A stretch of DNA of 47,350 nt, from positions 1 through 47,350 of the IMG/VR virus record IMGVR_UViG_3300020390_000006; one strand, written 5' to 3'. The stretch is from a virus. A program made the translations under genes and the position numbers. The notes beneath the pieces were generated by a model. The model saw only the letters and a list, made by a program, of their open reading frames with translations. It searched no databases and was not told where the DNA came from. Numbering within the stretch: position 1 is the first letter of the stretch; every line of letters starts with the position of its first letter. This document shows, piece by piece, positions 1-47,350 of this stretch.

Positions 1-91
1 TTGATTCGACCATGCATATATATATATATATATATTGCTTATGGCGTACAACAATGCAACTGCTCCTCTCCGAGAATCGCTGTCGATGTAC
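1..91. repeat. Terminal direct repeat, left copy
   Basis: The first 91 bases match the last 93 bases of the window except that the run of alternating AT is 20 nt here (16-35) and 22 nt there. This is the signature of a circular or terminally redundant assembly, so position 91 continues directly into 92 and 47257 continues into 1. The one-unit AT difference is most simply polymerase or read slippage. Whether a true short terminal repeat exists on virion DNA cannot be told from sequence. Confidence 0.9.
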
Positions 92-210
92 CTATTGTTG
101 CGCCTCCACTGCCTCCGCTCCACGTGAGACTATCGCTCACATCAAACCGCCTAGCCAGCGAGAGACCCTACCCTAGTGCATACTCCACTGAGTACACACT
201 AGCCGGTGAT
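92..210. other. Non-coding spacer with two hairpins
   Basis: No convincing gene. It carries a 5-bp hairpin GTGAG/CTCAC with a 7-nt loop (about 124-140) and a longer interrupted hairpin at 173-202: CTAGTG pairs with CACTAG, and inside it TACTC pairs with GAGTA around a CACT loop. The second lies just past the stop of the leftward gene 211-405 and may act as a transcript-end or processing structure; there is no T run. The string CTACCCTAGTG at 168-178 recurs inverted at 47191-47201. Confidence 0.6.
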
Positions 211-405
211 TCAGGCAGCCTTGTCTTTCCCATTCTGGGCCAGGCCGAAGGCATGCCGAACGACACCGCGCCGTTGCTTGTGATTGGATTTCGGATAGTC
301 TTTCTTCAGCTTGCCCATCGACTGCTGATAGTTCAGACCAGCCACCTTGTACCGATCAGCCGCAGCTTGCAGCTTGTTGTGGTACTCATCACTGATACGT
401 GACAT
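211..405 (-). CDS. Small basic hypothetical protein (64 aa)
   Basis: Start chosen at 405 because a near-perfect ribosome binding site, GAAGGAGTAATC, precedes the ATG; an upstream in-frame start at 507 would overlap the neighbouring gene and lacks such a site. The protein begins MSRISDEYHNKLQ, is Lys/Arg-rich toward its C terminus and has no membrane segment. It follows gene 408-602 with almost no gap, so the two are co-transcribed leftward. Family not recognised; a host-takeover protein is possible from position only. Confidence 0.75.
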   Translation of the reverse strand: MSRISDEYHNKLQAAADRYKVAGLNYQQSMGKLKKDYPKSNHKQRRGVVRHAFGLAQNGKDKAA

Positions 406-407
406 GA

Positions 408-602
408 TTACTCCTTCTTTTCCCAATGATCGTTGGAGTGGGGGTAGGTCCGAGTGACATACTCGATCAGGTTCTTGGCTGTCTGCAAGCTGCAGTTCAG
501 CTGACAACGAACCAGCTTGATAGCATGTGGCTTGCTAATGGACTGAGCCACAGCCTCGATACCTGCCTTCACACCCTCTTGACCTGTAATGTTATCACTC
601 AT
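408..602 (-). CDS. Small hypothetical protein (64 aa)
   Basis: Start set at the second ATG (602), which has CAGGTG about 7 nt upstream. The protein starts MSDNITGQEGVKAG and contains a CQLNC pair and a helical middle (LQTAKNLIEYVTRTY). Its stop lies next to the start of gene 211-405. No family recognised; two cysteines are too few to argue for zinc binding. Confidence 0.7.
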   Translation of the reverse strand: MSDNITGQEGVKAGIEAVAQSISKPHAIKLVRCQLNCSLQTAKNLIEYVTRTYPHSNDHWEKKE

Positions 603-614
603 ACTGTGCACCTG

Positions 615-959
615 TCAGAAAGTACGTTGGTTACGCTGCTGATAGTCCAGCTCACGCTGGTTCTCAAGCAACTCCCTTGTGTAGTCCTCGTTCTCGCCGA
701 TCACGAACACACACTTACCATCCCTGATCGACACCACGTAGAACCACTCGTCCATGTCAACACCACCGCTTTCTTCCTCGATGGTATCGACAGCACGTTG
801 GATGCACTGATCCAGCTTACTCAACTCACTTGCATCTGCACTCTGTGCACATTGAGCAAGGAATAGAGTGAGAATCAGTAGACCAATACCGCACACAGAC
901 AGCGTCATTTTCCACTCTTCACGCCGTGTCTGCTTGGTCTTGTCGTCTTTGTTCTGCAT
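615..959 (-). CDS. Membrane-anchored small protein (114 aa)
   Basis: The start at 959 has a strong site (GGAGGTGAACCGGT then ATG). A basic N terminus (residues 1-17) is followed by a hydrophobic stretch at about 19-35 (LSVCGIGLLILTLFLAQ), then a soluble region with Cys47 and Cys72. It could be an N-in single-pass membrane protein or a secreted protein with a long signal region; an internal ATG at 908 would give a more classical signal peptide but has a poorer site. Function unknown. Confidence 0.75.
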   Translation of the reverse strand: MQNKDDKTKQTRREEWKMTLSVCGIGLLILTLFLAQCAQSADASELSKLDQCIQRAVDTIEEESGGVDMDEWFYVVSIRDGKCVFVIGENEDYTRELLENQRELDYQQRNQRTF

Positions 960-1122
960 ACCGGTTCACCTCCTCCGGGTGCATACTGATGTTGATGATC
1001 AGGCTACCCATAGGTACGAGACGAGCTACCTTGTTGGATGCCTGGACTATGGTAGCTGCCATGACATGAATCAAGGCAACGTAACCATGCTGGTTGATGT
1101 AACTTACTTGCCACTTGTGCAT
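919..1122 (-). CDS. Possible small protein (67 aa), weak
   Basis: Open frame beginning MHKWQVSYINQHG, overlapping the start of gene 615-959 by 41 nt in another frame. Its ribosome binding site is poor. A mildly hydrophobic stretch (YVALIHVMAATIV) and a charged tail are visible. It could be real and translationally coupled to its neighbour, or a chance frame. Confidence 0.4.
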   Translation of the reverse strand: MHKWQVSYINQHGYVALIHVMAATIVQASNKVARLVPMGSLIINISMHPEEVNRYAEQRRQDQADTA

Positions 1123-1284
1123 ACTACACACCCATTGTTACACAAAAATAAAATAAATAATGGGCTCCCTGCCTGACCGGGAACATCTGATCAGTTGCAG
1201 TGCATTAGAATCAGCGCAATTGATTTATGTTATAACACTGTCTTACACATCACAGCAGCCAGGCAGAGAGTACTCCAACTGGTA

Positions 1285-1431
1285 CTAACTAAACAAATAA
1301 AAGACACCACTCACACCTAGCAATAGCATTAGTAGAAACGCTACCACTATCAGAATAGTGAAGGGATCACGGAACACCTCGAACATATTGTCCAGGTGAG
1401 TCTCGACATCATCATCGTCATCATGTCTCAT
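1285..1431 (-). CDS. Tiny single-pass membrane protein (48 aa)
   Basis: Its ATG overlaps the stop of gene 1428-1703 (ATGA), indicating translational coupling. The N terminus is very acidic (MRHDDDDDVETH); residues about 25-47 form one continuous hydrophobic helix (TILIVVAFLLMLLL onward). Acidic head plus one membrane span could suit a small regulator of a membrane enzyme or a lysis accessory. No homologue recognised. Confidence 0.7.
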   Translation of the reverse strand: MRHDDDDDVETHLDNMFEVFRDPFTILIVVAFLLMLLLGVSGVFYLFS

Positions 1432-1703
1432 GTCAGGTGATACCCCTCTTCAGCGTAGAGTTCACTAGCACTCAAGGTACTGCCCCTGTTGAGACACAGC
1501 CAGTCACCCTCTTCCGTCTTGGTATAGATACACCCGGACGCTTCACTCTCCAGAGTAGTGCCTGGTTGAGCAGAGGAGAGGATACTAATCATGTCCTTGA
1601 TCTCTCTCTTCCACCCGCATTGCTTACACACCTCAAAGTCAATGGTGTTCATCAAGAACCCACCACATTGAGGACACTTGTTGTAATCCGTAAGATCACA
1701 CAT
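1428..1703 (-). CDS. Zinc-ribbon protein (91 aa)
   Basis: Start at 1703 chosen because the longer frame to 1820 runs through an inverted repeat and has no binding site. The N terminus has two knuckles, CPQCGG at about 10-15 and CKQCGW at about 27-32, giving a CxxC-x14-CxxC zinc ribbon. The C-terminal half is acidic with no motif. A 14-bp dyad (GTGTCCTAGAACAC) lies about 36 nt upstream of the start. Likely a nucleic-acid- or protein-binding early regulator (inference). Confidence 0.75.
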   Translation of the reverse strand: MCDLTDYNKCPQCGGFLMNTIDFEVCKQCGWKREIKDMISILSSAQPGTTLESEASGCIYTKTEEGDWLCLNRGSTLSASELYAEEGYHLT

Positions 1704-1729
1704 AGTAATCACCGTGTTGTTGTGTGCAT

Positions 1730-1818
1730 GTGTGCGCGGTGTCCTAGAACACACCACCTGTTCTTGACAAACTACCGCCAAGTGATCAGGTGTGCATGAA
1801 CTAGAACACCGCACACAC
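1730..1818. repeat. Long inverted repeat upstream of the zinc-ribbon gene
   Basis: The arms 1730-1747 and 1801-1818 are 18 nt and pair at 16 positions. A second stem inside (CACCTG with CAGGTG) extends the hairpin. The outer arms contain CCTAG/CTAGA, the core of the dyads at 3002 and 4950. It sits between the leftward genes 1833-1958 and 1428-1703, so it may end one transcript, protect the next, or bind a regulator. No T run, so not a simple terminator. Confidence 0.7.
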
Positions 1819-1832
1819 ATCTACTGTTTCAG

Positions 1833-1958
1833 CTACCGACCCTCCACTTGTCGCTTCAGTCGGCGAGCTGCCCGCCTTTCCTTACGCTTAGTGTATTTAT
1901 CACGTTTACGTTTGCCCTTGTCCGGGACCATGCGGTCGCGGTTAGAGTTTGTATCCAT
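1833..1958 (-). CDS. Very basic 41-aa protein
   Basis: Start set at the ATG at 1958, preceded by AGGTG. The protein (MDTNSNRDRMVPDKGKRKR and so on) is more than a third Lys/Arg after residue 10, suggesting nucleic-acid binding. The longer frame to 2102 adds an uncharged, gene-unlike N terminus and is not favoured. Function unknown. Confidence 0.6.
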   Translation of the reverse strand: MDTNSNRDRMVPDKGKRKRDKYTKRKERRAARRLKRQVEGR

Positions 1959-2131
1959 GCTTAGTACACCTATCAGTTGCTTAGTTATAGGAATAAAAAG
2001 GCCAGTGCTGGCAAGGTTTGGGGGAAGGGAAACCAACACTGGCGAAACCAATTCTACTTGTGATAGACGGGCCGTGCATATGTACAGCCCGCCCATTAGC
2101 AAGTAAAACTAGCCCTAGTCTTGCGCTAGGT

Positions 2132-2863
2132 TTAGCTAGCCTTGCGAGCCAGTTGAGCGGCTGCGTGCTTCACGATATTATCACAACGTGAGACCACCGC
2201 TTCCACCTGGCTGGTAGCCTGGTGAGTATTGGCTTGGAACGCAGCGTCAAGCGCAGCCACCGCTTTCAGGATAGCAGCGTGATGCTCAGGTGAGCACTGC
2301 AATTCCATGCCGGACGCATCGCTTTCAGTGGTGCCGGTAGGTACGCCAGCTTGAGACAGCAGCTCCGCATCTTTCTCCTTGGTGCGATCAGCATTCGCTT
2401 TACTCACCTTGGATACAGACTTCAAGACCTCGAGGCTGAAGTTATTCTCCCAGCCAGCATAAATCTTGCGGATAGCCTGATCACAGGCGCCGGGCATCTT
2501 GTCTTTCTCCCAGCCCTTGTTGGCCTTCAGCCAAGCAAGTTCTTCGTTCACCTTGGCCCGGAACATGGCCAGTGCGAGACGAATAGTCTCCTGATCATCG
2601 GCATTCTTGCTGGTAAATTCAGCAGTGCCAGCCTTGCCAGCAGCCACGAACACAGTACCCTGCTTAGCACGAGCATCACGCTCGCACTTCAAGGCGTGTT
2701 CGTAGTAGTGTTCTGCCATACTGGTGGTGGCAGTGCGTACCTTTTGACTAACGCCGTCCAGTGTCAGACCCATCTCCGTCAACTGACGAAGAGTATGCAC
2801 GTTACTCGCTGCATCCAGGTTGACTGACACCGATGCGTTGATGTCAATGTTTTGCTTAGACAT
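2132..2863 (-). CDS. Hypothetical protein (243 aa), early arm
   Basis: Start at 2863 (MSKQNIDINASVSV) has GAGGT about 8 nt upstream; the frame is open to 2956 but that start has none. Mostly helical and soluble, with Ala-rich N- and C-terminal helices and a middle stretch AMFRAKVNEELAWLKANKGW. No known domain recognised. It is the largest gene in the 0-4 kb part of the leftward arm and has an 800-bp structured leader, hinting at tight regulation. Confidence 0.8.
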   Translation of the reverse strand: MSKQNIDINASVSVNLDAASNVHTLRQLTEMGLTLDGVSQKVRTATTSMAEHYYEHALKCERDARAKQGTVFVAAGKAGTAEFTSKNADDQETIRLALAMFRAKVNEELAWLKANKGWEKDKMPGACDQAIRKIYAGWENNFSLEVLKSVSKVSKANADRTKEKDAELLSQAGVPTGTTESDASGMELQCSPEHHAAILKAVAALDAAFQANTHQATSQVEAVVSRCDNIVKHAAAQLARKAS

Positions 2864-3001
2864 ATCGCATACCTCATGTGTTAATTGATGATATGCAAGA
2901 GACCGGATAGTCCCTTGCCCACTAGTATCTGAGTCAGTACAAATACCAATGGGCAAGAGCTACCCGGCACCATATGTCAAGCGATGCGCCCCGGTGTGCG
3001 T

Positions 3002-3015
3002 TTGTTCTAGGACAA
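3002..3015. promoter_or_regulatory. Dyad operator-like site TTGTTCTAGGACAA
   Basis: Near-perfect 14-bp palindrome, identical to 4950-4963 and closely related to GTGTCCTAGAACAC at 1739-1752. All three lie in spacers upstream of leftward genes. Most likely a binding site for a dimeric repressor or activator; protein unknown. Confidence 0.5.
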
Positions 3016-3337
3016 GACATCTATCCAAGACAAACCACCGGGAAAGGAAAACCTGATAGACAGGCACGCAAAACCCACCGCCTCTTTTAAAGAGACAGTG
3101 TGGGTCAAGGCCCCATGCTATCTTCCGCCATTTAGAGTGACGTACTAGAAACATGGCCGGCCCTTGTTACAGGCGTACCTATCCTATCAGGCATTGACTG
3201 CCTAGCGGACACACTTCGCCCGCTGGCAATCAATTGGGGACAATGCCAGACGTCCCCAGCCTAGCCGCTACTGTGTACCTAAGTACAGGGAGTTCGGCTT
3301 GGCCTCGCTGCGCGGTGTTCTGCGCAACGGTGAACCC

Positions 3338-3366
3338 ATGCTAATGGGCCTTGCCTGCCCTGTCAA
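3338..3366 (-). promoter_or_regulatory. Candidate sigma70-type promoter, leftward
   Basis: On the reverse strand TTGACA (3361-3366) is followed after 17 nt by TAGCAT (3338-3343), matching 4 of 6 of the -10 consensus. Transcription would run into the leader of gene 2132-2863. Consensus match only. Confidence 0.35.
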
Positions 3367-3514
3367 CACTTAATCGCAATCTTTTTTGCGGTGCCTGACA
3401 TCGGCAGACATATGGACTATAGCAGGCACCGTGCCAATTTTGGCTGGGCCTGCTAAGTCTATGATTTATAAGGGATTAATCAGGCTAGCATCACATGGCA
3501 TGGTGTTTGCTAGC

Positions 3515-3625
3515 GGTGACAAATAACGTCACAATGTGACAATTATTATTCCCTTTAAAATCAATAGGTTAGACGTGCATGATACCTAACCTATTGATTC
3601 TATTACAGTTTATGGGTGACAAATA
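3515..3625. repeat. Paired 11-mers flanking a perfect 14-bp inverted repeat
   Basis: GGTGACAAATA occurs at 3515-3525 and 3615-3625. Between them, arms 3559-3572 and 3586-3599 (AATCAATAGGTTAG and its complement) pair perfectly around a 13-nt loop. The surrounding DNA is A+T-rich. The arrangement suits a protein-binding array or replication element; a terminator for gene 3668-4246 is the duller alternative. Confidence 0.65.
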
Positions 3626-3667
3626 TTGTCAGATAGATAGGCCGCCGTCCCTGGCGACCTGACCTAG

Positions 3668-4246
3668 CTAGTGTTGTTTCTGTTTAGTCTTGACGTGACT
3701 CACGATGCTATCAATAATTTTGCATAGCAATACGTCAGGCATAGGGTGATTGTCAAGCAACTGTCTTGACTCACTTGTACTACTTGACAAGCCTGTCTGT
3801 ATCATGTATTGACAGGCCAATCGCTTACGCATACGCCATAGGTCTTTAGTAGTACGCCCTGTCATTGACGCTAGCATATGAATGAGCAGTCTCAGACGCT
3901 CCCGGTGTTTGTTAGTGAAGCCTTCCCGCGCTTGCCTGCTAGCTTCCACGGGCAAGTCGAGTCCCGCCGCTGCATCCCTTACGCCCTGTTCATATGACGT
4001 GGGTATATAGTCGTATTGATCGTACTTAGCCTCGCCCACGTTAGCGATGTTACGGCGGGCAGCGAATGCATCACGTCGGATATGGTTAGGCCCGATAGCC
4101 TGTCCCTTAGATGCGGCTACATGGTCAATCATGCCGCCACCTATCCGGGCCTTCTGCCTACGCTGCCTGCGCATTTTTGCATACATACCCGGATCGGCTC
4201 GTAACTTGCGCTTACGCTCGCTGGTATCTACTGTTTTTTTGCTCAT
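3668..4246 (-). CDS. Basic hypothetical protein (192 aa)
   Basis: Begins MSKKTVDTSERKRKLRADPG with a strongly basic first 35 residues, consistent with DNA or RNA binding, then a helical body (RERLRLLIHMLASMTGRTTKDLW). Its ATG overlaps the stop of gene 4243-4422 (ATGA) and GGGAG lies upstream. No recognised domain. It ends the block that starts at the divergent hub, so it is probably made very early. Confidence 0.8.
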   Translation of the reverse strand: MSKKTVDTSERKRKLRADPGMYAKMRRQRRQKARIGGGMIDHVAASKGQAIGPNHIRRDAFAARRNIANVGEAKYDQYDYIPTSYEQGVRDAAAGLDLPVEASRQAREGFTNKHRERLRLLIHMLASMTGRTTKDLWRMRKRLACQYMIQTGLSSSTSESRQLLDNHPMPDVLLCKIIDSIVSHVKTKQKQH

Positions 4247-4422
4247 TTGTAATACTCCCTTAATATCTGATAGTACATTATTAAATCTGCAATGTTTTGC
4301 ATCGCTTCCAAGAAACTGTCACCGAATCCGTATTGAATACTATCGCCTACAATAGCCGATATAGTCCAACTATCTATAGTAGTAGGCGAATGTTCCACGT
4401 GGAACACTAGATTTACTTTCAT
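4243..4422 (-). CDS. Small hypothetical protein (59 aa)
   Basis: Too short for a routine 60-codon screen, but its ATG overlaps the stop of gene 4419-4589 and its stop overlaps the start of gene 3668-4246, giving a chain of ATGA junctions. It begins MKVNLVFHVEHSP and ends with aromatic-rich MYYQILREYYK. A perfect parS-like palindrome (4391-4406) is embedded in codons 6-11 (VFHVEH). Function unknown. Confidence 0.7.
   Translation of the reverse strand: MKVNLVFHVEHSPTTIDSWTISAIVGDSIQYGFGDSFLEAMQNIADLIMYYQILREYYK
4391..4406. promoter_or_regulatory. parS-like site 1
   Basis: TGTTCCACGTGGAACA, a perfect 16-bp palindrome of the chromosomal parS type bound by ParB (known family: consensus TGTTNCACGTGNAACA; the TTCCACGTGGAA form is typical of Pseudomonas). 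An identical copy lies exactly 350 bp away at 4741-4756. The two are read in different codon frames by their host genes, so the DNA, not the protein, is conserved. No ParB gene is visible, so host ParB would be the reader (inference). Confidence 0.8.
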
Positions 4423-4589
4423 GTTGCTAACTCCATATCAATAATAGACTTATACATGGCTTGGCTAGCTAGTGCTGGCGTCAAGCCGCTACCTATGGCC
4501 TGATATGCATACTGCCCACAATGACATACGTCACAGGTTGCATACCACAAACCTTTATAAAAAAACATATCTTTATTACGATAATGCAT
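4419..4589 (-). CDS. Small zinc-knuckle protein (56 aa)
   Basis: Start at 4589 has GGAGACCATT directly before ATG. It contains CDVCHCG at residues 19-25, a compact Cys/His cluster, and a helical C terminus. Its stop overlaps the ATG of gene 4243-4422. One cluster alone may need a partner or dimer to bind zinc. Family not recognised. Confidence 0.65.
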   Translation of the reverse strand: MHYRNKDMFFYKGLWYATCDVCHCGQYAYQAIGSGLTPALASQAMYKSIIDMELAT

Positions 4590-4618
4590 AATGGTCTCCG
4601 GCTATTGATAGGACAGGC

Positions 4619-4804
4619 TTAATAGCCTGCCCATTCTTTCAATGCTATATAGGAATCAAATTTCCTGTTAGGTTCGCCGGGAAATTCATCCCTTACGACA
4701 ACTGTGTATTCATCCCGACCTAACAGGTTGCTATCGTTTTTGTTCCACGTGGAACATATAAACCAGTCATGCGTTGATGCCCATTCAACCTGATTTAATG
4801 TCAT
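4619..4804 (-). CDS. Small acidic protein (61 aa), first leftward gene
   Basis: Start at 4804 is preceded by GAGGAAAA; the frame is open to 4870 without a site. The protein starts MTLNQVEWASTHDWF and carries parS-like site 2 in its codons for CSTWN. It is the first gene of the leftward arm after the divergent hub, a place where early host-takeover genes usually sit. No family recognised. Confidence 0.7.
   Translation of the reverse strand: MTLNQVEWASTHDWFICSTWNKNDSNLLGRDEYTVVVRDEFPGEPNRKFDSYIALKEWAGY
4741..4756. promoter_or_regulatory. parS-like site 2
   Basis: TGTTCCACGTGGAACA, identical over 16 bp to 4391-4406. Here the palindrome encodes part of CSTWN, there VFHVEH, so protein-level constraint cannot explain the identity. 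A third partial match (TTCCACGTGG, 10662-10671) in the terminase gene lacks the outer bases and was not counted. Confidence 0.8.
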
Positions 4805-4898
4805 AGCGTTTTCCTCTTGATGCTTAGATAAGGCAATAAATTTTCTCAATACCGGGGCGAACAATAGCAAAGATAAGGGCAGCGTAGTGTTGTTTATA

Positions 4899-4925
4899 TG
4901 TTACAATATGTAAAGATATGTAACA
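4899..4925. promoter_or_regulatory. 27-bp dyad operator
   Basis: TGTTACA at 4899-4905 pairs with TGTAACA at 4919-4925, and the inner ATAT blocks extend the symmetry. It lies about 100 bp upstream of the first leftward gene, as expected for an operator controlling the early promoter. The bound protein is unknown. Confidence 0.6.
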
Positions 4926-4949
4926 GGTGATAAAGATTCTCATTCTCGC

Positions 4950-4963
4950 TTGTTCTAGGACAA
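4950..4963. promoter_or_regulatory. Dyad operator-like site, copy 2
   Basis: TTGTTCTAGGACAA, identical to 3002-3015. It lies just outside the 27-bp dyad, about 150 bp upstream of the first leftward start, the same distance as copy 1 from its gene (about 140 bp). Confidence 0.5.
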
Positions 4964-5126
4964 ATGGTCCTCATATATTGCGGAATTGCCCTTTATATGC
5001 ACGCATAATGCATGGAAATGGTATTGATAATCGTTCTCAAGTGAGAAAAAGGGCAATGGGTTTGACCCATCTTTCTCTTGGTACGAACGTACTAGGAAGC
5101 TGCAACCTGGCACGGGCGTGCTAGTT

Positions 5127-5148
5127 GGGCGGGGCCGGGGGGGAGGGG
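5127..5148 (+). other. Potential G-quadruplex
   Basis: Four runs of three or more G (GGG, GGGG, seven G, GGGG) separated by 1-2 nt meet the usual G4 pattern on the + strand. It is the only such cluster noticed in this A+T-leaning genome and sits in the divergent hub. Confidence 0.6.
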
Positions 5149-5290
5149 CCCTGCTTGTGTGGTGCATTCAACCCCTCAAAAATAGCTAAGAGAAATTCTA
5201 ACCTCCAGGGTTTTTTAAATTATTTTTAATATTTTTTATAATATTTTAATATTTCCAGGAACTTTTCCTATTTTTTGTTGTCTAAGAGTC

Positions 5291-5319
5291 TATATGTTTA
5301 ATTAGGTAATTAGTATAAT
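5291..5319 (+). promoter_or_regulatory. Candidate rightward promoter (-10 TATAAT)
   Basis: A perfect TATAAT at 5314-5319 lies about 50 nt before the first rightward gene in A+T-rich DNA. The -35 position (about 5291-5296, TATATG) is weak. A tandem GTTAAC-TT-GTTAAC at about 5339-5352 may be an operator. Confidence 0.4.
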
Positions 5320-5369
5320 AGTAAGTAGGTGAATAGTAGTTAACTTGTTAACGATAATACGGAGTATGT

Positions 5370-5558
5370 ATGTTCAATCTAATTAAAGGATTAGTTACTA
5401 AGAAGTTAGTGAAAGCAGTAGTACGTACAGTAAGTAAGGGTAATCCTTATGCACTAGCTGCTGTAGAATTGTACAGTTTAGTAGATATCCTGGTAGATCG
5501 AGAGAAGGAAGGTAAGATCAAGACTGGGATTAAGCAGGATAAGCGTAAGAAGAAATAA
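5370..5558 (+). CDS. Small basic protein (62 aa), first rightward gene
   Basis: ATG at 5370 has GGAG about 7 nt upstream. The protein begins MFNLIKGLVTKKLVKAVV, an amphipathic hydrophobic-basic helix, and ends in a Lys/Arg tail (KQDKRKKK). Such a profile fits membrane association or nucleic-acid binding. No family recognised. It opens the structural arm. Confidence 0.75.
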   Translation: MFNLIKGLVTKKLVKAVVRTVSKGNPYALAAVELYSLVDILVDREKEGKIKTGIKQDKRKKK

Positions 5559-5582
5559 AACTGATACATGGAGAACTATCTG

Positions 5583-5822
5583 ATGAATACAGTAAGAGAA
5601 ACTGACAAAGATCTCAGAGAGATGGAAAGGAAAGTAATGGCTCATCGATATCTCTATTACATAGAGTGTGATCCAGTTATTACTGATTTTCAATATGATC
5701 AACTTCAAAGAGAGTTTGATAAGGTAGGTAACCCTAATTCTCCAGCTGTACAGGTAGGCTCTGATCTTTCTTCAGACTATTCTGCAGATGAAATAGAATT
5801 GGCCATGTATTATGCCAGATAA
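5583..5822 (+). CDS. Stand-alone NAD-ligase Ia-like domain protein (79 aa)
   Basis: Start at 5583 chosen because GGAGA precedes it; the upstream ATG at 5568 has no site. The core reads HRYLYYIECDPVITDFQYD..L, then PNSPAVQVGSD, which follows the N-terminal Ia (NMN-binding) domain of bacterial LigA (YYxxDxPxIsDxEYDxL...PxSPtqrVG). In LigA this domain is about 70 residues and precedes the adenylation domain; here nothing else of the ligase is present. It may bind NAD/NMN or act on host ligase. Confidence 0.7.
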   Translation: MNTVRETDKDLREMERKVMAHRYLYYIECDPVITDFQYDQLQREFDKVGNPNSPAVQVGSDLSSDYSADEIELAMYYAR

Positions 5823-6051
5823 GAAATATAAGATTAAGCCAGCTCCTAAGGGCCAAGTAGATAAATACCAAGGACAGAAGTCTAAGGCTATTAAGCGCTT
5901 AGCTAGCCATGGTAAGGCTGCTACTATACGTAGCTTCAAGCCCCAAGAGGATAAGCTAGGTAGGTCTCCTAAGCAGGCTAAGATGCCCTCTTTGCAGCGT
6001 AGTGCTGCAGATCCTCGTAAGCCTCTTAAGTCCTCTAAGTATAAGTTTTAA
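5812..6051 (+). CDS. Very basic small protein (79 aa)
   Basis: Overlaps the end of the ligase-like gene by 11 nt. The sequence (MPDKKYKIKPAPKGQ onward) is rich in Lys, Arg, Pro and Ser with no hydrophobic core, so it is probably disordered and binds nucleic acid or the virion interior. No homologue recognised. Confidence 0.75.
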   Translation: MPDKKYKIKPAPKGQVDKYQGQKSKAIKRLASHGKAATIRSFKPQEDKLGRSPKQAKMPSLQRSAADPRKPLKSSKYKF

Positions 6052-6062
6052 GGTAAAGAATA

Positions 6063-6587
6063 ATGGCTGATACGTACACTCCTAAGAATAGGAAAACTAA
6101 GACTGAGTTTAAAGTAAATAAGAAAGCGGCTAAGCATCTGCAAAAAAACCAGCCTATGGGTGAAGGAACTTCAGTTAGATATAATGCTGTGAAGAAAGAT
6201 CTTTCAGATTACCGTATGTCTCGTAGAGAAGATAATAAAGCTACTAAATCTATTAAGCGTGGCGGCTCTTCAGCTAATCGTAGTAAAGCTGTAACTATGG
6301 ACAATCGTGCTGAGGTAGCTAAAGGTAGTAAGGCTTCTGGTGTATCTGTAAACAATAAAATGGTACGTCAAGGTAAAGTCAAAGCTGCTGAGAAGATGGT
6401 ACGTAAGGCTAAGAACAACATGGCTGGTAAACGTATGGGTGTCGCAGGTATAGCAGCCCAATCTGCAGCTACAGGTTTTGAAGTAGGCAAGGCTGTTCGT
6501 AAAGCAGTAGACAATGCTAATATGCGCAAAACAGCTAAGCAAGGATCTAATCGTTTTAAAGTTCGTCAGATGCAGAAGGATAAGTAA
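6063..6587 (+). CDS. Basic, Lys-rich protein (174 aa)
   Basis: Like the previous gene, strongly basic (NRKTKTEFKVNKKAAKH and further Lys/Arg clusters), with one Ala/Gly stretch (GVAGIAAQSAATG) near residue 125 that could be a short membrane-active helix. Its stop overlaps the next ATG (TAATG). Together with 5812-6051 it suggests DNA-condensing or head-associated factors ahead of the tail-fibre genes. Function unknown. Confidence 0.75.
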   Translation: MADTYTPKNRKTKTEFKVNKKAAKHLQKNQPMGEGTSVRYNAVKKDLSDYRMSRREDNKATKSIKRGGSSANRSKAVTMDNRAEVAKGSKASGVSVNNKMVRQGKVKAAEKMVRKAKNNMAGKRMGVAGIAAQSAATGFEVGKAVRKAVDNANMRKTAKQGSNRFKVRQMQKDK

Positions 6588-7537
6588 TGGGTAAACTATA
6601 CACACCTACACCAATCAGTAACATCTACAGTTCAGTTAATACTATTAACCAGAACTGGGATGACATTGCAGATGCACTAGATCTAACTCTGGCTAGGGAC
6701 GGTAGTACTCCTAATCAGATGGAAGACCTCATTGATATGAACTCTAATGATATCATCAATGCAGGTGCTATCTACATGGATCAGTTGTTTGTTGATGGTG
6801 CCCGGATCCCCTCTCTTCAAGAGATTGGGGAAACCTATGCTGATATGCTAGTAGCTCTCGCAGCTGGTGAGGCTGCTCAGTTAGCGGCTGAACAAGCACA
6901 GGCTGGTGCAGAGACTGCTGAAACCAACGCTGTTGCAGCTCAGACAGCAGCAGAGACAGCGCAGACAGCAGCTGAGTTAGCAGAAACTAACGCCGAAGCA
7001 TCGGAAACAGCTGCAGCTACTTCAGCCAGCAACGCAGCCACTAGTGAATCTAACGCTGCTCAAAGCGCAACAGATGCTGAGACTGCCCAGACAAACGCTG
7101 AGACTGCCGAGACCAATGCTGCTACTTCAGAAACAAACGCAGCACAGAGCGCTACAGACGCTCAGACAGCTCAAATTGCAGCGGAGCTAGCAGAGACTAA
7201 TGCAGAAACTGCAGAGTCTAATACACAAGCTATTGTAGATAACTTCTTCTCTGTGGTCGATGTGTCTACTGGCAAAACAGTGACTAGTTCAGATAACAGA
7301 ACTGTACAGCGTGTAACAGCTGCAGCCACTATTACTTTGCCGGAGGACTCTACTGAGAATCTTCCAGCAGGATTTACTATTGAAGTGATGAAAGATACTA
7401 CAGGGACGGTAGACTTTGCAGTTGAAGGTACAGATGTACTAAGAACTTCTGCAGGTACCGAGATCCTAACCCAATACAACTGGGCCACAGCTGTTAAGAT
7501 AGCTTCAGGGGTCTGGGCAATCTATGGTGATCTATAA
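6587..7537 (+). CDS. Tail fibre protein with Ala-rich coiled coil (316 aa)
   Basis: The N-terminal ~90 residues (MGKLYTPTPISNIYSSVNT) form a virion-attachment head shared with the next gene. Residues about 100-215 are a long run of ETNAAASETAA-type repeats, the trimeric coiled-coil shaft usual in podovirus and siphovirus fibres. The last ~95 residues form a beta-rich tip ending YNWATAVKIASGVWAIYGD. Stop and next start overlap (TAATGG). Likely recognises the host surface. Confidence 0.85.
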   Translation: MGKLYTPTPISNIYSSVNTINQNWDDIADALDLTLARDGSTPNQMEDLIDMNSNDIINAGAIYMDQLFVDGARIPSLQEIGETYADMLVALAAGEAAQLAAEQAQAGAETAETNAVAAQTAAETAQTAAELAETNAEASETAAATSASNAATSESNAAQSATDAETAQTNAETAETNAATSETNAAQSATDAQTAQIAAELAETNAETAESNTQAIVDNFFSVVDVSTGKTVTSSDNRTVQRVTAAATITLPEDSTENLPAGFTIEVMKDTTGTVDFAVEGTDVLRTSAGTEILTQYNWATAVKIASGVWAIYGDL

Positions 7538-8106
7538 TGGGTAAGTTGTTTACACCTCAAGACCTTAACTCAGGATTCAACAGCAATGCTAGTTTGAATG
7601 CTAACTTTAATGCCATTGAGACAGCGTTTGATAAGACGCTCTCTCGCACAGGAGAGACTCCAAATCAAATGGAAGCTGATTTGGATATGAATGGTAAGAC
7701 TATCTTCAATGCTACCGAGATTGATGTTGATACTCTAGTCACTAAAGTTATCTCTGTTAATGGCGGGGAGATCCCCAACCTTGAAGAATTGGAGTTCTTA
7801 GTAGAATCTCTTACCCCAGATTCAAAAGAGATTTCAGGAACCTACACTCTTAGAAGTGATGATAAGTTTAGAACTCTTATAGCTACATCTACCACAGAGA
7901 TCACTATTCCCAACACTGCAGGTATTGAGATTGGTTGGTATTGTCATGTGCAAAAAGCAACTACAGGTAATGTAACTTTTACCCCAGCTATAGGCGAGAC
8001 TATCCAAGCAGTGGATGATTCCAATGAGATCTTAGAACAATGGGGTTGGGTTTCAGTAATTAAATTATCAGATCATACTTGGGGCTTAGTAGGGAATCTG
8101 GCATAA
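7537..8106 (+). CDS. Tail fibre paralogue lacking the coiled coil (189 aa)
   Basis: Head (MGKLFTPQDLNSGFNSN, then TPNQMEADLDMNGK) and tip (QWGWVSVIKLSDHTWGLVGN) match the preceding fibre in order, but the Ala-rich shaft is missing. Best explained as a duplication of the fibre gene with loss or gain of the shaft. It may form a short accessory fibre or a hetero-trimer partner. Confidence 0.8.
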   Translation: MGKLFTPQDLNSGFNSNASLNANFNAIETAFDKTLSRTGETPNQMEADLDMNGKTIFNATEIDVDTLVTKVISVNGGEIPNLEELEFLVESLTPDSKEISGTYTLRSDDKFRTLIATSTTEITIPNTAGIEIGWYCHVQKATTGNVTFTPAIGETIQAVDDSNEILEQWGWVSVIKLSDHTWGLVGNLA

Positions 8107-8534
8107 TGTTGTGGTCTAAGATAGGTATTGATTCTAGACGTAAGTATTATCTTAGTGAGCTTTACCCTGTCGCTCCTGAGATTCAAGAATACAATACAGA
8201 TCTAGAAATCAAGCAAATAGAGTTAAAACTTGTACCTACAGGTGAAGCTTTAGAACACTATAATACATCTTTATCTATTCAAGAGATTGATTTTAGGGAT
8301 GTTCGTAAAGATGTTTCTACCCCTGTAGAAGAGTACAACACTTCTTTACAAATCAATTCTATAGTCCTGGACAGTATTCTTGTAGAAGTGGAAACGCCTA
8401 TAGAAGAATATAATACTAATATGGCAGTACAAGTTTTAAACTATATGCCTAATAAGGTTATAACAGGTACAGCCCCAACAGAAGAGTATAATACCTCTAT
8501 AACAATTTCAAGCATTTCTTTGGAGCTAGCGTAA
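8106..8534 (+). CDS. Virion-associated protein with five EYNT repeats (142 aa)
   Basis: Start taken at 8106, whose ATG overlaps the upstream stop (TAATG). After a short head (MLWSKIGIDSRRKYY) the sequence carries five copies of a ~15-28-residue unit with core (E/H)YNT-x-(L/I/M)-x-(I/V): EYNTDLEIKQI, HYNTSLSIQEI, EYNTSLQINSI, EYNTNMAVQVL and EYNTSITISSI. Alternating polar and hydrophobic residues suggest beta strands stacking into a solenoid or fibre tip. Family not recognised. Confidence 0.75.
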   Translation: MLWSKIGIDSRRKYYLSELYPVAPEIQEYNTDLEIKQIELKLVPTGEALEHYNTSLSIQEIDFRDVRKDVSTPVEEYNTSLQINSIVLDSILVEVETPIEEYNTNMAVQVLNYMPNKVITGTAPTEEYNTSITISSISLELA

Positions 8535-8536
8535 AA

Positions 8537-9415
8537 ATGAACAATAGAGCAACTTTAAATTTAAACTATTCCGGCCGTTTTAAAGCCGAAATCCTAAAAG
8601 ACAACGAAGTAGTTCGAGAGTCTTGTTGGTCAGATAATATTGTAGTTAATAATTATTTAAATAACATTGCTTCTGATAGCGGTAATACTGGTGGTATAGG
8701 TAGTATAGCTGTTGGAACTGGAACAACAGCACCAGCAGCTACCGATACAGCTCTTGTTAATCAAATAGGTACTACTTCTAATTCTGTGGATTCTTCTAGT
8801 ACTAATCAAGTTACAGTTGTTCCTTACTATGCTAGTGACAGCTACACTTTTATTTTTAATATTGGTGAAGTTTCGGGAAATATAACAGAAGTATCTGCTA
8901 ATACGTTTTCTGGCGGGATAGCTAGTAGAGCTCTATTTAGAGATGAGTTTGGAGATCCTACATCTGTAACTGTTTTAGCAGACGAACAATTGCGTGTTAC
9001 TTATGAGATGAGATTGACTATACCAGACACTGATGTATTGGCTACAGTAAATGGATATAATCTTACGATAAGGCCTTCTAGTGCGAGTGGGACCGCTTGG
9101 TCTCCAGGATTAAGTATTATCGATTCTACAGCAAATCCTAGAATAACTGCTTATAGTGGACCTATAGGAGATTTTACTGCATTCCCTTCAGGTACTCAAG
9201 CAGGTGCTTCTTCAGTTACAGTTGAGCCGTATGTAGTAGATTCTTTTCAAAGAGAGTTTACTTATACTTGGGATACGGCTCGTGCAAACTTTGATATACA
9301 ATCTTTTAGATCCTATCAATCTGTAGCATTTCAAATAGGTGTTGACCCGGTAATTCCTAAAACATCTAATGATTTACTCTCCTTAACGGTTCTCTATAGT
9401 CTTGGAAGACCTTAA
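8537..9415 (+). CDS. Tail fibre/spike-like protein (292 aa)
   Basis: Begins MNNRATLNLNYSGRFKAEIL, then WSDNIVVNNYLNNIA and IAVGTGTTAPAATDTALVN, a pattern seen in phage tail-fibre or putative receptor-binding proteins (N-rich beta folds with AVGTG-type turns). Low Cys, high Thr/Ser/Asn, no membrane segment. Stop overlaps the next start (TTAATGG). Lies inside the fibre block, so probably part of the adsorption apparatus. Confidence 0.7.
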   Translation: MNNRATLNLNYSGRFKAEILKDNEVVRESCWSDNIVVNNYLNNIASDSGNTGGIGSIAVGTGTTAPAATDTALVNQIGTTSNSVDSSSTNQVTVVPYYASDSYTFIFNIGEVSGNITEVSANTFSGGIASRALFRDEFGDPTSVTVLADEQLRVTYEMRLTIPDTDVLATVNGYNLTIRPSSASGTAWSPGLSIIDSTANPRITAYSGPIGDFTAFPSGTQAGASSVTVEPYVVDSFQREFTYTWDTARANFDIQSFRSYQSVAFQIGVDPVIPKTSNDLLSLTVLYSLGRP

Positions 9416-9990
9416 TGGCTTTACCTAATAACTCTCTTTCCCCTCTAACAAACCCAGAACCTTTCGTAGAAGGCGCTCAATTCCCTATCCTTTTAGAAAA
9501 GGATATTGAGAGGGGAGGTATTGCTATTCAAGATTCTTCTCAAGGCTTAGATGTTAAGTTTTGGTATGCTGAAATTCTTGATGCTTCTGATATTATCATC
9601 TATGCTGATGATGTAGAGCCTATTACTTTTTACTCAGGTAATAATATTACAGAAGTTAGTTTAGCTTTTGATCAGGTAATGAGGCCTACTGTAGCTTTCG
9701 TAGAAAACGGTATGACTAAGCTCAGGTGGTACGATTCCCAGTCTGGACAAACAGTTACTACAGAATATTCTTCCGAATATGTTTCTCCTAAAGTAACTCT
9801 TGATCTTAATAAACAATCTCAAGTTAGTGAGAGTGATATTGTTTTTGCTTATGTAAGAGATAATAAACTTTATTATAGAGATCAAGGTGATCGTTACGGC
9901 GTAGAGTATTTACTCTCTGAAAGACCCCTTCGTAGATTACAGAAGATAGGTTTTACAGCAGGATCTAGAATGCAGTTCATGGGTATTTAA
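9415..9990 (+). CDS. Tail/adsorption-associated protein (191 aa)
   Basis: Begins MALPNNSLSPLTNPEPFVEG and is mostly beta with aromatic pairs (FWYAEIL, LRWYDSQSGQ, FAYVRDNKLYYRDQGDRYG). The last motif resembles repeats that report virion attachment proteins, but I cannot name the family. It ends one nucleotide before the terminase small-subunit gene, linking the fibre block with packaging. Confidence 0.65.
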   Translation: MALPNNSLSPLTNPEPFVEGAQFPILLEKDIERGGIAIQDSSQGLDVKFWYAEILDASDIIIYADDVEPITFYSGNNITEVSLAFDQVMRPTVAFVENGMTKLRWYDSQSGQTVTTEYSSEYVSPKVTLDLNKQSQVSESDIVFAYVRDNKLYYRDQGDRYGVEYLLSERPLRRLQKIGFTAGSRMQFMGI

Positions 9991-9991
9991 A

Positions 9992-10501
9992 ATGGATAGA
10001 ACTTACTATGATGCAATGAATCGTCCTCGCACGGAATCACTCTTCCTCGAGACATTCAAGAACCAACTCAAGGGTGACTACGAACCTGTGTACACCATGC
10101 GTCCGTATGATCACAAGGGTTGTCGTTCAGCTTGTCAGATCTACATGAACGCTGACTCAGAGTATGATGCAGCCATGCAAATCGTTAATGACATGCGTCA
10201 TTGGCGTAAGCTGTGTGGCCTCCGTTGGTTCATGAAAGGTTCAGACGATGGTTCGTTCGATGGGCTTGAGCAATGGCGTAAAGACAAAGCCGCTAAGGAT
10301 GCTACCGAAGCCGTACGTCATTTGAAAGACAAAGCTGCAGACGGTAACGTCACTGCACAGAAGACCCTTCTCGATTACTTCAGTGGTAAATCAGGAGCTG
10401 GTCGTCCTAAGAAAGAAACTGAGAATACAGTACAGCAAGAGCGTGAAGCTAAGATCTTAGACATTCATAAGCAGATTAAAGCAAAGCAGAAGCAGGACTA
10501 A
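9992..10501 (+). CDS. Terminase small subunit (169 aa)
   Basis: Placed directly before the large terminase with adjacent stop/start. The length and pattern fit podovirus small terminases: helical N-terminal half with aromatic DNA-contact candidates (HWRKLCGLRWFMKG), then a Lys/Ala helix and a basic C-terminal tail (KQIKAKQKQD). It would recognise the packaging site and feed DNA to the motor. Assigned mainly from context plus GRPKKE-type basic linker. Confidence 0.7.
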   Translation: MDRTYYDAMNRPRTESLFLETFKNQLKGDYEPVYTMRPYDHKGCRSACQIYMNADSEYDAAMQIVNDMRHWRKLCGLRWFMKGSDDGSFDGLEQWRKDKAAKDATEAVRHLKDKAADGNVTAQKTLLDYFSGKSGAGRPKKETENTVQQEREAKILDIHKQIKAKQKQD

Positions 10502-12073
10502 ATGGTTAGCAAGCAGCTAGAGGAAGCCAGAGAGTTTTACGAAAACGATCTCTACGAATTCGCCAAGTATCTTAATCCTAATTATGTATACGGCGAGATT
10601 CACGAGACTGTGTTTCGCTGGTTACAAGAGGAAGGCACTAGCAGCAAGCAGCTTCTTCTACTTCCACGTGGCCATCTCAAATCACACTGTATTGCAGTTT
10701 GGACTGTGTGGACTATCACACGGCAACCTTGGTGCTCGATCATCTATGTATCGGCAGGGGAAGAACTGGCTAAAGCCCAGGTGTATGTTATTAAGAACAT
10801 GCTGACTTCCGATCAATACAGATTACTGTGGCCGGAGATGGTACGTGAAGAAGATTCTAAAAGGGATAAGTGGTCAGCTTGGGCAATCAATGTCGACCAT
10901 CCTGAACGAAAGAAACGGGGTACTCGAGACTACACTCTTTTTGTTAGGACTGTCAAGTCTAATGCTACTGGCCTCCATTGTTCTCATCTTGTGTTCGATG
11001 ATGTGGTTGTCCCGGCTAATGCTTATAGTCCTGCTGGACGTACCGAAGTACGCCAGGCAGTGTCTCAGTTTTCTTCAGTCCTTAATCCAGGCGGGGTCAT
11101 CAAGGCTGTAGGTACTAGGTATCACCCTAAAGATATCTATGGTCAGTTTGAAGTAGCTAAGAAGCGGGTACATGATAACATCACTGGCGAGTTCATTACT
11201 GAGCAGCTGGTATGGGAAGTGATGGAGCGAAAGGTCGAGTCCAACGGGGACATGACTGGTAGATTCCTATGGCCACGTACCAAATGTCCTAAGAACAATG
11301 AGTGGTATGGCTTCGATCTGAATACACTAGCCGAGATCCGTGCACAATACGAATCAGTAGGTGAGCTGGTACAGTTCTACGCTCAGTACTACAATGATCC
11401 TAATGACCCTGAGTCTAACAGGCTTCAGTACAGTGACTTCGTCTACTACGATAAAGCTCACCTCAGTAACTCTGGGGGTAACTGGTTTATCTCAGGTCGA
11501 GCTCTTAACATCTATGCAGGCATGGATATCGCATGGACTGAGGGTGAGACATCTGACTACACCGCAATCGTAGTGATAGGTGTAGACGAGGAAGGCTTCA
11601 TCTATGTCTTAGACATGGTTAAATTCAGGACTCATGACTACGAAGTCTTCTACGACCACATCACCAGGCTCCACGACTACTGGGGCTTTAAGCGTATGAG
11701 GGTGGAGACCAACTCAGGTGGTCGACTAGTAGCTAATCAGATCGAAACGTATATCAGACGGGAAGGTCGTCATCTTATTATCGATCCCAGCTACGCTTCT
11801 TCTAACTCAGGTAAGAAGTTCGAGCGTCATGCATCAGTGCTGGAGTGGCGCTACAAGAAGAAGCATATTAAACATTTCAAAGGCGGGCTAACGCCAGACC
11901 TCGAAGATGAGGTTGTAATGGCAAGGCCCGCTCATGATGACTTAGAGGATGCCCTCTGCTCCGCAGTTGAAATTGCTCGGCCACCGAGTGCACGTGGCGG
12001 CAGAATAGGTGTTAAACGAGACAACGTCGTAATCGCTAGCAATCGATTCGGCGGTAGGAGAATGATTAGATGA
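10502..12073 (+). CDS. terL: Terminase large subunit (523 aa)
   Basis: ATP-driven packaging motor with nuclease. The P-loop is PRGHLKS at residues 55-61, the variant typical of T7-type large terminases; Walker B LVFDD lies at 163-167. The nuclease domain shows AGMDIAW at 339-345 as first acidic site, VETNSGG near 401-407 and HDDLEDA near 478. Length (523) is slightly below T7 gp19 (586). It overlaps the portal start by 4 nt. Confidence 0.95.
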   Translation: MVSKQLEEAREFYENDLYEFAKYLNPNYVYGEIHETVFRWLQEEGTSSKQLLLLPRGHLKSHCIAVWTVWTITRQPWCSIIYVSAGEELAKAQVYVIKNMLTSDQYRLLWPEMVREEDSKRDKWSAWAINVDHPERKKRGTRDYTLFVRTVKSNATGLHCSHLVFDDVVVPANAYSPAGRTEVRQAVSQFSSVLNPGGVIKAVGTRYHPKDIYGQFEVAKKRVHDNITGEFITEQLVWEVMERKVESNGDMTGRFLWPRTKCPKNNEWYGFDLNTLAEIRAQYESVGELVQFYAQYYNDPNDPESNRLQYSDFVYYDKAHLSNSGGNWFISGRALNIYAGMDIAWTEGETSDYTAIVVIGVDEEGFIYVLDMVKFRTHDYEVFYDHITRLHDYWGFKRMRVETNSGGRLVANQIETYIRREGRHLIIDPSYASSNSGKKFERHASVLEWRYKKKHIKHFKGGLTPDLEDEVVMARPAHDDLEDALCSAVEIARPPSARGGRIGVKRDNVVIASNRFGGRRMIR

Positions 12074-13848
12074 GTGCTGGAGCTAGCCTAGACATTGGCA
12101 ACATTATGGAGTCAGAGCATCAAACAGCTTGTGAGATTGCTCGGCTCTGGCTAGAATGGAATTCATCTCGTTCAATCTGGAAGCAGAGGGTTAACGAGAC
12201 TCGGCAATATGTGTTTGCCACCAGTACCAAGGAAACTACCAACGTACAGAACCCTTGGTCGCATAGTACTAACATCCCGAAGATCGCACAGATCTATGAC
12301 AACCTGAAGGCTAACTATCTGCAAGGCTTGTTCCCTAATCCTAACTGGCTTACCTTTGAAGGTGAAGACGAGGAAGGGGTAACCAAAGCTAAGCGGGATA
12401 TCGTAGAGTCTTATCTCAAGACCAAGCACCGTCTTTCAGATTTCCGGAATGTAGTAGGTAAACTTCTCGATGACTGGGTACTGACGGGTAACGCCTTTGC
12501 GCAGGTAACCTACGAAGTAGAGAAGCATATTGACCCTGACACAGGTATCGATGAGACAGGTTTCGTAGGCCCTCGTGTCTATCGAGTATCTCCTTTCGAT
12601 ATTGTATTCAATCCTCTAGCCACTACCTTTGAAGATTCTCCTAAGATCATCCGGTCTATTAAAACCCTCGGTGAACTTAAACGGGAAATCGAAGAGAATC
12701 CTGAACTTCAATATGAGCAGGAAATCTTCGATAAAGTTATAGGCTTGCGGGAGAACCTTACCCACTTCGAAGCTGAAGATATTGAAAAGTATTTCCAGTT
12801 GCAGATGGATGGGTTCGGTACCTTCGGCGAGTATATTAAGTCGGGCTACGTAGAGATCTTAGATTTCTATGGTGACATTTACGATAAAGATACTGGCGAG
12901 TTCTACAAGAACTATGTATGCACAGTAGTGGATCGTAAGTGGATCATCCGTCGTCAGCCGCTTGAGACTTGGACTGGTCGCCCCCACATCTACCATGTAG
13001 GTTGGCGTGAGCGTACAGATAACCTTTGGGCCATGGGTCCTTTGGATAATCTGGTAGGCATGCAATACCGGATCAACCACCTGGAGAACGCTCGTGCAGA
13101 TGCGTTCGACCAGATGATTGCTCCTGATATTGTATACCGTGGCGATGTCCAAGAACATCTGGGAGAGAACGGTAGCGTAATCTACGAAGCCCCTGAGGGT
13201 GGTGATGTACGTTACCTGGCACCAGACACTACAGTACTCCAAGCAGACTTCCAGATCCAACAGTTGGAAGATAAGATGGAACTGTATTCAGGTGCGCCTC
13301 GAGAAGCTATGGGTATTCGTACCCCAGGGGAGAAGACAGCGTTCGAAGTCCAGTCTCTCCAGAACGCAGCGTCTCGTATCTTCCAGAATAAAATGACTCA
13401 CTTTGAGATCAACATGCTCGAGAAGATCGTGAATGCTGAGATTGAAGTGGCCCGTCGTAACCTGAATACTACGGACATCATCAAGATTGTAGATGATGAT
13501 ACTGGTGTTCAAGAGTTCATGACTATCACCAAGGACGACATTACAGCTAACGGCAAGCTCGTACCTGTAGGTGCTCGTCACTTTGCACGCCAGTCACAGC
13601 TGGCACAAGACCTGGCCCAGTTCCAGCAGATGGTAAGTGTAGATCCTGAAATGATGCAACACTTGTCCTCTGTACGTATGGCCCAGCTCTGGGAAGATAT
13701 CCTTGGGCTAGAGAAGTTTAATCTCTTCTCACCCAATGTACGTATCATGGAGCGTATGGAGTCTCAGCAACTACAACAAGTTGCACAGCAACAGGTGGCT
13801 GAAGACCAGGCACTCGGACAACAGATGGCTATGGGTCAACCTGTATGA
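12070..13848 (+). CDS. Portal (head-tail connector) protein (592 aa)
   Basis: T7 gp8-type connector by position and features: ACEIARLWLEWNSSRSIWKQR at the start, a conserved middle with YRINHLENARADAFDQM, and APREAMGIRTPGEKTAFEVQ near residue 410, typical of this portal family. The Gln-rich C terminus (QQLQQVAQQQVAEDQ) would line the lower portal. Twelve copies form the vertex through which DNA passes. Stop overlaps the next ATG. Confidence 0.9.
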   Translation: MSAGASLDIGNIMESEHQTACEIARLWLEWNSSRSIWKQRVNETRQYVFATSTKETTNVQNPWSHSTNIPKIAQIYDNLKANYLQGLFPNPNWLTFEGEDEEGVTKAKRDIVESYLKTKHRLSDFRNVVGKLLDDWVLTGNAFAQVTYEVEKHIDPDTGIDETGFVGPRVYRVSPFDIVFNPLATTFEDSPKIIRSIKTLGELKREIEENPELQYEQEIFDKVIGLRENLTHFEAEDIEKYFQLQMDGFGTFGEYIKSGYVEILDFYGDIYDKDTGEFYKNYVCTVVDRKWIIRRQPLETWTGRPHIYHVGWRERTDNLWAMGPLDNLVGMQYRINHLENARADAFDQMIAPDIVYRGDVQEHLGENGSVIYEAPEGGDVRYLAPDTTVLQADFQIQQLEDKMELYSGAPREAMGIRTPGEKTAFEVQSLQNAASRIFQNKMTHFEINMLEKIVNAEIEVARRNLNTTDIIKIVDDDTGVQEFMTITKDDITANGKLVPVGARHFARQSQLAQDLAQFQQMVSVDPEMMQHLSSVRMAQLWEDILGLEKFNLFSPNVRIMERMESQQLQQVAQQQVAEDQALGQQMAMGQPV

Positions 13849-14099
13849 TAGATAAAACACAACTTGTAATTCCTAGCTGGCTAACCAGAGGTCTTACTCA
13901 AGAGTCTAAAGAACGTGTAGAAGCTGGATACAAAGATGCAGTGTGGCTACTCAAACGTATTCGTAATCATTACGAGGAAGAGCTTGAGAGCTTATATAAA
14001 GACGCTGACGAGCTTTTAACACATGAAGAGTACATCTACGGGGCTGCACACAGAAAAGCCCTGAGAGAGCTTTTGAGAGCCTTTCCCAGCGATAATTAA
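13845..14099 (+). CDS. Small helical protein between portal and scaffold (84 aa)
   Basis: Starts MIDKTQLVIPSWLTRG and is charged and helical (LKRIRNHYEEELESLYKDADELL). It overlaps the portal gene by 4 nt. Genes of this size and place occur in several podoviruses and may help assembly, but I recognise no family. Confidence 0.75.
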   Translation: MIDKTQLVIPSWLTRGLTQESKERVEAGYKDAVWLLKRIRNHYEEELESLYKDADELLTHEEYIYGAAHRKALRELLRAFPSDN

Positions 14100-14119
14100 T
14101 ATTGAGGTCACAAACCATT

Positions 14120-14851
14120 ATGACATCCTTTTTAAATCAAGGCAACGGTGAGCAAGGCAACCAGGCCGAGCAACATACCGAAGAACAGCAGTTCTCACAA
14201 GAACCGCAGAACAATACTGAAGACTACTTCTTGAAAGTAGGCGATCGAGTTTTCAAATCCAAAGAAGATGTTGAAAACCACATCGGCCATGCACAGAATC
14301 ATATTTCCAAGCTGGAGAGTGATTTCGAAGCTGCCACCAGTCTAGTAGACCGGCAGCAAATGTTGCTTGAAAAAGCACGGAAGGTCGATGATCTTATGGA
14401 TGCTGTCGCGAACAATCAGAACTCTTCTGGAAACGCCGAGGAAACCCCTCAGCTTAGCAAGGAGGAGGTTATTGCAGATGCCGTCAAGGCTTTTGAACAG
14501 CGCCAAACGGAGCAGACCCAAGCTCAACAGGCTGAGCAGAACTGGAACGAAGTTACCAGTACACTGACTCAAGCATTTGGGGATAAGACTAATGAAGTCG
14601 TTCAAAAGGTGGCTAGTGAAAACGGACTGAGCGTAGAGGATGCTGCTAGTATGGCACGTAAACACCCCAAGGTGTTCCTCAAGATGTTCGATGTCCAAGC
14701 TACTAAGCCGTCTGCACAACCAACTCGAAGCTCTGTTAACACAGAAAGCTTCTCTGAACGCCCTGCCGAGCAGCCGCGTAAATCATTCATGCGAATGAGT
14801 GCTAAAGAGAAAGCTAGTCGTGTTCATCAGATGCTTCAAGAATTAGAATAA
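14120..14851 (+). CDS. Capsid scaffolding/assembly protein (243 aa)
   Basis: Start set at the ATG at 14120 (MTSFLNQGNGEQGNQ) with GAGGT upstream. Features of T7 gp9-like scaffolds: Gln/Glu-rich, disordered N terminus, central coiled coil (HAQNHISKLESDFEAATSLVDRQ), and a basic C-terminal helix (RMSAKEKASRVHQMLQEL) that would contact the capsid protein. It directly precedes the capsid gene. Confidence 0.85.
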   Translation: MTSFLNQGNGEQGNQAEQHTEEQQFSQEPQNNTEDYFLKVGDRVFKSKEDVENHIGHAQNHISKLESDFEAATSLVDRQQMLLEKARKVDDLMDAVANNQNSSGNAEETPQLSKEEVIADAVKAFEQRQTEQTQAQQAEQNWNEVTSTLTQAFGDKTNEVVQKVASENGLSVEDAASMARKHPKVFLKMFDVQATKPSAQPTRSSVNTESFSERPAEQPRKSFMRMSAKEKASRVHQMLQELE

Positions 14852-14876
14852 TAGCTAAGTTTTTGAGGAATATAAA

Positions 14877-15875
14877 ATGTCCGTAGGTAACACTCGGAGT
14901 AATACCCCCGCGATTCGTCGTGCTGAAGTATACTCCACTCTGATCCTCGATGAGATCAAAGACGGCTTCCTGCCGGAAGGCCTGCATCGCGACGTAACCG
15001 ATTTCGGTGATGGTGACACTCTGTTCATCCCCACTTTCGGTGAAGTTGTACTGCGTGAGCTGGAAGAAGGTCAGGATACCCCGATTGATTCCATCGATAC
15101 CGGTCGTATTTCCCTGACCATCACCAAACATGAAGGTGCTGGTGCAGCTCTGACCGACGAAATGCAAGAAGATTCTTACCTGGCTAGCGAATTCGATGCG
15201 ATGATCGTACCGAAAATGCTGCGCGCCATCAAAGAATCTTATGAAACCGATCTGCTTTCCCAGCAATCTAAGCAGACCGCAGCCGATGTGAATGCTATCA
15301 ATAGCTATGCACACCGTTTCTGCGCATCTGGTGGTTCTGGTGCCCGCACCATGACTATCGATGACATCATCTATCTGAAGCTCGCCTTCGATAAAGCCAA
15401 CCTTCCTGACGAAGGTCGTATCCTGATCGTTGACCCGATTGTTGAGGCTACTATTAACAGCCTGACTAACATCGTTAACGTATCTGATAACCCGCGCTTT
15501 GAAGGTATGGTAGAGACTGGCTTTGCCAAGAACATGAAGTTCATTAAGAACATCTTTGGCTTCGACATCTGGTGCAGCAACCGTCTGCCGCGTTTGACCG
15601 CACAAGAAACTCTTGACACTACTGCTACTGGCCTGGTCCAGGCTCCGAGCGGTAACGACAACGCTGAAATCGGCGACATCGTTAACCAAGCTTGGTGTGT
15701 AGCTGACGATACCACTTGCCCGATCATGGGTGCATGGCGTCGTATGCCCACCGTTGCCGGTGAGCGTCAAGAATCCAAACGTCGTGACGTGTTCTACGCC
15801 ACTGCACGTTGGGGTTTCGGCCTGCAGCGTCCGCAGTCTATCGCTTCTATTGCTACTAGCTCTACCCAATATTAA
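14877..15875 (+). CDS. Major capsid protein (332 aa)
   Basis: HK97-fold shell protein judged by position, length (T7 gp10A is 345) and pattern: N-terminal arm with IRRAEVYSTLILDEIKDGF, then FGDGDTLFIPTFGE, ITKHEGAGAALTDEMQEDSY and C-terminal RQESKRRDVFYATARWGFG. Codon use is clearly biased (CTG, CGT, ACC preferred), as expected for the most abundant protein, and unlike the A/T-ending codons of the fibre block. Confidence 0.92.
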   Translation: MSVGNTRSNTPAIRRAEVYSTLILDEIKDGFLPEGLHRDVTDFGDGDTLFIPTFGEVVLRELEEGQDTPIDSIDTGRISLTITKHEGAGAALTDEMQEDSYLASEFDAMIVPKMLRAIKESYETDLLSQQSKQTAADVNAINSYAHRFCASGGSGARTMTIDDIIYLKLAFDKANLPDEGRILIVDPIVEATINSLTNIVNVSDNPRFEGMVETGFAKNMKFIKNIFGFDIWCSNRLPRLTAQETLDTTATGLVQAPSGNDNAEIGDIVNQAWCVADDTTCPIMGAWRRMPTVAGERQESKRRDVFYATARWGFGLQRPQSIASIATSSTQY

Positions 15876-15890
15876 TAGGAGATTAACATA

Positions 15891-16346
15891 ATGACTGCTG
15901 AACTGATTAACGGTGCACGTACCTCCTTTGGTCCGCGTACCCCTGAAACCGAACTGGCAGCTAGCGTCCTGACGCTTGGTGTTAAGAAGCAACTGGTAGT
16001 ACCGGTCAAATACGATCAACTTCCGACTCATTTGGAAGATGACGTGACTGGTGCATCTCTGCCTGCTAATGCTCTGATCACTGCTGTCTACGCTACGCCC
16101 GCTAACGTAGCGTTTGCTGGTGGTACTTCTTATGACGTGAACCTGGTAGAAGACGACGGCACTGCCGTTACTACCGTGTCTACCATCGTCCTGGCTGACC
16201 TCAACTCTGGCGCTGAAGCCACTGTTGCAGATGCCACCGTTGGTACTGCGGGTCCCGTCTATGTAGAAGTAGCCGAGACTGGTACTTTCACCGCTGGTGA
16301 AGGTGCTGTTGTCATCGAGTACATCGAACAGCTCGACCTGTTCTAA
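15891..16346 (+). CDS. Probable head decoration protein (151 aa)
   Basis: Follows the capsid gene by 15 nt with an AGGAG site and shares its biased codon use, so it is made in large amounts. The protein (MTAELINGARTSFGPRTPE) is beta-rich, Ala/Thr/Val-rich and acidic near the end, fitting a capsid-decorating or head-fibre protein. A strong terminator follows at once. Family not firmly recognised. Confidence 0.65.
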   Translation: MTAELINGARTSFGPRTPETELAASVLTLGVKKQLVVPVKYDQLPTHLEDDVTGASLPANALITAVYATPANVAFAGGTSYDVNLVEDDGTAVTTVSTIVLADLNSGAEATVADATVGTAGPVYVEVAETGTFTAGEGAVVIEYIEQLDLF

Positions 16347-16360
16347 GTGCTCTGATAGTC

Positions 16361-16386
16361 GGGGCCTTCGGGCCCCTTCTTTCTTT
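16361..16386 (+). terminator. Rho-independent terminator after the capsid genes
   Basis: GGGGCC-TTCG-GGCCCC stem with a stable UUCG tetraloop, followed by TTCTTTCTTT. It would lower transcription of tail genes relative to the capsid genes, as T7 does after gene 10. Confidence 0.9.
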
Positions 16387-16401
16387 AAGGAGAAATAAAT
16401 A

Positions 16402-17043
16402 ATGGTACAACACGTTAGCATACAAAGCGCTGACACTCATGAACCCAAGCACATTACAGCTGCTACAGTTGTCGATGCAGGTAAAGTAATTACCCCATCC
16501 GGCTCTGTCAATGGGGAAAGTGAACTTCGTCGTCTTAATATTTCTGATGTAGAGACTGACGGATACACTAGTCCTTTCTCCTTCTGGGCTACATATCAAG
16601 ATAACCAGTACACTGAAGGGTCCCCTCGTAGTATCACTGGTGGCGTTAGAACTTTGGTTTCTATTAACGGCTTAGGTTCCCAAACAGATACTGCAGAGTT
16701 GCCTGGCGGTATAGATCTTTGGGATGCATCCCTAAACCTGATTACCCCAGAGAATGAACGAGACGCTTATGCGATTCGTTTGAACTATAAATGTTCAACC
16801 ACAGCTACCGGTGCTTATGTCGACAACGAACTCGATATTGGTGGCGCTGTTGGAGTGGCTATTCAAGAGACCCGACCTGTTCTCAAAGCTAGCGATGCTA
16901 CTAATCGGGTGAATGTTTCCTGGCCTGTGTATGTAGGTAGCACATTCATCACGAATGGAGGGGGGCTATACATCACTCCCAGTGACGACACTGACTTCTG
17001 GGATTTCCGTATTAGTATATTCCGCATTCATCAGGGGCAGTAA
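16402..17043 (+). CDS. Structural protein downstream of capsid (213 aa)
   Basis: AGGAG precedes the ATG. The protein begins MVQHVSIQSADTHEPKHI and has a beta-sheet pattern with ETDGYTSPFSFWATY and FWDFRISIFRIHQGQ at the C terminus. Its place between capsid and tail tube A, plus low Cys content, suggests a virion component such as a head or adaptor decoration protein. I do not recognise the family. Confidence 0.7.
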   Translation: MVQHVSIQSADTHEPKHITAATVVDAGKVITPSGSVNGESELRRLNISDVETDGYTSPFSFWATYQDNQYTEGSPRSITGGVRTLVSINGLGSQTDTAELPGGIDLWDASLNLITPENERDAYAIRLNYKCSTTATGAYVDNELDIGGAVGVAIQETRPVLKASDATNRVNVSWPVYVGSTFITNGGGLYITPSDDTDFWDFRISIFRIHQGQ

Positions 17044-17045
17044 CT

Positions 17046-17825
17046 ATGAAGATGACTCTACTTGAAATTGTACAGTCTGTTCTTAACTCTATGGATTCAG
17101 ACAGTGTCAATGCTATTGACGATACCGTAGAGTCTATGCAGGTTGCAGACGTAGCCCGTGAAGTCTACTACGAACTGATGAGCTACAATGATTGGGAACA
17201 TCTCTATCAGTGGAGAGAGCTGGAAGCAGTTAGTGATATTAATCGCCCTAACTTCCTTCGGATCCCTGATAAGGTAAGCCGCCTTGAACTGCTGCACTAC
17301 GAGACAACTGATGACAACGACACTAAGCGTGTCATCTCCGAGATAAACTACGTAACACCTAAACAGTTTATTGATATCGTACGTAGCCGTAGCACAGGAG
17401 AGAACAATGTTGAGGTTATCAAGAATAATCAGAATGTAGAGATGTTTATCCGCAACGATACATCTCCTGAGTTCTGGACTTCCTTCGATAACGAACACAT
17501 TGTAACAGATTCATATAATAAAACTGTAGACACAACTCTACAATCCAGCAAGTCTTCAGCTTGGTGTCGGGTCACCCCTGAGTGGGATCTGATTAACACA
17601 TTTATCCCTGATATGCCGGAAGATTTCTTCCCTGCATACCTGGCTGAAGTTAAGAGCACATGTCATGTGTACTTCAAACAGCAAGTCTCACAAAAAGACG
17701 AGCAGAAAGCACGAAGAGGTTTAGCAAATGTCCGAAGAAAAGAACGTTTTGATCGAGGAAGAACTTGGCTCAGCTATGGCCGAAGAGGACCATGGCCCCA
17801 CTCCCTCTACGGAAACGGCCGTTAA
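17046..17825 (+). CDS. Tail tubular protein A (gp11-like, 259 aa)
   Basis: Adaptor ring between portal and nozzle. The N-terminal helix pair with LEIVQSVLNSMDSDSVN and VAREVYYELMSYNDWEHLYQW matches the tail tube A family, and FLRIPDKVSRLELLHYET and DFFPAYLAEVKSTCHVYFK continue it. T7 gp11 is 196 aa; this one is longer, as in other marine-type podoviruses. It precedes tube B as in T7. Confidence 0.85.
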   Translation: MKMTLLEIVQSVLNSMDSDSVNAIDDTVESMQVADVAREVYYELMSYNDWEHLYQWRELEAVSDINRPNFLRIPDKVSRLELLHYETTDDNDTKRVISEINYVTPKQFIDIVRSRSTGENNVEVIKNNQNVEMFIRNDTSPEFWTSFDNEHIVTDSYNKTVDTTLQSSKSSAWCRVTPEWDLINTFIPDMPEDFFPAYLAEVKSTCHVYFKQQVSQKDEQKARRGLANVRRKERFDRGRTWLSYGRRGPWPHSLYGNGR

Positions 17826-17985
17826 GAAGAAAAAGAAACTTAAGATCCTTGGCGCCGACAACTACGGTATGTACTACGTAGGTTTTGAAAACGGCGGCGA
17901 GCTCCCTAAGCAGTTTAAGAATAGTAAATGGACTAGTCTCCGCGACGTTCAAGAAGTTGTGGATAATTACAACAGAGGCTTGTAA
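17728..17985 (+). CDS. Small protein overlapping tail tube A (85 aa)
   Basis: Starts inside the 3' end of the tube A gene (98-nt overlap, another frame) after an AGAGG site. Acidic N terminus (MSEEKNVLIEEELGS), a KKKKKLKIL patch, then a compact domain GADNYGMYYVGFENGGELPK followed by SKWTSLRDVQEVVDNYN. It ends 2 nt before tube B. The clean domain sequence argues that it is real; role unknown. Confidence 0.7.
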   Translation: MSEEKNVLIEEELGSAMAEEDHGPTPSTETAVKKKKKLKILGADNYGMYYVGFENGGELPKQFKNSKWTSLRDVQEVVDNYNRGL

Positions 17986-17987
17986 TA

Positions 17988-20318
17988 ATGCCCCGCGCAT
18001 CTTTAGATAAAAATTATTTTCAACAGACTACGGGTAAGATTACAGAGGCGAGTCCTCTTAATTTCCCGGAAGGCTCGCTTCTTGACGCCTCCAATGTTGA
18101 GATCGACTTTACCGGTACGTTGAAACGTAGATTGGGTATTCAGTTTGAAGATAGCTTTACTCTGGATGCGCTGTCTAACAACCCTAATGATGATCTCGAT
18201 CCTAGCTTTGCAGACACCTACATCTGGGAAAACCCTAAGCGAGCTAATGGTAACTCCATTCTCGTATGTGTATTCGTAGACACTCGTGAGAGTGACGGTA
18301 TCACTCGAGTACACTTAGCCTTCTATGACCTGAACAAGCGTCCTATCAGTGCCAATCGTATTGATGTTATAACTATTGAGCAAGAAGTAATCGATTACAC
18401 TCCTCGTGTACAATTGGTAGAAGCCAAGGGTTTCTTGTTCGTGGCTACAGGTATTGGCGATCCTATCTATATAGACTATTTCCCAGGAGAGTCTCTTGGA
18501 AATATCTTCCAGATAAACGAGATTGAGTTCTTCCTTCGGGATACTATTGGTGCTAATGCCAATGGTTTCTCCCGATCTACGTCCCTTCCATCTGATCGAC
18601 TGTATGATCTAATTAACCAAGGTTGGCCTTACGATAAAGTTCCGTGGATTGACGATACTGCGGCTACAGGCGTAGACGGCTTCAGGTTTCCTTGGTATAA
18701 CTTCGAATACTGGTATGGGAGATATCCTTCGTCTAATGATCTGTATAATACATACATGATCAACGGGGTGATGTCTCGTACAGCTATCGAGTCCTCTCAA
18801 CCTAGTTCAGGTACCTCAGCTAAAGGTAGTTTCGTTATACCTTTGCGTAGAGCTTTTACCCCTGATGATACTAGTATGAGATATACAGATCGAGTAGTAG
18901 GTCTGGTAAATAATTATGCATTTACTGGTGGTTCGGTGGACGATATTGATCAAGGGCCTAGCGCTATCGAGTTTTTCCAAGGCCATGTATGCTTTGCAGG
19001 TGCCCTGTCTCGTAAGACTTCCTTACGTAATGCTATTCTAGTATCTCAATCACTGACATCTGTTGAGAAAGCTGGGGCTATTCACGCTGTCAACGATCCT
19101 TCTTCAGATATTGACAGCTCACCGCTTGATATCGATGGCGGTGTTATCCGATTGGAGGGTGTAGACGAGATTATTAGCCTTAAAGTGGTAGGTAACAGCC
19201 TTATAGTCTTCTGTTCTAACGGTATATGGTCGGTGTCGGGTCCGCTTGAAGGTCTATTCACGGTCAATGAAGTCAATATTACTAAGATTTCAGATGAAGG
19301 TGTTGACTCTCCAGGCTCAATTGTAGAACTACAAAGCTCTATCATGTTCTGGGGACGCTCAGGTATCTTTGCATTGAGTCCCCAACAAGCCTCCTCTATC
19401 CCCCAGGTTACAGATCTGACTGAGTCTACTATTCAGGAAGACTATAATAAGCTTAATAACTTCCAGAAAGCTTATTGTAAGGGTGTATCAGACCCTAAAG
19501 CACGTAAAGTGTACTGGATGTACAATAATAGCATTACTTCAGATGAAGATAGGTTCTATAATCACGATACTATATTGATCTTTGATGCTAGATCTCAAGG
19601 TTTCTACTATTACAACATAGAAAACTCTGACCAAGGCCCCTATTTGATGAGTGCTTTTGTATCAGATTCTCTTTCTCAGTCAGTAGAGCTAGAAAATGTA
19701 GTAGTCGGGCAAGATGTAGTGCAGGTAGGGTCCGAAGATGTAACTATTAATAGGACTATCAGCGAAGCCCAGGTAAGTAATGACCTTTATTTTTGGGGAC
19801 TAGCCTACAATGATCCTGAAGATGAGAGATTGAGTGCAGATTTCTTTGCTCAGTTCCTTAATGAAGGGTTTGAGGACTGGTCTACTTCTCCAGTAGGTGG
19901 TGCACAAGACTACACCTCTTATTTAGAGACTGGCCATGAGATTGTAGGCGACACAATGCGTAATAAGCAGGCTACCTATGTATTCTGCTACTTCAATCGT
20001 ACTGAAGAAGAGTTTGTAGACAATGGTCAAGGTGGATTGGAGTTCGATCGTCCCTCTAGTTGCTATATGCAGACTAAATGGGACTGGACAGACAGCGGTA
20101 CAGCCAACAGATGGACCGCACCGGCCCAAGTATACCGGTTTAGGCGGAATTATATCCCAGCTCTCGGGCCGTTCAACTATGATTTCGATGTTATCGAGAC
20201 TAAGAACAAGGTTCGTGGCAAGGGTAAGTCTCTCAGGGTAAGATTCGAGTCTGAATCTGGCAAAGATTTTCAATTGTTAGGTTGGGCGACAAGTTATACA
20301 GCAGGGCAGACACCATGA
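17988..20318 (+). CDS. Tail tubular protein B (gp12-like nozzle, 776 aa)
   Basis: Begins MPRASLDKNYFQQTTGKITEA then NFPEGSLLDASNVEID and GTLKRRLGIQFED, the hallmark start of T7 gp12-type nozzle proteins. A long beta-propeller-like middle includes VVGNSLIVFCSNGIWSVSGP and PGSIVELQSSIMFWGRSG, also typical. T7 gp12 is 794 aa. Six copies would form the tail nozzle carrying the fibres. Overlaps the next gene by 4 nt. Confidence 0.92.
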   Translation: MPRASLDKNYFQQTTGKITEASPLNFPEGSLLDASNVEIDFTGTLKRRLGIQFEDSFTLDALSNNPNDDLDPSFADTYIWENPKRANGNSILVCVFVDTRESDGITRVHLAFYDLNKRPISANRIDVITIEQEVIDYTPRVQLVEAKGFLFVATGIGDPIYIDYFPGESLGNIFQINEIEFFLRDTIGANANGFSRSTSLPSDRLYDLINQGWPYDKVPWIDDTAATGVDGFRFPWYNFEYWYGRYPSSNDLYNTYMINGVMSRTAIESSQPSSGTSAKGSFVIPLRRAFTPDDTSMRYTDRVVGLVNNYAFTGGSVDDIDQGPSAIEFFQGHVCFAGALSRKTSLRNAILVSQSLTSVEKAGAIHAVNDPSSDIDSSPLDIDGGVIRLEGVDEIISLKVVGNSLIVFCSNGIWSVSGPLEGLFTVNEVNITKISDEGVDSPGSIVELQSSIMFWGRSGIFALSPQQASSIPQVTDLTESTIQEDYNKLNNFQKAYCKGVSDPKARKVYWMYNNSITSDEDRFYNHDTILIFDARSQGFYYYNIENSDQGPYLMSAFVSDSLSQSVELENVVVGQDVVQVGSEDVTINRTISEAQVSNDLYFWGLAYNDPEDERLSADFFAQFLNEGFEDWSTSPVGGAQDYTSYLETGHEIVGDTMRNKQATYVFCYFNRTEEEFVDNGQGGLEFDRPSSCYMQTKWDWTDSGTANRWTAPAQVYRFRRNYIPALGPFNYDFDVIETKNKVRGKGKSLRVRFESESGKDFQLLGWATSYTAGQTP

Positions 20319-20785
20319 TAGAGTATAGACAAGAGAACACAGCTGAAGCTATCGATGATCTTGCTGAGCTGGTGTTCAAGCATGCAGCTGAAACAGATAT
20401 CTACCAAGAATACTTCAAGCTTGATCCTGATTTCGATCAATACAAGCAATTTGTAGAGATGGGTATCTATAGAGTATTCACAGCTAGGGATAAGGGCGAC
20501 TTGGTCGGCTACACTTGCTTCTATGTAGGGGCTAACCCTCATTACAAGAGCGTTGTGTATGCTACTAACGATATACTCTACGTATTGCCAGAGTACAGGG
20601 ATAGTGGGAAGGCAGAAGTAATCAGATCTTTATTCTCATTAGCGGAAGAAGAACTTAAGCAGGAGGGAGTAGAGGTGATTACTCTCAATATGAAGTCCCA
20701 CCTGCCATTTGAAAAGTTAGCAGAGTACATGGGCTATGATAAAGCCGAGATAATGTATTCTAAGTATTTACTAGGAGATAAATAA
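20315..20785 (+). CDS. GNAT-fold acetyltransferase-like protein (156 aa)
   Basis: ATG at 20315 overlaps the tube B stop (ATGA); the frame extends upstream but without a site. Pattern of the GNAT fold: FTARDKGDLVGYTCFYVG (strand 4), DILYVLPEYRDSGKAEVIRSLF (strand 5 with the acyl-CoA loop RDSGKA in place of RxxGxG/A) and ITLNMKSHLPFEKLAEYMGYDK. It occupies the slot of T7 gp13, an internal virion protein for which a GNAT-like fold has been suggested. Could be enzyme or structural. Confidence 0.75.
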   Translation: MIEYRQENTAEAIDDLAELVFKHAAETDIYQEYFKLDPDFDQYKQFVEMGIYRVFTARDKGDLVGYTCFYVGANPHYKSVVYATNDILYVLPEYRDSGKAEVIRSLFSLAEEELKQEGVEVITLNMKSHLPFEKLAEYMGYDKAEIMYSKYLLGDK

Positions 20786-21315
20786 TGGCAGCTATTTCTG
20801 CAGCTGGGTGGGCGGCGATTGGTTCCGCCACTGTTAGTGCCGGCGTAGGTGTTGCTCAGTATCAAAAACAACAAGAGGCTCAGCGTAAGCAAGAGAAAGC
20901 CTCAGAGTTGGAGCAACGTAAGGCAGCTGTTCAAAATGCCAGGGAACGTAGACGTGCAGTAGCCCAACAACAGGTTGCACAGTCACAAGTCCAAGCGCAA
21001 CAAGCTGCTCAATCAGGCTCTACTACTGGTACTGAACAAACACTAGGGGCTATTGGCTCTCAAACGGCTGGTAATATTTCATTCCAGAATACAATGGCTC
21101 AAATGAATAACCAGCAGATTGATTTCATGAACCAAGCTAATCAAGCTCGGGGTCAAGCTTCTACACTTGGTCAAGTGGCAGCCCTGCCCGGCCAATTTGG
21201 TATGAGTCCAGGGGATTTCTTGTCTCAAGGTAGTTTCTTTAGGCAACCTACTACACCAGGTGCTCCAGCCGGAGGTTATAATACCTCAGGTTTTAACGCA
21301 ATGCGTAACTATTAA
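20785..21315 (+). CDS. Internal virion protein (gp14-like, 176 aa)
   Basis: Starts MAAISAAGWAAIGSATVSAGVGVAQY, a glycine/alanine membrane-active helix, followed by a Gln/Ala/Arg coiled coil (QKQQEAQRKQEKASELEQRK) and a Gln/Asn-rich tail. T7 gp14 (196 aa) has the same layout and forms the outer-membrane pore of the ejectosome. Position right before the giant ejection proteins supports the call. Confidence 0.8.
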   Translation: MAAISAAGWAAIGSATVSAGVGVAQYQKQQEAQRKQEKASELEQRKAAVQNARERRRAVAQQQVAQSQVQAQQAAQSGSTTGTEQTLGAIGSQTAGNISFQNTMAQMNNQQIDFMNQANQARGQASTLGQVAALPGQFGMSPGDFLSQGSFFRQPTTPGAPAGGYNTSGFNAMRNY

Positions 21316-21326
21316 GGATTGTGAAG

Positions 21327-24300
21327 ATGGCGGTTACAGCTGATCAAGTACTAACAGCGTTCCAAGCTGAACAAGGTGGCCAGCAGTTGGCAGGTACTGA
21401 CTCTGCACTTGCAGGGCTCATGCGTACCCCTGATTTCTCATCTATGGATGTAAGTCAAGAAGATTATTACAACATGGATGAGGCAGGACAAGCGGCAGCT
21501 ATCGCTCAGGCCGTGTCTAACAGGCTCTCTGGTAGCGATGCAGCCCCAACCAGCCCTACCCCACAGGGTACCCCTCAAAACGCCTCAGAAAGCGTTACAG
21601 AGCCTTCTAGGGGCATTCCTGAAGAGCCTCAAGATGACTATATACCTGTAGGATTCCAGGATTCACAGGATTATTTGCTTGATTGGGAGGCTACAGCTGG
21701 TAAAAGTGAAGAACCTACCACTATCCAAGGTAAATCAGATAATCTAGCCAAAGCTTCTGTTATGGACTCTTACTCTAAGGGTAGAGGGCTGACAGAATCT
21801 ATGCTTGATATCTATAGTCAAGGTAGTGAAGCTGATTCTCGTCAAACTCTTAAGGCTAAGACCCAAGAGAAGGCTTATACTGAGCTAGCTGACATCAATG
21901 AAGCTGCTGAACAAATGATTGTCCCAGATACAGACAATGAGTCTATCTTGGAGACTATTGAAGTAGCTAATGAAATGAAGGCTAGGGTTCGTCAAGAACA
22001 ACAAGCCTACTTTACTGCGTTTGTTGATTCATTTGCTGGTGCTGAGGTAGAACAGGGTGTTAAGGAAAACTTAGTAGCTCAGGCTGCACTGTATGATGTA
22101 GCTAGCCGTACCTTTGACGACATGGGTTGGGGTGAAAAGACCTGGGAGTTCTTCCGTAGCTTTATACCGGGTATGGACACCAAGGATGCTCTTAAATTTT
22201 CAGGTGGAGATTTCGATCCCCAACAGTTTGCTCGTAACTTCTATAATAACTTCCAAGAGTTAGACTACGAAGACAAGATCAAGGCTATCCCTGAGTTGCA
22301 GAGAGCTTTAGAGGATAAGGTTCCTCGTGGCCAAGCAGCTAGAATGCTTCAAGCACTAGCCAGTCCTAGCGGCGAGATCACTGTCGCCCAAGAGAATGAC
22401 CTTATTGAGTCCCTCGCTTTTGACGCTGTAGATATTATCCCGATTGTAGCTGCTGTTGGAGCTAGAGGCTTTAAAGCTATGCGTGGCTTGAAAGGCGTCA
22501 AGGACTTTAATAAAGAGGAAGTCTCTGATGTAATGGCGATAGCTGCAACTGATAAATCCTCTCCCGGTGTTGGTTCTGGCCCTAGCCCTGCACAGCCAGG
22601 AACCTCTCTTTCTACAGATGTTTGGGAGCCTGCTTATGAGGATATAAGAGGGTTGCTTCCAGACGGACGTCGCCGTATAGAAAGAGGGATTACTATTGAG
22701 GGTGAAGGTGAGTGGGTAGACGACCCTGGCTCATTAGGTGGCCCATCTGCAGGCAGACCCAGCGCTGATCAGCCTTCTTCCAGGTTTACTTCTGCCTCTG
22801 AAGCTAGAGCTCAGATAGTAAGAGACTTCGAAGCTAGATCTAGGGCTGCTAAGTCTTTTAAAGGACCTAACACTAAAACTAGAGAAGCAGCTGCAGTAGA
22901 TTCTGATTCACTAGGCGCTACCTTAACTCCATTCTACTCCGAGTGGCTTGATACAGAGCAGCTATTGGGTTTGTCTAACTCTATCTTGCAGCGTCTTAAA
23001 AGATTTGAGCTGCGTAATCGCGAGTATGGTCAAGCTGTAGAGTCTGACGAAGCTTTCTTGAAAGAATCCTTCCTTAGTGATGAACAAGCTAAGTATGCTG
23101 AACGCAACATCCAGTTGCAGTACGAGAAGACTGATGGGCTGGAAAATGTACGCACTGAACGAATTAACAACAACACTGGAGTGCGTGTTACATACGATAC
23201 TGTAGATGAGAACGGCAACATCGTAGCTAATCAAGAAGTTGTAGAGTTCAGCTTGGATGATGTACAAGAGATGGAGTTCAAAGACCCTGGTACTATCCGT
23301 AGACACCTTGGTGGTGCTTTGGCTTGGATGACCGGCGATCTTAAGGATGTAGCTAAGCAGTTTATCCGTGCTGAGAGTGGTAATGCTAAGGTACTCAGTG
23401 ATCTCCGTAAATTGCAAGACGAGGCATACTCTGCTATTCTAGGTAAGAATGCTTTCTCACGAGTAGCCCGCTCCTTCTCCCCCAAGCAACGTAAACGTAT
23501 TGATAAGATCAATGATGTGTTGCTGTCTGGTGATGAGAACCAGGCAGTATACTCGGTAGATGAGCTGAAAGAGGGTATTGCTGGCCATAAGCTAGATGAT
23601 GCTGAGATCGAAACATATTATAAGCTGAGGATCGTATTGGATAATTTATTCTTTATGCGTAACTCAGAGAAACGTAGAGAGCTGGTGCTTCGTGGTATTA
23701 AAGAAGCTACTATGTCTAACGGTACCCGACAACTAGGCCGGCCGTTGACCGATGCCAGTGCAGCTAGCAACTCTATAGGCAAAACCAATAGTAAGTGGTT
23801 CTACGATGATGTAGATGGCCAACCTAAGCGGTTTGAAGATATCGATCTTAGTGATGAGTACATGAACGGTAAGCAGCTGATAAGGCTGGATGAGTCTGCT
23901 GACTTGGCTGGTGATGGCAATGAAGTACGATATGCCATGGTATCCACGGATCAACTCAGCAACTTGCCTGCTCAGGTACTCCACCGTCGTATTGGCTATG
24001 TACCTAAGATTAATAACGAAGGTGCATACTTTGTTAAGGTCTTCACACCTAAGACTGTAGATGGTACTACTATCCCAGCTACTGAAAACCGTGCTAACGT
24101 CAAGACTGTTCGTGCATTTAACAATAAGAAAGAGGCTGATGCATGGGCAGAGCAACAGAACATCCGACTCAGGGAAGAGGGTGTTGATGTATCTGATATG
24201 CGGTTCCAAGCCCTTGAAGATCGACAGCTAGAGCTGGAACGTACAGCTACTGCCCTTGATTCCCCTGCCTCTCTAGTAGGCGGTGGTCTCTACACAGGTC

Positions 24301-26357
24301 CTCGATCTAGTGAAGAGATTCTCTGGGGTGCTGAGGGCTTGAAGCAGCCTCGGTTGAATGCATTCGAAGCTACATCTAGGGCTCTTACTGCTACATCCAA
24401 GTATGTGTCTATGAACCAGCTTCGTATAGGTGCACAAGAACGTGCACTGCGTACAGCTAACATGCTCAGGGCTGAAGGTGGTAGCCCACTGAACGCTCCA
24501 TTCCAGAGCTTTGATGATCTCCGGCACGTAGCCCCCGATACAGAAAACAATCGCAAGATCCGGTCCATGTACACCTATGTACAGGATGCTCTTGGCTTCC
24601 CCACTACTGAAGAGAAGCTGTTCAAGCGTGGTATGCAGAACATAATTGATAACTCAGGTCTGGCTAAGAAAATGCCAGGGTTTGAGAAGTCTGCATTCTA
24701 TCTGAAGAGCAAGGACCCTATCGCCTCTGCTCGTGCTGCTGCATTCCACGGTTTGCTTGGTTGGTTTAACCCTGCCCAGCTGTGGGTACAGGCACAAGGT
24801 GCTGCCGTTGCAGCTTCTATGAATATCTTCAACCCTGTAGCCCTCGGTCGTAGCATCCGTAACCAGTTCGCCCTGCAGGCCCTGCATCATGTGGATAACA
24901 ATGCTGATAACATTGCTCATGTGGCTAAAGCCATGGGTATGTCAGCTGATGAGCTAGCTGAGATGAATCAGGCTTGGCTTAAGACTGGTTTGAAAGACGC
25001 TATCCTTACTACAGCTGATCACGCTGCTGCTGATGCTGGTAGTGGTGTGACTCTCGGTGCATTTCGTAGAACTGCAGACAAAGGTCTCTTCTTCTACCGT
25101 GGTGGTGAGCTGTTCAACCGTAGGCTCTCGTTTGTTACAGCCTTCGATGAGTTCAAGAGAGCTAACAAAGGTGCTAGTATCACAGACGAATCTCTGCGCA
25201 GCATCCTGACCAGGTCTAACAACCTTATGCTTAACATGAACCGGGCTAACCGGGCTAGTTGGCAGAAGGGTATCTGGTCCTTGCCTACTCAGTTCAATCA
25301 GATTAACTTCCGTACAATTGAAGCTTTGCTGGGCGTCAATGGCGACTTTACTATGGCTGAACGAGGCAAGATTCTTGCAGGCCAAGCAGCTTTCTACGGT
25401 GCAGCTGGTATACCTCTAGGTAACCTCGGTGCGCAGTGGATGATGGAGATGTTCGGCTATACCCAGGAAGAGCTTGAGAAGAATGTAGATCCTAAGACAA
25501 TCAAGGCTGTTAACGAGGGCTTTCTTGGTTGGTTGACTATGGCTACGTTTGGTATAGATGTAGAGATTGGTGAGAGGAGTTCACTTATCGGTGGCCTCCA
25601 GTCCTTTACCAGCGATCTGCTCTTCTCTGAAGGCACCGTGTCTGACAAGCTGTTCGGCGCATTCGGTAACGTAGGTGGTCGGTTCTGGCCAGCCCTTATG
25701 GGTGAGTATGAACCCTTGTCCCTTGGCCTTGCTGAGGGCAGGGTGGTAGATCCTCTCAAGATTATAGCTAGCCCACTTATCGGCTCTATCTCCACGTTCC
25801 GTAACATCGATAAAGCTTTTGCCATGAATCAATTCCATAAGATCATGGACAAGAGCTACGGCACTACAGTAATGGGTCCGTTCAGTCCAGCAGAAGAAGC
25901 TGCGGCTGTCATGGGCTTCCAGCTTAAGGATGAGGCTGAGCTTTGGGATCTGCGTGAGAGTAACAAAGCACGAGAAGAGTATCGGAAGAAGATGGTTACC
26001 GAGATTGTTAAGCGGTACCACCAGTTTGCTCTCAAGTCTATGCATGGACAGCTCACCGACGAGTACAAGGATCAGGTATCTCAAGAGATAGCCTTTATTA
26101 TTCAAGACTTTAACCCTTATGAGAGAAGGTTGGTTCGTGAATCTGTACAAAGCAAGCTGACAAATGGGCAATCTCAGCTCAGTAAGGAATGGAAAGAGTA
26201 CCGTATGCTGCAAGGTAACGGTGAAGTGGATAGACTCCTTGATTATACAAGGTTGTTTAAAACACCAGGCGCTGAATTAAGATCTGCCTTGTCAGGCGGT
26301 GGTATTCCGGTCGAGGGTGGTTTCGAAGACGAAGAGGTAATTGGTAATGGCGAATGA
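21327..26357 (+). CDS. Giant internal ejection protein (1676 aa)
   Basis: Start at the ATG at 21327 (MAVTADQVLTAFQAEQGG) with AAGGA upstream. N-terminal ~130 residues are low-complexity (PTSPTPQGTPQN), then long helical regions. The C-terminal third holds the conserved ejectosome signature around FNRRLSFVTAFDEFKRANKG and SLPTQFNQINFRTIEALLG, with hydrophobic helices (GQAAFYGAAGIPLGNLGAQW). It is larger than T7 gp16 (1318). I see no convincing lytic transglycosylase motif, unlike T7 gp16. Confidence 0.85.
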   Translation: MAVTADQVLTAFQAEQGGQQLAGTDSALAGLMRTPDFSSMDVSQEDYYNMDEAGQAAAIAQAVSNRLSGSDAAPTSPTPQGTPQNASESVTEPSRGIPEEPQDDYIPVGFQDSQDYLLDWEATAGKSEEPTTIQGKSDNLAKASVMDSYSKGRGLTESMLDIYSQGSEADSRQTLKAKTQEKAYTELADINEAAEQMIVPDTDNESILETIEVANEMKARVRQEQQAYFTAFVDSFAGAEVEQGVKENLVAQAALYDVASRTFDDMGWGEKTWEFFRSFIPGMDTKDALKFSGGDFDPQQFARNFYNNFQELDYEDKIKAIPELQRALEDKVPRGQAARMLQALASPSGEITVAQENDLIESLAFDAVDIIPIVAAVGARGFKAMRGLKGVKDFNKEEVSDVMAIAATDKSSPGVGSGPSPAQPGTSLSTDVWEPAYEDIRGLLPDGRRRIERGITIEGEGEWVDDPGSLGGPSAGRPSADQPSSRFTSASEARAQIVRDFEARSRAAKSFKGPNTKTREAAAVDSDSLGATLTPFYSEWLDTEQLLGLSNSILQRLKRFELRNREYGQAVESDEAFLKESFLSDEQAKYAERNIQLQYEKTDGLENVRTERINNNTGVRVTYDTVDENGNIVANQEVVEFSLDDVQEMEFKDPGTIRRHLGGALAWMTGDLKDVAKQFIRAESGNAKVLSDLRKLQDEAYSAILGKNAFSRVARSFSPKQRKRIDKINDVLLSGDENQAVYSVDELKEGIAGHKLDDAEIETYYKLRIVLDNLFFMRNSEKRRELVLRGIKEATMSNGTRQLGRPLTDASAASNSIGKTNSKWFYDDVDGQPKRFEDIDLSDEYMNGKQLIRLDESADLAGDGNEVRYAMVSTDQLSNLPAQVLHRRIGYVPKINNEGAYFVKVFTPKTVDGTTIPATENRANVKTVRAFNNKKEADAWAEQQNIRLREEGVDVSDMRFQALEDRQLELERTATALDSPASLVGGGLYTGPRSSEEILWGAEGLKQPRLNAFEATSRALTATSKYVSMNQLRIGAQERALRTANMLRAEGGSPLNAPFQSFDDLRHVAPDTENNRKIRSMYTYVQDALGFPTTEEKLFKRGMQNIIDNSGLAKKMPGFEKSAFYLKSKDPIASARAAAFHGLLGWFNPAQLWVQAQGAAVAASMNIFNPVALGRSIRNQFALQALHHVDNNADNIAHVAKAMGMSADELAEMNQAWLKTGLKDAILTTADHAAADAGSGVTLGAFRRTADKGLFFYRGGELFNRRLSFVTAFDEFKRANKGASITDESLRSILTRSNNLMLNMNRANRASWQKGIWSLPTQFNQINFRTIEALLGVNGDFTMAERGKILAGQAAFYGAAGIPLGNLGAQWMMEMFGYTQEELEKNVDPKTIKAVNEGFLGWLTMATFGIDVEIGERSSLIGGLQSFTSDLLFSEGTVSDKLFGAFGNVGGRFWPALMGEYEPLSLGLAEGRVVDPLKIIASPLIGSISTFRNIDKAFAMNQFHKIMDKSYGTTVMGPFSPAEEAAAVMGFQLKDEAELWDLRESNKAREEYRKKMVTEIVKRYHQFALKSMHGQLTDEYKDQVSQEIAFIIQDFNPYERRLVRESVQSKLTNGQSQLSKEWKEYRMLQGNGEVDRLLDYTRLFKTPGAELRSALSGGGIPVEGGFEDEEVIGNGE

Positions 26358-28437
26358 AGTTTTGCTAGGCGATATCGGGGTAGCCAGCCCTAACCCTAGA
26401 GTTGCAGTCGTTCAATCAGATCGCTCTGATGCTGCTGCTATCGAGGCTGCTGGTAACTTAGGGGCTGACATAGCTTCTGGTGTTCAGCGTGGCCGTACTA
26501 AGCAAGCAGCTAGAGATATTGGTGATGCTCTCAACGTAGCACATGGTGTTAAGCGAGCTGGTGGTAGCTTTGATCCTGATACAGGTGAGATAGATCTCCC
26601 AGCAGCTCGTACAGCTAGAGAGAATGAACGTAATGCTGAGATACAGCGACAAGCTGCCGGTGTTAAGAAGCGTTCAGAGGATGCTTTCCGCAAGATTAAC
26701 CGTATGGTTGCTCAGCGTGGAGGTAGTCTCCAAGCTGGTGGTGCTATGGCGCGTACCTTGGTAGAGCGTGAGATGCGTAACATCCTCAGTCTTACCCCAG
26801 GGTTTGAATCTGAAGTACGTCAAGCTGCATCCACAGTGATGGGTTTCGATCCTACTGGTGGTACTATGGAAGCCCTGTTTAACTATCGTGATCCTACAGT
26901 AGAAGACGCCTTTGATCCATTCACTGACACTGAGGTTGGTAAGAATGCGCGTGAACTGCAGATGGCAGGTATGGGTGTAGGTGTTGAACTTACAGACCAA
27001 GAAGCCCTCCGTATGGCAGGGGATGACTACCTCGAAGCACAACAGGTAGAGCAACTCCAGCGTCGTGCTGAGATGGGTACATTCTCTACTGGTGAGTTGT
27101 TGAATGACATCTATGCTAAGGATAATAACAGCCTTAAAGGCTTCATGAAGAAGCATGCTGAAATGGTGCTTACTTCTGGCGGTACTACAGGCTATCAGAC
27201 TGAAGACTTCCTGGCTTCTAGGGATCAGTGGGTTAACGATAAAACCCAACAGGCTATTAGTATCCTTCGTTCAGGGGACAACATAGTTTCTCAAGAAGAT
27301 GAACAACGTATCCGTCAGCACTATACCAATATCTCTGAGCCTTGGGCTCGCATGGTATCAGCTGGTAACTGGAACACCATCTTCGCAGATAAGAAGACTA
27401 CTATTGAGAATCTAATGTTTAAGAAAGGTATCGAGGTAGCTCCCGAACTAATGACCTGGTCTACAGCTTTCGGCGAGGGCGTAACCACCAAGCTTCTCGA
27501 TGCTATGGATAGTGTAACTAATGAAGCCCAGTATAGCTTGCTCCAGAAAAGGTTTCCTACCCTCACAGCAGCATTCGGTGATAGCCGTCAAGAGTTTGCT
27601 AATGGGTTTGGCAATGCTTATCGTCAGATTCTCAATGGCCAGCGTGTTAATGTTACTGGCAACCCTGAGACGGACAAGATGCTCGAGGGTGTAGTAGTAG
27701 ACGAAGCCACTAACACTAGCAACCCTGCTGAGACTAACGACATCTTCAAGCAGCTGGGTGAGAAGACACCTAAGCTGGCATTGAGTGCCCTGGCTAAGAA
27801 ACCTCAGAAGTTCTACGAACTAGACCAGGCTGGTAAGACACAGTTCCGTGAGATTGCTACTACCAACATGATGAACTTGGTAGATCAGCTGGCCTCCGTA
27901 TCTAATCAGACCGGCCGTCCTCTCGAGATCCATGGTGCAGCTGCCATGACGGATGAAGCTCAGCGGGATGCTATCCAGCGTAGGCAAGAAGGTGGCATAC
28001 ACGGGTTTACTACTGGCCGTAGATTTAGCGGGGAGACTCGTCTTGCATTCACTAATGCTTCAGGTGCTGAGACTACGTTCCCTGAAGCTAATGTCCAAGC
28101 CCTCAACGATGTATACAAACGACTCTTCGGTAAGCTGGGCAAGGAACTTACTCAAGGCCGCATGGCTAATGACCAAGACACTTACCTGAATGAAGTGAAA
28201 GATCTGGTTAACTATCGTTCTGCTATGATGCAGCGTGATAACCTAGTAGATCAAATCGCTATAGCAGCTGAAGGTTTGAATGGTAACGTCTACGATGAGA
28301 GCCGTATCCAGTCAGAGCAGGAACGTATTGATCGAATGACTAAGCAGGTTGAGACTATTGAAGCAAGGATGGTTCCCCTCCGTCGCAGCACTGAGGCTCT
28401 CCGTAAAGGATTGAACATAAGCTTCGATAATGAATAA
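26347..28437 (+). CDS. Internal ejection protein, gp15-like (696 aa)
   Basis: Start at 26347 (MANEVLLGDIGVASPNPR) with GAGG upstream, overlapping the giant protein by 11 nt. The N-terminal ~60 residues resemble T7 gp15-type starts with AIEAAGNLGADIASGVQRGR. The rest is helical, without Cys clusters, with a charged C-terminal coiled coil (RIDRMTKQVETIEARMVPLRR). T7 gp15 is 747 aa and builds the periplasmic tube. Gene order of the two big proteins is inverted relative to T7 15-16. Confidence 0.8.
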   Translation: MANEVLLGDIGVASPNPRVAVVQSDRSDAAAIEAAGNLGADIASGVQRGRTKQAARDIGDALNVAHGVKRAGGSFDPDTGEIDLPAARTARENERNAEIQRQAAGVKKRSEDAFRKINRMVAQRGGSLQAGGAMARTLVEREMRNILSLTPGFESEVRQAASTVMGFDPTGGTMEALFNYRDPTVEDAFDPFTDTEVGKNARELQMAGMGVGVELTDQEALRMAGDDYLEAQQVEQLQRRAEMGTFSTGELLNDIYAKDNNSLKGFMKKHAEMVLTSGGTTGYQTEDFLASRDQWVNDKTQQAISILRSGDNIVSQEDEQRIRQHYTNISEPWARMVSAGNWNTIFADKKTTIENLMFKKGIEVAPELMTWSTAFGEGVTTKLLDAMDSVTNEAQYSLLQKRFPTLTAAFGDSRQEFANGFGNAYRQILNGQRVNVTGNPETDKMLEGVVVDEATNTSNPAETNDIFKQLGEKTPKLALSALAKKPQKFYELDQAGKTQFREIATTNMMNLVDQLASVSNQTGRPLEIHGAAAMTDEAQRDAIQRRQEGGIHGFTTGRRFSGETRLAFTNASGAETTFPEANVQALNDVYKRLFGKLGKELTQGRMANDQDTYLNEVKDLVNYRSAMMQRDNLVDQIAIAAEGLNGNVYDESRIQSEQERIDRMTKQVETIEARMVPLRRSTEALRKGLNISFDNE

Positions 28438-28451
28438 GAATAAGATGGTTT

Positions 28452-28700
28452 ATGACTATAGGACAAGAAGTCGTGGACAACGAGGCTAGGGTGGACATAG
28501 CATTGCTACATCAAAAGATTGAACACCTATCTGACAACCTCACTCGACATATGGAGTTTGAGGAGAAGCAGAGGGACAAGTTCGAGGACGTGATCAACGG
28601 CTTGGGTCAACGGGTTAGTCACTTGAGCAAGATTGTGTGGCTAGCAATGGGTGCCCTCGGTGGTATACAGATGCTGGAGTACATGCCCTTCACTACTTAA
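28452..28700 (+). CDS. XhlA-like small membrane protein, possible holin accessory (82 aa)
   Basis: Begins MTIGQEVVDNEARVDI, then a coiled coil (HQKIEHLSDNLTRHMEFEEK) to about residue 58 and one hydrophobic segment at about 60-78 (IVWLAMGALGGIQMLEYM). This layout matches XhlA/DUF-type hemolysin-like proteins that work with holins. It closes the + arm just before the terminator and faces the endolysin gene on the other strand. Whether it makes the lethal hole itself is uncertain. Confidence 0.65.
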   Translation: MTIGQEVVDNEARVDIALLHQKIEHLSDNLTRHMEFEEKQRDKFEDVINGLGQRVSHLSKIVWLAMGALGGIQMLEYMPFTT

Positions 28701-28731
28701 TAGCCAAGTCCATGGACAATGTGTACATAAT

Positions 28732-28775
28732 AAAAAAACCCCCGGCCGGTTATCCCAGTCGGGGGTTTTCTTTTT
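28732..28775. terminator. Bidirectional terminator between convergent arms
   Basis: CCCCCG (28739-28744) pairs with CGGGGG (28760-28765), flanked by A run on the left and TTTTCTTTTT on the right, so it can end transcripts from both sides. It marks the end of the structural arm. Confidence 0.92.
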
Positions 28776-28806
28776 GCAACAGATTGCTTAGTTTTATTTA
28801 TAGTGG

Positions 28807-28852
28807 TCGAGGGAGAGATAAGCCCCAGTTACTGACTAATCTCTAGCCTCGA
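28807..28852. terminator. Second convergent hairpin
   Basis: TCGAGG pairs with CCTCGA, and inside it AGAGAT pairs with ATCTCT around a 19-nt loop. It lies at the 3' end of the leftward arm, just past the FmdB-like gene. No T run, so it may stabilise the 3' end rather than terminate. Confidence 0.5.
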
Positions 28853-28863
28853 ACTAGCCCCAC

Positions 28864-29058
28864 TTAATGGGTGTTATAGTCAGCTACACCATCCCACCCT
28901 TTACCCTTGAACAATACTTTGTTACGAGGGTTACTTATTACTCTATCCATGGGAGAGTAATCACACTTGTCACATCCAACCTCAGGGTCTTCAGTGATCT
29001 TGTGCTTAAGATCTTTACTATTCAAACAATTAGGGCAACGATACGTATACGTAGGCAT
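28864..29058 (-). CDS. FmdB-like zinc-ribbon protein (64 aa)
   Basis: Start at the second ATG (29058), giving the family's standard MPTYTYRCPNC beginning. A first knuckle CPNC (8-11) and a second CDKC (about 29-32) are followed by MDRVISNPRNKVLFKGKGW, all as in FmdB-type regulatory proteins. It is the last gene of the leftward arm. The family's biochemical role is poorly known; regulator is the usual guess. Confidence 0.8.
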   Translation of the reverse strand: MPTYTYRCPNCLNSKDLKHKITEDPEVGCDKCDYSPMDRVISNPRNKVLFKGKGWDGVADYNTH

Positions 29059-29059
29059 C

Positions 29060-29200
29060 TTAAAGGGACTCAACCATTTTAAACCAATCTTCTTTAGTCC
29101 AATATGGACCTGGCAATCCGTCAGGACCAGTGCAGTAGCCAGTGCACCCTCTATCCCAAGGCTCTAGCTTAATAATTGAAAGTGAGAACGGGTTTACCAT
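29060..29200 (-). CDS. Small Cys/Trp-rich protein (46 aa)
   Basis: ATG at 29200 has GAGGA 7 nt upstream inside the 3' end of the endolysin gene (32-nt overlap). The sequence (MVNPFSLSIIKLEPWDRG, then CTGYCTGPDGLPGPYW, then TKEDWFKMVESL) looks protein-like throughout, with a CxxxC pair and aromatic residues. Its stop is 1 nt from the FmdB-like start. Unknown function. Confidence 0.65.
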   Translation of the reverse strand: MVNPFSLSIIKLEPWDRGCTGYCTGPDGLPGPYWTKEDWFKMVESL

Positions 29201-29615
29201 AGTCTTGTCCTCGATCAATATGTACAAAGGTATCAGCAATACCTACGTTCCAGACCATCTCTTTAGCCAAAGCTACAAACTCATCTCGAGTAGCTTGATC
29301 CCATGTACGCCAGCTAATATCTACAGCTGCACACCCACGTGTGTTGTATTTGGGGTTCTCAGTAAGATGGAAAGAGTTGGGATGTCCACCAATCTTATCG
29401 TTGTGCTCAGGTGTACGACAGCCTGAGTTAACTACGAGAGGCTTGCCCCAACGTCTACGCAGACGAGGCAGCTCCCATTGCAGCACAGGGTCCAGCTTGA
29501 TTACGCCTGTGCCTTGGCATGCCAGCTCATAGGCCTTGAAGTAAGGGATAACCTGGAAATCTCTAGGCACAAAGGCTGCTACACCGTTGTAATCTATCCA
29601 TTTTAAATCAGACAT
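29169..29615 (-). CDS. Endolysin, peptidase M15 family (148 aa)
   Basis: Start at 29615 (MSDLKWIDYNG) overlaps the upstream stop. Zinc-peptidase motifs: SGCRTPEHNDKIGGHPNSFH ending in His83, AAVDI with Asp99, and VHID with His132 and Asp134, the usual H-x-D...H triad of L-alanyl-D-glutamate or D,D-carboxypeptidase-like M15 endolysins. No signal peptide, so it needs a holin. It lies at the end of the leftward arm facing the XhlA-like gene. Confidence 0.88.
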   Translation of the reverse strand: MSDLKWIDYNGVAAFVPRDFQVIPYFKAYELACQGTGVIKLDPVLQWELPRLRRRWGKPLVVNSGCRTPEHNDKIGGHPNSFHLTENPKYNTRGCAAVDISWRTWDQATRDEFVALAKEMVWNVGIADTFVHIDRGQDYGKPVLTFNY

Positions 29616-29889
29616 TTGATTCACTCTTAGATTTCTTGCGTTCGATCTTGATACCTGTATCTTGTTCATACATATCTAAGATCTGTTCAACTGTCAGTAT
29701 ATTATCGGAAGTGAGCTTGATTACCCAGTCCTCAAACTCTCTTGCTTCTTCATGACTAGAGGGTTTATAGGCTAGGCCTAGCTCTGTCTCGGAGTAAGGG
29801 TTATCATTCTCAGTATCTTCAACTTCTATCCGAATATACCGATGTTCAGGGTCTTTAGTTATGTAGCCCACTGTCCAATAAGTATACAT
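29608..29889 (-). CDS. Hypothetical acidic protein (93 aa)
   Basis: Begins MYTYWTVGYITKDPEHRYI with a beta-rich first half, then an acidic helix (SSHEEAREFEDWVIKL) and a Lys-rich end. Its stop overlaps the endolysin start. Conserved-looking but not recognised. Confidence 0.75.
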   Translation of the reverse strand: MYTYWTVGYITKDPEHRYIRIEVEDTENDNPYSETELGLAYKPSSHEEAREFEDWVIKLTSDNILTVEQILDMYEQDTGIKIERKKSKSESNV

Positions 29890-29891
29890 GA

Positions 29892-30215
29892 TTAGCCCTC
29901 AGAACGCTCTGTATCGTCTTGTGAGGCGTTTTCAGTGGTATCAGCTGGGGTAGTACCCTCTTCAGCCTGATCGCTCTCAGAATCGCTTACAGTGGCTTCT
30001 ACGGTGTGTTGCTCATTCAGCTTGGTCAGAATAGCAGGGGTCAGCATAGCCTTGATCTCATCAGTCGGCTCACCACCCAGCTGTTCTTTAGCCCAGGCAT
30101 CAGCCTTCTCAGCGCTTGGAGTGCCGTCTTCAGCAGTATCCATGCGAGCTACGAATTCGTCAGCGAATTGCTCAGTAGTCATCTCGGTACCCGGTACCAT
30201 TTGTTCTTCACTCAT
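29892..30215 (-). CDS. Acidic protein (107 aa)
   Basis: Start at 30215 (MSEEQMVPGTEMTTEQFADE) has GGAGA upstream. The first ~70 residues are helical; the C-terminal ~35 are Glu/Asp/Ser/Thr-rich and disordered (SDSESDQAEEGTTPADTTEN). Such tails mimic DNA or recruit replication proteins, but no family is recognised. Confidence 0.72.
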   Translation of the reverse strand: MSEEQMVPGTEMTTEQFADEFVARMDTAEDGTPSAEKADAWAKEQLGGEPTDEIKAMLTPAILTKLNEQHTVEATVSDSESDQAEEGTTPADTTENASQDDTERSEG

Positions 30216-30369
30216 TATGGTTCTCCATATATAAAACAGTATCAATAAGATCGATAGCTTCTTCTAGTTCATCGATCATATCATCATAGTCAGTATGTTC
30301 TCTTACAGATATAAAGACATCTTTTAGAAAGACAAGTTCCAACCTGCTAAGCTCTACTACATTATTCAT
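30208..30369 (-). CDS. Small acidic helical protein (53 aa)
   Basis: Start at 30369 (MNNVVELSRLELVFLKDVF) overlaps the endonuclease I stop. Glu/Asp-rich second half (YDDMIDELEEAIDLIDTV), no Cys, no membrane span. It overlaps the next gene by 8 nt. Function unknown. Confidence 0.65.
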   Translation of the reverse strand: MNNVVELSRLELVFLKDVFISVREHTDYDDMIDELEEAIDLIDTVLYMENHNE

Positions 30370-30805
30370 TAAGCCACTCATCAGGAATCTCCTTGTCTGC
30401 ATACTTCCAAACCAGCCCCTTGAATGGGCCTCTGCCTTTACCTTCGCAGATGTCAGCGTAAGTAGTCTTCGATTTCTTGCTTATCTTGGCCTTTGACCTT
30501 GTGAATACAAAGCGTATGTCAAGATCAGGGTGCTGTTCTTTTATTAATCTGTGCTTCTTACGATCCTCTGCATCCCATAAACCTTTAGTCTCTACGATGA
30601 TCTGTTTACCAGACCGGGTAGTGATATAAAAGTCAGGGGTATAAGAGCGGGTCTCTGCAGGCTTAGTATACTTAATACGTCCCCACTTGGGTTCGTATTC
30701 AAACTGTATTTCCTGGCCTTCTAGGCTCGTGCCTACTGTATTCTCGAGACCGCTCTTATAACTTGCCCTCTCGACAGCACCCTTTTTTGTCTGCCAATTG
30801 GGCAT
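30362..30805 (-). CDS. Endonuclease I (T7 gp3-like Holliday junction resolvase, 147 aa)
   Basis: Length almost equal to T7 gp3 (149). Catalytic pattern: Glu21 (GLENTVG), PD at 57-58 in SYTPDFYITT, and E72-T-K74 in IIVETKGLWD, corresponding to the PD-ExK nuclease core. It resolves branched DNA and degrades host DNA. GAGGT lies just before the ATG. Next to exonuclease, ssDNA-binding and polymerase genes, as in T7. Confidence 0.92.
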   Translation of the reverse strand: MPNWQTKKGAVERASYKSGLENTVGTSLEGQEIQFEYEPKWGRIKYTKPAETRSYTPDFYITTRSGKQIIVETKGLWDAEDRKKHRLIKEQHPDLDIRFVFTRSKAKISKKSKTTYADICEGKGRGPFKGLVWKYADKEIPDEWLNE

Positions 30806-30815
30806 ACCTCAATCC

Positions 30816-30989
30816 TTACTTAAACTTCTTAATAACCTGGAGGTATGACTTGTTCTCGATAGCAGCTACTACAGCTTCTACCAGACGGTCATCGATCTTG
30901 TTATCACTACGCTTAGCCAGCTTAACCAGCAGGTCGATAACGAGATCTTCCAGTTTACCAAGGAAGAATGCTTTCAGAAAGTTCTTCAT
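30816..30989 (-). CDS. Small protein (57 aa) between exonuclease and endonuclease I
   Basis: ATG at 30989 has GGAGA upstream. Amphipathic: MKNFLKAFFLGKLEDLVIDLL, then KLAKRSDNKIDDRLVEAV and VIKKFK at the end. No Cys. It fills the gap between two replication genes with tight spacing, so it is co-expressed with them. No family recognised. Confidence 0.7.
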   Translation of the reverse strand: MKNFLKAFFLGKLEDLVIDLLVKLAKRSDNKIDDRLVEAVVAAIENKSYLQVIKKFK

Positions 30990-31752
30990 TGTGTTTATTC
31001 TCCAATAGTTCTAATCTATCTTTTACATCTTCGCCATCTTCTCTGAGTATCCAGAGTAGTCTAGCGTTCTCTATTAAGAATTGGTTCCAGTATGATCCGA
31101 ATCGTTTCTCATATTGTTCTCGGACATGCGCATACATTTCCAATTCAGTAGAGCAAGTGCTGATATACTTAACCAGACTAGAGGATTTACCGACCCCGTA
31201 GAGACCAGGTATATTGTCAGTAGAATCCCCAGTGAGAAGTTGAGTGTAGAAAAAGCGTATAGCATCCAGTTCATTTTGCCACCATAGTGGTTGTTCTTCT
31301 TGTTTACCTGCACCCCAGGTGTAGTGCCAGCCAGGTATCATGTGCAGGTCTTTGTCTCTTGAGCAGATAACAGTAGACCTATATGGATGATCCATGTCAT
31401 AATAAATATCGTTGACCTGCTCAATCCCTAAGATGTCGTCTGCTTCCATGCCATCGATGACAATAGCTCCTCGATGGTAGACCAGGAAGTCACGTATCTT
31501 TTCCCACCAGTGAGGTTTCTCTTGAGGTCTGTGTCCTTTGTAGGGCTTGATAGTAGCGACGTCCACCCTAAAATTAGATCTTCCAGATAAATAGATTTGG
31601 GATGATTCGGCCCCCACTGCAGAGAAGATGTTCGCAATACGTGCATCCAATCTTGATACGATGAAAGGCCAAGGAAGAGGCTGTTCTCCAGAGGTACCTT
31701 TAGCATTACCGAATTCATATGCGAATATATCCCCATCAATTAAAGCATGCAT
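30955..31752 (-). CDS. 5'-3' exonuclease (T7 gp6-like, 265 aa)
   Basis: Start at the ATG at 31752, overlapping the upstream stop (TGATG). FEN/5'-nuclease motifs: ALIDGDIFAYE at 3-13, GMEADDILG with the metal-binding acidic cluster, STVICSRDKDLHMIPG, and TGDSTDNIPGLYGVGKSS (helix-hairpin-helix region). Removes RNA primers and degrades host DNA. Slightly shorter than T7 gp6 (300). Confidence 0.92.
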   Translation of the reverse strand: MHALIDGDIFAYEFGNAKGTSGEQPLPWPFIVSRLDARIANIFSAVGAESSQIYLSGRSNFRVDVATIKPYKGHRPQEKPHWWEKIRDFLVYHRGAIVIDGMEADDILGIEQVNDIYYDMDHPYRSTVICSRDKDLHMIPGWHYTWGAGKQEEQPLWWQNELDAIRFFYTQLLTGDSTDNIPGLYGVGKSSSLVKYISTCSTELEMYAHVREQYEKRFGSYWNQFLIENARLLWILREDGEDVKDRLELLENKHNEELSESILPW

Positions 31753-31928
31753 CACTTAACAACCTTTATTGTCTCTCTTCGAAGGGCTAAGTCCAGGTTC
31801 TCTTCAAAGGTATTGTCGTTGTAACAAGATGGCTTACATTCAAAGATGCCTGGTACGCCACGCTCATTCATACGTATCATACAGTTACCAGATTCCCAAG
31901 CTTCTCGTTTACATTTACGACAATGCAT
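31752..31928 (-). CDS. Small Cys-rich protein (58 aa)
   Basis: Both junctions overlap neighbours (TAATG upstream, TGATG downstream), good evidence of translation. Residues CRKCKREAWESGNC (3-16), then CKPSC near 32-36, give five Cys suitable for zinc. Sits directly before the exonuclease. Unknown function. Confidence 0.7.
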   Translation of the reverse strand: MHCRKCKREAWESGNCMIRMNERGVPGIFECKPSCYNDNTFEENLDLALRRETIKVVK

Positions 31929-32197
31929 TACTCTTCACCTTTGAACAATGGACGTGTGAAGTCCCGCTCTTCGTTAACATCTATAACCCATTGACATCTC
32001 AAAACACCTTGAATAAACCCCAACCATCTATGCTTCTTAGCTTCAGCCATCTTTCGATTAGAGCTAATCTCTGACAACATCCAAAGTAAGTGATGTGTGC
32101 TGGTAGGGTTTTTAGGGTCTTCTATAGGGGTAGCTGTTGTGTCATACCCTAAAATTTTCTCACTATACCTGTCGTTCAACACCTTAAAAACATTCAT
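31928..32197 (-). CDS. Conserved-looking phage protein (89 aa)
   Basis: Begins MNVFKVLNDRYSEKIL and contains HHLLWMLSEISSNRKMAEAK then HRWLGFIQGVLRCQWVIDV, a pattern I associate with small hypothetical proteins in replication modules of podophages. No catalytic motif. Its start overlaps the end of the frame 32184-32315. Confidence 0.75.
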   Translation of the reverse strand: MNVFKVLNDRYSEKILGYDTTATPIEDPKNPTSTHHLLWMLSEISSNRKMAEAKKHRWLGFIQGVLRCQWVIDVNEERDFTRPLFKGEE

Positions 32198-32315
32198 TAG
32201 TCATCACCTTATATTGTACACCGTCTTGAGATACTACAGATACATGCTTACTAGTGTACTGTAGGTAATGGCTTCCTTGCCTGCCTAGTACCTGCACCAC
32301 ATCACCATGTTTCAC
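32184..32315 (-). CDS. Possible small protein with GTG start (43 aa)
   Basis: A GTG directly follows the ssDNA-binding protein stop (TAAGTG). The frame MKHGDVVQVLGRQGSHYLQY continues with alternating beta pattern (SKHVSVVSQDGVQYKV) like a small SH3/KOW-type barrel and ends 14 nt inside the next gene. Good composition but non-ATG start and short length leave doubt. Confidence 0.5.
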   Translation of the reverse strand: MKHGDVVQVLGRQGSHYLQYTSKHVSVVSQDGVQYKVMTNECF

Positions 32316-32876
32316 TTAGTAATCAGCACCAGCTTCTTGGGCCAGCACAGCCTTCTCAAGTTCACTACCTTCGTAGTCTAGGTTAGTAGTCAGCTTCTCT
32401 TGAATAAACTCAGGGAAATTATTGAATACATCCATGTCCGGTTTCTCGGTATCGAACATGAACATATCGTTCTCGAGTTCAGGTACCGGGAAGCCAGCAG
32501 GCACACCACCTACGCCGTTAAGACCGTCGATCTTGATATAACCCTTCTCGTTCTGTACGAGGGTGATCATACACGGCTTACCTAGGAGGGTAGATGCATC
32601 GTCGAAGCTGCCACCAAGGGTGCGTACACGAGCATACATCTTAGACTTTTCATTATCACTGTTGGTCACCTCTTCGTGTACCCAGTGGGGACGATCGTCC
32701 TGAGTCTTAGAGTTAGGCAGTTCATATGTCAAGCGTACTTTATACGCTGACGGAATCTCTTTACCCTGCCATTCGAAGCCGGGTTGATGGCCCATATCTA
32801 CGAAGCCGACGAGTCGACCGACATGAGTACCAGCTTCAGGTTGATCAGCAGGTTTACTATTGCTACGGATTTTCAT
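32316..32876 (-). CDS. Probable ssDNA-binding protein (gp2.5-like role, 186 aa)
   Basis: Begins MKIRSNSKPADQPEAGTHVG followed by GRLVGFVDMGHQPGFEWQGK and YKVRLTYELPN, an OB-like beta pattern; then GKPCMITLVQNEKGYIKIDG. Similar proteins are annotated as ssDNA-binding in podophage replication modules. The acidic region (ELENDMFMFDTEKPDMD) is internal and the C terminus (AVLAQEAGADY) is only mildly acidic. Context between polymerase and exonuclease fits. Confidence 0.7.
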   Translation of the reverse strand: MKIRSNSKPADQPEAGTHVGRLVGFVDMGHQPGFEWQGKEIPSAYKVRLTYELPNSKTQDDRPHWVHEEVTNSDNEKSKMYARVRTLGGSFDDASTLLGKPCMITLVQNEKGYIKIDGLNGVGGVPAGFPVPELENDMFMFDTEKPDMDVFNNFPEFIQEKLTTNLDYEGSELEKAVLAQEAGADY

Positions 32877-32998
32877 TACTTGTTATCCTCTAATTCTTTA
32901 AGTTTCTTTTCGTAAAACCTAATTGATTCTTCTGCGTCCATGATTCTCTCATTCATGTCAGCGATCAAATCGACAAGATCATCTCGAGTATATTCCAT
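32876..32998 (-). CDS. Tiny acidic helical protein (40 aa)
   Basis: Start overlaps the previous stop (TGATG) and its stop overlaps the ssDNA-binding start (TAATG). Sequence MEYTRDDLVDLIADMNERI then a Glu/Lys coiled coil (YEKKLKELEDNK). Likely translated as part of the coupled cluster; role unknown. Confidence 0.65.
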   Translation of the reverse strand: MEYTRDDLVDLIADMNERIMDAEESIRFYEKKLKELEDNK

Positions 32999-33246
32999 CA
33001 GTCTACATTCTCCAATTCATCTACATAATCCTCAATCTCATGGGCTTCTAGTCCACTGATCAAGAGACCTATGTATCGTTGTTTCCAATGATTAACTTTC
33101 TGCTCTTCAAGCATCAGTTCAGTCTCGAGATGGATTACTTTACTGCGCAATTCTTTGAGTTCTTCTTCATCCAAAATCTCTTGAAGACTTTTAAATTTAA
33201 GTTTGTTTTTCTCTACTCTGTTTGTTTCAAAATAAGGTAAGAACAT
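32998..33246 (-). CDS. Coiled-coil protein downstream of polymerase (82 aa)
   Basis: Start at 33246 overlaps the polymerase stop (TGATG). MFLPYFETNRVEKNK is followed by a long charged coiled coil (EILDEEELKELRSKVIHLET) and a short acidic end. No Cys. Could be a polymerase accessory by position, but no family is recognised. Confidence 0.7.
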   Translation of the reverse strand: MFLPYFETNRVEKNKLKFKSLQEILDEEELKELRSKVIHLETELMLEEQKVNHWKQRYIGLLISGLEAHEIEDYVDELENVD

Positions 33247-35069
33247 CAATGTGTCTCCGCCCAGTTTTTACCTACCTTAACGTCAGCTTCAATAGGTAAG
33301 TTCATATTAAAATGTCTCGTCACTATGACAGTAGCTTCGTGTACAAGTTCCGTAAATCTTTCAACATCTTTAGGTTTGACATCCCACTGTGCCTCGTCAT
33401 GCATGTCAATTACTTTCCAAGCATCTAGTTTGTTCTCTTTAACGAGGTCGTAGAGTACCTGCCCAACCTTCTTGTGTACTACTGCGCCGTTTCCTTGGAG
33501 GAGAGTGTTAAGGGCTTTGTTTCTTTGAAGGCGGCCATCACTTCCTCTTCTAATACGGAGGAGTCCTCCGTCCAATGCTCGTAGGAAACCTCTACCAGCA
33601 GATCGTTTAACACCTCGAATGAGTTTTTCAAGCGCTGGATTTGCTCTAAGGAATTCCCTACGTAATCTTCTGCCTGCATCAGCTGTTCCTCCGACAATAG
33701 ATCCAAGCTTTGCATCTCCAGCGCCATAGTTGAATGCGTAGATAAAAGTTTTAGCATGGTCTCTTGTTGGTAGTCCAGCAAGTTCTTGGTTAAGGACATG
33801 GATGTCTCCATTAAGTAGGGTGTCTATGTAGTTTTGATCGCCCATGAAGTGGGCTAGGAGGCGTAGCTCAATACCTTTAAGGTCATAGCCTACCATCTTA
33901 CGGCCAGGGCTAGCTGTGAATAGAGCTCGCATCTTGTTACCATAGAATGCTAGCTCATTGCCTTCTTTATCGTAGCCTGCCTTAGGTACATTCACTACTC
34001 TGCGGTGGGTGAAGCGTCTAGTTGGTGTACCACATGGGTTACCGTCAGCTTCAATGCGGCAGTCAGGTCTTACATTCTTTACCCAACCTTGTATCTGGGA
34101 TAGTCTGTGAGACCAGAGCTTACGATCCTTGATCATCTTACCTAGACCAGTGTCAAGACCATCACCATCTGCAAACTCTAGCTTGGGTGAGGTACGTTCA
34201 CCAGTTTCTTTATTGTAGTTGTAAGCTACTGGCTTCCAGCCTAGTTTGAATAAGAGTTCTTTGACCTGTACATCTGAGGATAAGTTCATTCTTTCATAGA
34301 ATATTCTAGTGAACTCACCTGCTATCATACCCAGTGGTAGGTCTTGCTCATACCAATCAATAATATTCTTACGATACTGACCATCAGCCTTATAAATCTT
34401 ATCGATTACTACCCCATATGGCCTAGCTTTGTAGGGTGTAAGGTGTTCTAACTCTACATCTAGCTTAGCAATACGTCCTGAGAGCTCCTGTATGGCTTTC
34501 TCAGCAGCTTTAAGATCGAAGTAGACCCCTCGCCTAGCCTGCTCACTAACGATCTCCTGCGTGCGTTTCTCGAGCTCACAGGCCTCACTCCAATCATGGC
34601 CCTTCATCTCGTCAAGCAAGTATTCATATGTCTTATGGTTAATCTCTACGTCTTGCTGGCAACGATGAAGCATCTCGTCTGAGTACTGGGTCCAGTCCTC
34701 GTGCTTAGGTTTAGGTACTCCGAACCTTAAGCCCCACGCTTCAAGAGAATGCGGCCCTGCTCTTGGAGAGAGTCCGACAGGTGCTGGTCTATCTGGATAG
34801 CTGAGTCTGCTAAGAACAAGGGTATCGACCAAAGAAGTATGAGAGGCGAGATCAATACCATAAAGCTTATTGATAATATAACGATCAAAATCAAGCTGAT
34901 TATGGCAGACAACCCTATCATAGTCGCAAAGGTAACCAATGCCGTCTCTAATATTATTAGGCCCAAAGCTTTTAACAACGCCAGTGTCTTGGTCTTTAAC
35001 CACGATGCACCAGATTTTAGTGGCTTCATGTAAGCCATTAGCTTCTGTATCATAGATTGCTGTCCTCAT
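33246..35069 (-). CDS. DNA polymerase, family A (607 aa)
   Basis: T7 gp5-type replicase. Proofreading domain: Asp7 and Glu9 in YDTEANG, Asp62 in NQLDFDR, Asp140 in CQQDVEIN. Polymerase: motif A VGYDLKGIELR (Asp396), motif B RDHAKTFIYAFNYG (436-449), motif C MHDEAQ (His557-Asp558-Glu559). At 607 aa it is about 100 shorter than T7 gp5, mainly before motif A, so the thioredoxin-binding loop may be reduced or absent (inference). Confidence 0.95.
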   Translation of the reverse strand: MRTAIYDTEANGLHEATKIWCIVVKDQDTGVVKSFGPNNIRDGIGYLCDYDRVVCHNQLDFDRYIINKLYGIDLASHTSLVDTLVLSRLSYPDRPAPVGLSPRAGPHSLEAWGLRFGVPKPKHEDWTQYSDEMLHRCQQDVEINHKTYEYLLDEMKGHDWSEACELEKRTQEIVSEQARRGVYFDLKAAEKAIQELSGRIAKLDVELEHLTPYKARPYGVVIDKIYKADGQYRKNIIDWYEQDLPLGMIAGEFTRIFYERMNLSSDVQVKELLFKLGWKPVAYNYNKETGERTSPKLEFADGDGLDTGLGKMIKDRKLWSHRLSQIQGWVKNVRPDCRIEADGNPCGTPTRRFTHRRVVNVPKAGYDKEGNELAFYGNKMRALFTASPGRKMVGYDLKGIELRLLAHFMGDQNYIDTLLNGDIHVLNQELAGLPTRDHAKTFIYAFNYGAGDAKLGSIVGGTADAGRRLRREFLRANPALEKLIRGVKRSAGRGFLRALDGGLLRIRRGSDGRLQRNKALNTLLQGNGAVVHKKVGQVLYDLVKENKLDAWKVIDMHDEAQWDVKPKDVERFTELVHEATVIVTRHFNMNLPIEADVKVGKNWAETH

Positions 35070-35074
35070 TGGTA

Positions 35075-35278
35075 TTACTCAAGTGGTTGTGATAGTCCAT
35101 CATAACTGTAATCAAACTGATCAGGTTCATCGTCATCATCTACACAACAGTCTAGGCAAATATACCTGCTTCCTGTACACATGTAAGGTTGTGCAGGATC
35201 GAACTCATGCTGCACTTGAGTGTGGGCTACATCTACAATGTGCTTACACTCACTGCATACTACTGATGTCACTTTCAT
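35075..35278 (-). CDS. Zinc-binding small protein (67 aa)
   Basis: Start at the inner ATG at 35278 (MKVTSVVCSECKHIVD); the open frame to 35368 overlaps the neighbour. Knuckles CSECKH (8-13) and CTGSRYICLDCC give a four-to-five-Cys zinc site; the C terminus is very acidic (DDDDEPDQFDYSYDG). The binding site is close to the ATG, so the exact start is uncertain. Located just before the polymerase. Confidence 0.65.
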   Translation of the reverse strand: MKVTSVVCSECKHIVDVAHTQVQHEFDPAQPYMCTGSRYICLDCCVDDDDEPDQFDYSYDGLSQPLE

Positions 35279-35453
35279 TCTCCCATTCTTTGTATGAGTA
35301 TCCACAGTTCCATTGGAATCTTTCTCTTTCATCTGTGTACTCACACTCTTCTCTAGTTTTATTATCATCGAAGGCTCGTTGGCCTCCTACGTATGCGATC
35401 TTATCCCAGCTCCACTCTTCCATAGGTGGGGCATCGTATCTGAAATCTTGCAT
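35250..35453 (-). CDS. Acidic small protein (67 aa)
   Basis: Starts MQDFRYDAPPMEEWSWDK after GGATGA and a 2-nt gap from the upstream zinc-knuckle gene. Rich in Glu, Trp and Tyr (TREECEYTDERERFQW, then YSYKEWENES). It overlaps the next gene by 29 nt. Not recognised. Confidence 0.65.
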   Translation of the reverse strand: MQDFRYDAPPMEEWSWDKIAYVGGQRAFDDNKTREECEYTDERERFQWNCGYSYKEWENESDISSMQ

Positions 35454-35455
35454 GG

Positions 35456-35536
35456 TTATTCATCCAGTTCGTAGTGCATGCAGTATCCCTTACTGGGGCC
35501 AGCAACAATTTCTTTCAAACAAATTTCACATTTCAT
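35456..35536 (-). CDS. Tiny zinc-knuckle protein (26 aa)
   Basis: GAGGTATTAAGA precedes the ATG, an excellent site for so short a frame. MKCEICLKEIVAGPSKGYCM contains CEIC and a later Cys-x-His (CMH), enough for one zinc. It is sandwiched between two other small proteins in the polymerase/helicase spacer. Confidence 0.55.
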   Translation of the reverse strand: MKCEICLKEIVAGPSKGYCMHYELDE

Positions 35537-35547
35537 TTCTTAATACC

Positions 35548-35637
35548 TCATTGCCAAGGCAAGCACTGGGAGCAGATGAATCCTCGGATTGTACCTACAC
35601 CTTCAGCGCTTTCATCGTTGCAAATAATACAAATCAT
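35548..35637 (-). CDS. Tiny Gin-like zinc protein (29 aa)
   Basis: ATG overlaps the helicase stop (ATGA). MICIICNDESAEGVGTIRG then FICSQC: two CxxC pairs 17-18 residues apart with a GFIC turn. This spacing is like the Gin family of small anti-sigma zinc proteins of spore formers (known family), though 29 residues is about half their length, so the likeness may be convergent. Confidence 0.6.
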   Translation of the reverse strand: MICIICNDESAEGVGTIRGFICSQCLPWQ

Positions 35638-37376
35638 TTTGTGTTACTCCATCCAAATGGTTCTGCAACCCTGGACATTCGACCAGTAGTATCTGAAAAG
35701 TTCAAATAATCTGCATCGCCTGTGCGACCTGTGAAGCGACACTTGCCCACAGTAATCAGGCTAGTGTTAGCACAGTATTCATCGGGGTGTTGTTGGTTAC
35801 GCGTGAGGAATAGGACGTCCCATGACAGCTGCTTGATAGAACCAGAGCCACGGAGATCATCGAGGGAAGGCTTAGCCCCCTCTTCAAAGGGACGGTCAAA
35901 ACCTGAGGATTTCTTGAGGTGTACTACGAGGAAGATGATTAAGCCAAACTCCTTAGCCATCTTAGCTAGGCGGGTCATGATGGTGTCGATACGTTCTCGC
36001 TCACCACCTTCAGAGGCGTACTCGGATACAATGATGGAGAGGTGGTCGAGGTAGATTACCTTGTGGCCTGTAGCTGCTAGATACCTAAGCTTGGTAAACA
36101 AGTTTTCATCATCCATGCCACCGAAGTGATCGTACATAGACCACCGGCCATCAGAGAATAGATAATCAAATGCTTGTCGCTCTTCATCTTCAGTTACCTG
36201 TACATCGGGGAGTTGTATTCGCTTGTTGAGGTGCAAGGCCATGAGGCCTGCCATTGAATCACTGATGGATTCTTCGAGGGATATGTCTCCCTGCTTCCAG
36301 TCAGTGGTAGTGTGATAGTGGTACTTGAGCTCACGTAGGAACTGCGTCTTACCGCAGCCAGAGCCTGAGGCTACAGTGATTACACTGCCAGGCCGTACTC
36401 CATAGGTCTTCTTGTTAAGCTCAGTCCATTCACGGGGGTAGGGGTAGGATACGATGTTGGAAGATTCTTTGTACATCTCCCATGCATCTGCAACATTCAC
36501 AATGTTGTCAGGTTGATACAGCTTAGGCTTCATGAGCAACCACTTAAGGTCCTCACTCTTGCCAGCCATAAGCATTTCATTGGGATCTTTGTACGGAAGG
36601 TCTACGTAGTATGACTTGCCCGGTACACACTGACACGCGGCCTTGAGGCCAGCTGCGCCAGCATCATCCTGATCAAATACAAATACTACTTTCTCGTAGC
36701 TATTAACGAACTCGGAGTTTTCGGAGAGGGCTTTAGCTGCAGAAGCTGCGCCATGTGGCACGCTTACTACAGCAGGGGAGTAGTCTTGAAGGGAGGAATG
36801 TGTGACGAGGGCTTGGTATACGGAGAGGGCATCTAGTTCTCCCTCTGTTACGAAGAGGGTCTTTCCAGCTCGGGCTTCAGACTGCCCGAAGAGATCACAT
36901 TGAGTGGTTGGCCCAAGGGTTGAGAATGATTTTGACTGAACGTCCCGTACCTTAAAGCGTACAACACGTCCTTTGGAAGTGAGTGGGTAGAAGTGCTGGG
37001 TTGGTTCGCCTGATGTCTCGTCGACATGTACGCGTACTCCAAAATGATTTACAGTATCGAATGTTAACCCACGCTCAGGAAGAGCACGGGGCATGTAGGA
37101 CAGAACGTCCTGTACGGTGGGCATATTCATATGATTCTTCTTATTAGGTGTACTGGGAACACTTGATCCCTTACCTGGTTGAAGGCCAGGGGTTGAATCT
37201 CCTTCAGCATGTCGGGATACATTTTTAGTTAGCGGTGTTGACTCGGTGTAACTACAACGGTTACAGTACGCACCGCCATCCTCGAACAAGATCAGGTGGT
37301 TCCCAGTACGGTCTCGGCCATGCTTCCTGCATTGAGGGCAGGGTGCATCGCCTATGATCTTACTCCTGTTACGCAT
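35634..37376 (-). CDS. Primase-helicase (T7 gp4-like, 580 aa)
   Basis: N-terminal zinc domain CPQC (13-16) and CNRC (38-41), TOPRIM with FVTEGELDALS (Glu178) and FVFDQDDAG (Asp235/237), then a RecA-fold helicase with Walker A SGSGCGKT (337-344) and Walker B KVIYLDHLSII. It unwinds DNA and makes primers at the fork with the polymerase. GGGGAG precedes the ATG. T7 gp4A is 566 aa. Confidence 0.95.
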   Translation of the reverse strand: MRNRSKIIGDAPCPQCRKHGRDRTGNHLILFEDGGAYCNRCSYTESTPLTKNVSRHAEGDSTPGLQPGKGSSVPSTPNKKNHMNMPTVQDVLSYMPRALPERGLTFDTVNHFGVRVHVDETSGEPTQHFYPLTSKGRVVRFKVRDVQSKSFSTLGPTTQCDLFGQSEARAGKTLFVTEGELDALSVYQALVTHSSLQDYSPAVVSVPHGAASAAKALSENSEFVNSYEKVVFVFDQDDAGAAGLKAACQCVPGKSYYVDLPYKDPNEMLMAGKSEDLKWLLMKPKLYQPDNIVNVADAWEMYKESSNIVSYPYPREWTELNKKTYGVRPGSVITVASGSGCGKTQFLRELKYHYHTTTDWKQGDISLEESISDSMAGLMALHLNKRIQLPDVQVTEDEERQAFDYLFSDGRWSMYDHFGGMDDENLFTKLRYLAATGHKVIYLDHLSIIVSEYASEGGERERIDTIMTRLAKMAKEFGLIIFLVVHLKKSSGFDRPFEEGAKPSLDDLRGSGSIKQLSWDVLFLTRNQQHPDEYCANTSLITVGKCRFTGRTGDADYLNFSDTTGRMSRVAEPFGWSNTK

Positions 37377-37419
37377 AGGAGCTCCCCTTTACTAGCATTT
37401 CTGTTCCAAGGCTGCTGTC

Positions 37420-37506
37420 TTACCCGAGCAGCCAGACTGTCCAGATGATTACTGGTGTCATGACTGCGATTAGACACTGGATTAGCAGATTAGTTCGCAC
37501 TGCCAT
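37420..37506 (-). CDS. Tiny membrane peptide (28 aa)
   Basis: ATG overlaps the stop of gene 37506-37688 (TAATG) with AAGGGG just upstream. MAVRTNLLIQCLIAVMTPVI followed by IWTVWLLG is almost entirely one membrane helix. Peptides like this can act on host membrane enzymes; no homologue recognised. Confidence 0.55.
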   Translation of the reverse strand: MAVRTNLLIQCLIAVMTPVIIWTVWLLG

Positions 37507-37688
37507 TACCCCTTATAGAGAACGCGCAAGTAGGGGACGATCTGATACACGTTACCTTCAGGGTCTTTCAGCTCAACGTACGACAGCTCCATCTCGTCGA
37601 TCTCGCCGGCATGTACCTTGGCAATGTTCTCCACCATCCGTGTCACTTCAATGAATCTAGGATTAAATTGGCTCACGGGCATACCCAT
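37506..37688 (-). CDS. Small protein (60 aa)
   Basis: Start at 37688 (MGMPVSQFNPRFIEVTRM) after GGAGGTAGTC. Helix followed by a small beta domain (MELSYVELKDPEGNVYQIVP). No Cys, no membrane span. First gene of a transcription unit that leads to the helicase, with a long hairpin in its leader. Confidence 0.7.
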   Translation of the reverse strand: MGMPVSQFNPRFIEVTRMVENIAKVHAGEIDEMELSYVELKDPEGNVYQIVPYLRVLYKG

Positions 37689-37706
37689 GACTACCTCCAA
37701 CAGTTA

Positions 37707-37752
37707 CCGACTGCACGACTAAGCAAACTAACCAATTCACTTAGTAGTGCAG
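37707..37752. repeat. Hairpin with 6+6-bp arms in leader of the helicase unit
   Basis: CTGCAC-G-ACTAAG pairs with CTTAGT-A-GTGCAG around a 16-nt loop. It lies in the 184-bp spacer upstream of gene 37506-37688, which also has TTGTTGTCCTAAGAA at about 37824-37838, related to the CCTAG dyads of the 1-5 kb region. Possible attenuator or processing site. Confidence 0.55.
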
Positions 37753-37872
37753 CCGGTCTGTGAGGTGTCCACTGCTGATCTGCAGCTACCCCTCTGCAAA
37801 TTGCGTGAAACTTTCCCCAATTTTTGTTGTCCTAAGAATCATTGTTACGTTGGATACAACTGGGGTTAGTGA

Positions 37873-38172
37873 TTACTGAGTGTGATGCATCATCTGCAAC
37901 ACATCAGTGAACACATCCTTAGTAAATACCCAAAGCTTACTCAGGATAGGCAAGACCTTGGTAGTGAAGATCAAGCTAACCTTCTCCCAATGAAAGAGAG
38001 CATACGCCTGGGCCCAAGTAACATAGTTACTCACGTTCCAGGCTACGAGGAACTCCGGTGTCACGTACTTGTGCCACCGCTTCGGCAGGAAGAAGCAGAT
38101 GAAACGCTTCGTCCAGCTGGTTTTCTTTGGCGGATCTTGTCCGCTGCTCGGATGAGCTACCTGCTTACCCAT
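37873..38172 (-). CDS. Basic/aromatic protein, possibly membrane-associated (99 aa)
   Basis: AAGGAGAACTGCGA precedes the ATG. MGKQVAHPSSGQDPPKKTSW leads into a basic-aromatic stretch (KRFICFFLPKRWHKYVTPEF) and moderately hydrophobic helices (AQAYALFHWEKVSLIF, TKVLPILSKLWVFT). Likely a membrane-surface protein. Not recognised. Confidence 0.75.
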   Translation of the reverse strand: MGKQVAHPSSGQDPPKKTSWTKRFICFFLPKRWHKYVTPEFLVAWNVSNYVTWAQAYALFHWEKVSLIFTTKVLPILSKLWVFTKDVFTDVLQMMHHTQ

Positions 38173-38184
38173 TCGCAGTTCTCC

Positions 38185-38355
38185 TTAAACCATCACACAC
38201 ATTCGACGACGCCAACGATCTGACTCCGTCTCCTTACCCATAGCAATCCTTGCTCGGATTACTGTGGACACAGTGCCAGCAAATGCACCAACACTATGTT
38301 GAACTAAGGCAAGGTCACTGGGACTCATGCCGAAGTGGGTCATGAAATAAATCAT
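38185..38355 (-). CDS. Small protein with hydrophobic middle (56 aa)
   Basis: Start at 38355 with AGGAAGGGAAGT upstream. MIYFMTHFGMSPSDLALVQH, a weakly hydrophobic segment (VGAFAGTVSTVI), then a basic end (DRWRRRMCVMV). Ends 12 nt before gene 37873-38172. Function unknown. Confidence 0.65.
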   Translation of the reverse strand: MIYFMTHFGMSPSDLALVQHSVGAFAGTVSTVIRARIAMGKETESDRWRRRMCVMV

Positions 38356-38410
38356 ACTTCCCTTCCTTGCCTCCACCCTTCAACTGGGTGAGCCAGCTTA
38401 ACACGTACAT
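38315..38410 (-). CDS. Tiny protein (31 aa) overlapping its neighbour
   Basis: A strong site, AAAGGAGTACAACG, stands before this ATG; the frame reads MYVLSWLTQLKGGGKEGKYD then LFHDPLRHESQ and overlaps 38185-38355 by 41 nt. The site argues for translation; it may be a leader peptide that couples to the next gene. Confidence 0.45.
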   Translation of the reverse strand: MYVLSWLTQLKGGGKEGKYDLFHDPLRHESQ

Positions 38411-38487
38411 CGTTGTACTCCTTTCAGTCAGCTTGTGAAACCAGCAGCAAGAGTAGAAAGGGGAGAGGATGCAGCTCTCCCAAGAGC

Positions 38488-38667
38488 TTAGGCTACCTCA
38501 AGCTGGCTGATTCGTTCTTGGTCCATATCGTATTCATTACCGATACGGATGAATTCCTCAACCTTCTGGCTGTCACTGAGAGTGGGATTCGCAATGACCT
38601 CATCCATCTGGTCGAAGAACTTTTGCGTTTGTCCCAACACAGCAGATTTAAACGCTGAGTATTTCAT
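38488..38667 (-). CDS. Small acidic helical protein (59 aa)
   Basis: Start at 38667 after GGAG. MKYSAFKSAVLGQTQKFFDQ then an acidic helical stretch (SDSQKVEEFIRIGNEYDMDQ). No Cys or membrane segment. Part of the leftward run of unknown small genes. Confidence 0.65.
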   Translation of the reverse strand: MKYSAFKSAVLGQTQKFFDQMDEVIANPTLSDSQKVEEFIRIGNEYDMDQERISQLEVA

Positions 38668-38702
38668 GGATATAAGCTCCACTAATAGGGACCGGGTAAA
38701 GA

Positions 38703-38915
38703 TTATATGCGCTGTCGATACAGGTACAGAGAGCCGTACTCACCTGCACCATTGATTACTTCAGGGTCGTCAAGTGTGCAGGGTACTTCGACCTCAGCCT
38801 TCTTGACTGGCTGCTTACTAAACCAATCGCGAGGACCGAACAGCACACAAGCGAGGAAAACCATCACCAAAGCAATGATCCCCTGAAGCGACAGCTTTCG
38901 CTGTTGCAGATTCAT
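38703..38915 (-). CDS. Single-pass membrane protein (70 aa)
   Basis: ATG at 38915 with GGAG about 9 nt upstream. MNLQQRKLSLQGIIALVMVF continues into ACVLFGP, one span at about 11-28, followed by a soluble tail with one Cys (VPCTLDDPEVINGAGEYGSL). The reading frame stays open for ~45 codons upstream but without a usual start codon. Type II membrane topology expected; role unknown. Confidence 0.7.
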   Translation of the reverse strand: MNLQQRKLSLQGIIALVMVFLACVLFGPRDWFSKQPVKKAEVEVPCTLDDPEVINGAGEYGSLYLYRQRI

Positions 38916-39107
38916 GACTCGGACTCCATAGGATGTCCCGGTCGATACATCTAGGCCGAGTGCTACTGGTCGGAGTAGCTGGCTACCACGATTTTCTATC
39001 CGTTCTACTTGTCTCGTGGCAATCCAGCCAACTACCCCGCCAGTAACACCCGGCCTTTCTTATGTCTGCGTCACGGTCTTTGTTTCTTTACTACTACACC
39101 CTAATGA

Positions 39108-39205
39108 AAAGGTGGGTAGGATTCGAACCTACATCTCACAGAACTCCCAACAAAGACCTATAGCAAAGGACCTTAACCCCCTCTGCTATCGACAAACTCA
39201 CCACT
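39108..39205 (-). tRNA. tRNA-like element A (uncertain)
   Basis: T arm is perfect: GTAGG-TTCGAAT-CCTAC (39116-39132). Upstream a stem-loop CCT-TTGCTAT-AGG offers anticodon GCT (Ser), with a long variable region as Ser tRNAs have. A full acceptor and D arm could not be drawn: 5' candidates pair at 5-6 of 7 positions at best. Either a degenerate tRNA or a tRNA-like RNA; 5' limit approximate. Confidence 0.35.
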
Positions 39206-39286
39206 ATAGGGTTGCTAATGCCTATAGGACGAGGTGGAAACACGATACGGCTTTGCTATCACCGCACAATGGGGAGATTAATGACA

Positions 39287-39363
39287 GCGAGTAAGAAGGG
39301 CTCGAACCTCATAGCACATGGATGTCAACCCATGGCACCTTACCACCTTCGGACACTTACTCA
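39287..39363 (-). tRNA. tRNA with 8-nt anticodon loop (element B)
   Basis: The acceptor TGAGTAA pairs with TTACTCG over 7 bp (one T-G). The T arm TGAGG-TTCGAGC-CCTTC has four pairs. The anticodon stem CATGG/CCATG is perfect but encloses eight bases, GTTGACAT, rather than seven; candidate anticodons are TGA or GAC. The D arm has a GG-containing loop but only two clear pairs. Encoded CCA absent. Real tRNA likely; identity undetermined. Confidence 0.6.
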
Positions 39364-39474
39364 CTCCCTCTCCCTTATCAAATTCCGGCTGGCGTTCTAG
39401 CCGTCCTCCCTTTACAAGGGGAGGTAACCCCAACTTTCTTGGCGCACCTGCGCTTCTCTCTTTCAGGAGGAGCA

Positions 39475-39534
39475 CCGTCCTCCGGGGATTCGAACCCATA
39501 GCTCATCACTGTGTCTTCGATCAGCCCGAGGACA
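39475..39534 (-). tRNA. Short tRNA-like element C, three-helix
   Basis: Acceptor TGTCCTC pairs with GAGGACG (7 bp, one G-T). Between them lie GCTGATC/GATGAGC (6 of 7 pairs, 11-nt loop) and a T arm with three pairs (GGG-TTCGAAT-CCC). There is no room for a D arm. An alternative fold puts ATAGCTC with GAGCTAT and pairs outer arms CTTTCTGGA/TCCTGAAAG. Structured RNA for certain, functional tRNA doubtful. Confidence 0.35.
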
Positions 39535-39648
39535 CGAGCTATCCAGAAAGTCAGGGCGTACAACTCAGCATACAGCATAGCGTACACCTCCTAACATTTG
39601 CTTATTGAAGGGAGCTGTCTTGCTGACCAACTCCCTCGGATAAGCAAA

Positions 39649-39930
39649 TCACCGAGCGTTTCGCAGTACCCTGATACGTTGTACCCAGAGCAACACGAAC
39701 GCAAGGAATGCCAAGCAAAGAGACACGAATGTCCCAGGCTCAGGCATCAGATTGCCTAGCCAGTTGTCGCTACCATTGGCAAGTAGCCATGACATGGTGA
39801 GCAACGCTACGGTCTGCAGCACCTGGAAGATAAGCAACACAGACTTAGTCAGCGGAGTCAACAACTCGTAGTCGTTGGTCTTCGCTTCCTGCTGTTGTTG
39901 CTTCTGCTTCTGGTTGTTGTTCGGACCCAT
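39649..39930 (-). CDS. Two-span membrane protein (93 aa)
   Basis: Start at 39930 with GAGGAGGAACCTC before ATG, although the frame is open further. A polar Gln/Lys N terminus (MGPNNNQKQKQQQQEAK) is followed by two hydrophobic segments (about 30-48, VLLIFQVLQTVALLTMSW, and 64-84, TFVSLCLAFLAFVLLW) and a basic end (RIRVLRNAR). Overlaps the upstream membrane gene by 86 nt. Could be holin-like by topology. Confidence 0.7.
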   Translation of the reverse strand: MGPNNNQKQKQQQQEAKTNDYELLTPLTKSVLLIFQVLQTVALLTMSWLLANGSDNWLGNLMPEPGTFVSLCLAFLAFVLLWVQRIRVLRNAR

Positions 39931-40222
39931 GAGGTTCCTCCTCGGTAGCCAATTGGGTGAACACATTAGGGCGCTCCCGGTAGAAAGCAGCCCTGTTCCA
40001 TTTACCGTCCCGGCTGTAGTCCACAAGGATGTGGATAGTCAGGACAATGCCGGTAAACAGCACAGTAAGGATAGCGGCAAAAGCTATCGTGGACACTGTC
40101 AATGCAGGTGCAGCAAGAGCAAGCAGCATAACTGCAAACGCTGTTGCAAACACATATGACAGGAACTTACGGTTGTCCATCGTAAGATAGACACCGGTCA
40201 TCCAGGTTGTGAACGAGTTCAT
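39845..40222 (-). CDS. Two-span membrane protein (125 aa)
   Basis: Starts MNSFTTWMTGVYLTMDNRKF; hydrophobic segments at about 23-40 (YVFATAFAVMLLALAA) and 45-66 (IAFAAILTVLFTGIVLTIHI), then a soluble acidic tail. Its ATG overlaps the previous stop region (TAGCATG). With 39649-39930 it forms a pair of overlapping two-span proteins, an arrangement reminiscent of holin/antiholin pairs, though both lie in the early arm. Confidence 0.72.
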   Translation of the reverse strand: MNSFTTWMTGVYLTMDNRKFLSYVFATAFAVMLLALAAPALTVSTIAFAAILTVLFTGIVLTIHILVDYSRDGKWNRAAFYRERPNVFTQLATEEEPHGSEQQPEAEATTAGSEDQRLRVVDSAD

Positions 40223-40752
40223 GCTACTTCGTGGAACTCCTCGTCATCATCCCCGTCATCCAGGCGAGCCCGGGCTTCTTCGAGGAATCGTTTCTCTTTA
40301 CGCACCCGACGTTCCCAACGAGCATTAAGCTGAGCATCACGCTCCAGCTCAGCGTACTCGTCCTTGACAACACGCAAGTACTTCTTCTTGGAGAGATAGT
40401 CCAAGATTTCAGCACGTTGTTGTTCCGTGACTTCTTCGCTGAAAGTCTCAACGATGAAATCATGGAAACGGATATGGTCGTGCAAGTCGCCCTCTTCTTC
40501 ACCACGCTTAAGCTCGTAGTAATTCTTGAGGGCTTGGTTAACGTCATCAAGGTCGTGCCCAATGATCTTGCTGAACACAGCCTTCAGTGCTTCCAGTACC
40601 TTCTTGTTCTCGATACCGGTACGTGGGACGACACAGATACGGAACAGATCCGCCTCGATGTCATCACGGTACTTGTCCTTAAAGTCATGCCCGAACATAC
40701 GGAAGATCCAGTAGAACGGAGACAAGTAGGACTCATACAATGCTTTGAACAT
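40219..40752 (-). CDS. Charged helical protein (177 aa)
   Basis: TGAAGGAGTAAC before ATG, an almost ideal binding site shared with gene 43647-45950. MFKALYESYLSPFYWIFRMF suggests a membrane-touching amphipathic start; the rest is Glu/Lys/Arg-rich helix ending in a strongly acidic tail (DDGDDDEEFHEV). Function unknown. Confidence 0.78.
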   Translation of the reverse strand: MFKALYESYLSPFYWIFRMFGHDFKDKYRDDIEADLFRICVVPRTGIENKKVLEALKAVFSKIIGHDLDDVNQALKNYYELKRGEEEGDLHDHIRFHDFIVETFSEEVTEQQRAEILDYLSKKKYLRVVKDEYAELERDAQLNARWERRVRKEKRFLEEARARLDDGDDDEEFHEVA

Positions 40753-40805
40753 AGTTGAGTTACTCCTTCAGTTGGTGATTCATGGTATGTCGGTTACCAT
40801 GCTAA

Positions 40806-40834
40806 AGCATACCCCACACTGGGCAGGGTATGCT
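40806..40834. repeat. 9-bp hairpin in spacer
   Basis: AGCATACCC pairs with GGGTATGCT around CACACTGGGCA. It lies between leftward genes 40857-41198 and 40219-40752 and is not followed by a T run; more likely RNA processing or stability element than terminator. Confidence 0.6.
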
Positions 40835-40856
40835 TGGACATGATAACTAACTGACG

Positions 40857-41198
40857 TCAGCCAGTCGTACCTGTCGGGTCTTCCTCGATGACGTTACATC
40901 GATAGCCAGCGAAGTCCTTATCCCACACTACCAAAGCCAAGTCAATGGCGTAGGTAGTGTTAGGCTCCATGTGGTTCACACAACGGAGACGTACTTGCCA
41001 GCCTGTTTCAGGATTGTGAGCTGCGAAAGCAAACTCACCGGGGAACTTGTCCCGATAGGACTTGAGTTCCTCGATCTCCTGCACCTGTGCCTTGTTGATG
41101 TCGATCAGCTTGACGTTAGCAGCACCGAATGCAGCAACGCCGCTGGCCATCACCACAAGGATCACGGCGTAGATGAGGCCTTTCTTGTTTGAGACCAC
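40857..41198 (-). CDS. Membrane-anchored or secreted protein (113 aa)
   Basis: GTG start at 41198 follows GGAGGACTGC closely behind the hydrolase stop. Basic N terminus then a hydrophobic segment (residues 8-26, LIYAVILVVMASGVAAFGA), a short coiled coil (NKAQVQEIEELKSYRDK) and a beta domain with two Cys (VRLRCVNHM, YRCNVIE). The layout resembles inner-membrane spanin-like proteins, and it lies next to a wall hydrolase, but the tail is not Pro-rich. Confidence 0.7.
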   Translation of the reverse strand: MVSNKKGLIYAVILVVMASGVAAFGAANVKLIDINKAQVQEIEELKSYRDKFPGEFAFAAHNPETGWQVRLRCVNHMEPNTTYAIDLALVVWDKDFAGYRCNVIEEDPTGTTG

Positions 41199-41200
41199 AG

Positions 41201-42031
41201 TTAGCAGTCCTCCTTACCGAAGAAGGCATGGTCCCCGATGACAGCCTTGAGGACTAGGCCCTCGTCGCTGTTACCTTGGAGCGCTTGCCTTGACCACTTC
41301 ACATCCCACATAATATCCTTAACAAGGTAGTGGGTGGCACCGCACGTCATGTCACGGTGATGGTCATCGAAGTACATTTCCTTCGCCAGTGCAGTCACCT
41401 GTTCCAAGTCCTCGTTGTATTGAGGTACCCGGTCGGGGTTCATGTTAGCGAAGCTGAATTGCTTGTTATCAAAGATCGTTTCACACATGGTAGTGTTGCC
41501 ACGATACTCACCTTCGGTACGATTCTTGATGACATCGTACACCCAGCGGATACCAAGCTCGGGTTCACCACCAGCCTCGAAGAAGAGAGCCCGGATTACA
41601 CAGTCAAGCTGCTCCGCATCGAAGGCGGCATTACGCTTGACCCCCTGCTTCACCGTATCAGCATTGTGCTCGAACACCTGCTCAAGGGTTACCGCAGTTT
41701 CAGTAGGGATCTTCTGTGCAGACTCACCTGACGAGCCCATGGGGATGTCGCCACCATCATCCAAGAATTCTTTCTTCTTCTTGGACAACCATGACTTAAG
41801 CTCATCAATGGTGCCGGGGTCTTCCAAGTCATCAGGCTTGGAGGGAACCACGTCCTGCTTTTCCACCGGCTGAGGCTTGTCGACAGTATCAACCGCCGCA
41901 ACCTCGGTGTCACCTTCAGCAGCGTAGGCCTTATCGTACACGGCCAGGCCAACAATCAAAGCGAGTGCTGCCAGGATAGTGTAGAGTTGCCAACGGCGAA
42001 GGATCACCGGCTTCTTGTCTTCATCATGCAT
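41201..42031 (-). CDS. Membrane-anchored SleB-like cell-wall hydrolase (276 aa)
   Basis: One membrane span at about 16-32 (LYTILAALALIVGLAVY), a long acidic/Pro linker to ~140, then a Hydrolase_2/SleB-like catalytic domain: VIRALFFEAGGEPELGIRWV with the expected Glu152, VIKNRTEG and CETIFDNKQFSFAN. SleB-type enzymes are lytic transglycosylases cutting peptidoglycan. The anchor would expose the domain to the periplasm without a holin. Early-arm location is unusual for a lysis enzyme. Confidence 0.82.
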   Translation of the reverse strand: MHDEDKKPVILRRWQLYTILAALALIVGLAVYDKAYAAEGDTEVAAVDTVDKPQPVEKQDVVPSKPDDLEDPGTIDELKSWLSKKKKEFLDDGGDIPMGSSGESAQKIPTETAVTLEQVFEHNADTVKQGVKRNAAFDAEQLDCVIRALFFEAGGEPELGIRWVYDVIKNRTEGEYRGNTTMCETIFDNKQFSFANMNPDRVPQYNEDLEQVTALAKEMYFDDHHRDMTCGATHYLVKDIMWDVKWSRQALQGNSDEGLVLKAVIGDHAFFGKEDC

Positions 42032-42430
42032 TTAAGTTTAACCTCCTTGGTGCTTCAATTAACACCGGTCAGGGTACTAACCCTTCAAGTGCAGTCGGTA
42101 ACCGCTGAAGAATCAATACCCTGTGCAGTGTTAACTGCCACTGTCTCGCTTCGCTGTTTTCCCTGGCGTGCAAGCAGGCCGCCACATGCACATTGGGTTT
42201 GAGTAATGGCCTGCCTGCTTGCTCATCCACTGGGTTTGGATGGCGGTACTTATCCAGCTCCGCTTGACGGAGTCTGCTACTATGCATGGAACAGCATTGG
42301 GTTTGCTGCTGTGCATAGCTGCGCTCCTCCCGGACTAACCTGCTCTCGCTCCAGGCTCACCACCTGGTACGCTTTTTAGGGAGCATACCCATTTAGCTTG
42401 GCCGGGGACACTTCATACTGCTTACCAAAA
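42032..42430. other. 399-bp structured leader of the hydrolase gene
   Basis: No gene supported. Three hairpins share loop NTGGGTT (42188-42204, 42224-42242, 42292-42308); the last is enclosed by CTATGCA/TGCATAG. CTCCG-CTTGA-CGGAG lies between them at about 42258-42272, and CAAGCAGGC/GCCTGCCTGCTTG surrounds the first. The density of local pairing suggests a folded leader RNA controlling the downstream hydrolase or its transcription. Confidence 0.6.
42188..42308. repeat. Cluster of three NTGGGTT-loop hairpins
   Basis: Members: GCACA-TTGGGTT-TGAGT (42188-42204, one mismatch and one G-T), CATCCA-CTGGGTT-TGGATG (42224-42242) and CAGCA-TTGGGTT-TGCTG (42292-42308). Stems differ in sequence while loops agree, the mark of a recognised loop rather than a copied segment. 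Confidence 0.65.
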
Positions 42431-43021
42431 TTACTGCTGGTTGTTCTGTTGCTTCTGTTGCTGCTGATTATTCCCCTTATTTTTCCCTTGCTGTTGCTGT
42501 TGCTGGTTACGGGAGTTGTCATGGAAGATAAAGTCTTTCGTCAGCCTGCCTGCGTCTTTATCGAGACGAAAGCCAGGCGGAAGAGGAGCTTCTTCCAGTG
42601 TGAAGTAAGTGACCGTGCGCTTACGCTTCAGCTCCTTACGTTCACCCTCCACTTGCTTGATGACCTTGATGCTGGGAATACCTACCTTGCGGAACCAGTA
42701 TCGCCAGTCACGAGTACCGCCATGATCGACAAGATGATTGCGGTAGTCTTGGTCAACCAGCTTAACCTTGTTAGTCAGATGCTTGTTCTCATCATCCAAC
42801 TCTTTGCCAAGCTTCTTGAGTTCGGCTTGCAGCTTACGCTGCTTACGTTCCAGATAGTTCTTCCGATTACTCAGATTACTAACAGGAAAGAAGAAGCCGA
42901 GGATCAAGCGCTCGTACATGTAGCCTACATTCTCGGTATAAAGAACCCGATGGACAGGCCACACAAACCAGGGAATAACCGCCAGCCCTATCATGCTCAG
43001 TAGAGCTAGCATCTCGTACAT
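42431..43021 (-). CDS. Membrane and coiled-coil protein with poly-Gln tail (196 aa)
   Basis: Two hydrophobic segments near the start (LALLSMIGLAVIPWFVWPV; LILGFFFPVSNL), then a Lys/Glu coiled coil at about 53-90 (RKQRKLQAELKKLGKELDDE), a beta region (YWFRKVGIPSIKVIK; RTVTYFTLEEAPLPPGF) and a C-terminal tail of Gln/Asn/Lys. GGAGT precedes the start. Unknown; the Gln tail probably is disordered. Confidence 0.75.
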   Translation of the reverse strand: MYEMLALLSMIGLAVIPWFVWPVHRVLYTENVGYMYERLILGFFFPVSNLSNRKNYLERKQRKLQAELKKLGKELDDENKHLTNKVKLVDQDYRNHLVDHGGTRDWRYWFRKVGIPSIKVIKQVEGERKELKRKRTVTYFTLEEAPLPPGFRLDKDAGRLTKDFIFHDNSRNQQQQQQGKNKGNNQQQQKQQNNQQ

Positions 43022-43202
43022 AACATGTACTCCTTGATGTTGCGAATGTTAACCCAGCTAAAGGGGTAGACACTGGGCTTTCCTTACCGAAGAAGACAGT
43101 CGGTTAACTGCACTGGCTCTTCTCTTTTTAACGTGGAGTAGTACCAGCCCCCTTCGCCACGGCCCCAGTTGCACTTCACTCGGGGCTAAGCTTTCTTGCT
43201 TC

Positions 43203-43296
43203 ACATAGATAGGGGATAGGTGGAAAAGCCCGAGGAGATTGGACGTCCAACGGGAAGGGCCACGAGCAGCCGACCTATGCTATGTGCAAACGACGA
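43203..43296 (-). ncRNA. Possible structured RNA
   Basis: CACATAG and ATAGGT near the left end pair with ACCTAT and CTATGTG at the right end, closing a ~94-nt region. Inside are a TTGGACGTCCAA self-complementary segment and GCCC/GGGC pairing. Base pairing is the only evidence for an RNA. Confidence 0.35.
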
Positions 43297-43481
43297 TACT
43301 AATTGCCAGTGTATACGCTGGTCTTGAGTGTAACAATTCCACCACCACCGCAGGCTAGTGCTGCACTTTCTCTCCGTGTACTGAGGTTGGGTTCGGGCTT
43401 TTCGTCGGTGCCTAGGATGTGCCTCTCCCACCTCCCCAACTGATCACCAATGTACCCAGGAGAAGGAGTCTTGCCCTGTTC

Positions 43482-43544
43482 ACTACCGTGTAGGAGTTGA
43501 ACCTACTGCTCACTGCTTTTCACACAGCTGCCACCTCACACTAG
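43482..43544 (-). tRNA. tRNA-Phe(GAA)-like element without D arm
   Basis: T arm GTAGG-TTCAACT-CCTAC is perfect. The anticodon arm GCTGT-GTGAAAA-GCAGT has five pairs (two G-T) and the loop carries T33, GAA and A37, as in tRNA-Phe. Acceptor CTAGTGT pairs with ACGGTAG at 6 of 7 positions. Only nine bases (GAGGTGGCA) separate acceptor and anticodon stem, so no D arm can form. Could be a degenerate copy or a truncated-type tRNA. Confidence 0.45.
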
Positions 43545-43646
43545 TTACTAACGCTGCAAGATACCCCTGTTTACCATTGCAGATAAACATTATGACTATC
43601 GGTTGGATCTGATTCTCAACCTATTGAGCAATGCATAGACAGTGCA

Positions 43647-45950
43647 TCACGCCTTGATGGGGACATCCAATCGATCCTTACCCAAGTCCTCTACCTTAGA
43701 GAGGTCGAGAGTCGAACTCGAGATACGATTGGTGGAGTCAATACCATCAGTGTCACCGAGCAAGATTAATCCCTCCTTGCTACGCGGTATCACTACCTTC
43801 TTGCCGAGGTAAATACCAGATTCAGAGAACTCATCCTCGGGTACATCCTGGGCTACGGCATTGATCGCCATAGAGATAGGGTCGTGGTCGTAGTTGCGAT
43901 TGACTGGCTTACCCGTTAGATTTTCCAGCCATACCACATCGTACGAGTCATCATGAGCAACCTTATCTCGGAGAATTTGCTGGGTGATTTTCTTAACCAC
44001 AGCCTGATCAACCTTGTGGTTGAATTCCTCCAGGTCTAGTGGTGCAACGTCCTTTGCTCCGTAGTCACGGTAAAGAACAGGCTCATTCATCCATGACATG
44101 AGACTACGGCCCCAGCTGCGCAGTTTGCCAACGGCCTTACCGATGACCGATTGCCGCTTAGGTAATACAATCTGTTCATGTACAGGTACACTGTCCAGAA
44201 AGGAGAGTGTATGCTGTAGACGAGCAGCGTACTGTGAGCCTGATCGCTCGACCACACCATGTTCTTCAGGGTCGGCGTTATCCATCAGCCACCGTTGGTA
44301 TTGGATGAGGTCATCACCCCGTACCCAGTAGCTCAACCACTTTGATGTGTCGTCTCGATCAACATGAGAGACACTGCCCCTGCTGTTCTGTTGGGGAACA
44401 GGGGTAGACCGTGGGTACAACATGGTTCGACGTGTGGTATGTTCAGGTACCAAGCGCCGATCCATACGAGCGTGAGGTAGCCAGCAGCTTTGATGCACCC
44501 GGCGATACTCACGTTCCCACTTCATGATCTCCAATTGGCAAGGTTCACCCTGATCGTAGCTAGCATTGAGAGGGCAGGTACCCTGAAACTGAAGATGTTT
44601 GTGGTCTTGCTCATACCATAGACGTAAGAGTTCACCGTACGTCCAGGTATTAAACTCGCTGCCGATGTCAGAGGGGTAGAACAACTGATCGACTGCATAG
44701 TCAGAGAGCATACTGTCTTCCTCGATAAGGACATTATCAGAGGGAGAGAAGTAGCACGAGGCTTGCTCCATGGTATACAGGAAATCAATCTCTTTCATAC
44801 GAGCAGTACGAGTGTATTCATCAGGGCTTTCCGGATCGTGCCAGTCTACCCAGACTTCCTCACCCTTGGTGTAAGCGTACGAACAAGGAGACAAACGATA
44901 GTATCCGTGATCGTAGAGCTCCATCGCCGCTGTTATGGCGATGTTTTGCAGGGCAAGCATTCGGTTTGATGCCATGTCGCTAGCATCGGACGGGCTGACT
45001 CCACTATTGAAAGTCTCTGCTACCCAGGGTTCATCGTCGATGTCCCAAGGAGGAAGCCAGTCTTGCTCGGCGTCATTCAGAGTGGTGATGTAGTCAGCGA
45101 ACTCACCATAGCGGCTGCTGCTCCACGGAATAAACCGTTTGCTGCAGCTTGGATAGGCTGTTAACTTTAGCCCACCCTCAGTGGCCACTGCACTGATACG
45201 TTCGTCGTCCAACACAGCTTCTTCATGTTGATAGGGCCGGTCGGAGGACTGGTCTTTCGTAGCCAACCACTTACGCATGTGGGTCTCGACAGGCGAGGGA
45301 GGTAAGCTAGGCTGTTGGTCCTGGTTTGCAGCTTTCCGTTGGCGAAGGGCGGACCAGCCCCAGCCTTTGGTCCTTGTGTTCAGCTCGGGATCGGGGCGTG
45401 TGATCTGTTCATCCCCGAAGCTACCGCCGCGTGACTGCTGTGAGTTAGCCGTCCGGCTGATCGCTTCAGCCCGAGCATCTTTCAGTGCCGTCTCGAAATC
45501 GACGACGTTGTTCCAGTTCACCCGACACACAGGGCCGGGCCGTTGAGGGGGGCAGGTCAGACTAACACCGTCATGCTTAGGGTCAGGCATAAAGCGCTTA
45601 CCCATAGGCGTGAAGATGCGTGCGTTACAACAAAGATTAGCCAGGGCCTGCATCATAGGGATGCCTTCCCAAGTATCCTTGCCGTAATGGTAGTTCCATG
45701 TAGGCAACCAGTTCTTACTGCCCCCACCACCGCCGTTGCTACCTGAAGAGGCGGCATAAGGTGGGTCAAAGGGTGGCTCATCACGATAGCTACGGCCATG
45801 AGCGTACACGGGCAGCTGTTTCACTGCCTGTTGCATGCTGATGACAGGCGCTATAGCTTGGGCCAACGGTTTCTTGTTACCATTGGGTTTGGTAACTCGC
45901 TTTACCCCACCACCAGGCGGCGGACGCTGCTTCTTAGCAAGCATCGCCAT
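43647..45950 (-). CDS. Large orphan early protein (767 aa)
   Basis: Strong site TGAAGGAGTAAC before ATG, partly inside a hairpin. Basic/Pro N terminus (MAMLAKKQRPPPGGGVKR), a Gly linker (SSGSNGGGGGSKNW, ~68-81), then a Trp/Tyr-rich soluble body (GSKNWLPTWNYHYGKDTW; WLPPWDIDDEPWVAETF; FNTWTYGELLRLWYEQDHKH) and a C-terminal part with VIGKAVGKLRSWGRSLMSWM. I find no polymerase, nuclease or helicase motif and do not recognise the family. It is by far the largest gene of the early arm. Confidence 0.85.
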   Translation of the reverse strand: MAMLAKKQRPPPGGGVKRVTKPNGNKKPLAQAIAPVISMQQAVKQLPVYAHGRSYRDEPPFDPPYAASSGSNGGGGGSKNWLPTWNYHYGKDTWEGIPMMQALANLCCNARIFTPMGKRFMPDPKHDGVSLTCPPQRPGPVCRVNWNNVVDFETALKDARAEAISRTANSQQSRGGSFGDEQITRPDPELNTRTKGWGWSALRQRKAANQDQQPSLPPSPVETHMRKWLATKDQSSDRPYQHEEAVLDDERISAVATEGGLKLTAYPSCSKRFIPWSSSRYGEFADYITTLNDAEQDWLPPWDIDDEPWVAETFNSGVSPSDASDMASNRMLALQNIAITAAMELYDHGYYRLSPCSYAYTKGEEVWVDWHDPESPDEYTRTARMKEIDFLYTMEQASCYFSPSDNVLIEEDSMLSDYAVDQLFYPSDIGSEFNTWTYGELLRLWYEQDHKHLQFQGTCPLNASYDQGEPCQLEIMKWEREYRRVHQSCWLPHARMDRRLVPEHTTRRTMLYPRSTPVPQQNSRGSVSHVDRDDTSKWLSYWVRGDDLIQYQRWLMDNADPEEHGVVERSGSQYAARLQHTLSFLDSVPVHEQIVLPKRQSVIGKAVGKLRSWGRSLMSWMNEPVLYRDYGAKDVAPLDLEEFNHKVDQAVVKKITQQILRDKVAHDDSYDVVWLENLTGKPVNRNYDHDPISMAINAVAQDVPEDEFSESGIYLGKKVVIPRSKEGLILLGDTDGIDSTNRISSSTLDLSKVEDLGKDRLDVPIKA
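45876..45896 (-). promoter_or_regulatory. NTGGGTT-loop hairpin inside the orphan gene start
   Basis: GTTACCA-TTGGGTT-TGGTAAC: seven perfect pairs, 7-nt loop, within codons ~19-25 of the 767-aa gene. Same loop as six other hairpins at 42.2-46.7 kb. Confidence 0.6.
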
Positions 45951-45962
45951 GATGTGTTACTC

Positions 45963-45979
45963 CTTCAGTGGGTTTGAAG
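45963..45979 (-). promoter_or_regulatory. NTGGGTT-loop hairpin covering the ribosome binding site
   Basis: CTTCA-GTGGGTT-TGAAG on the + strand; on the mRNA the 3' arm TGAAG is the first part of the TGAAGGAG site for the 767-aa gene, so folding would hide it. Together with 45876-45896 two like hairpins flank the start codon. Confidence 0.6.
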
Positions 45980-46029
45980 TATTCACTATCACGGCTATTG
46001 CGCGCAGACGCGATCGGTCACTTGTTGCT

Positions 46030-46101
46030 ATTACTAAGCAGGACTCGAACCCGCACCTCTCCCTTCGACTAAGAGGCTCTATCCTATTAAGCTATTAGTA
46101 A
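46030..46101 (-). tRNA. tRNA, anticodon position reads TCG (Arg-like)
   Basis: Full cloverleaf: acceptor TTACTAA/TTAGTAA (7 bp); T8 A9; D arm GCTT/GAGC with loop AATAGGATA; anticodon arm CTCTT/GGGAG (two G-T); T arm GCGGG-TTCGAGT-CCTGC. The loop AGTCGAA puts TCG at 34-36 with A37, but position 33 is G instead of the nearly universal T. No encoded CCA. Strong structure, odd loop. Confidence 0.75.
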
Positions 46102-46103
46102 TA

Positions 46104-46135
46104 ACAATGTGTCTGCCAGTTCCACCACTCCCGAC
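46104..46135 (-). pseudogene. tRNA-Leu 5' half
   Basis: TCGGGAG-TG-GTG, D loop GAACTGGCAGA, CAC, A: exactly the 5' half of a class II tRNA-Leu (three-bp D stem and Leu-type D loop). It runs into tRNA 46030-46101, whose 5' end follows within a few bases, so no Leu anticodon arm or 3' half exists downstream. Confidence 0.55.
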
Positions 46136-46200
46136 ATGGGAGGCAGGACTCGAACCTGCACAAGCGTACACTTGGCTGATGCTGCATCCAAAAGCCTGTG
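46136..46200 (-). pseudogene. Class II tRNA 3' half upstream of the Leu 5' half
   Basis: Variable arm CAAG-TGTACG-CTTG, T, perfect T arm GCAGG-TTCGAGT-CCTGC, then CTCCCAT. No 5' half is found in the normal upstream place. CTCCC is instead complementary to GGGAG of the Leu 5' half five bases downstream, so the two halves lie in permuted order. A GGCT/AGCC stem precedes the variable arm. Left limit approximate. Confidence 0.5.
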
Positions 46201-46536
46201 TAGCATGCGCGAATAGCCGCGCAGCGTATGATGGTACAGATAATCAAGCGTCTATGTTTTAATTGCTTCAGCTCAAGGTCGTAGGTGTTGGTTGTACCTC
46301 GTGCCCGGGCGTTACGCTGATCAGGCCTTCACGCACACGATGACATGGAACAACATACGGTTGGTATAACATCGTGCTACTGCTGTAAGCAATCTTCAGC
46401 CCGGCTGTTAAGCCTGTCTTAGGCTGGTGTTTCAGGTTAGGGTCGTACTCAGGCACCCCATGAGACGGCCTGTAACGCACGCTGAGAGCCTTATCTAGCG
46501 AGCAGTAGGGAGGCCCAGGTGATGGCTGGAAGGCAG

Positions 46537-46553
46537 CTGTAATGGGTTTACAG
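46537..46553. repeat. NTGGGTT-loop hairpin
   Basis: CTGTA-ATGGGTT-TACAG, five perfect pairs and a 7-nt loop. Member of the hairpin family described under findings. Confidence 0.6.
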
Positions 46554-46665
46554 AAGCTTGTAGCCGTATGCATTAGCCTGTTGCTGGGGTTGTTAGGCAG
46601 TAATCTGTTGGGCTGTCCTGTCAACCGACAGCTTAACCAGTATGCCTGGTAGGTAGGAGCTGGTC

Positions 46666-46682
46666 TAACAGTGGGTTAGTTA
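46666..46682. repeat. NTGGGTT-loop hairpin, variant
   Basis: TAAC and GTTA pair around A-GTGGGTT-A; the closing A-T of other family members is here A-A. Weakest member together with 42188-42204. Confidence 0.4.
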
Positions 46683-46724
46683 TTGCACACCACTCGTACC
46701 AATTACCTGACTAAAGCAGACTGA

Positions 46725-46937
46725 TTAAGCCTGCTTGATGTCAGATAACTGGACCAGCTTAGCTTTGATTCCTTTACGATACTGAACGTAAGTATAGCAC
46801 AGTCGTACCCGTGCCTTAACTTCCTTACGCTTGCGTCGCTTCCCATTCTTGTCCGTGTAAGTCAAACAATTTTCTTCATCCCTTGCAGCTCGACGTGCTG
46901 CTTGATGAAAGCCTGCTATCATAGCGTTAGCAAACAT
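46725..46937 (-). CDS. Basic small protein (70 aa)
   Basis: AGGAGTAACATC precedes ATG. MFANAMIAGFHQAARRAARD, then KNGKRRKRKEVKARVRLCYT: a basic stretch suited to nucleic-acid binding. Two Cys, not paired. Unknown function. Confidence 0.75.
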   Translation of the reverse strand: MFANAMIAGFHQAARRAARDEENCLTYTDKNGKRRKRKEVKARVRLCYTYVQYRKGIKAKLVQLSDIKQA

Positions 46938-46947
46938 GATGTTACTC

Positions 46948-47142
46948 CTAACTGAAAAGAATATGTCCCCACCACAAGCCTAGTGAGAACATGGTTATCA
47001 TGACGAACCATTTCGTTTTAGTGTTTTCTTTTTCTAATCTAATTACTTCTTGTGTTAGTCGATAGTTCTCCATCCCTTCTTCAATGAGCTGATACTTGAG
47101 GTCATTCAACTCAGTGTTGATGTTGAAATCTTCAAGGTTCAT
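46948..47142 (-). CDS. Coiled-coil membrane protein (64 aa)
   Basis: Start at 47142 with GGAGAAACACA before ATG. MNLEDFNINTELNDLKYQLI continues as a coiled coil to ~43, then one C-terminal span (WFVMITMFSLGLWWGHILF). Tail-anchored topology, like the XhlA-type protein 28452-28700 but shorter. Function unknown. Confidence 0.75.
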   Translation of the reverse strand: MNLEDFNINTELNDLKYQLIEEGMENYRLTQEVIRLEKENTKTKWFVMITMFSLGLWWGHILFS

Positions 47143-47257
47143 TGTGTTTCTCCGATTGAATACACACTGTTTATTCTTTGCAAGAATACACACTAGGGTA
47201 GAGTCCAACACTGACCCCATAGTGTACACCTAACAGCAAAGGATACCGAGCTTTACA
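47143..47257. other. Spacer up to the closure repeat
   Basis: Holds ATTCTT-TGC-AAGAAT hairpin (about 47173-47187), a GTGTGTATTC direct repeat on the - strand, and CACTAGGGTAG at 47191-47201, inverted to 168-178. On the circular map it joins 1-210 into one ~320-bp gene-free zone around the AT microsatellite. Confidence 0.6.
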
Positions 47258-47350
47258 TTGATTCGACCATGCATATATATATATATATATATATTGCTTA
47301 TGGCGTACAACAATGCAACTGCTCCTCTCCGAGAATCGCTGTCGATGTAC
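47258..47350. repeat. Terminal direct repeat, right copy
   Basis: Same sequence as 1-91 with AT run of 22 nt (47273-47294) instead of 20. See left copy. Confidence 0.9.

Follow-up and report, generated by a model that had tools for sequence, protein, structure and literature searches.

Phage phi29 of Bacillus (Salasmaviridae) is a virulent podovirus whose genome carries four TGTTTCACGTGGAACA sites and no ParB recognized by the TIGR00180 model. According to PMC9437464, which cites Meijer 2005, Spo0A puts phi29 development on hold, and the host protein Spo0J traps the phage genome in the spore. The same source discusses CtrA sites in phages of Alphaproteobacteria under the term lytic deferment (PMC9437464). 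There, as in the case described here, phage DNA carries sites for a host cell-cycle protein, although CtrA is a transcription factor whereas ParB is a segregation clamp.

The 16-bp palindrome that is the subject of this analysis, TGTTCCACGTGGAACA, is described from Pseudomonas chromosomes. It is identical to parS2 and parS3 of P. aeruginosa, which are reported as the highest-affinity sites of its ParB (PMC4368675), and it is the exact parS consensus given for P. putida (PMC7022226). An intact CACGTG core of parS is described as important for the P. aeruginosa ParB (PMC4368675), and in the same organism ParB spreading from parS is reported to repress neighbouring promoters (PMC5521831; PMC4368675).

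Among the open-licence papers listed in literature searches, no title or abstract opening mentions host-type parS in phages that lack ParB. Phage lambda has been engineered to carry parS, and this work reportedly used a plasmid-type ParB/parS pair. The engineered lambda is described as able to replicate in cells that produced CFP-ParB and to lyse them (PMC13190303).

Two parS-type palindromes in a Zobellviridae-like phage

The DNA analysed, an IMG/VR virus record 47,350 bases long, is referred to here as the window. Its two ends (1-91 and 47258-47350, the latter 93 bp) match at 98% and are one AT-repeat slip apart. Because the first 91 and last 93 bases overlap, the sequence probably represents a whole, circularly permuted genome about 47.26 kb in length. 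Judged by its predicted proteins, the phage belongs with Zobellviridae, because the portal, tail appendage, terminase, primase/helicase and DNA polymerase, together with the taxonomy of the portal matches, place it there. The portal and tail appendage match PHROG 332 and 8094, and portal identity to the best 30 of 128 records is 47.6-49.2%. The hosts named for the portal relatives, among the matches listed, are Gram-negative. No DNA-level relative of window positions 1-25000 was found among annotated phages, which also gave no tblastn match to a 560-aa piece of a 1678-aa protein; plasmids gave no match to positions 3786-4960.

The window contains two exact copies of TGTTCCACGTGGAACA, 350 bp apart from start to start, and no third similar place at up to three mismatches. 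Thus the exact search and the 3-mismatch search both bear out the pair reported in the preliminary description of this DNA. Both copies fit TGTTYCACGTGRAACA, the 16-bp palindrome that characterizes chromosomal-type parS, and they lie close together as expected of a cluster of such sites. AT repeats aside, the window has no other perfect palindrome of at least 14 bp, and a looser pattern, TGTTCCNNNNGGAACA, has no further copy with fewer than two mismatches. Markov models of order 1-5 predict only 4e-6 to 8e-6 exact copies (the earlier estimate was about 1e-5), and a chance origin of the pair is rejected. The copies fall in two genes and in different frames, as had been described, since copy 2 occupies codons 17-22 of ORF A (CSTWN) and copy 1 codons 6-11 of ORF C (VFHVEH). 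Given these unlike frames and flanks, a single duplicated segment is also rejected as the source of both copies.

Table 1. Coordinates of the two palindromes and the surrounding features in the window. ORF A and the ORF ends were read by eye, ORF C by translation.
Feature	Position	Strand	Remark
ORF D, early, 192 aa, downstream of the sites	3668..4246	-	overlaps ORF C at ATGA
ORF C, small early, 59 aa, carries parS copy 1	4243..4422	-	overlaps start of ORF D
parS copy 1, perfect TGTTCCACGTGGAACA palindrome	4391..4406	strandless	L153 counterpart TGTTCCGCGTGGAACA
ORF B, small early, 56 aa, between the sites	4419..4589	-	stop overlaps ATG of ORF C
ORF A, small early, 61 aa, carries parS copy 2	4619..4804	-	AGAGGAAAA upstream, possible ribosome site
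parS copy 2, perfect TGTTCCACGTGGAACA palindrome	4741..4756	strandless	L153 counterpart TGTTCCATATGGAACA
Hub without convincing ORFs, between leftward early arm and rightward arm	4805..5369	strandless	48 bp from the end of parS copy 2

Both copies are found where the leftward early arm begins, as the preliminary description had placed them, and copy 2 ends 48 bp from the hub. In this arm small genes come first, followed across the assembly break by replication genes including the primase/helicase and DNA polymerase, and the rightward arm carries the structure genes. Plausible ribosome sites precede the small ORFs around the copies. ORFs A, B and C have no PHROG match, and the PHROGs and Pfam scans recognized no regulator among the proteins adjoining the sites. 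Pfam (ten proteins) and Padloc (six proteins) gave nothing bearing on the parS sites, and a promoter scan of positions 3600-5600 returned fewer sites than shuffled sequence.

The early region also contains a different palindrome-like motif, TGTYCTAGRACA, with exact copies at window positions 1740, 3003 and 4951. Five window matches are present at up to one mismatch, against 0.57 expected, which makes the motif a candidate for an operator or a promoter element of the phage. Its counterpart at position 4951 in the related fragment L153, described below, is the fully palindromic TGTCCTAGGACA. Elsewhere in the early arm lies a 767-aa protein (43647-45950, minus strand) without a match in PHROGs, Pfam or Padloc, and a tRNA-Ser(cga) gene is found at 46029-46102 (minus strand).

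ParB is absent from the window by both PF02195 and TIGR00180. This agrees with the earlier statement that none is encoded, and on these two models a phage-encoded ParB is rejected as the partner of the sites. The Pseudomonas chromosomal parS sites have the same 16-mer but serve a replicon with parAB, whereas here no cognate ParB was recognized on the replicon that bears the sites; nor did the two models find an encoded ParB that would mark a phage-plasmid with its own ParABS. A PHROGs scan of 50 window ORFs gave neither an integrase nor a repressor, and one excisionase-like match was weak (615-959, E 0.002). As far as these 50 ORFs go, the description of the phage as lytic-type holds.

The window phage therefore resembles phi29 in being, by that scan, a lytic phage with parS and no recognized ParB. 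The preliminary description knew of no described lytic podovirus that used host parS in this way, and phi29 with its four sites and its reported use of host Spo0J is such a case. The two phages differ in that the phi29 sites are spread over half of the genome (10445-18760), whereas both window sites stand at the start of an early operon. Furthermore, phi29 has a spore-forming host, and the window phage is Zobellviridae-like, its listed portal relatives having Gram-negative named hosts.

The pair in relatives

The only close relative that covers the site region is L153, an IMG/VR fragment of 9,276 bp that aligns in pieces to window positions 3786-12813. Another near-identical fragment (L144) begins beyond the sites, and a search of viral contigs with ORF D matched only the L153 contig. 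In the two pieces that surround the sites, L153 shares 97% and 93% identity with the window. Neither of the two L153 sites is perfect (Table 1). All 24 arm bases are kept and three of the eight core bases differ, giving the cores GCGT and ATAT, of which ATAT is still palindromic. Both affected codons change the amino acid, from V to A by translation and from T to I as read by eye. Because the CACGTG core matters for P. aeruginosa ParB, weaker ParB binding would be expected in L153. In this unrooted comparison the L153 sites are read as two eroded former parS sites and not as plain absence, although the change may have run the other way. L153 also carries, at about 638-834 and between the site-bearing genes, some 200 extra bases that are absent in the window and may hold a small gene.

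Overall, L153 differs from the window by 43 substitutions in 1412 aligned bases. Against this rate, three substitutions in eight core bases have P = 0.0013, three in the 32 site bases P = 0.07, and two in 32, when the change of CG to TA is counted as one event, P = 0.25; the statistic is post hoc, and on 1412 bases its value ranges from 0.0013 to 0.25 with the way of counting. Restricting the count to 572 local bases picked by hand, which include nine substitutions, gave P = 0.00015 for the cores and 0.011 for the sites.

More distant relatives point the same way. A set of 24 records with related portals, most of which are fragments, gave matches at up to two mismatches in L153 and G006 only, G006 having one two-mismatch site. 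Perfect parS was found in none of 13 further Zobellviridae-type records searched whole, which include G002 and G006, and a one-mismatch site in one of them, PQ867845. PA11, a phage of P. aeruginosa, a host with such a ParB, has no parS. The site of the Zobellviridae genome PQ867845.1 (L220) is TGTTGCACGTGAAACA at 16872-16887; it differs at one position from the consensus applied in this analysis and fits the B. subtilis form TGTTNCACGTGAAACA as given in PMC7022226.

Since the L153 cores have changed and 0/13 Zobellviridae-type records have a perfect site, the parS pair is not conserved among relatives. The earlier conclusion that selection acts on the DNA, drawn from the two codon frames, is not borne out by TGTTCCGCGTGGAACA and TGTTCCATATGGAACA in L153 and by the lack of perfect sites in the 13 distant records. 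The preliminary description had also named absence of both sites from close relatives as a result that would tell against its proposal. L153 and the 13 records do lack perfect sites, but the appearance of erosion in L153 differs from simple absence. L153 weakens the window pair taken by itself, and the broad pattern described next is the more interesting result.

Host-type parS in viral collections and isolated phages

In IMG/VR, at least 120 stretches carry the parS 16-mer and at least 120 carry the 18-mer parS+CC. Because nine stretches are common to both sets, the total is estimated at ~1600 or more (120 x 120/9), a figure good to a factor of about two, nine being a small base. The sole control palindrome used for abundance, the ATAT-core form TGTTCCATATGGAACA, occurs in 60 stretches in a full scan. 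Two copies were present in 4 of 120 parS stretches and in 0 of 60 control stretches. Two scans for pairs found nine stretches with copies 291-342 bp apart. These represent six lineages: L003-L005 form one near-identical set, L006-L007 form another, and the remaining stretches have little in common beyond the sites.

When 50 parS records were searched whole (50 of 128 loci), 13 had 2-5 perfect copies and 37 had one; seven of the 13 had been chosen for their pairs, and the 43 other records include six with multiple copies. Two of the 13 (G028 and G029) are alike, and two others (G032 and G044) have their copies more than 10 kb from each other. Neither ParB_N (PF02195) nor TIGR00180 recognized a ParB in any of the 13. 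The terminase model PF03237 matched 5 of 14 records, the 13 and the window, at E 0.01, with two above the cut-off; the window was negative, as its terminase fits another model. Because only five matched, the phage identity of the negative records relies on IMG/VR, which may contain host or provirus stretches. The location of the sites did not set them apart, as 56 of 100 viral parS sites and 25 of 48 control sites lie outside ORFs, and 44/100 and 23/48, respectively, lie inside ORFs of at least 100 aa, with 27 parS and 12 control sites near contig ends left out of the count. A mainly intergenic location of parS in viruses is thus unsupported.

Among annotated phages, a 30-letter padded parS query matched 168 records, and in 100 the aligned part was >=99% identical; many of the 168 are near-duplicates or of a single lineage. 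The control core matched 12 records, none at 99%. By raw counts the names among the matches are Pseudomonas 37, Mycobacterium 27, Bacillus 24, Microviridae 18 and Klebsiella 10. Escherichia is outside the ten commonest names and so has at most 3. Klebsiella is not known to have a chromosomal ParB, and its matches speak against a clean rule that phages of ParB-less hosts lack parS; several of those records exceed 340 kb.

Ten isolates picked from these matches were searched whole. Besides the four sites of phi29, perfect parS-type sites number three in XD2, two in phiPsa374, one in Lana, three in pCXc, five in SYP, two in Amme-3, one in phiR18 and three in Ep020, and Salva has none. Extra near sites occur in XD2 (one), SYP (one), Ep020 (two) and Amme-3 (one). 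A backward control pattern was found in none of 23 records, that is, the ten isolates and the 13 Zobellviridae-type records, and TIGR00180 found no ParB in any of the ten isolates. The Pseudomonas and Stenotrophomonas phages phiPsa374, SYP, XD2, Amme-3, Ep020 and Salva are like the window in having parS-type sites without a TIGR00180 ParB; unlike the window, they have larger genomes (61-107 kb) and belong to other groups. None of the open-licence papers listed deals with the sites of these phages. In phiPsa374 one site lies at 389 in the annotated terminal repeat and the other at 98150 near the other end, and SYP has sites near both genome ends. The Stenotrophomonas phage Salva (L370) has one-mismatch variants at 2746, 3532 and 3819, within 1.1 kb in the annotated or predicted terminal repeat. 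The end or early-arm placement shared by phiPsa374, Salva, SYP and the window is a lead only. Because unrelated phages also carry parS without ParB, these findings suggest that phages borrow the host's chromosome-sorting machinery.

Explanations for the sites and their meaning

The best explanation, held with moderate confidence, is that the palindromes are genuine chromosomal-type parS that would serve as loading sites for host ParB, a dispensable trait that may be gained and lost quickly. It is supported by the exact match, the expectation of 4e-6 to 8e-6, the abundance relative to the control and the multi-copy records that lack ParB. The loss in L153, the 0/13 relatives and the non-intergenic placement count against it. 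The original proposal of chromosomal-type parS, for which the host would have to supply ParB, is well supported by sequence identity, by the negative ParB models and by the abundance and clustering of parS in records without recognized ParB.

The chief rival is that the palindromes are operators for a phage regulator or another host regulator that contacts the arms TGTTCC and GGAACA, so that the match to parS is coincidental. The 24 unchanged arm bases in L153, with its GCGT core and its palindromic ATAT core, speak for this explanation, and the repeats of TGTYCTAGRACA in the early region make such elements possible. However, both copies would then have to reproduce by chance the exact 8 bp of a parS half site, for which the odds are about 1 in 65,000. 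Furthermore, the arm pattern recurs nowhere else in the window with fewer than two mismatches, the ACGT core is far commoner than the ATAT core in viral collections, and no regulator was recognized next to the sites; an operator is thus unlikely. Avoidance of CACGTG by restriction-site turnover, as an account of the differences between the window and L153 that needs no ParB, is very improbable. L153 retains one of the four CACGTG present in the window stretch that it covers, a loss that fits avoidance, but the one retained and the six in the whole window do not, and turnover would not create 16-bp parS palindromes.

Two further explanations accept the link to parS and differ about its use. As decoys, the sites would soak up host ParB and thereby disturb segregation or blunt a ParB-linked function, which agrees with a phage that has no recognized ParB and whose replication would multiply the sites. 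Two sites per genome are few for this purpose, though, and the single sites of many records (37/50) fit poorly, which makes titration improbable. Alternatively, the sites may be relics, acquired through recombination with DNA of the host or of other phages and since then left to drift with no function. The loss in L153 and the lack of a perfect site in 13/13 other family-type records speak for this. Yet two perfect copies with unlike flanks and frames do not resemble one recombined segment, and drift would not produce clusters of several copies in phage records that are unlike one another; there is accordingly little likelihood that the sites are relics.

How would host-ParB loading sites act in the infected cell? 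When the phage DNA enters a host that has a canonical ParB, ParB-CTP clamps would nucleate on the two sites and from there slide across the first part of the early operon and the neighbouring hub. Less certainly, the clamps would link the phage genome to the ParA/SMC machinery of the host and may damp early transcription. The replication and lysis described for lambda-parS argue against this silencing part only. In slow or starved cells the genome might be retained and passed on to a daughter cell rather than lost, in a form of lytic deferment or carrier state; this less certain idea comes from the analogy with phi29 and Spo0J. The sites would be a host-dependent trait that can be dispensed with, and rapid gain and loss would accommodate the difference in both L153 cores.

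Tentatively, host-type parS without ParB may represent a widespread and repeatedly evolved strategy, in which lytic phages use host ParB, often from the end that enters or is expressed first, to anchor, silence or share out their DNA in poor growth, and in which core mutation switches the trait, as may be seen in L153. This broader view is possible but, on balance, doubtful. The window and L153 form a natural pair with intact and core-mutated sites, and isolates that grow on laboratory hosts carry such sites (Amme-3, P. putida KT2440), which makes the idea testable with parB deletion strains. If it is true, phage infection would be tied to chromosome segregation outside sporulation, and the single old case of phi29 would become a possibly common trait.

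What the first reader, a model, noticed from the sequence alone, without database searches (positions are those of the whole stretch)
42188..46682. Family of hairpins with a constant 7-nt loop, NTGGGTT, and variable stems
Seven hairpins (42188, 42224, 42292, 45876, 45963, 46537, 46666) share loop TTGGGTT, CTGGGTT, GTGGGTT or ATGGGTT closed by A-T (five clear members, two weaker), while stem sequences differ. Covarying stems with a fixed loop imply recognition of the loop in RNA or extruded single-stranded DNA. All lie within 4.5 kb of the early arm. Options: translational operators for a phage RNA-binding protein, small-RNA docking loops, or hairpin promoters (N4 virion polymerase uses hairpins, though with 3-nt loops).
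Basis: seen in the sequence. Interest (0 to 1): 0.72.

Follow-up and report, generated by a model that had tools for sequence, protein, structure and literature searches.

The report
Phage early-mRNA hairpins with shared loop
The early genes of this virus of bacteria, and of at least five relatives, are studded with small RNA hairpins whose stems differ but whose loop is shared within each genome; in several places they lie beside or over a ribosome-binding site, which suggests the virus uses them to control protein production, although the molecule that reads them is unknown.

Summary
In 47 kb, five hairpins with at least 5 bp share the loop core TGGGTT; no loop core recurs more than three times in 600 shuffles. 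The early genes are on the minus strand, so the transcribed element is the complement: a variable 5-7 bp stem and a 9-nt loop AAACCCANT. Relatives carry the same element with their own loop: AGNGCCATT, TGWGCCANT, TGWRNCANT, CAAYCCAAT, AACNCCAAT. C, A and T at loop positions 6, 7 and 9 are invariant. All lie on the early-mRNA strand upstream of the primase-helicase gene (perfect copies: 13 sense, 0 antisense, 1 in late regions). A covariance model built without the window ranks three of the hairpins first in it. In three relatives two such hairpins are arms of a four-way junction whose base pairs with a Shine-Dalgarno sequence, with compensatory changes; in the window one hairpin overlaps the Shine-Dalgarno sequence of the 767-aa early gene. 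Best reading: RNA operators in early mRNAs, read by an unidentified factor that controls translation. DNA hairpin promoters of the N4 type are unlikely. No Rfam match was found.

The parts
42187..42205 (-). Weak/degenerate member, loop AAACCCAAT, inside an outer helix GCAAGCAGGC...GCCTGCTTGC
42224..42242 (-). Hairpin CATCC-AAACCCAGT-GGATG
   Evidence: 19.2 bits; rank 2 with a model built without the window
42291..42309 (-). Hairpin GCAGC-AAACCCAAT-GCTGT (outer helix CTATGCA/TGCATAG)
   Evidence: 18.6 bits; rank 3
45877..45895 (-). Hairpin TTACC-AAACCCAAT-GGTAA, inside the 5' end of the 767-aa early ORF
   Evidence: 20.2 bits; rank 1
45962..45980 (-). Hairpin ACTTC-AAACCCACT-GAAGG; its 3' strand overlaps the Shine-Dalgarno sequence AAGGAG (45960-45965) of the 767-aa early gene
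   Evidence: 17.6 bits; predicted: AUG fully paired, SD 37% unpaired
46536..46554 (-). Hairpin TCTGT-AAACCCATT-ACAGC
   Evidence: 16.0 bits
46665..46683 (-). Hairpin ATAAC-TAACCCACT-GTTAG, closing position T.T (A.A on the + strand)
   Evidence: 16.3 bits
43647..45950 (-). 767-aa early protein of unknown function; its ribosome-binding site carries one hairpin and its coding start another. No recognisable homologue, but relatives have a large early ORF in the same place with these hairpins upstream or inside
41201..42031 (-). Cell-wall hydrolase-like early protein (PF07486); three hairpins lie 156-260 nt upstream of its start

Best explanation
The hairpins are cis-acting RNA operators in the early mRNAs of a Zobellviridae-like podovirus clade. 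Each is a 5-7 bp stem of free sequence that presents a 9-nt loop ending in CANT, with a genome-specific 5' half. Several copies per genome sit in 5' leaders and spacers of early genes, alone or as arms of larger RNA structures, and some overlap or adjoin a ribosome-binding site. Inferred, not shown: a phage-encoded RNA-binding protein reads the loop and, by stabilising or opening these leaders, switches translation of the early genes. Shown here: the family, its strand and region restriction, its conservation with stem covariation, and a conserved leader in which two copies flank a Shine-Dalgarno-sequestering helix.
For: Recurrence far above shuffles. The same architecture with other loops in GX1 (PQ867844 = L057), G007, G022, G006 and G004, and perhaps G001. 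Strand and region bias over six genomes (window, L057, G007, G006, G004, G001): 13 perfect copies on the early-mRNA strand, 0 on the antisense strand, 0 and 1 on the two strands of late regions. 35 aligned members: 95.4% of cells paired, all 5 pairs change on both sides (members were selected as hairpins, so the orthologous cases are the real test). Orthologous hairpin upstream of a tRNA-like element in three genomes: all 7 pairs have at least one genome with a compensatory double change. A model without the window finds three window hairpins first. G.U in the mRNA sense is commoner than A.C, 8 against 2, and the hairpin is better formed in sense than in antisense RNA. A conserved four-way junction in L057, G007 and G022 pairs TCCTT with the SD GAGGA, with two outer pairs different in all three genomes. 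In the window, hairpin 45962-45980 overlaps the SD of the 767-aa gene.
Against: Most copies are not at a ribosome-binding site: only the one at 45962-45980, L057 40231/40248 and G022 5816 (with its G007 counterpart) and G004 14830 are within about 45 nt of a start codon; others are 47-430 nt upstream or inside genes. The G.U against A.C difference is small (8 to 2, and 6 to 2 among members confirmed by their loop). Single-sequence folding of the G022 leader does not hide the SD. No reader protein was identified: CsrA is absent and the one early protein conserved in six genomes has no informative fold match. No expression data exist.
Confidence: 0.55

Rival explanations
1. Processive antitermination or processing sites (nut/boxB-like): a phage protein binds the loop in nascent early RNA and modifies RNA polymerase or directs RNA processing, so that the long early region with its large structured spacers is read through.
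For: Multiple copies dispersed along early transcripts, in spacers and sometimes inside genes, not tied to start codons; terminator-like sites do occur in the early region (13 found, 8.3 expected).
Against: No boxA-like or other conserved flank next to the hairpins (one search finds only loop columns conserved); does not explain the conserved SD-pairing junction.
Confidence: 0.18
2. RNA-RNA docking or titration: the loops pair with a phage or host small RNA or tRNA, or soak up a host RNA-binding protein.
For: Fixed loop with free stems is also what a kissing loop needs; the early region holds several unusual tRNA-like elements.
Against: The 5' half of the loop differs by genome with no matching partner found; the complement TGGGTT on the minus strand of the window (12 sites) is at about the chance level for a 6-mer; the loop does not carry the GGA of CsrA sites.
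Confidence: 0.12
3. Hairpin promoters in extruded DNA: a virion RNA polymerase recognises the TGG loop on the template strand, as in N4.
For: All copies show TGG (or TGN in G022) on the template strand of early genes and lie in the early region; few sigma-70-like sites in GX1's early region (3 found, 11.1 expected).
Against: N4 promoters have a 3-nt loop and conserved bases down to +1 (PMC4496689); here the loop is 7-9 nt and no base outside the loop is conserved. No T7/N4-type polymerase found (the PF00940 control did not ring, so this is weak). Wobble pairs and sense folding favour RNA; copies occur inside coding sequence.
Confidence: 0.08
4. Chance, or copies of a mobile repeat.
For: Short elements; the degenerate member 42193 and the late-region match at 27602 show that lookalikes occur.
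Against: Shuffles, strand bias, presence in relatives with re-encoded stems; stems share no sequence, so they are not copies.
Confidence: 0.02

Closest known systems
Phage translational operators (T4 gp43 hairpin operator; RNA-phage coat operators)
   Same: Short mRNA hairpin with a specific loop at or near a ribosome-binding site of a phage gene (T4 gp43: hairpin about 40 nt upstream of the start plus sequence over the ribosome-binding site, PMC3014915).
   Different: Those are one site per genome with a largely fixed stem; here there are about 3-9 sites per genome, stems are free and the loop changes between genomes.
T4/RB69 RegA regulon
   Same: One phage factor could act on many early mRNAs at initiation regions.
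   Different: RegA sites are unstructured, A+U rich and include or adjoin the AUG (PMC3014915); these are hairpins, often far from the start codon.
CsrA/Rsm hairpin sites
   Same: Loop-specific recognition on variable stems, several sites per mRNA, some beside the SD (own knowledge).
   Different: No GGA in the mRNA-sense loop and no CsrA gene in any of these phages.
N4 virion RNA polymerase promoters
   Same: Hairpins with an unconstrained stem and fixed loop bases, upstream of early genes, template strand.
   Different: Loop length, missing start-site conservation, no polymerase found, RNA-level signature.
Lambda nut/boxB
   Same: Early-transcript hairpin read by an RNA-binding protein.
   Different: 5-nt loop (own knowledge) and boxA partner; here 7-9 nt and no boxA-like flank.

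Membership tests
Phage translational operator (class) | hairpin overlaps or controls access to a ribosome-binding site | tested here: inconclusive
   Met for window 45962-45980 and the L057/G007/G022 junction; not for most other copies
Phage translational operator (class) | bound by a phage protein that changes translation | not testable with these tools
   needs binding and reporter assays
Phage translational operator (class) | structure conserved by covariation in the mRNA sense | tested here: met
   sense against antisense
N4-type hairpin promoter | 3-nt loop on the template strand | tested here: not met
   7-9 nt loop in every genome; definition from PMC4496689
N4-type hairpin promoter | conserved bases from hairpin to +1 | tested here: not met
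   no conserved column outside the loop
N4-type hairpin promoter | phage encodes an N4/T7-type RNA polymerase | tested here: inconclusive
   no PF00940 match in 9 records but the control genomes did not ring; no RNA polymerase family among the 18 window proteins scanned
CsrA site | GGA in the hairpin loop of the mRNA | tested here: not met
   loops are NNNNNCANT with no GGA
CsrA site | CsrA present in the phage | tested here: not met
   (controls rang in E. coli, B. subtilis and T. maritima); a host CsrA is not excluded
nut/boxB antitermination site | boxA-like element beside the hairpin | tested here: not met
Known Rfam family | match to any of 4227 models | tested here: not met
   only tRNA above gathering score

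The most novel reading that the evidence does not exclude
A previously undescribed phage post-transcriptional regulon: a phage factor reads a loop code (genome-specific 5' half plus invariant CANT) in about 3-9 early-mRNA hairpins per genome, and loop and reader have diversified together across the clade, giving a set of orthogonal RNA-reader pairs.
Probability: 0.4. Interest if true: 0.75.

Novelty: new variant of a known kind. Interest (0 to 1): 0.62.

Why it matters
If right, a lineage of marine and environmental podoviruses runs its early genes through a dispersed RNA-hairpin regulon rather than by one operator or a transcriptional switch. It also shows that the early regions of Zobellviridae-like phages, usually listed as hypothetical genes with long gaps, hold conserved structured RNA.

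Tried and rejected
A close relative by the 767-aa protein: none in IMG/VR. De novo loop families in ICP2, Vibrio phages 1.077.O and 1.208.B and more distant IMG/VR contigs: no comparable family; 1.208.B and G008 gave mainly tRNA T-loops. A common sequence motif next to the hairpins: none. Kissing with tRNA anticodons: the complement of the loop (NUGGNNN) resembles an anticodon loop, but position 37 would be wrong, so dropped. Anticodon-arm mimicry: fits only the untranscribed strand. T7-primase sites: the required GTC is absent. The 60-aa protein conserved in six genomes as reader: helix plus two strands, mean pLDDT 83, no meaningful fold match. The 767-aa protein: no usable model (pLDDT 34). 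A genome-contig scan found no relative close enough to use.

Full report
What the window is. The window is a 47.35-kb virus record of a podovirus. Packaging and virion genes are on the + strand (terminase 10502-12073, portal 12070-13848, major head protein 14877-15875, 1678-aa internal virion protein 21321-26357). Replication and early genes are on the - strand (DNA polymerase 33246-35069, primase-helicase 35634-37376, then small unknown genes to 47350). Its relatives are Zobellviridae such as ICP2 and, nearest among annotated records, phage GX1-k141_326647 (PQ867844 = L057; primase-helicase 53% identical).

Observation. Loop core TGGGTT occurs in 5 of 78 hairpins with a 7-nt loop and at least 5 Watson-Crick pairs; the next core occurs twice. 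In 600 shuffled windows the commonest core of any kind reached at most 3. The seventh site (46671) has A.A where the others have A-T; relatives show that this is a legitimate form, so the conserved unit is a 9-nt loop on a variable stem.

Relatives. The same element with a different loop is present in GX1 (mRNA-sense AGNGCCATT and variants), G007 (IMGVR_3300028610_000087; TGWGCCANT), G022 (IMGVR_3300037587_000064; TGWRNCANT, nine copies), G006 (IMGVR_3300028844_004001; CAAYCCAAT), G004 (IMGVR_3300030105_002900; AACNCCAAT) and perhaps G001. C, A and T at loop positions 6, 7 and 9 are invariant among the 35 aligned members; members were sought with that pattern after the first genomes, so the invariance is partly built in, while the genome-specific 5' half of the loop was not. 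In six genomes (83 kb of early region) perfect five-pair hairpins number 13 on the early-mRNA strand and 0 on the other; in 100 kb of late region 0 and 1. A covariance model built from the other genomes only ranks 45877, 42224 and 42291 (-) first, second and third among all positions of the window on both strands, with the other three good members within the top ten. Short models give poor E-values (0.14-0.39 for these three), so rank and placement carry the weight, not the E-value.

Strand and molecule. Three lines favour RNA in the mRNA sense over extruded DNA. (i) Among hairpins with one non-Watson-Crick pair, G.U outnumbers A.C 8 to 2; this is suggestive only. (ii) The hairpin is better formed in the sense than in the antisense context (mean probability 0.75 against 0.48, Wilcoxon p=0.0017); part of this may come from allowing G.U when members were chosen. 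(iii) Orthologous places keep structure while sequence changes. The hairpin upstream of a tRNA-like element in GX1, G007 and G022 has 7 pairs, all of which show at least one compensatory double change. A pair of hairpins 26-27 nt apart sits inside an outer helix that pairs fully within G022 and GX1 but is only partly conserved in the three-sequence fold. A four-way junction upstream of a small early gene in the same three genomes has two hairpin arms, and its base pairs UCCUU with the Shine-Dalgarno GAGGA; two base pairs of that helix are different in all three genomes. Folding one of the three alone (G022) does not reproduce it, so the comparative evidence is what supports it.

Placement in the window. 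Hairpin 45962-45980 has the Shine-Dalgarno AAGGAG (45960-45965) of the 767-aa early gene partly in its 3' strand, and the start codon is predicted to be paired with upstream sequence. Another copy lies about 22 codons inside that gene. Three copies lie 156-260 nt upstream of a cell-wall hydrolase-like gene, and two lie upstream of the tRNA at 46029-46102. In GX1, 6 of 7 copies are outside annotated genes although only about 39% of its early region is non-coding (counted from the annotation).

Mechanism. The most economical reading is a set of RNA operators on early mRNAs read through their loop, with translation initiation as at least one target. Loops differ between genomes but little within them, which is the pattern expected if a genome's own factor reads them. 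Antitermination or RNA processing remains possible for copies far from start codons. N4-type promoters are disfavoured by loop length, by the lack of any conserved base outside the loop, and by the RNA-level evidence; absence of a polymerase is weak evidence because the PF00940 control did not ring.

Known or new. No Rfam family matches, no CsrA is encoded, and a text search for Zobellviridae with hairpins found only three papers, none that by title or abstract concerns such elements. Phage translational operators are a known kind; a multi-copy, free-stem, genome-specific-loop family is a new variant of it. Limits: three of the relatives (GX1, G007, G022) are fairly close to one another, so the number of independent lineages is about four to five; no transcript or binding data exist; G001's members are uncertain; the G007 contig is circularly permuted relative to the window, which does not affect the strand argument.

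Noticed in passing
window 39127, 43501, 46154 (-); L057 34103, 34519 (-); G004 16181, 21287, 21349, 21436 (-); G006 20633, 21223 (+); G007 25204, 25717 (-): Many perfect tRNA T-arm hairpins (5 bp, TTCRANN loop) on the early-mRNA strand that ARAGORN does not call as tRNAs. Some are followed by a D-arm-like sequence, i.e. permuted-tRNA / YrlA-like (Rfam YrlA 31.8 bits, E=6e-5 at L057 34445-34547, below gathering score).
   Followed up: partly
L057 34040-34275 (-), L225 5330-5575 (-), L341 12130-12345 (+): A tRNA-like element ending in ...CCCGACCA sits on a nearly perfect, roughly 25-28 bp extended acceptor helix (GGCAGGGCAYT...AGTGTCCTGCY), conserved in three genomes.
   Followed up: partly
window 43204-43290: Spacer with long inverted-repeat ends (CACATAG...CTATGTG) that looks like a structured RNA.
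   Followed up: no
window 42431-43021 (-); L057 36805-37278; G007 28114-28611; G022 8728-9222; G004 18895-19545; G001 36902-37579: Early proteins with similar layout (N-terminal hydrophobic or aromatic stretch, coiled coil, low-complexity tail); blastp links the five relatives to one another but not the window protein, whose tail is Q/N rich.
   Followed up: partly
window 43647-45950 (-) and the large early ORFs of relatives: Very fast-evolving large early protein: GX1 is 36-38% identical to G007 and G022, the others are unrecognisable, yet all hold a similar position with hairpins upstream or inside.
   Followed up: partly
L057 32000-46150: Sigma-70-like sites are fewer than expected (3 found, 11.1 expected in shuffles), so how the early region is transcribed is unclear.
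   Followed up: no
L225 11911-11985 (-): tRNA of G007 called by ARAGORN with an abnormal four-base anticodon (aacg).
   Followed up: no
window 47273-47294: Alternating AT run (TATATATA...) near the end of the record.
   Followed up: no
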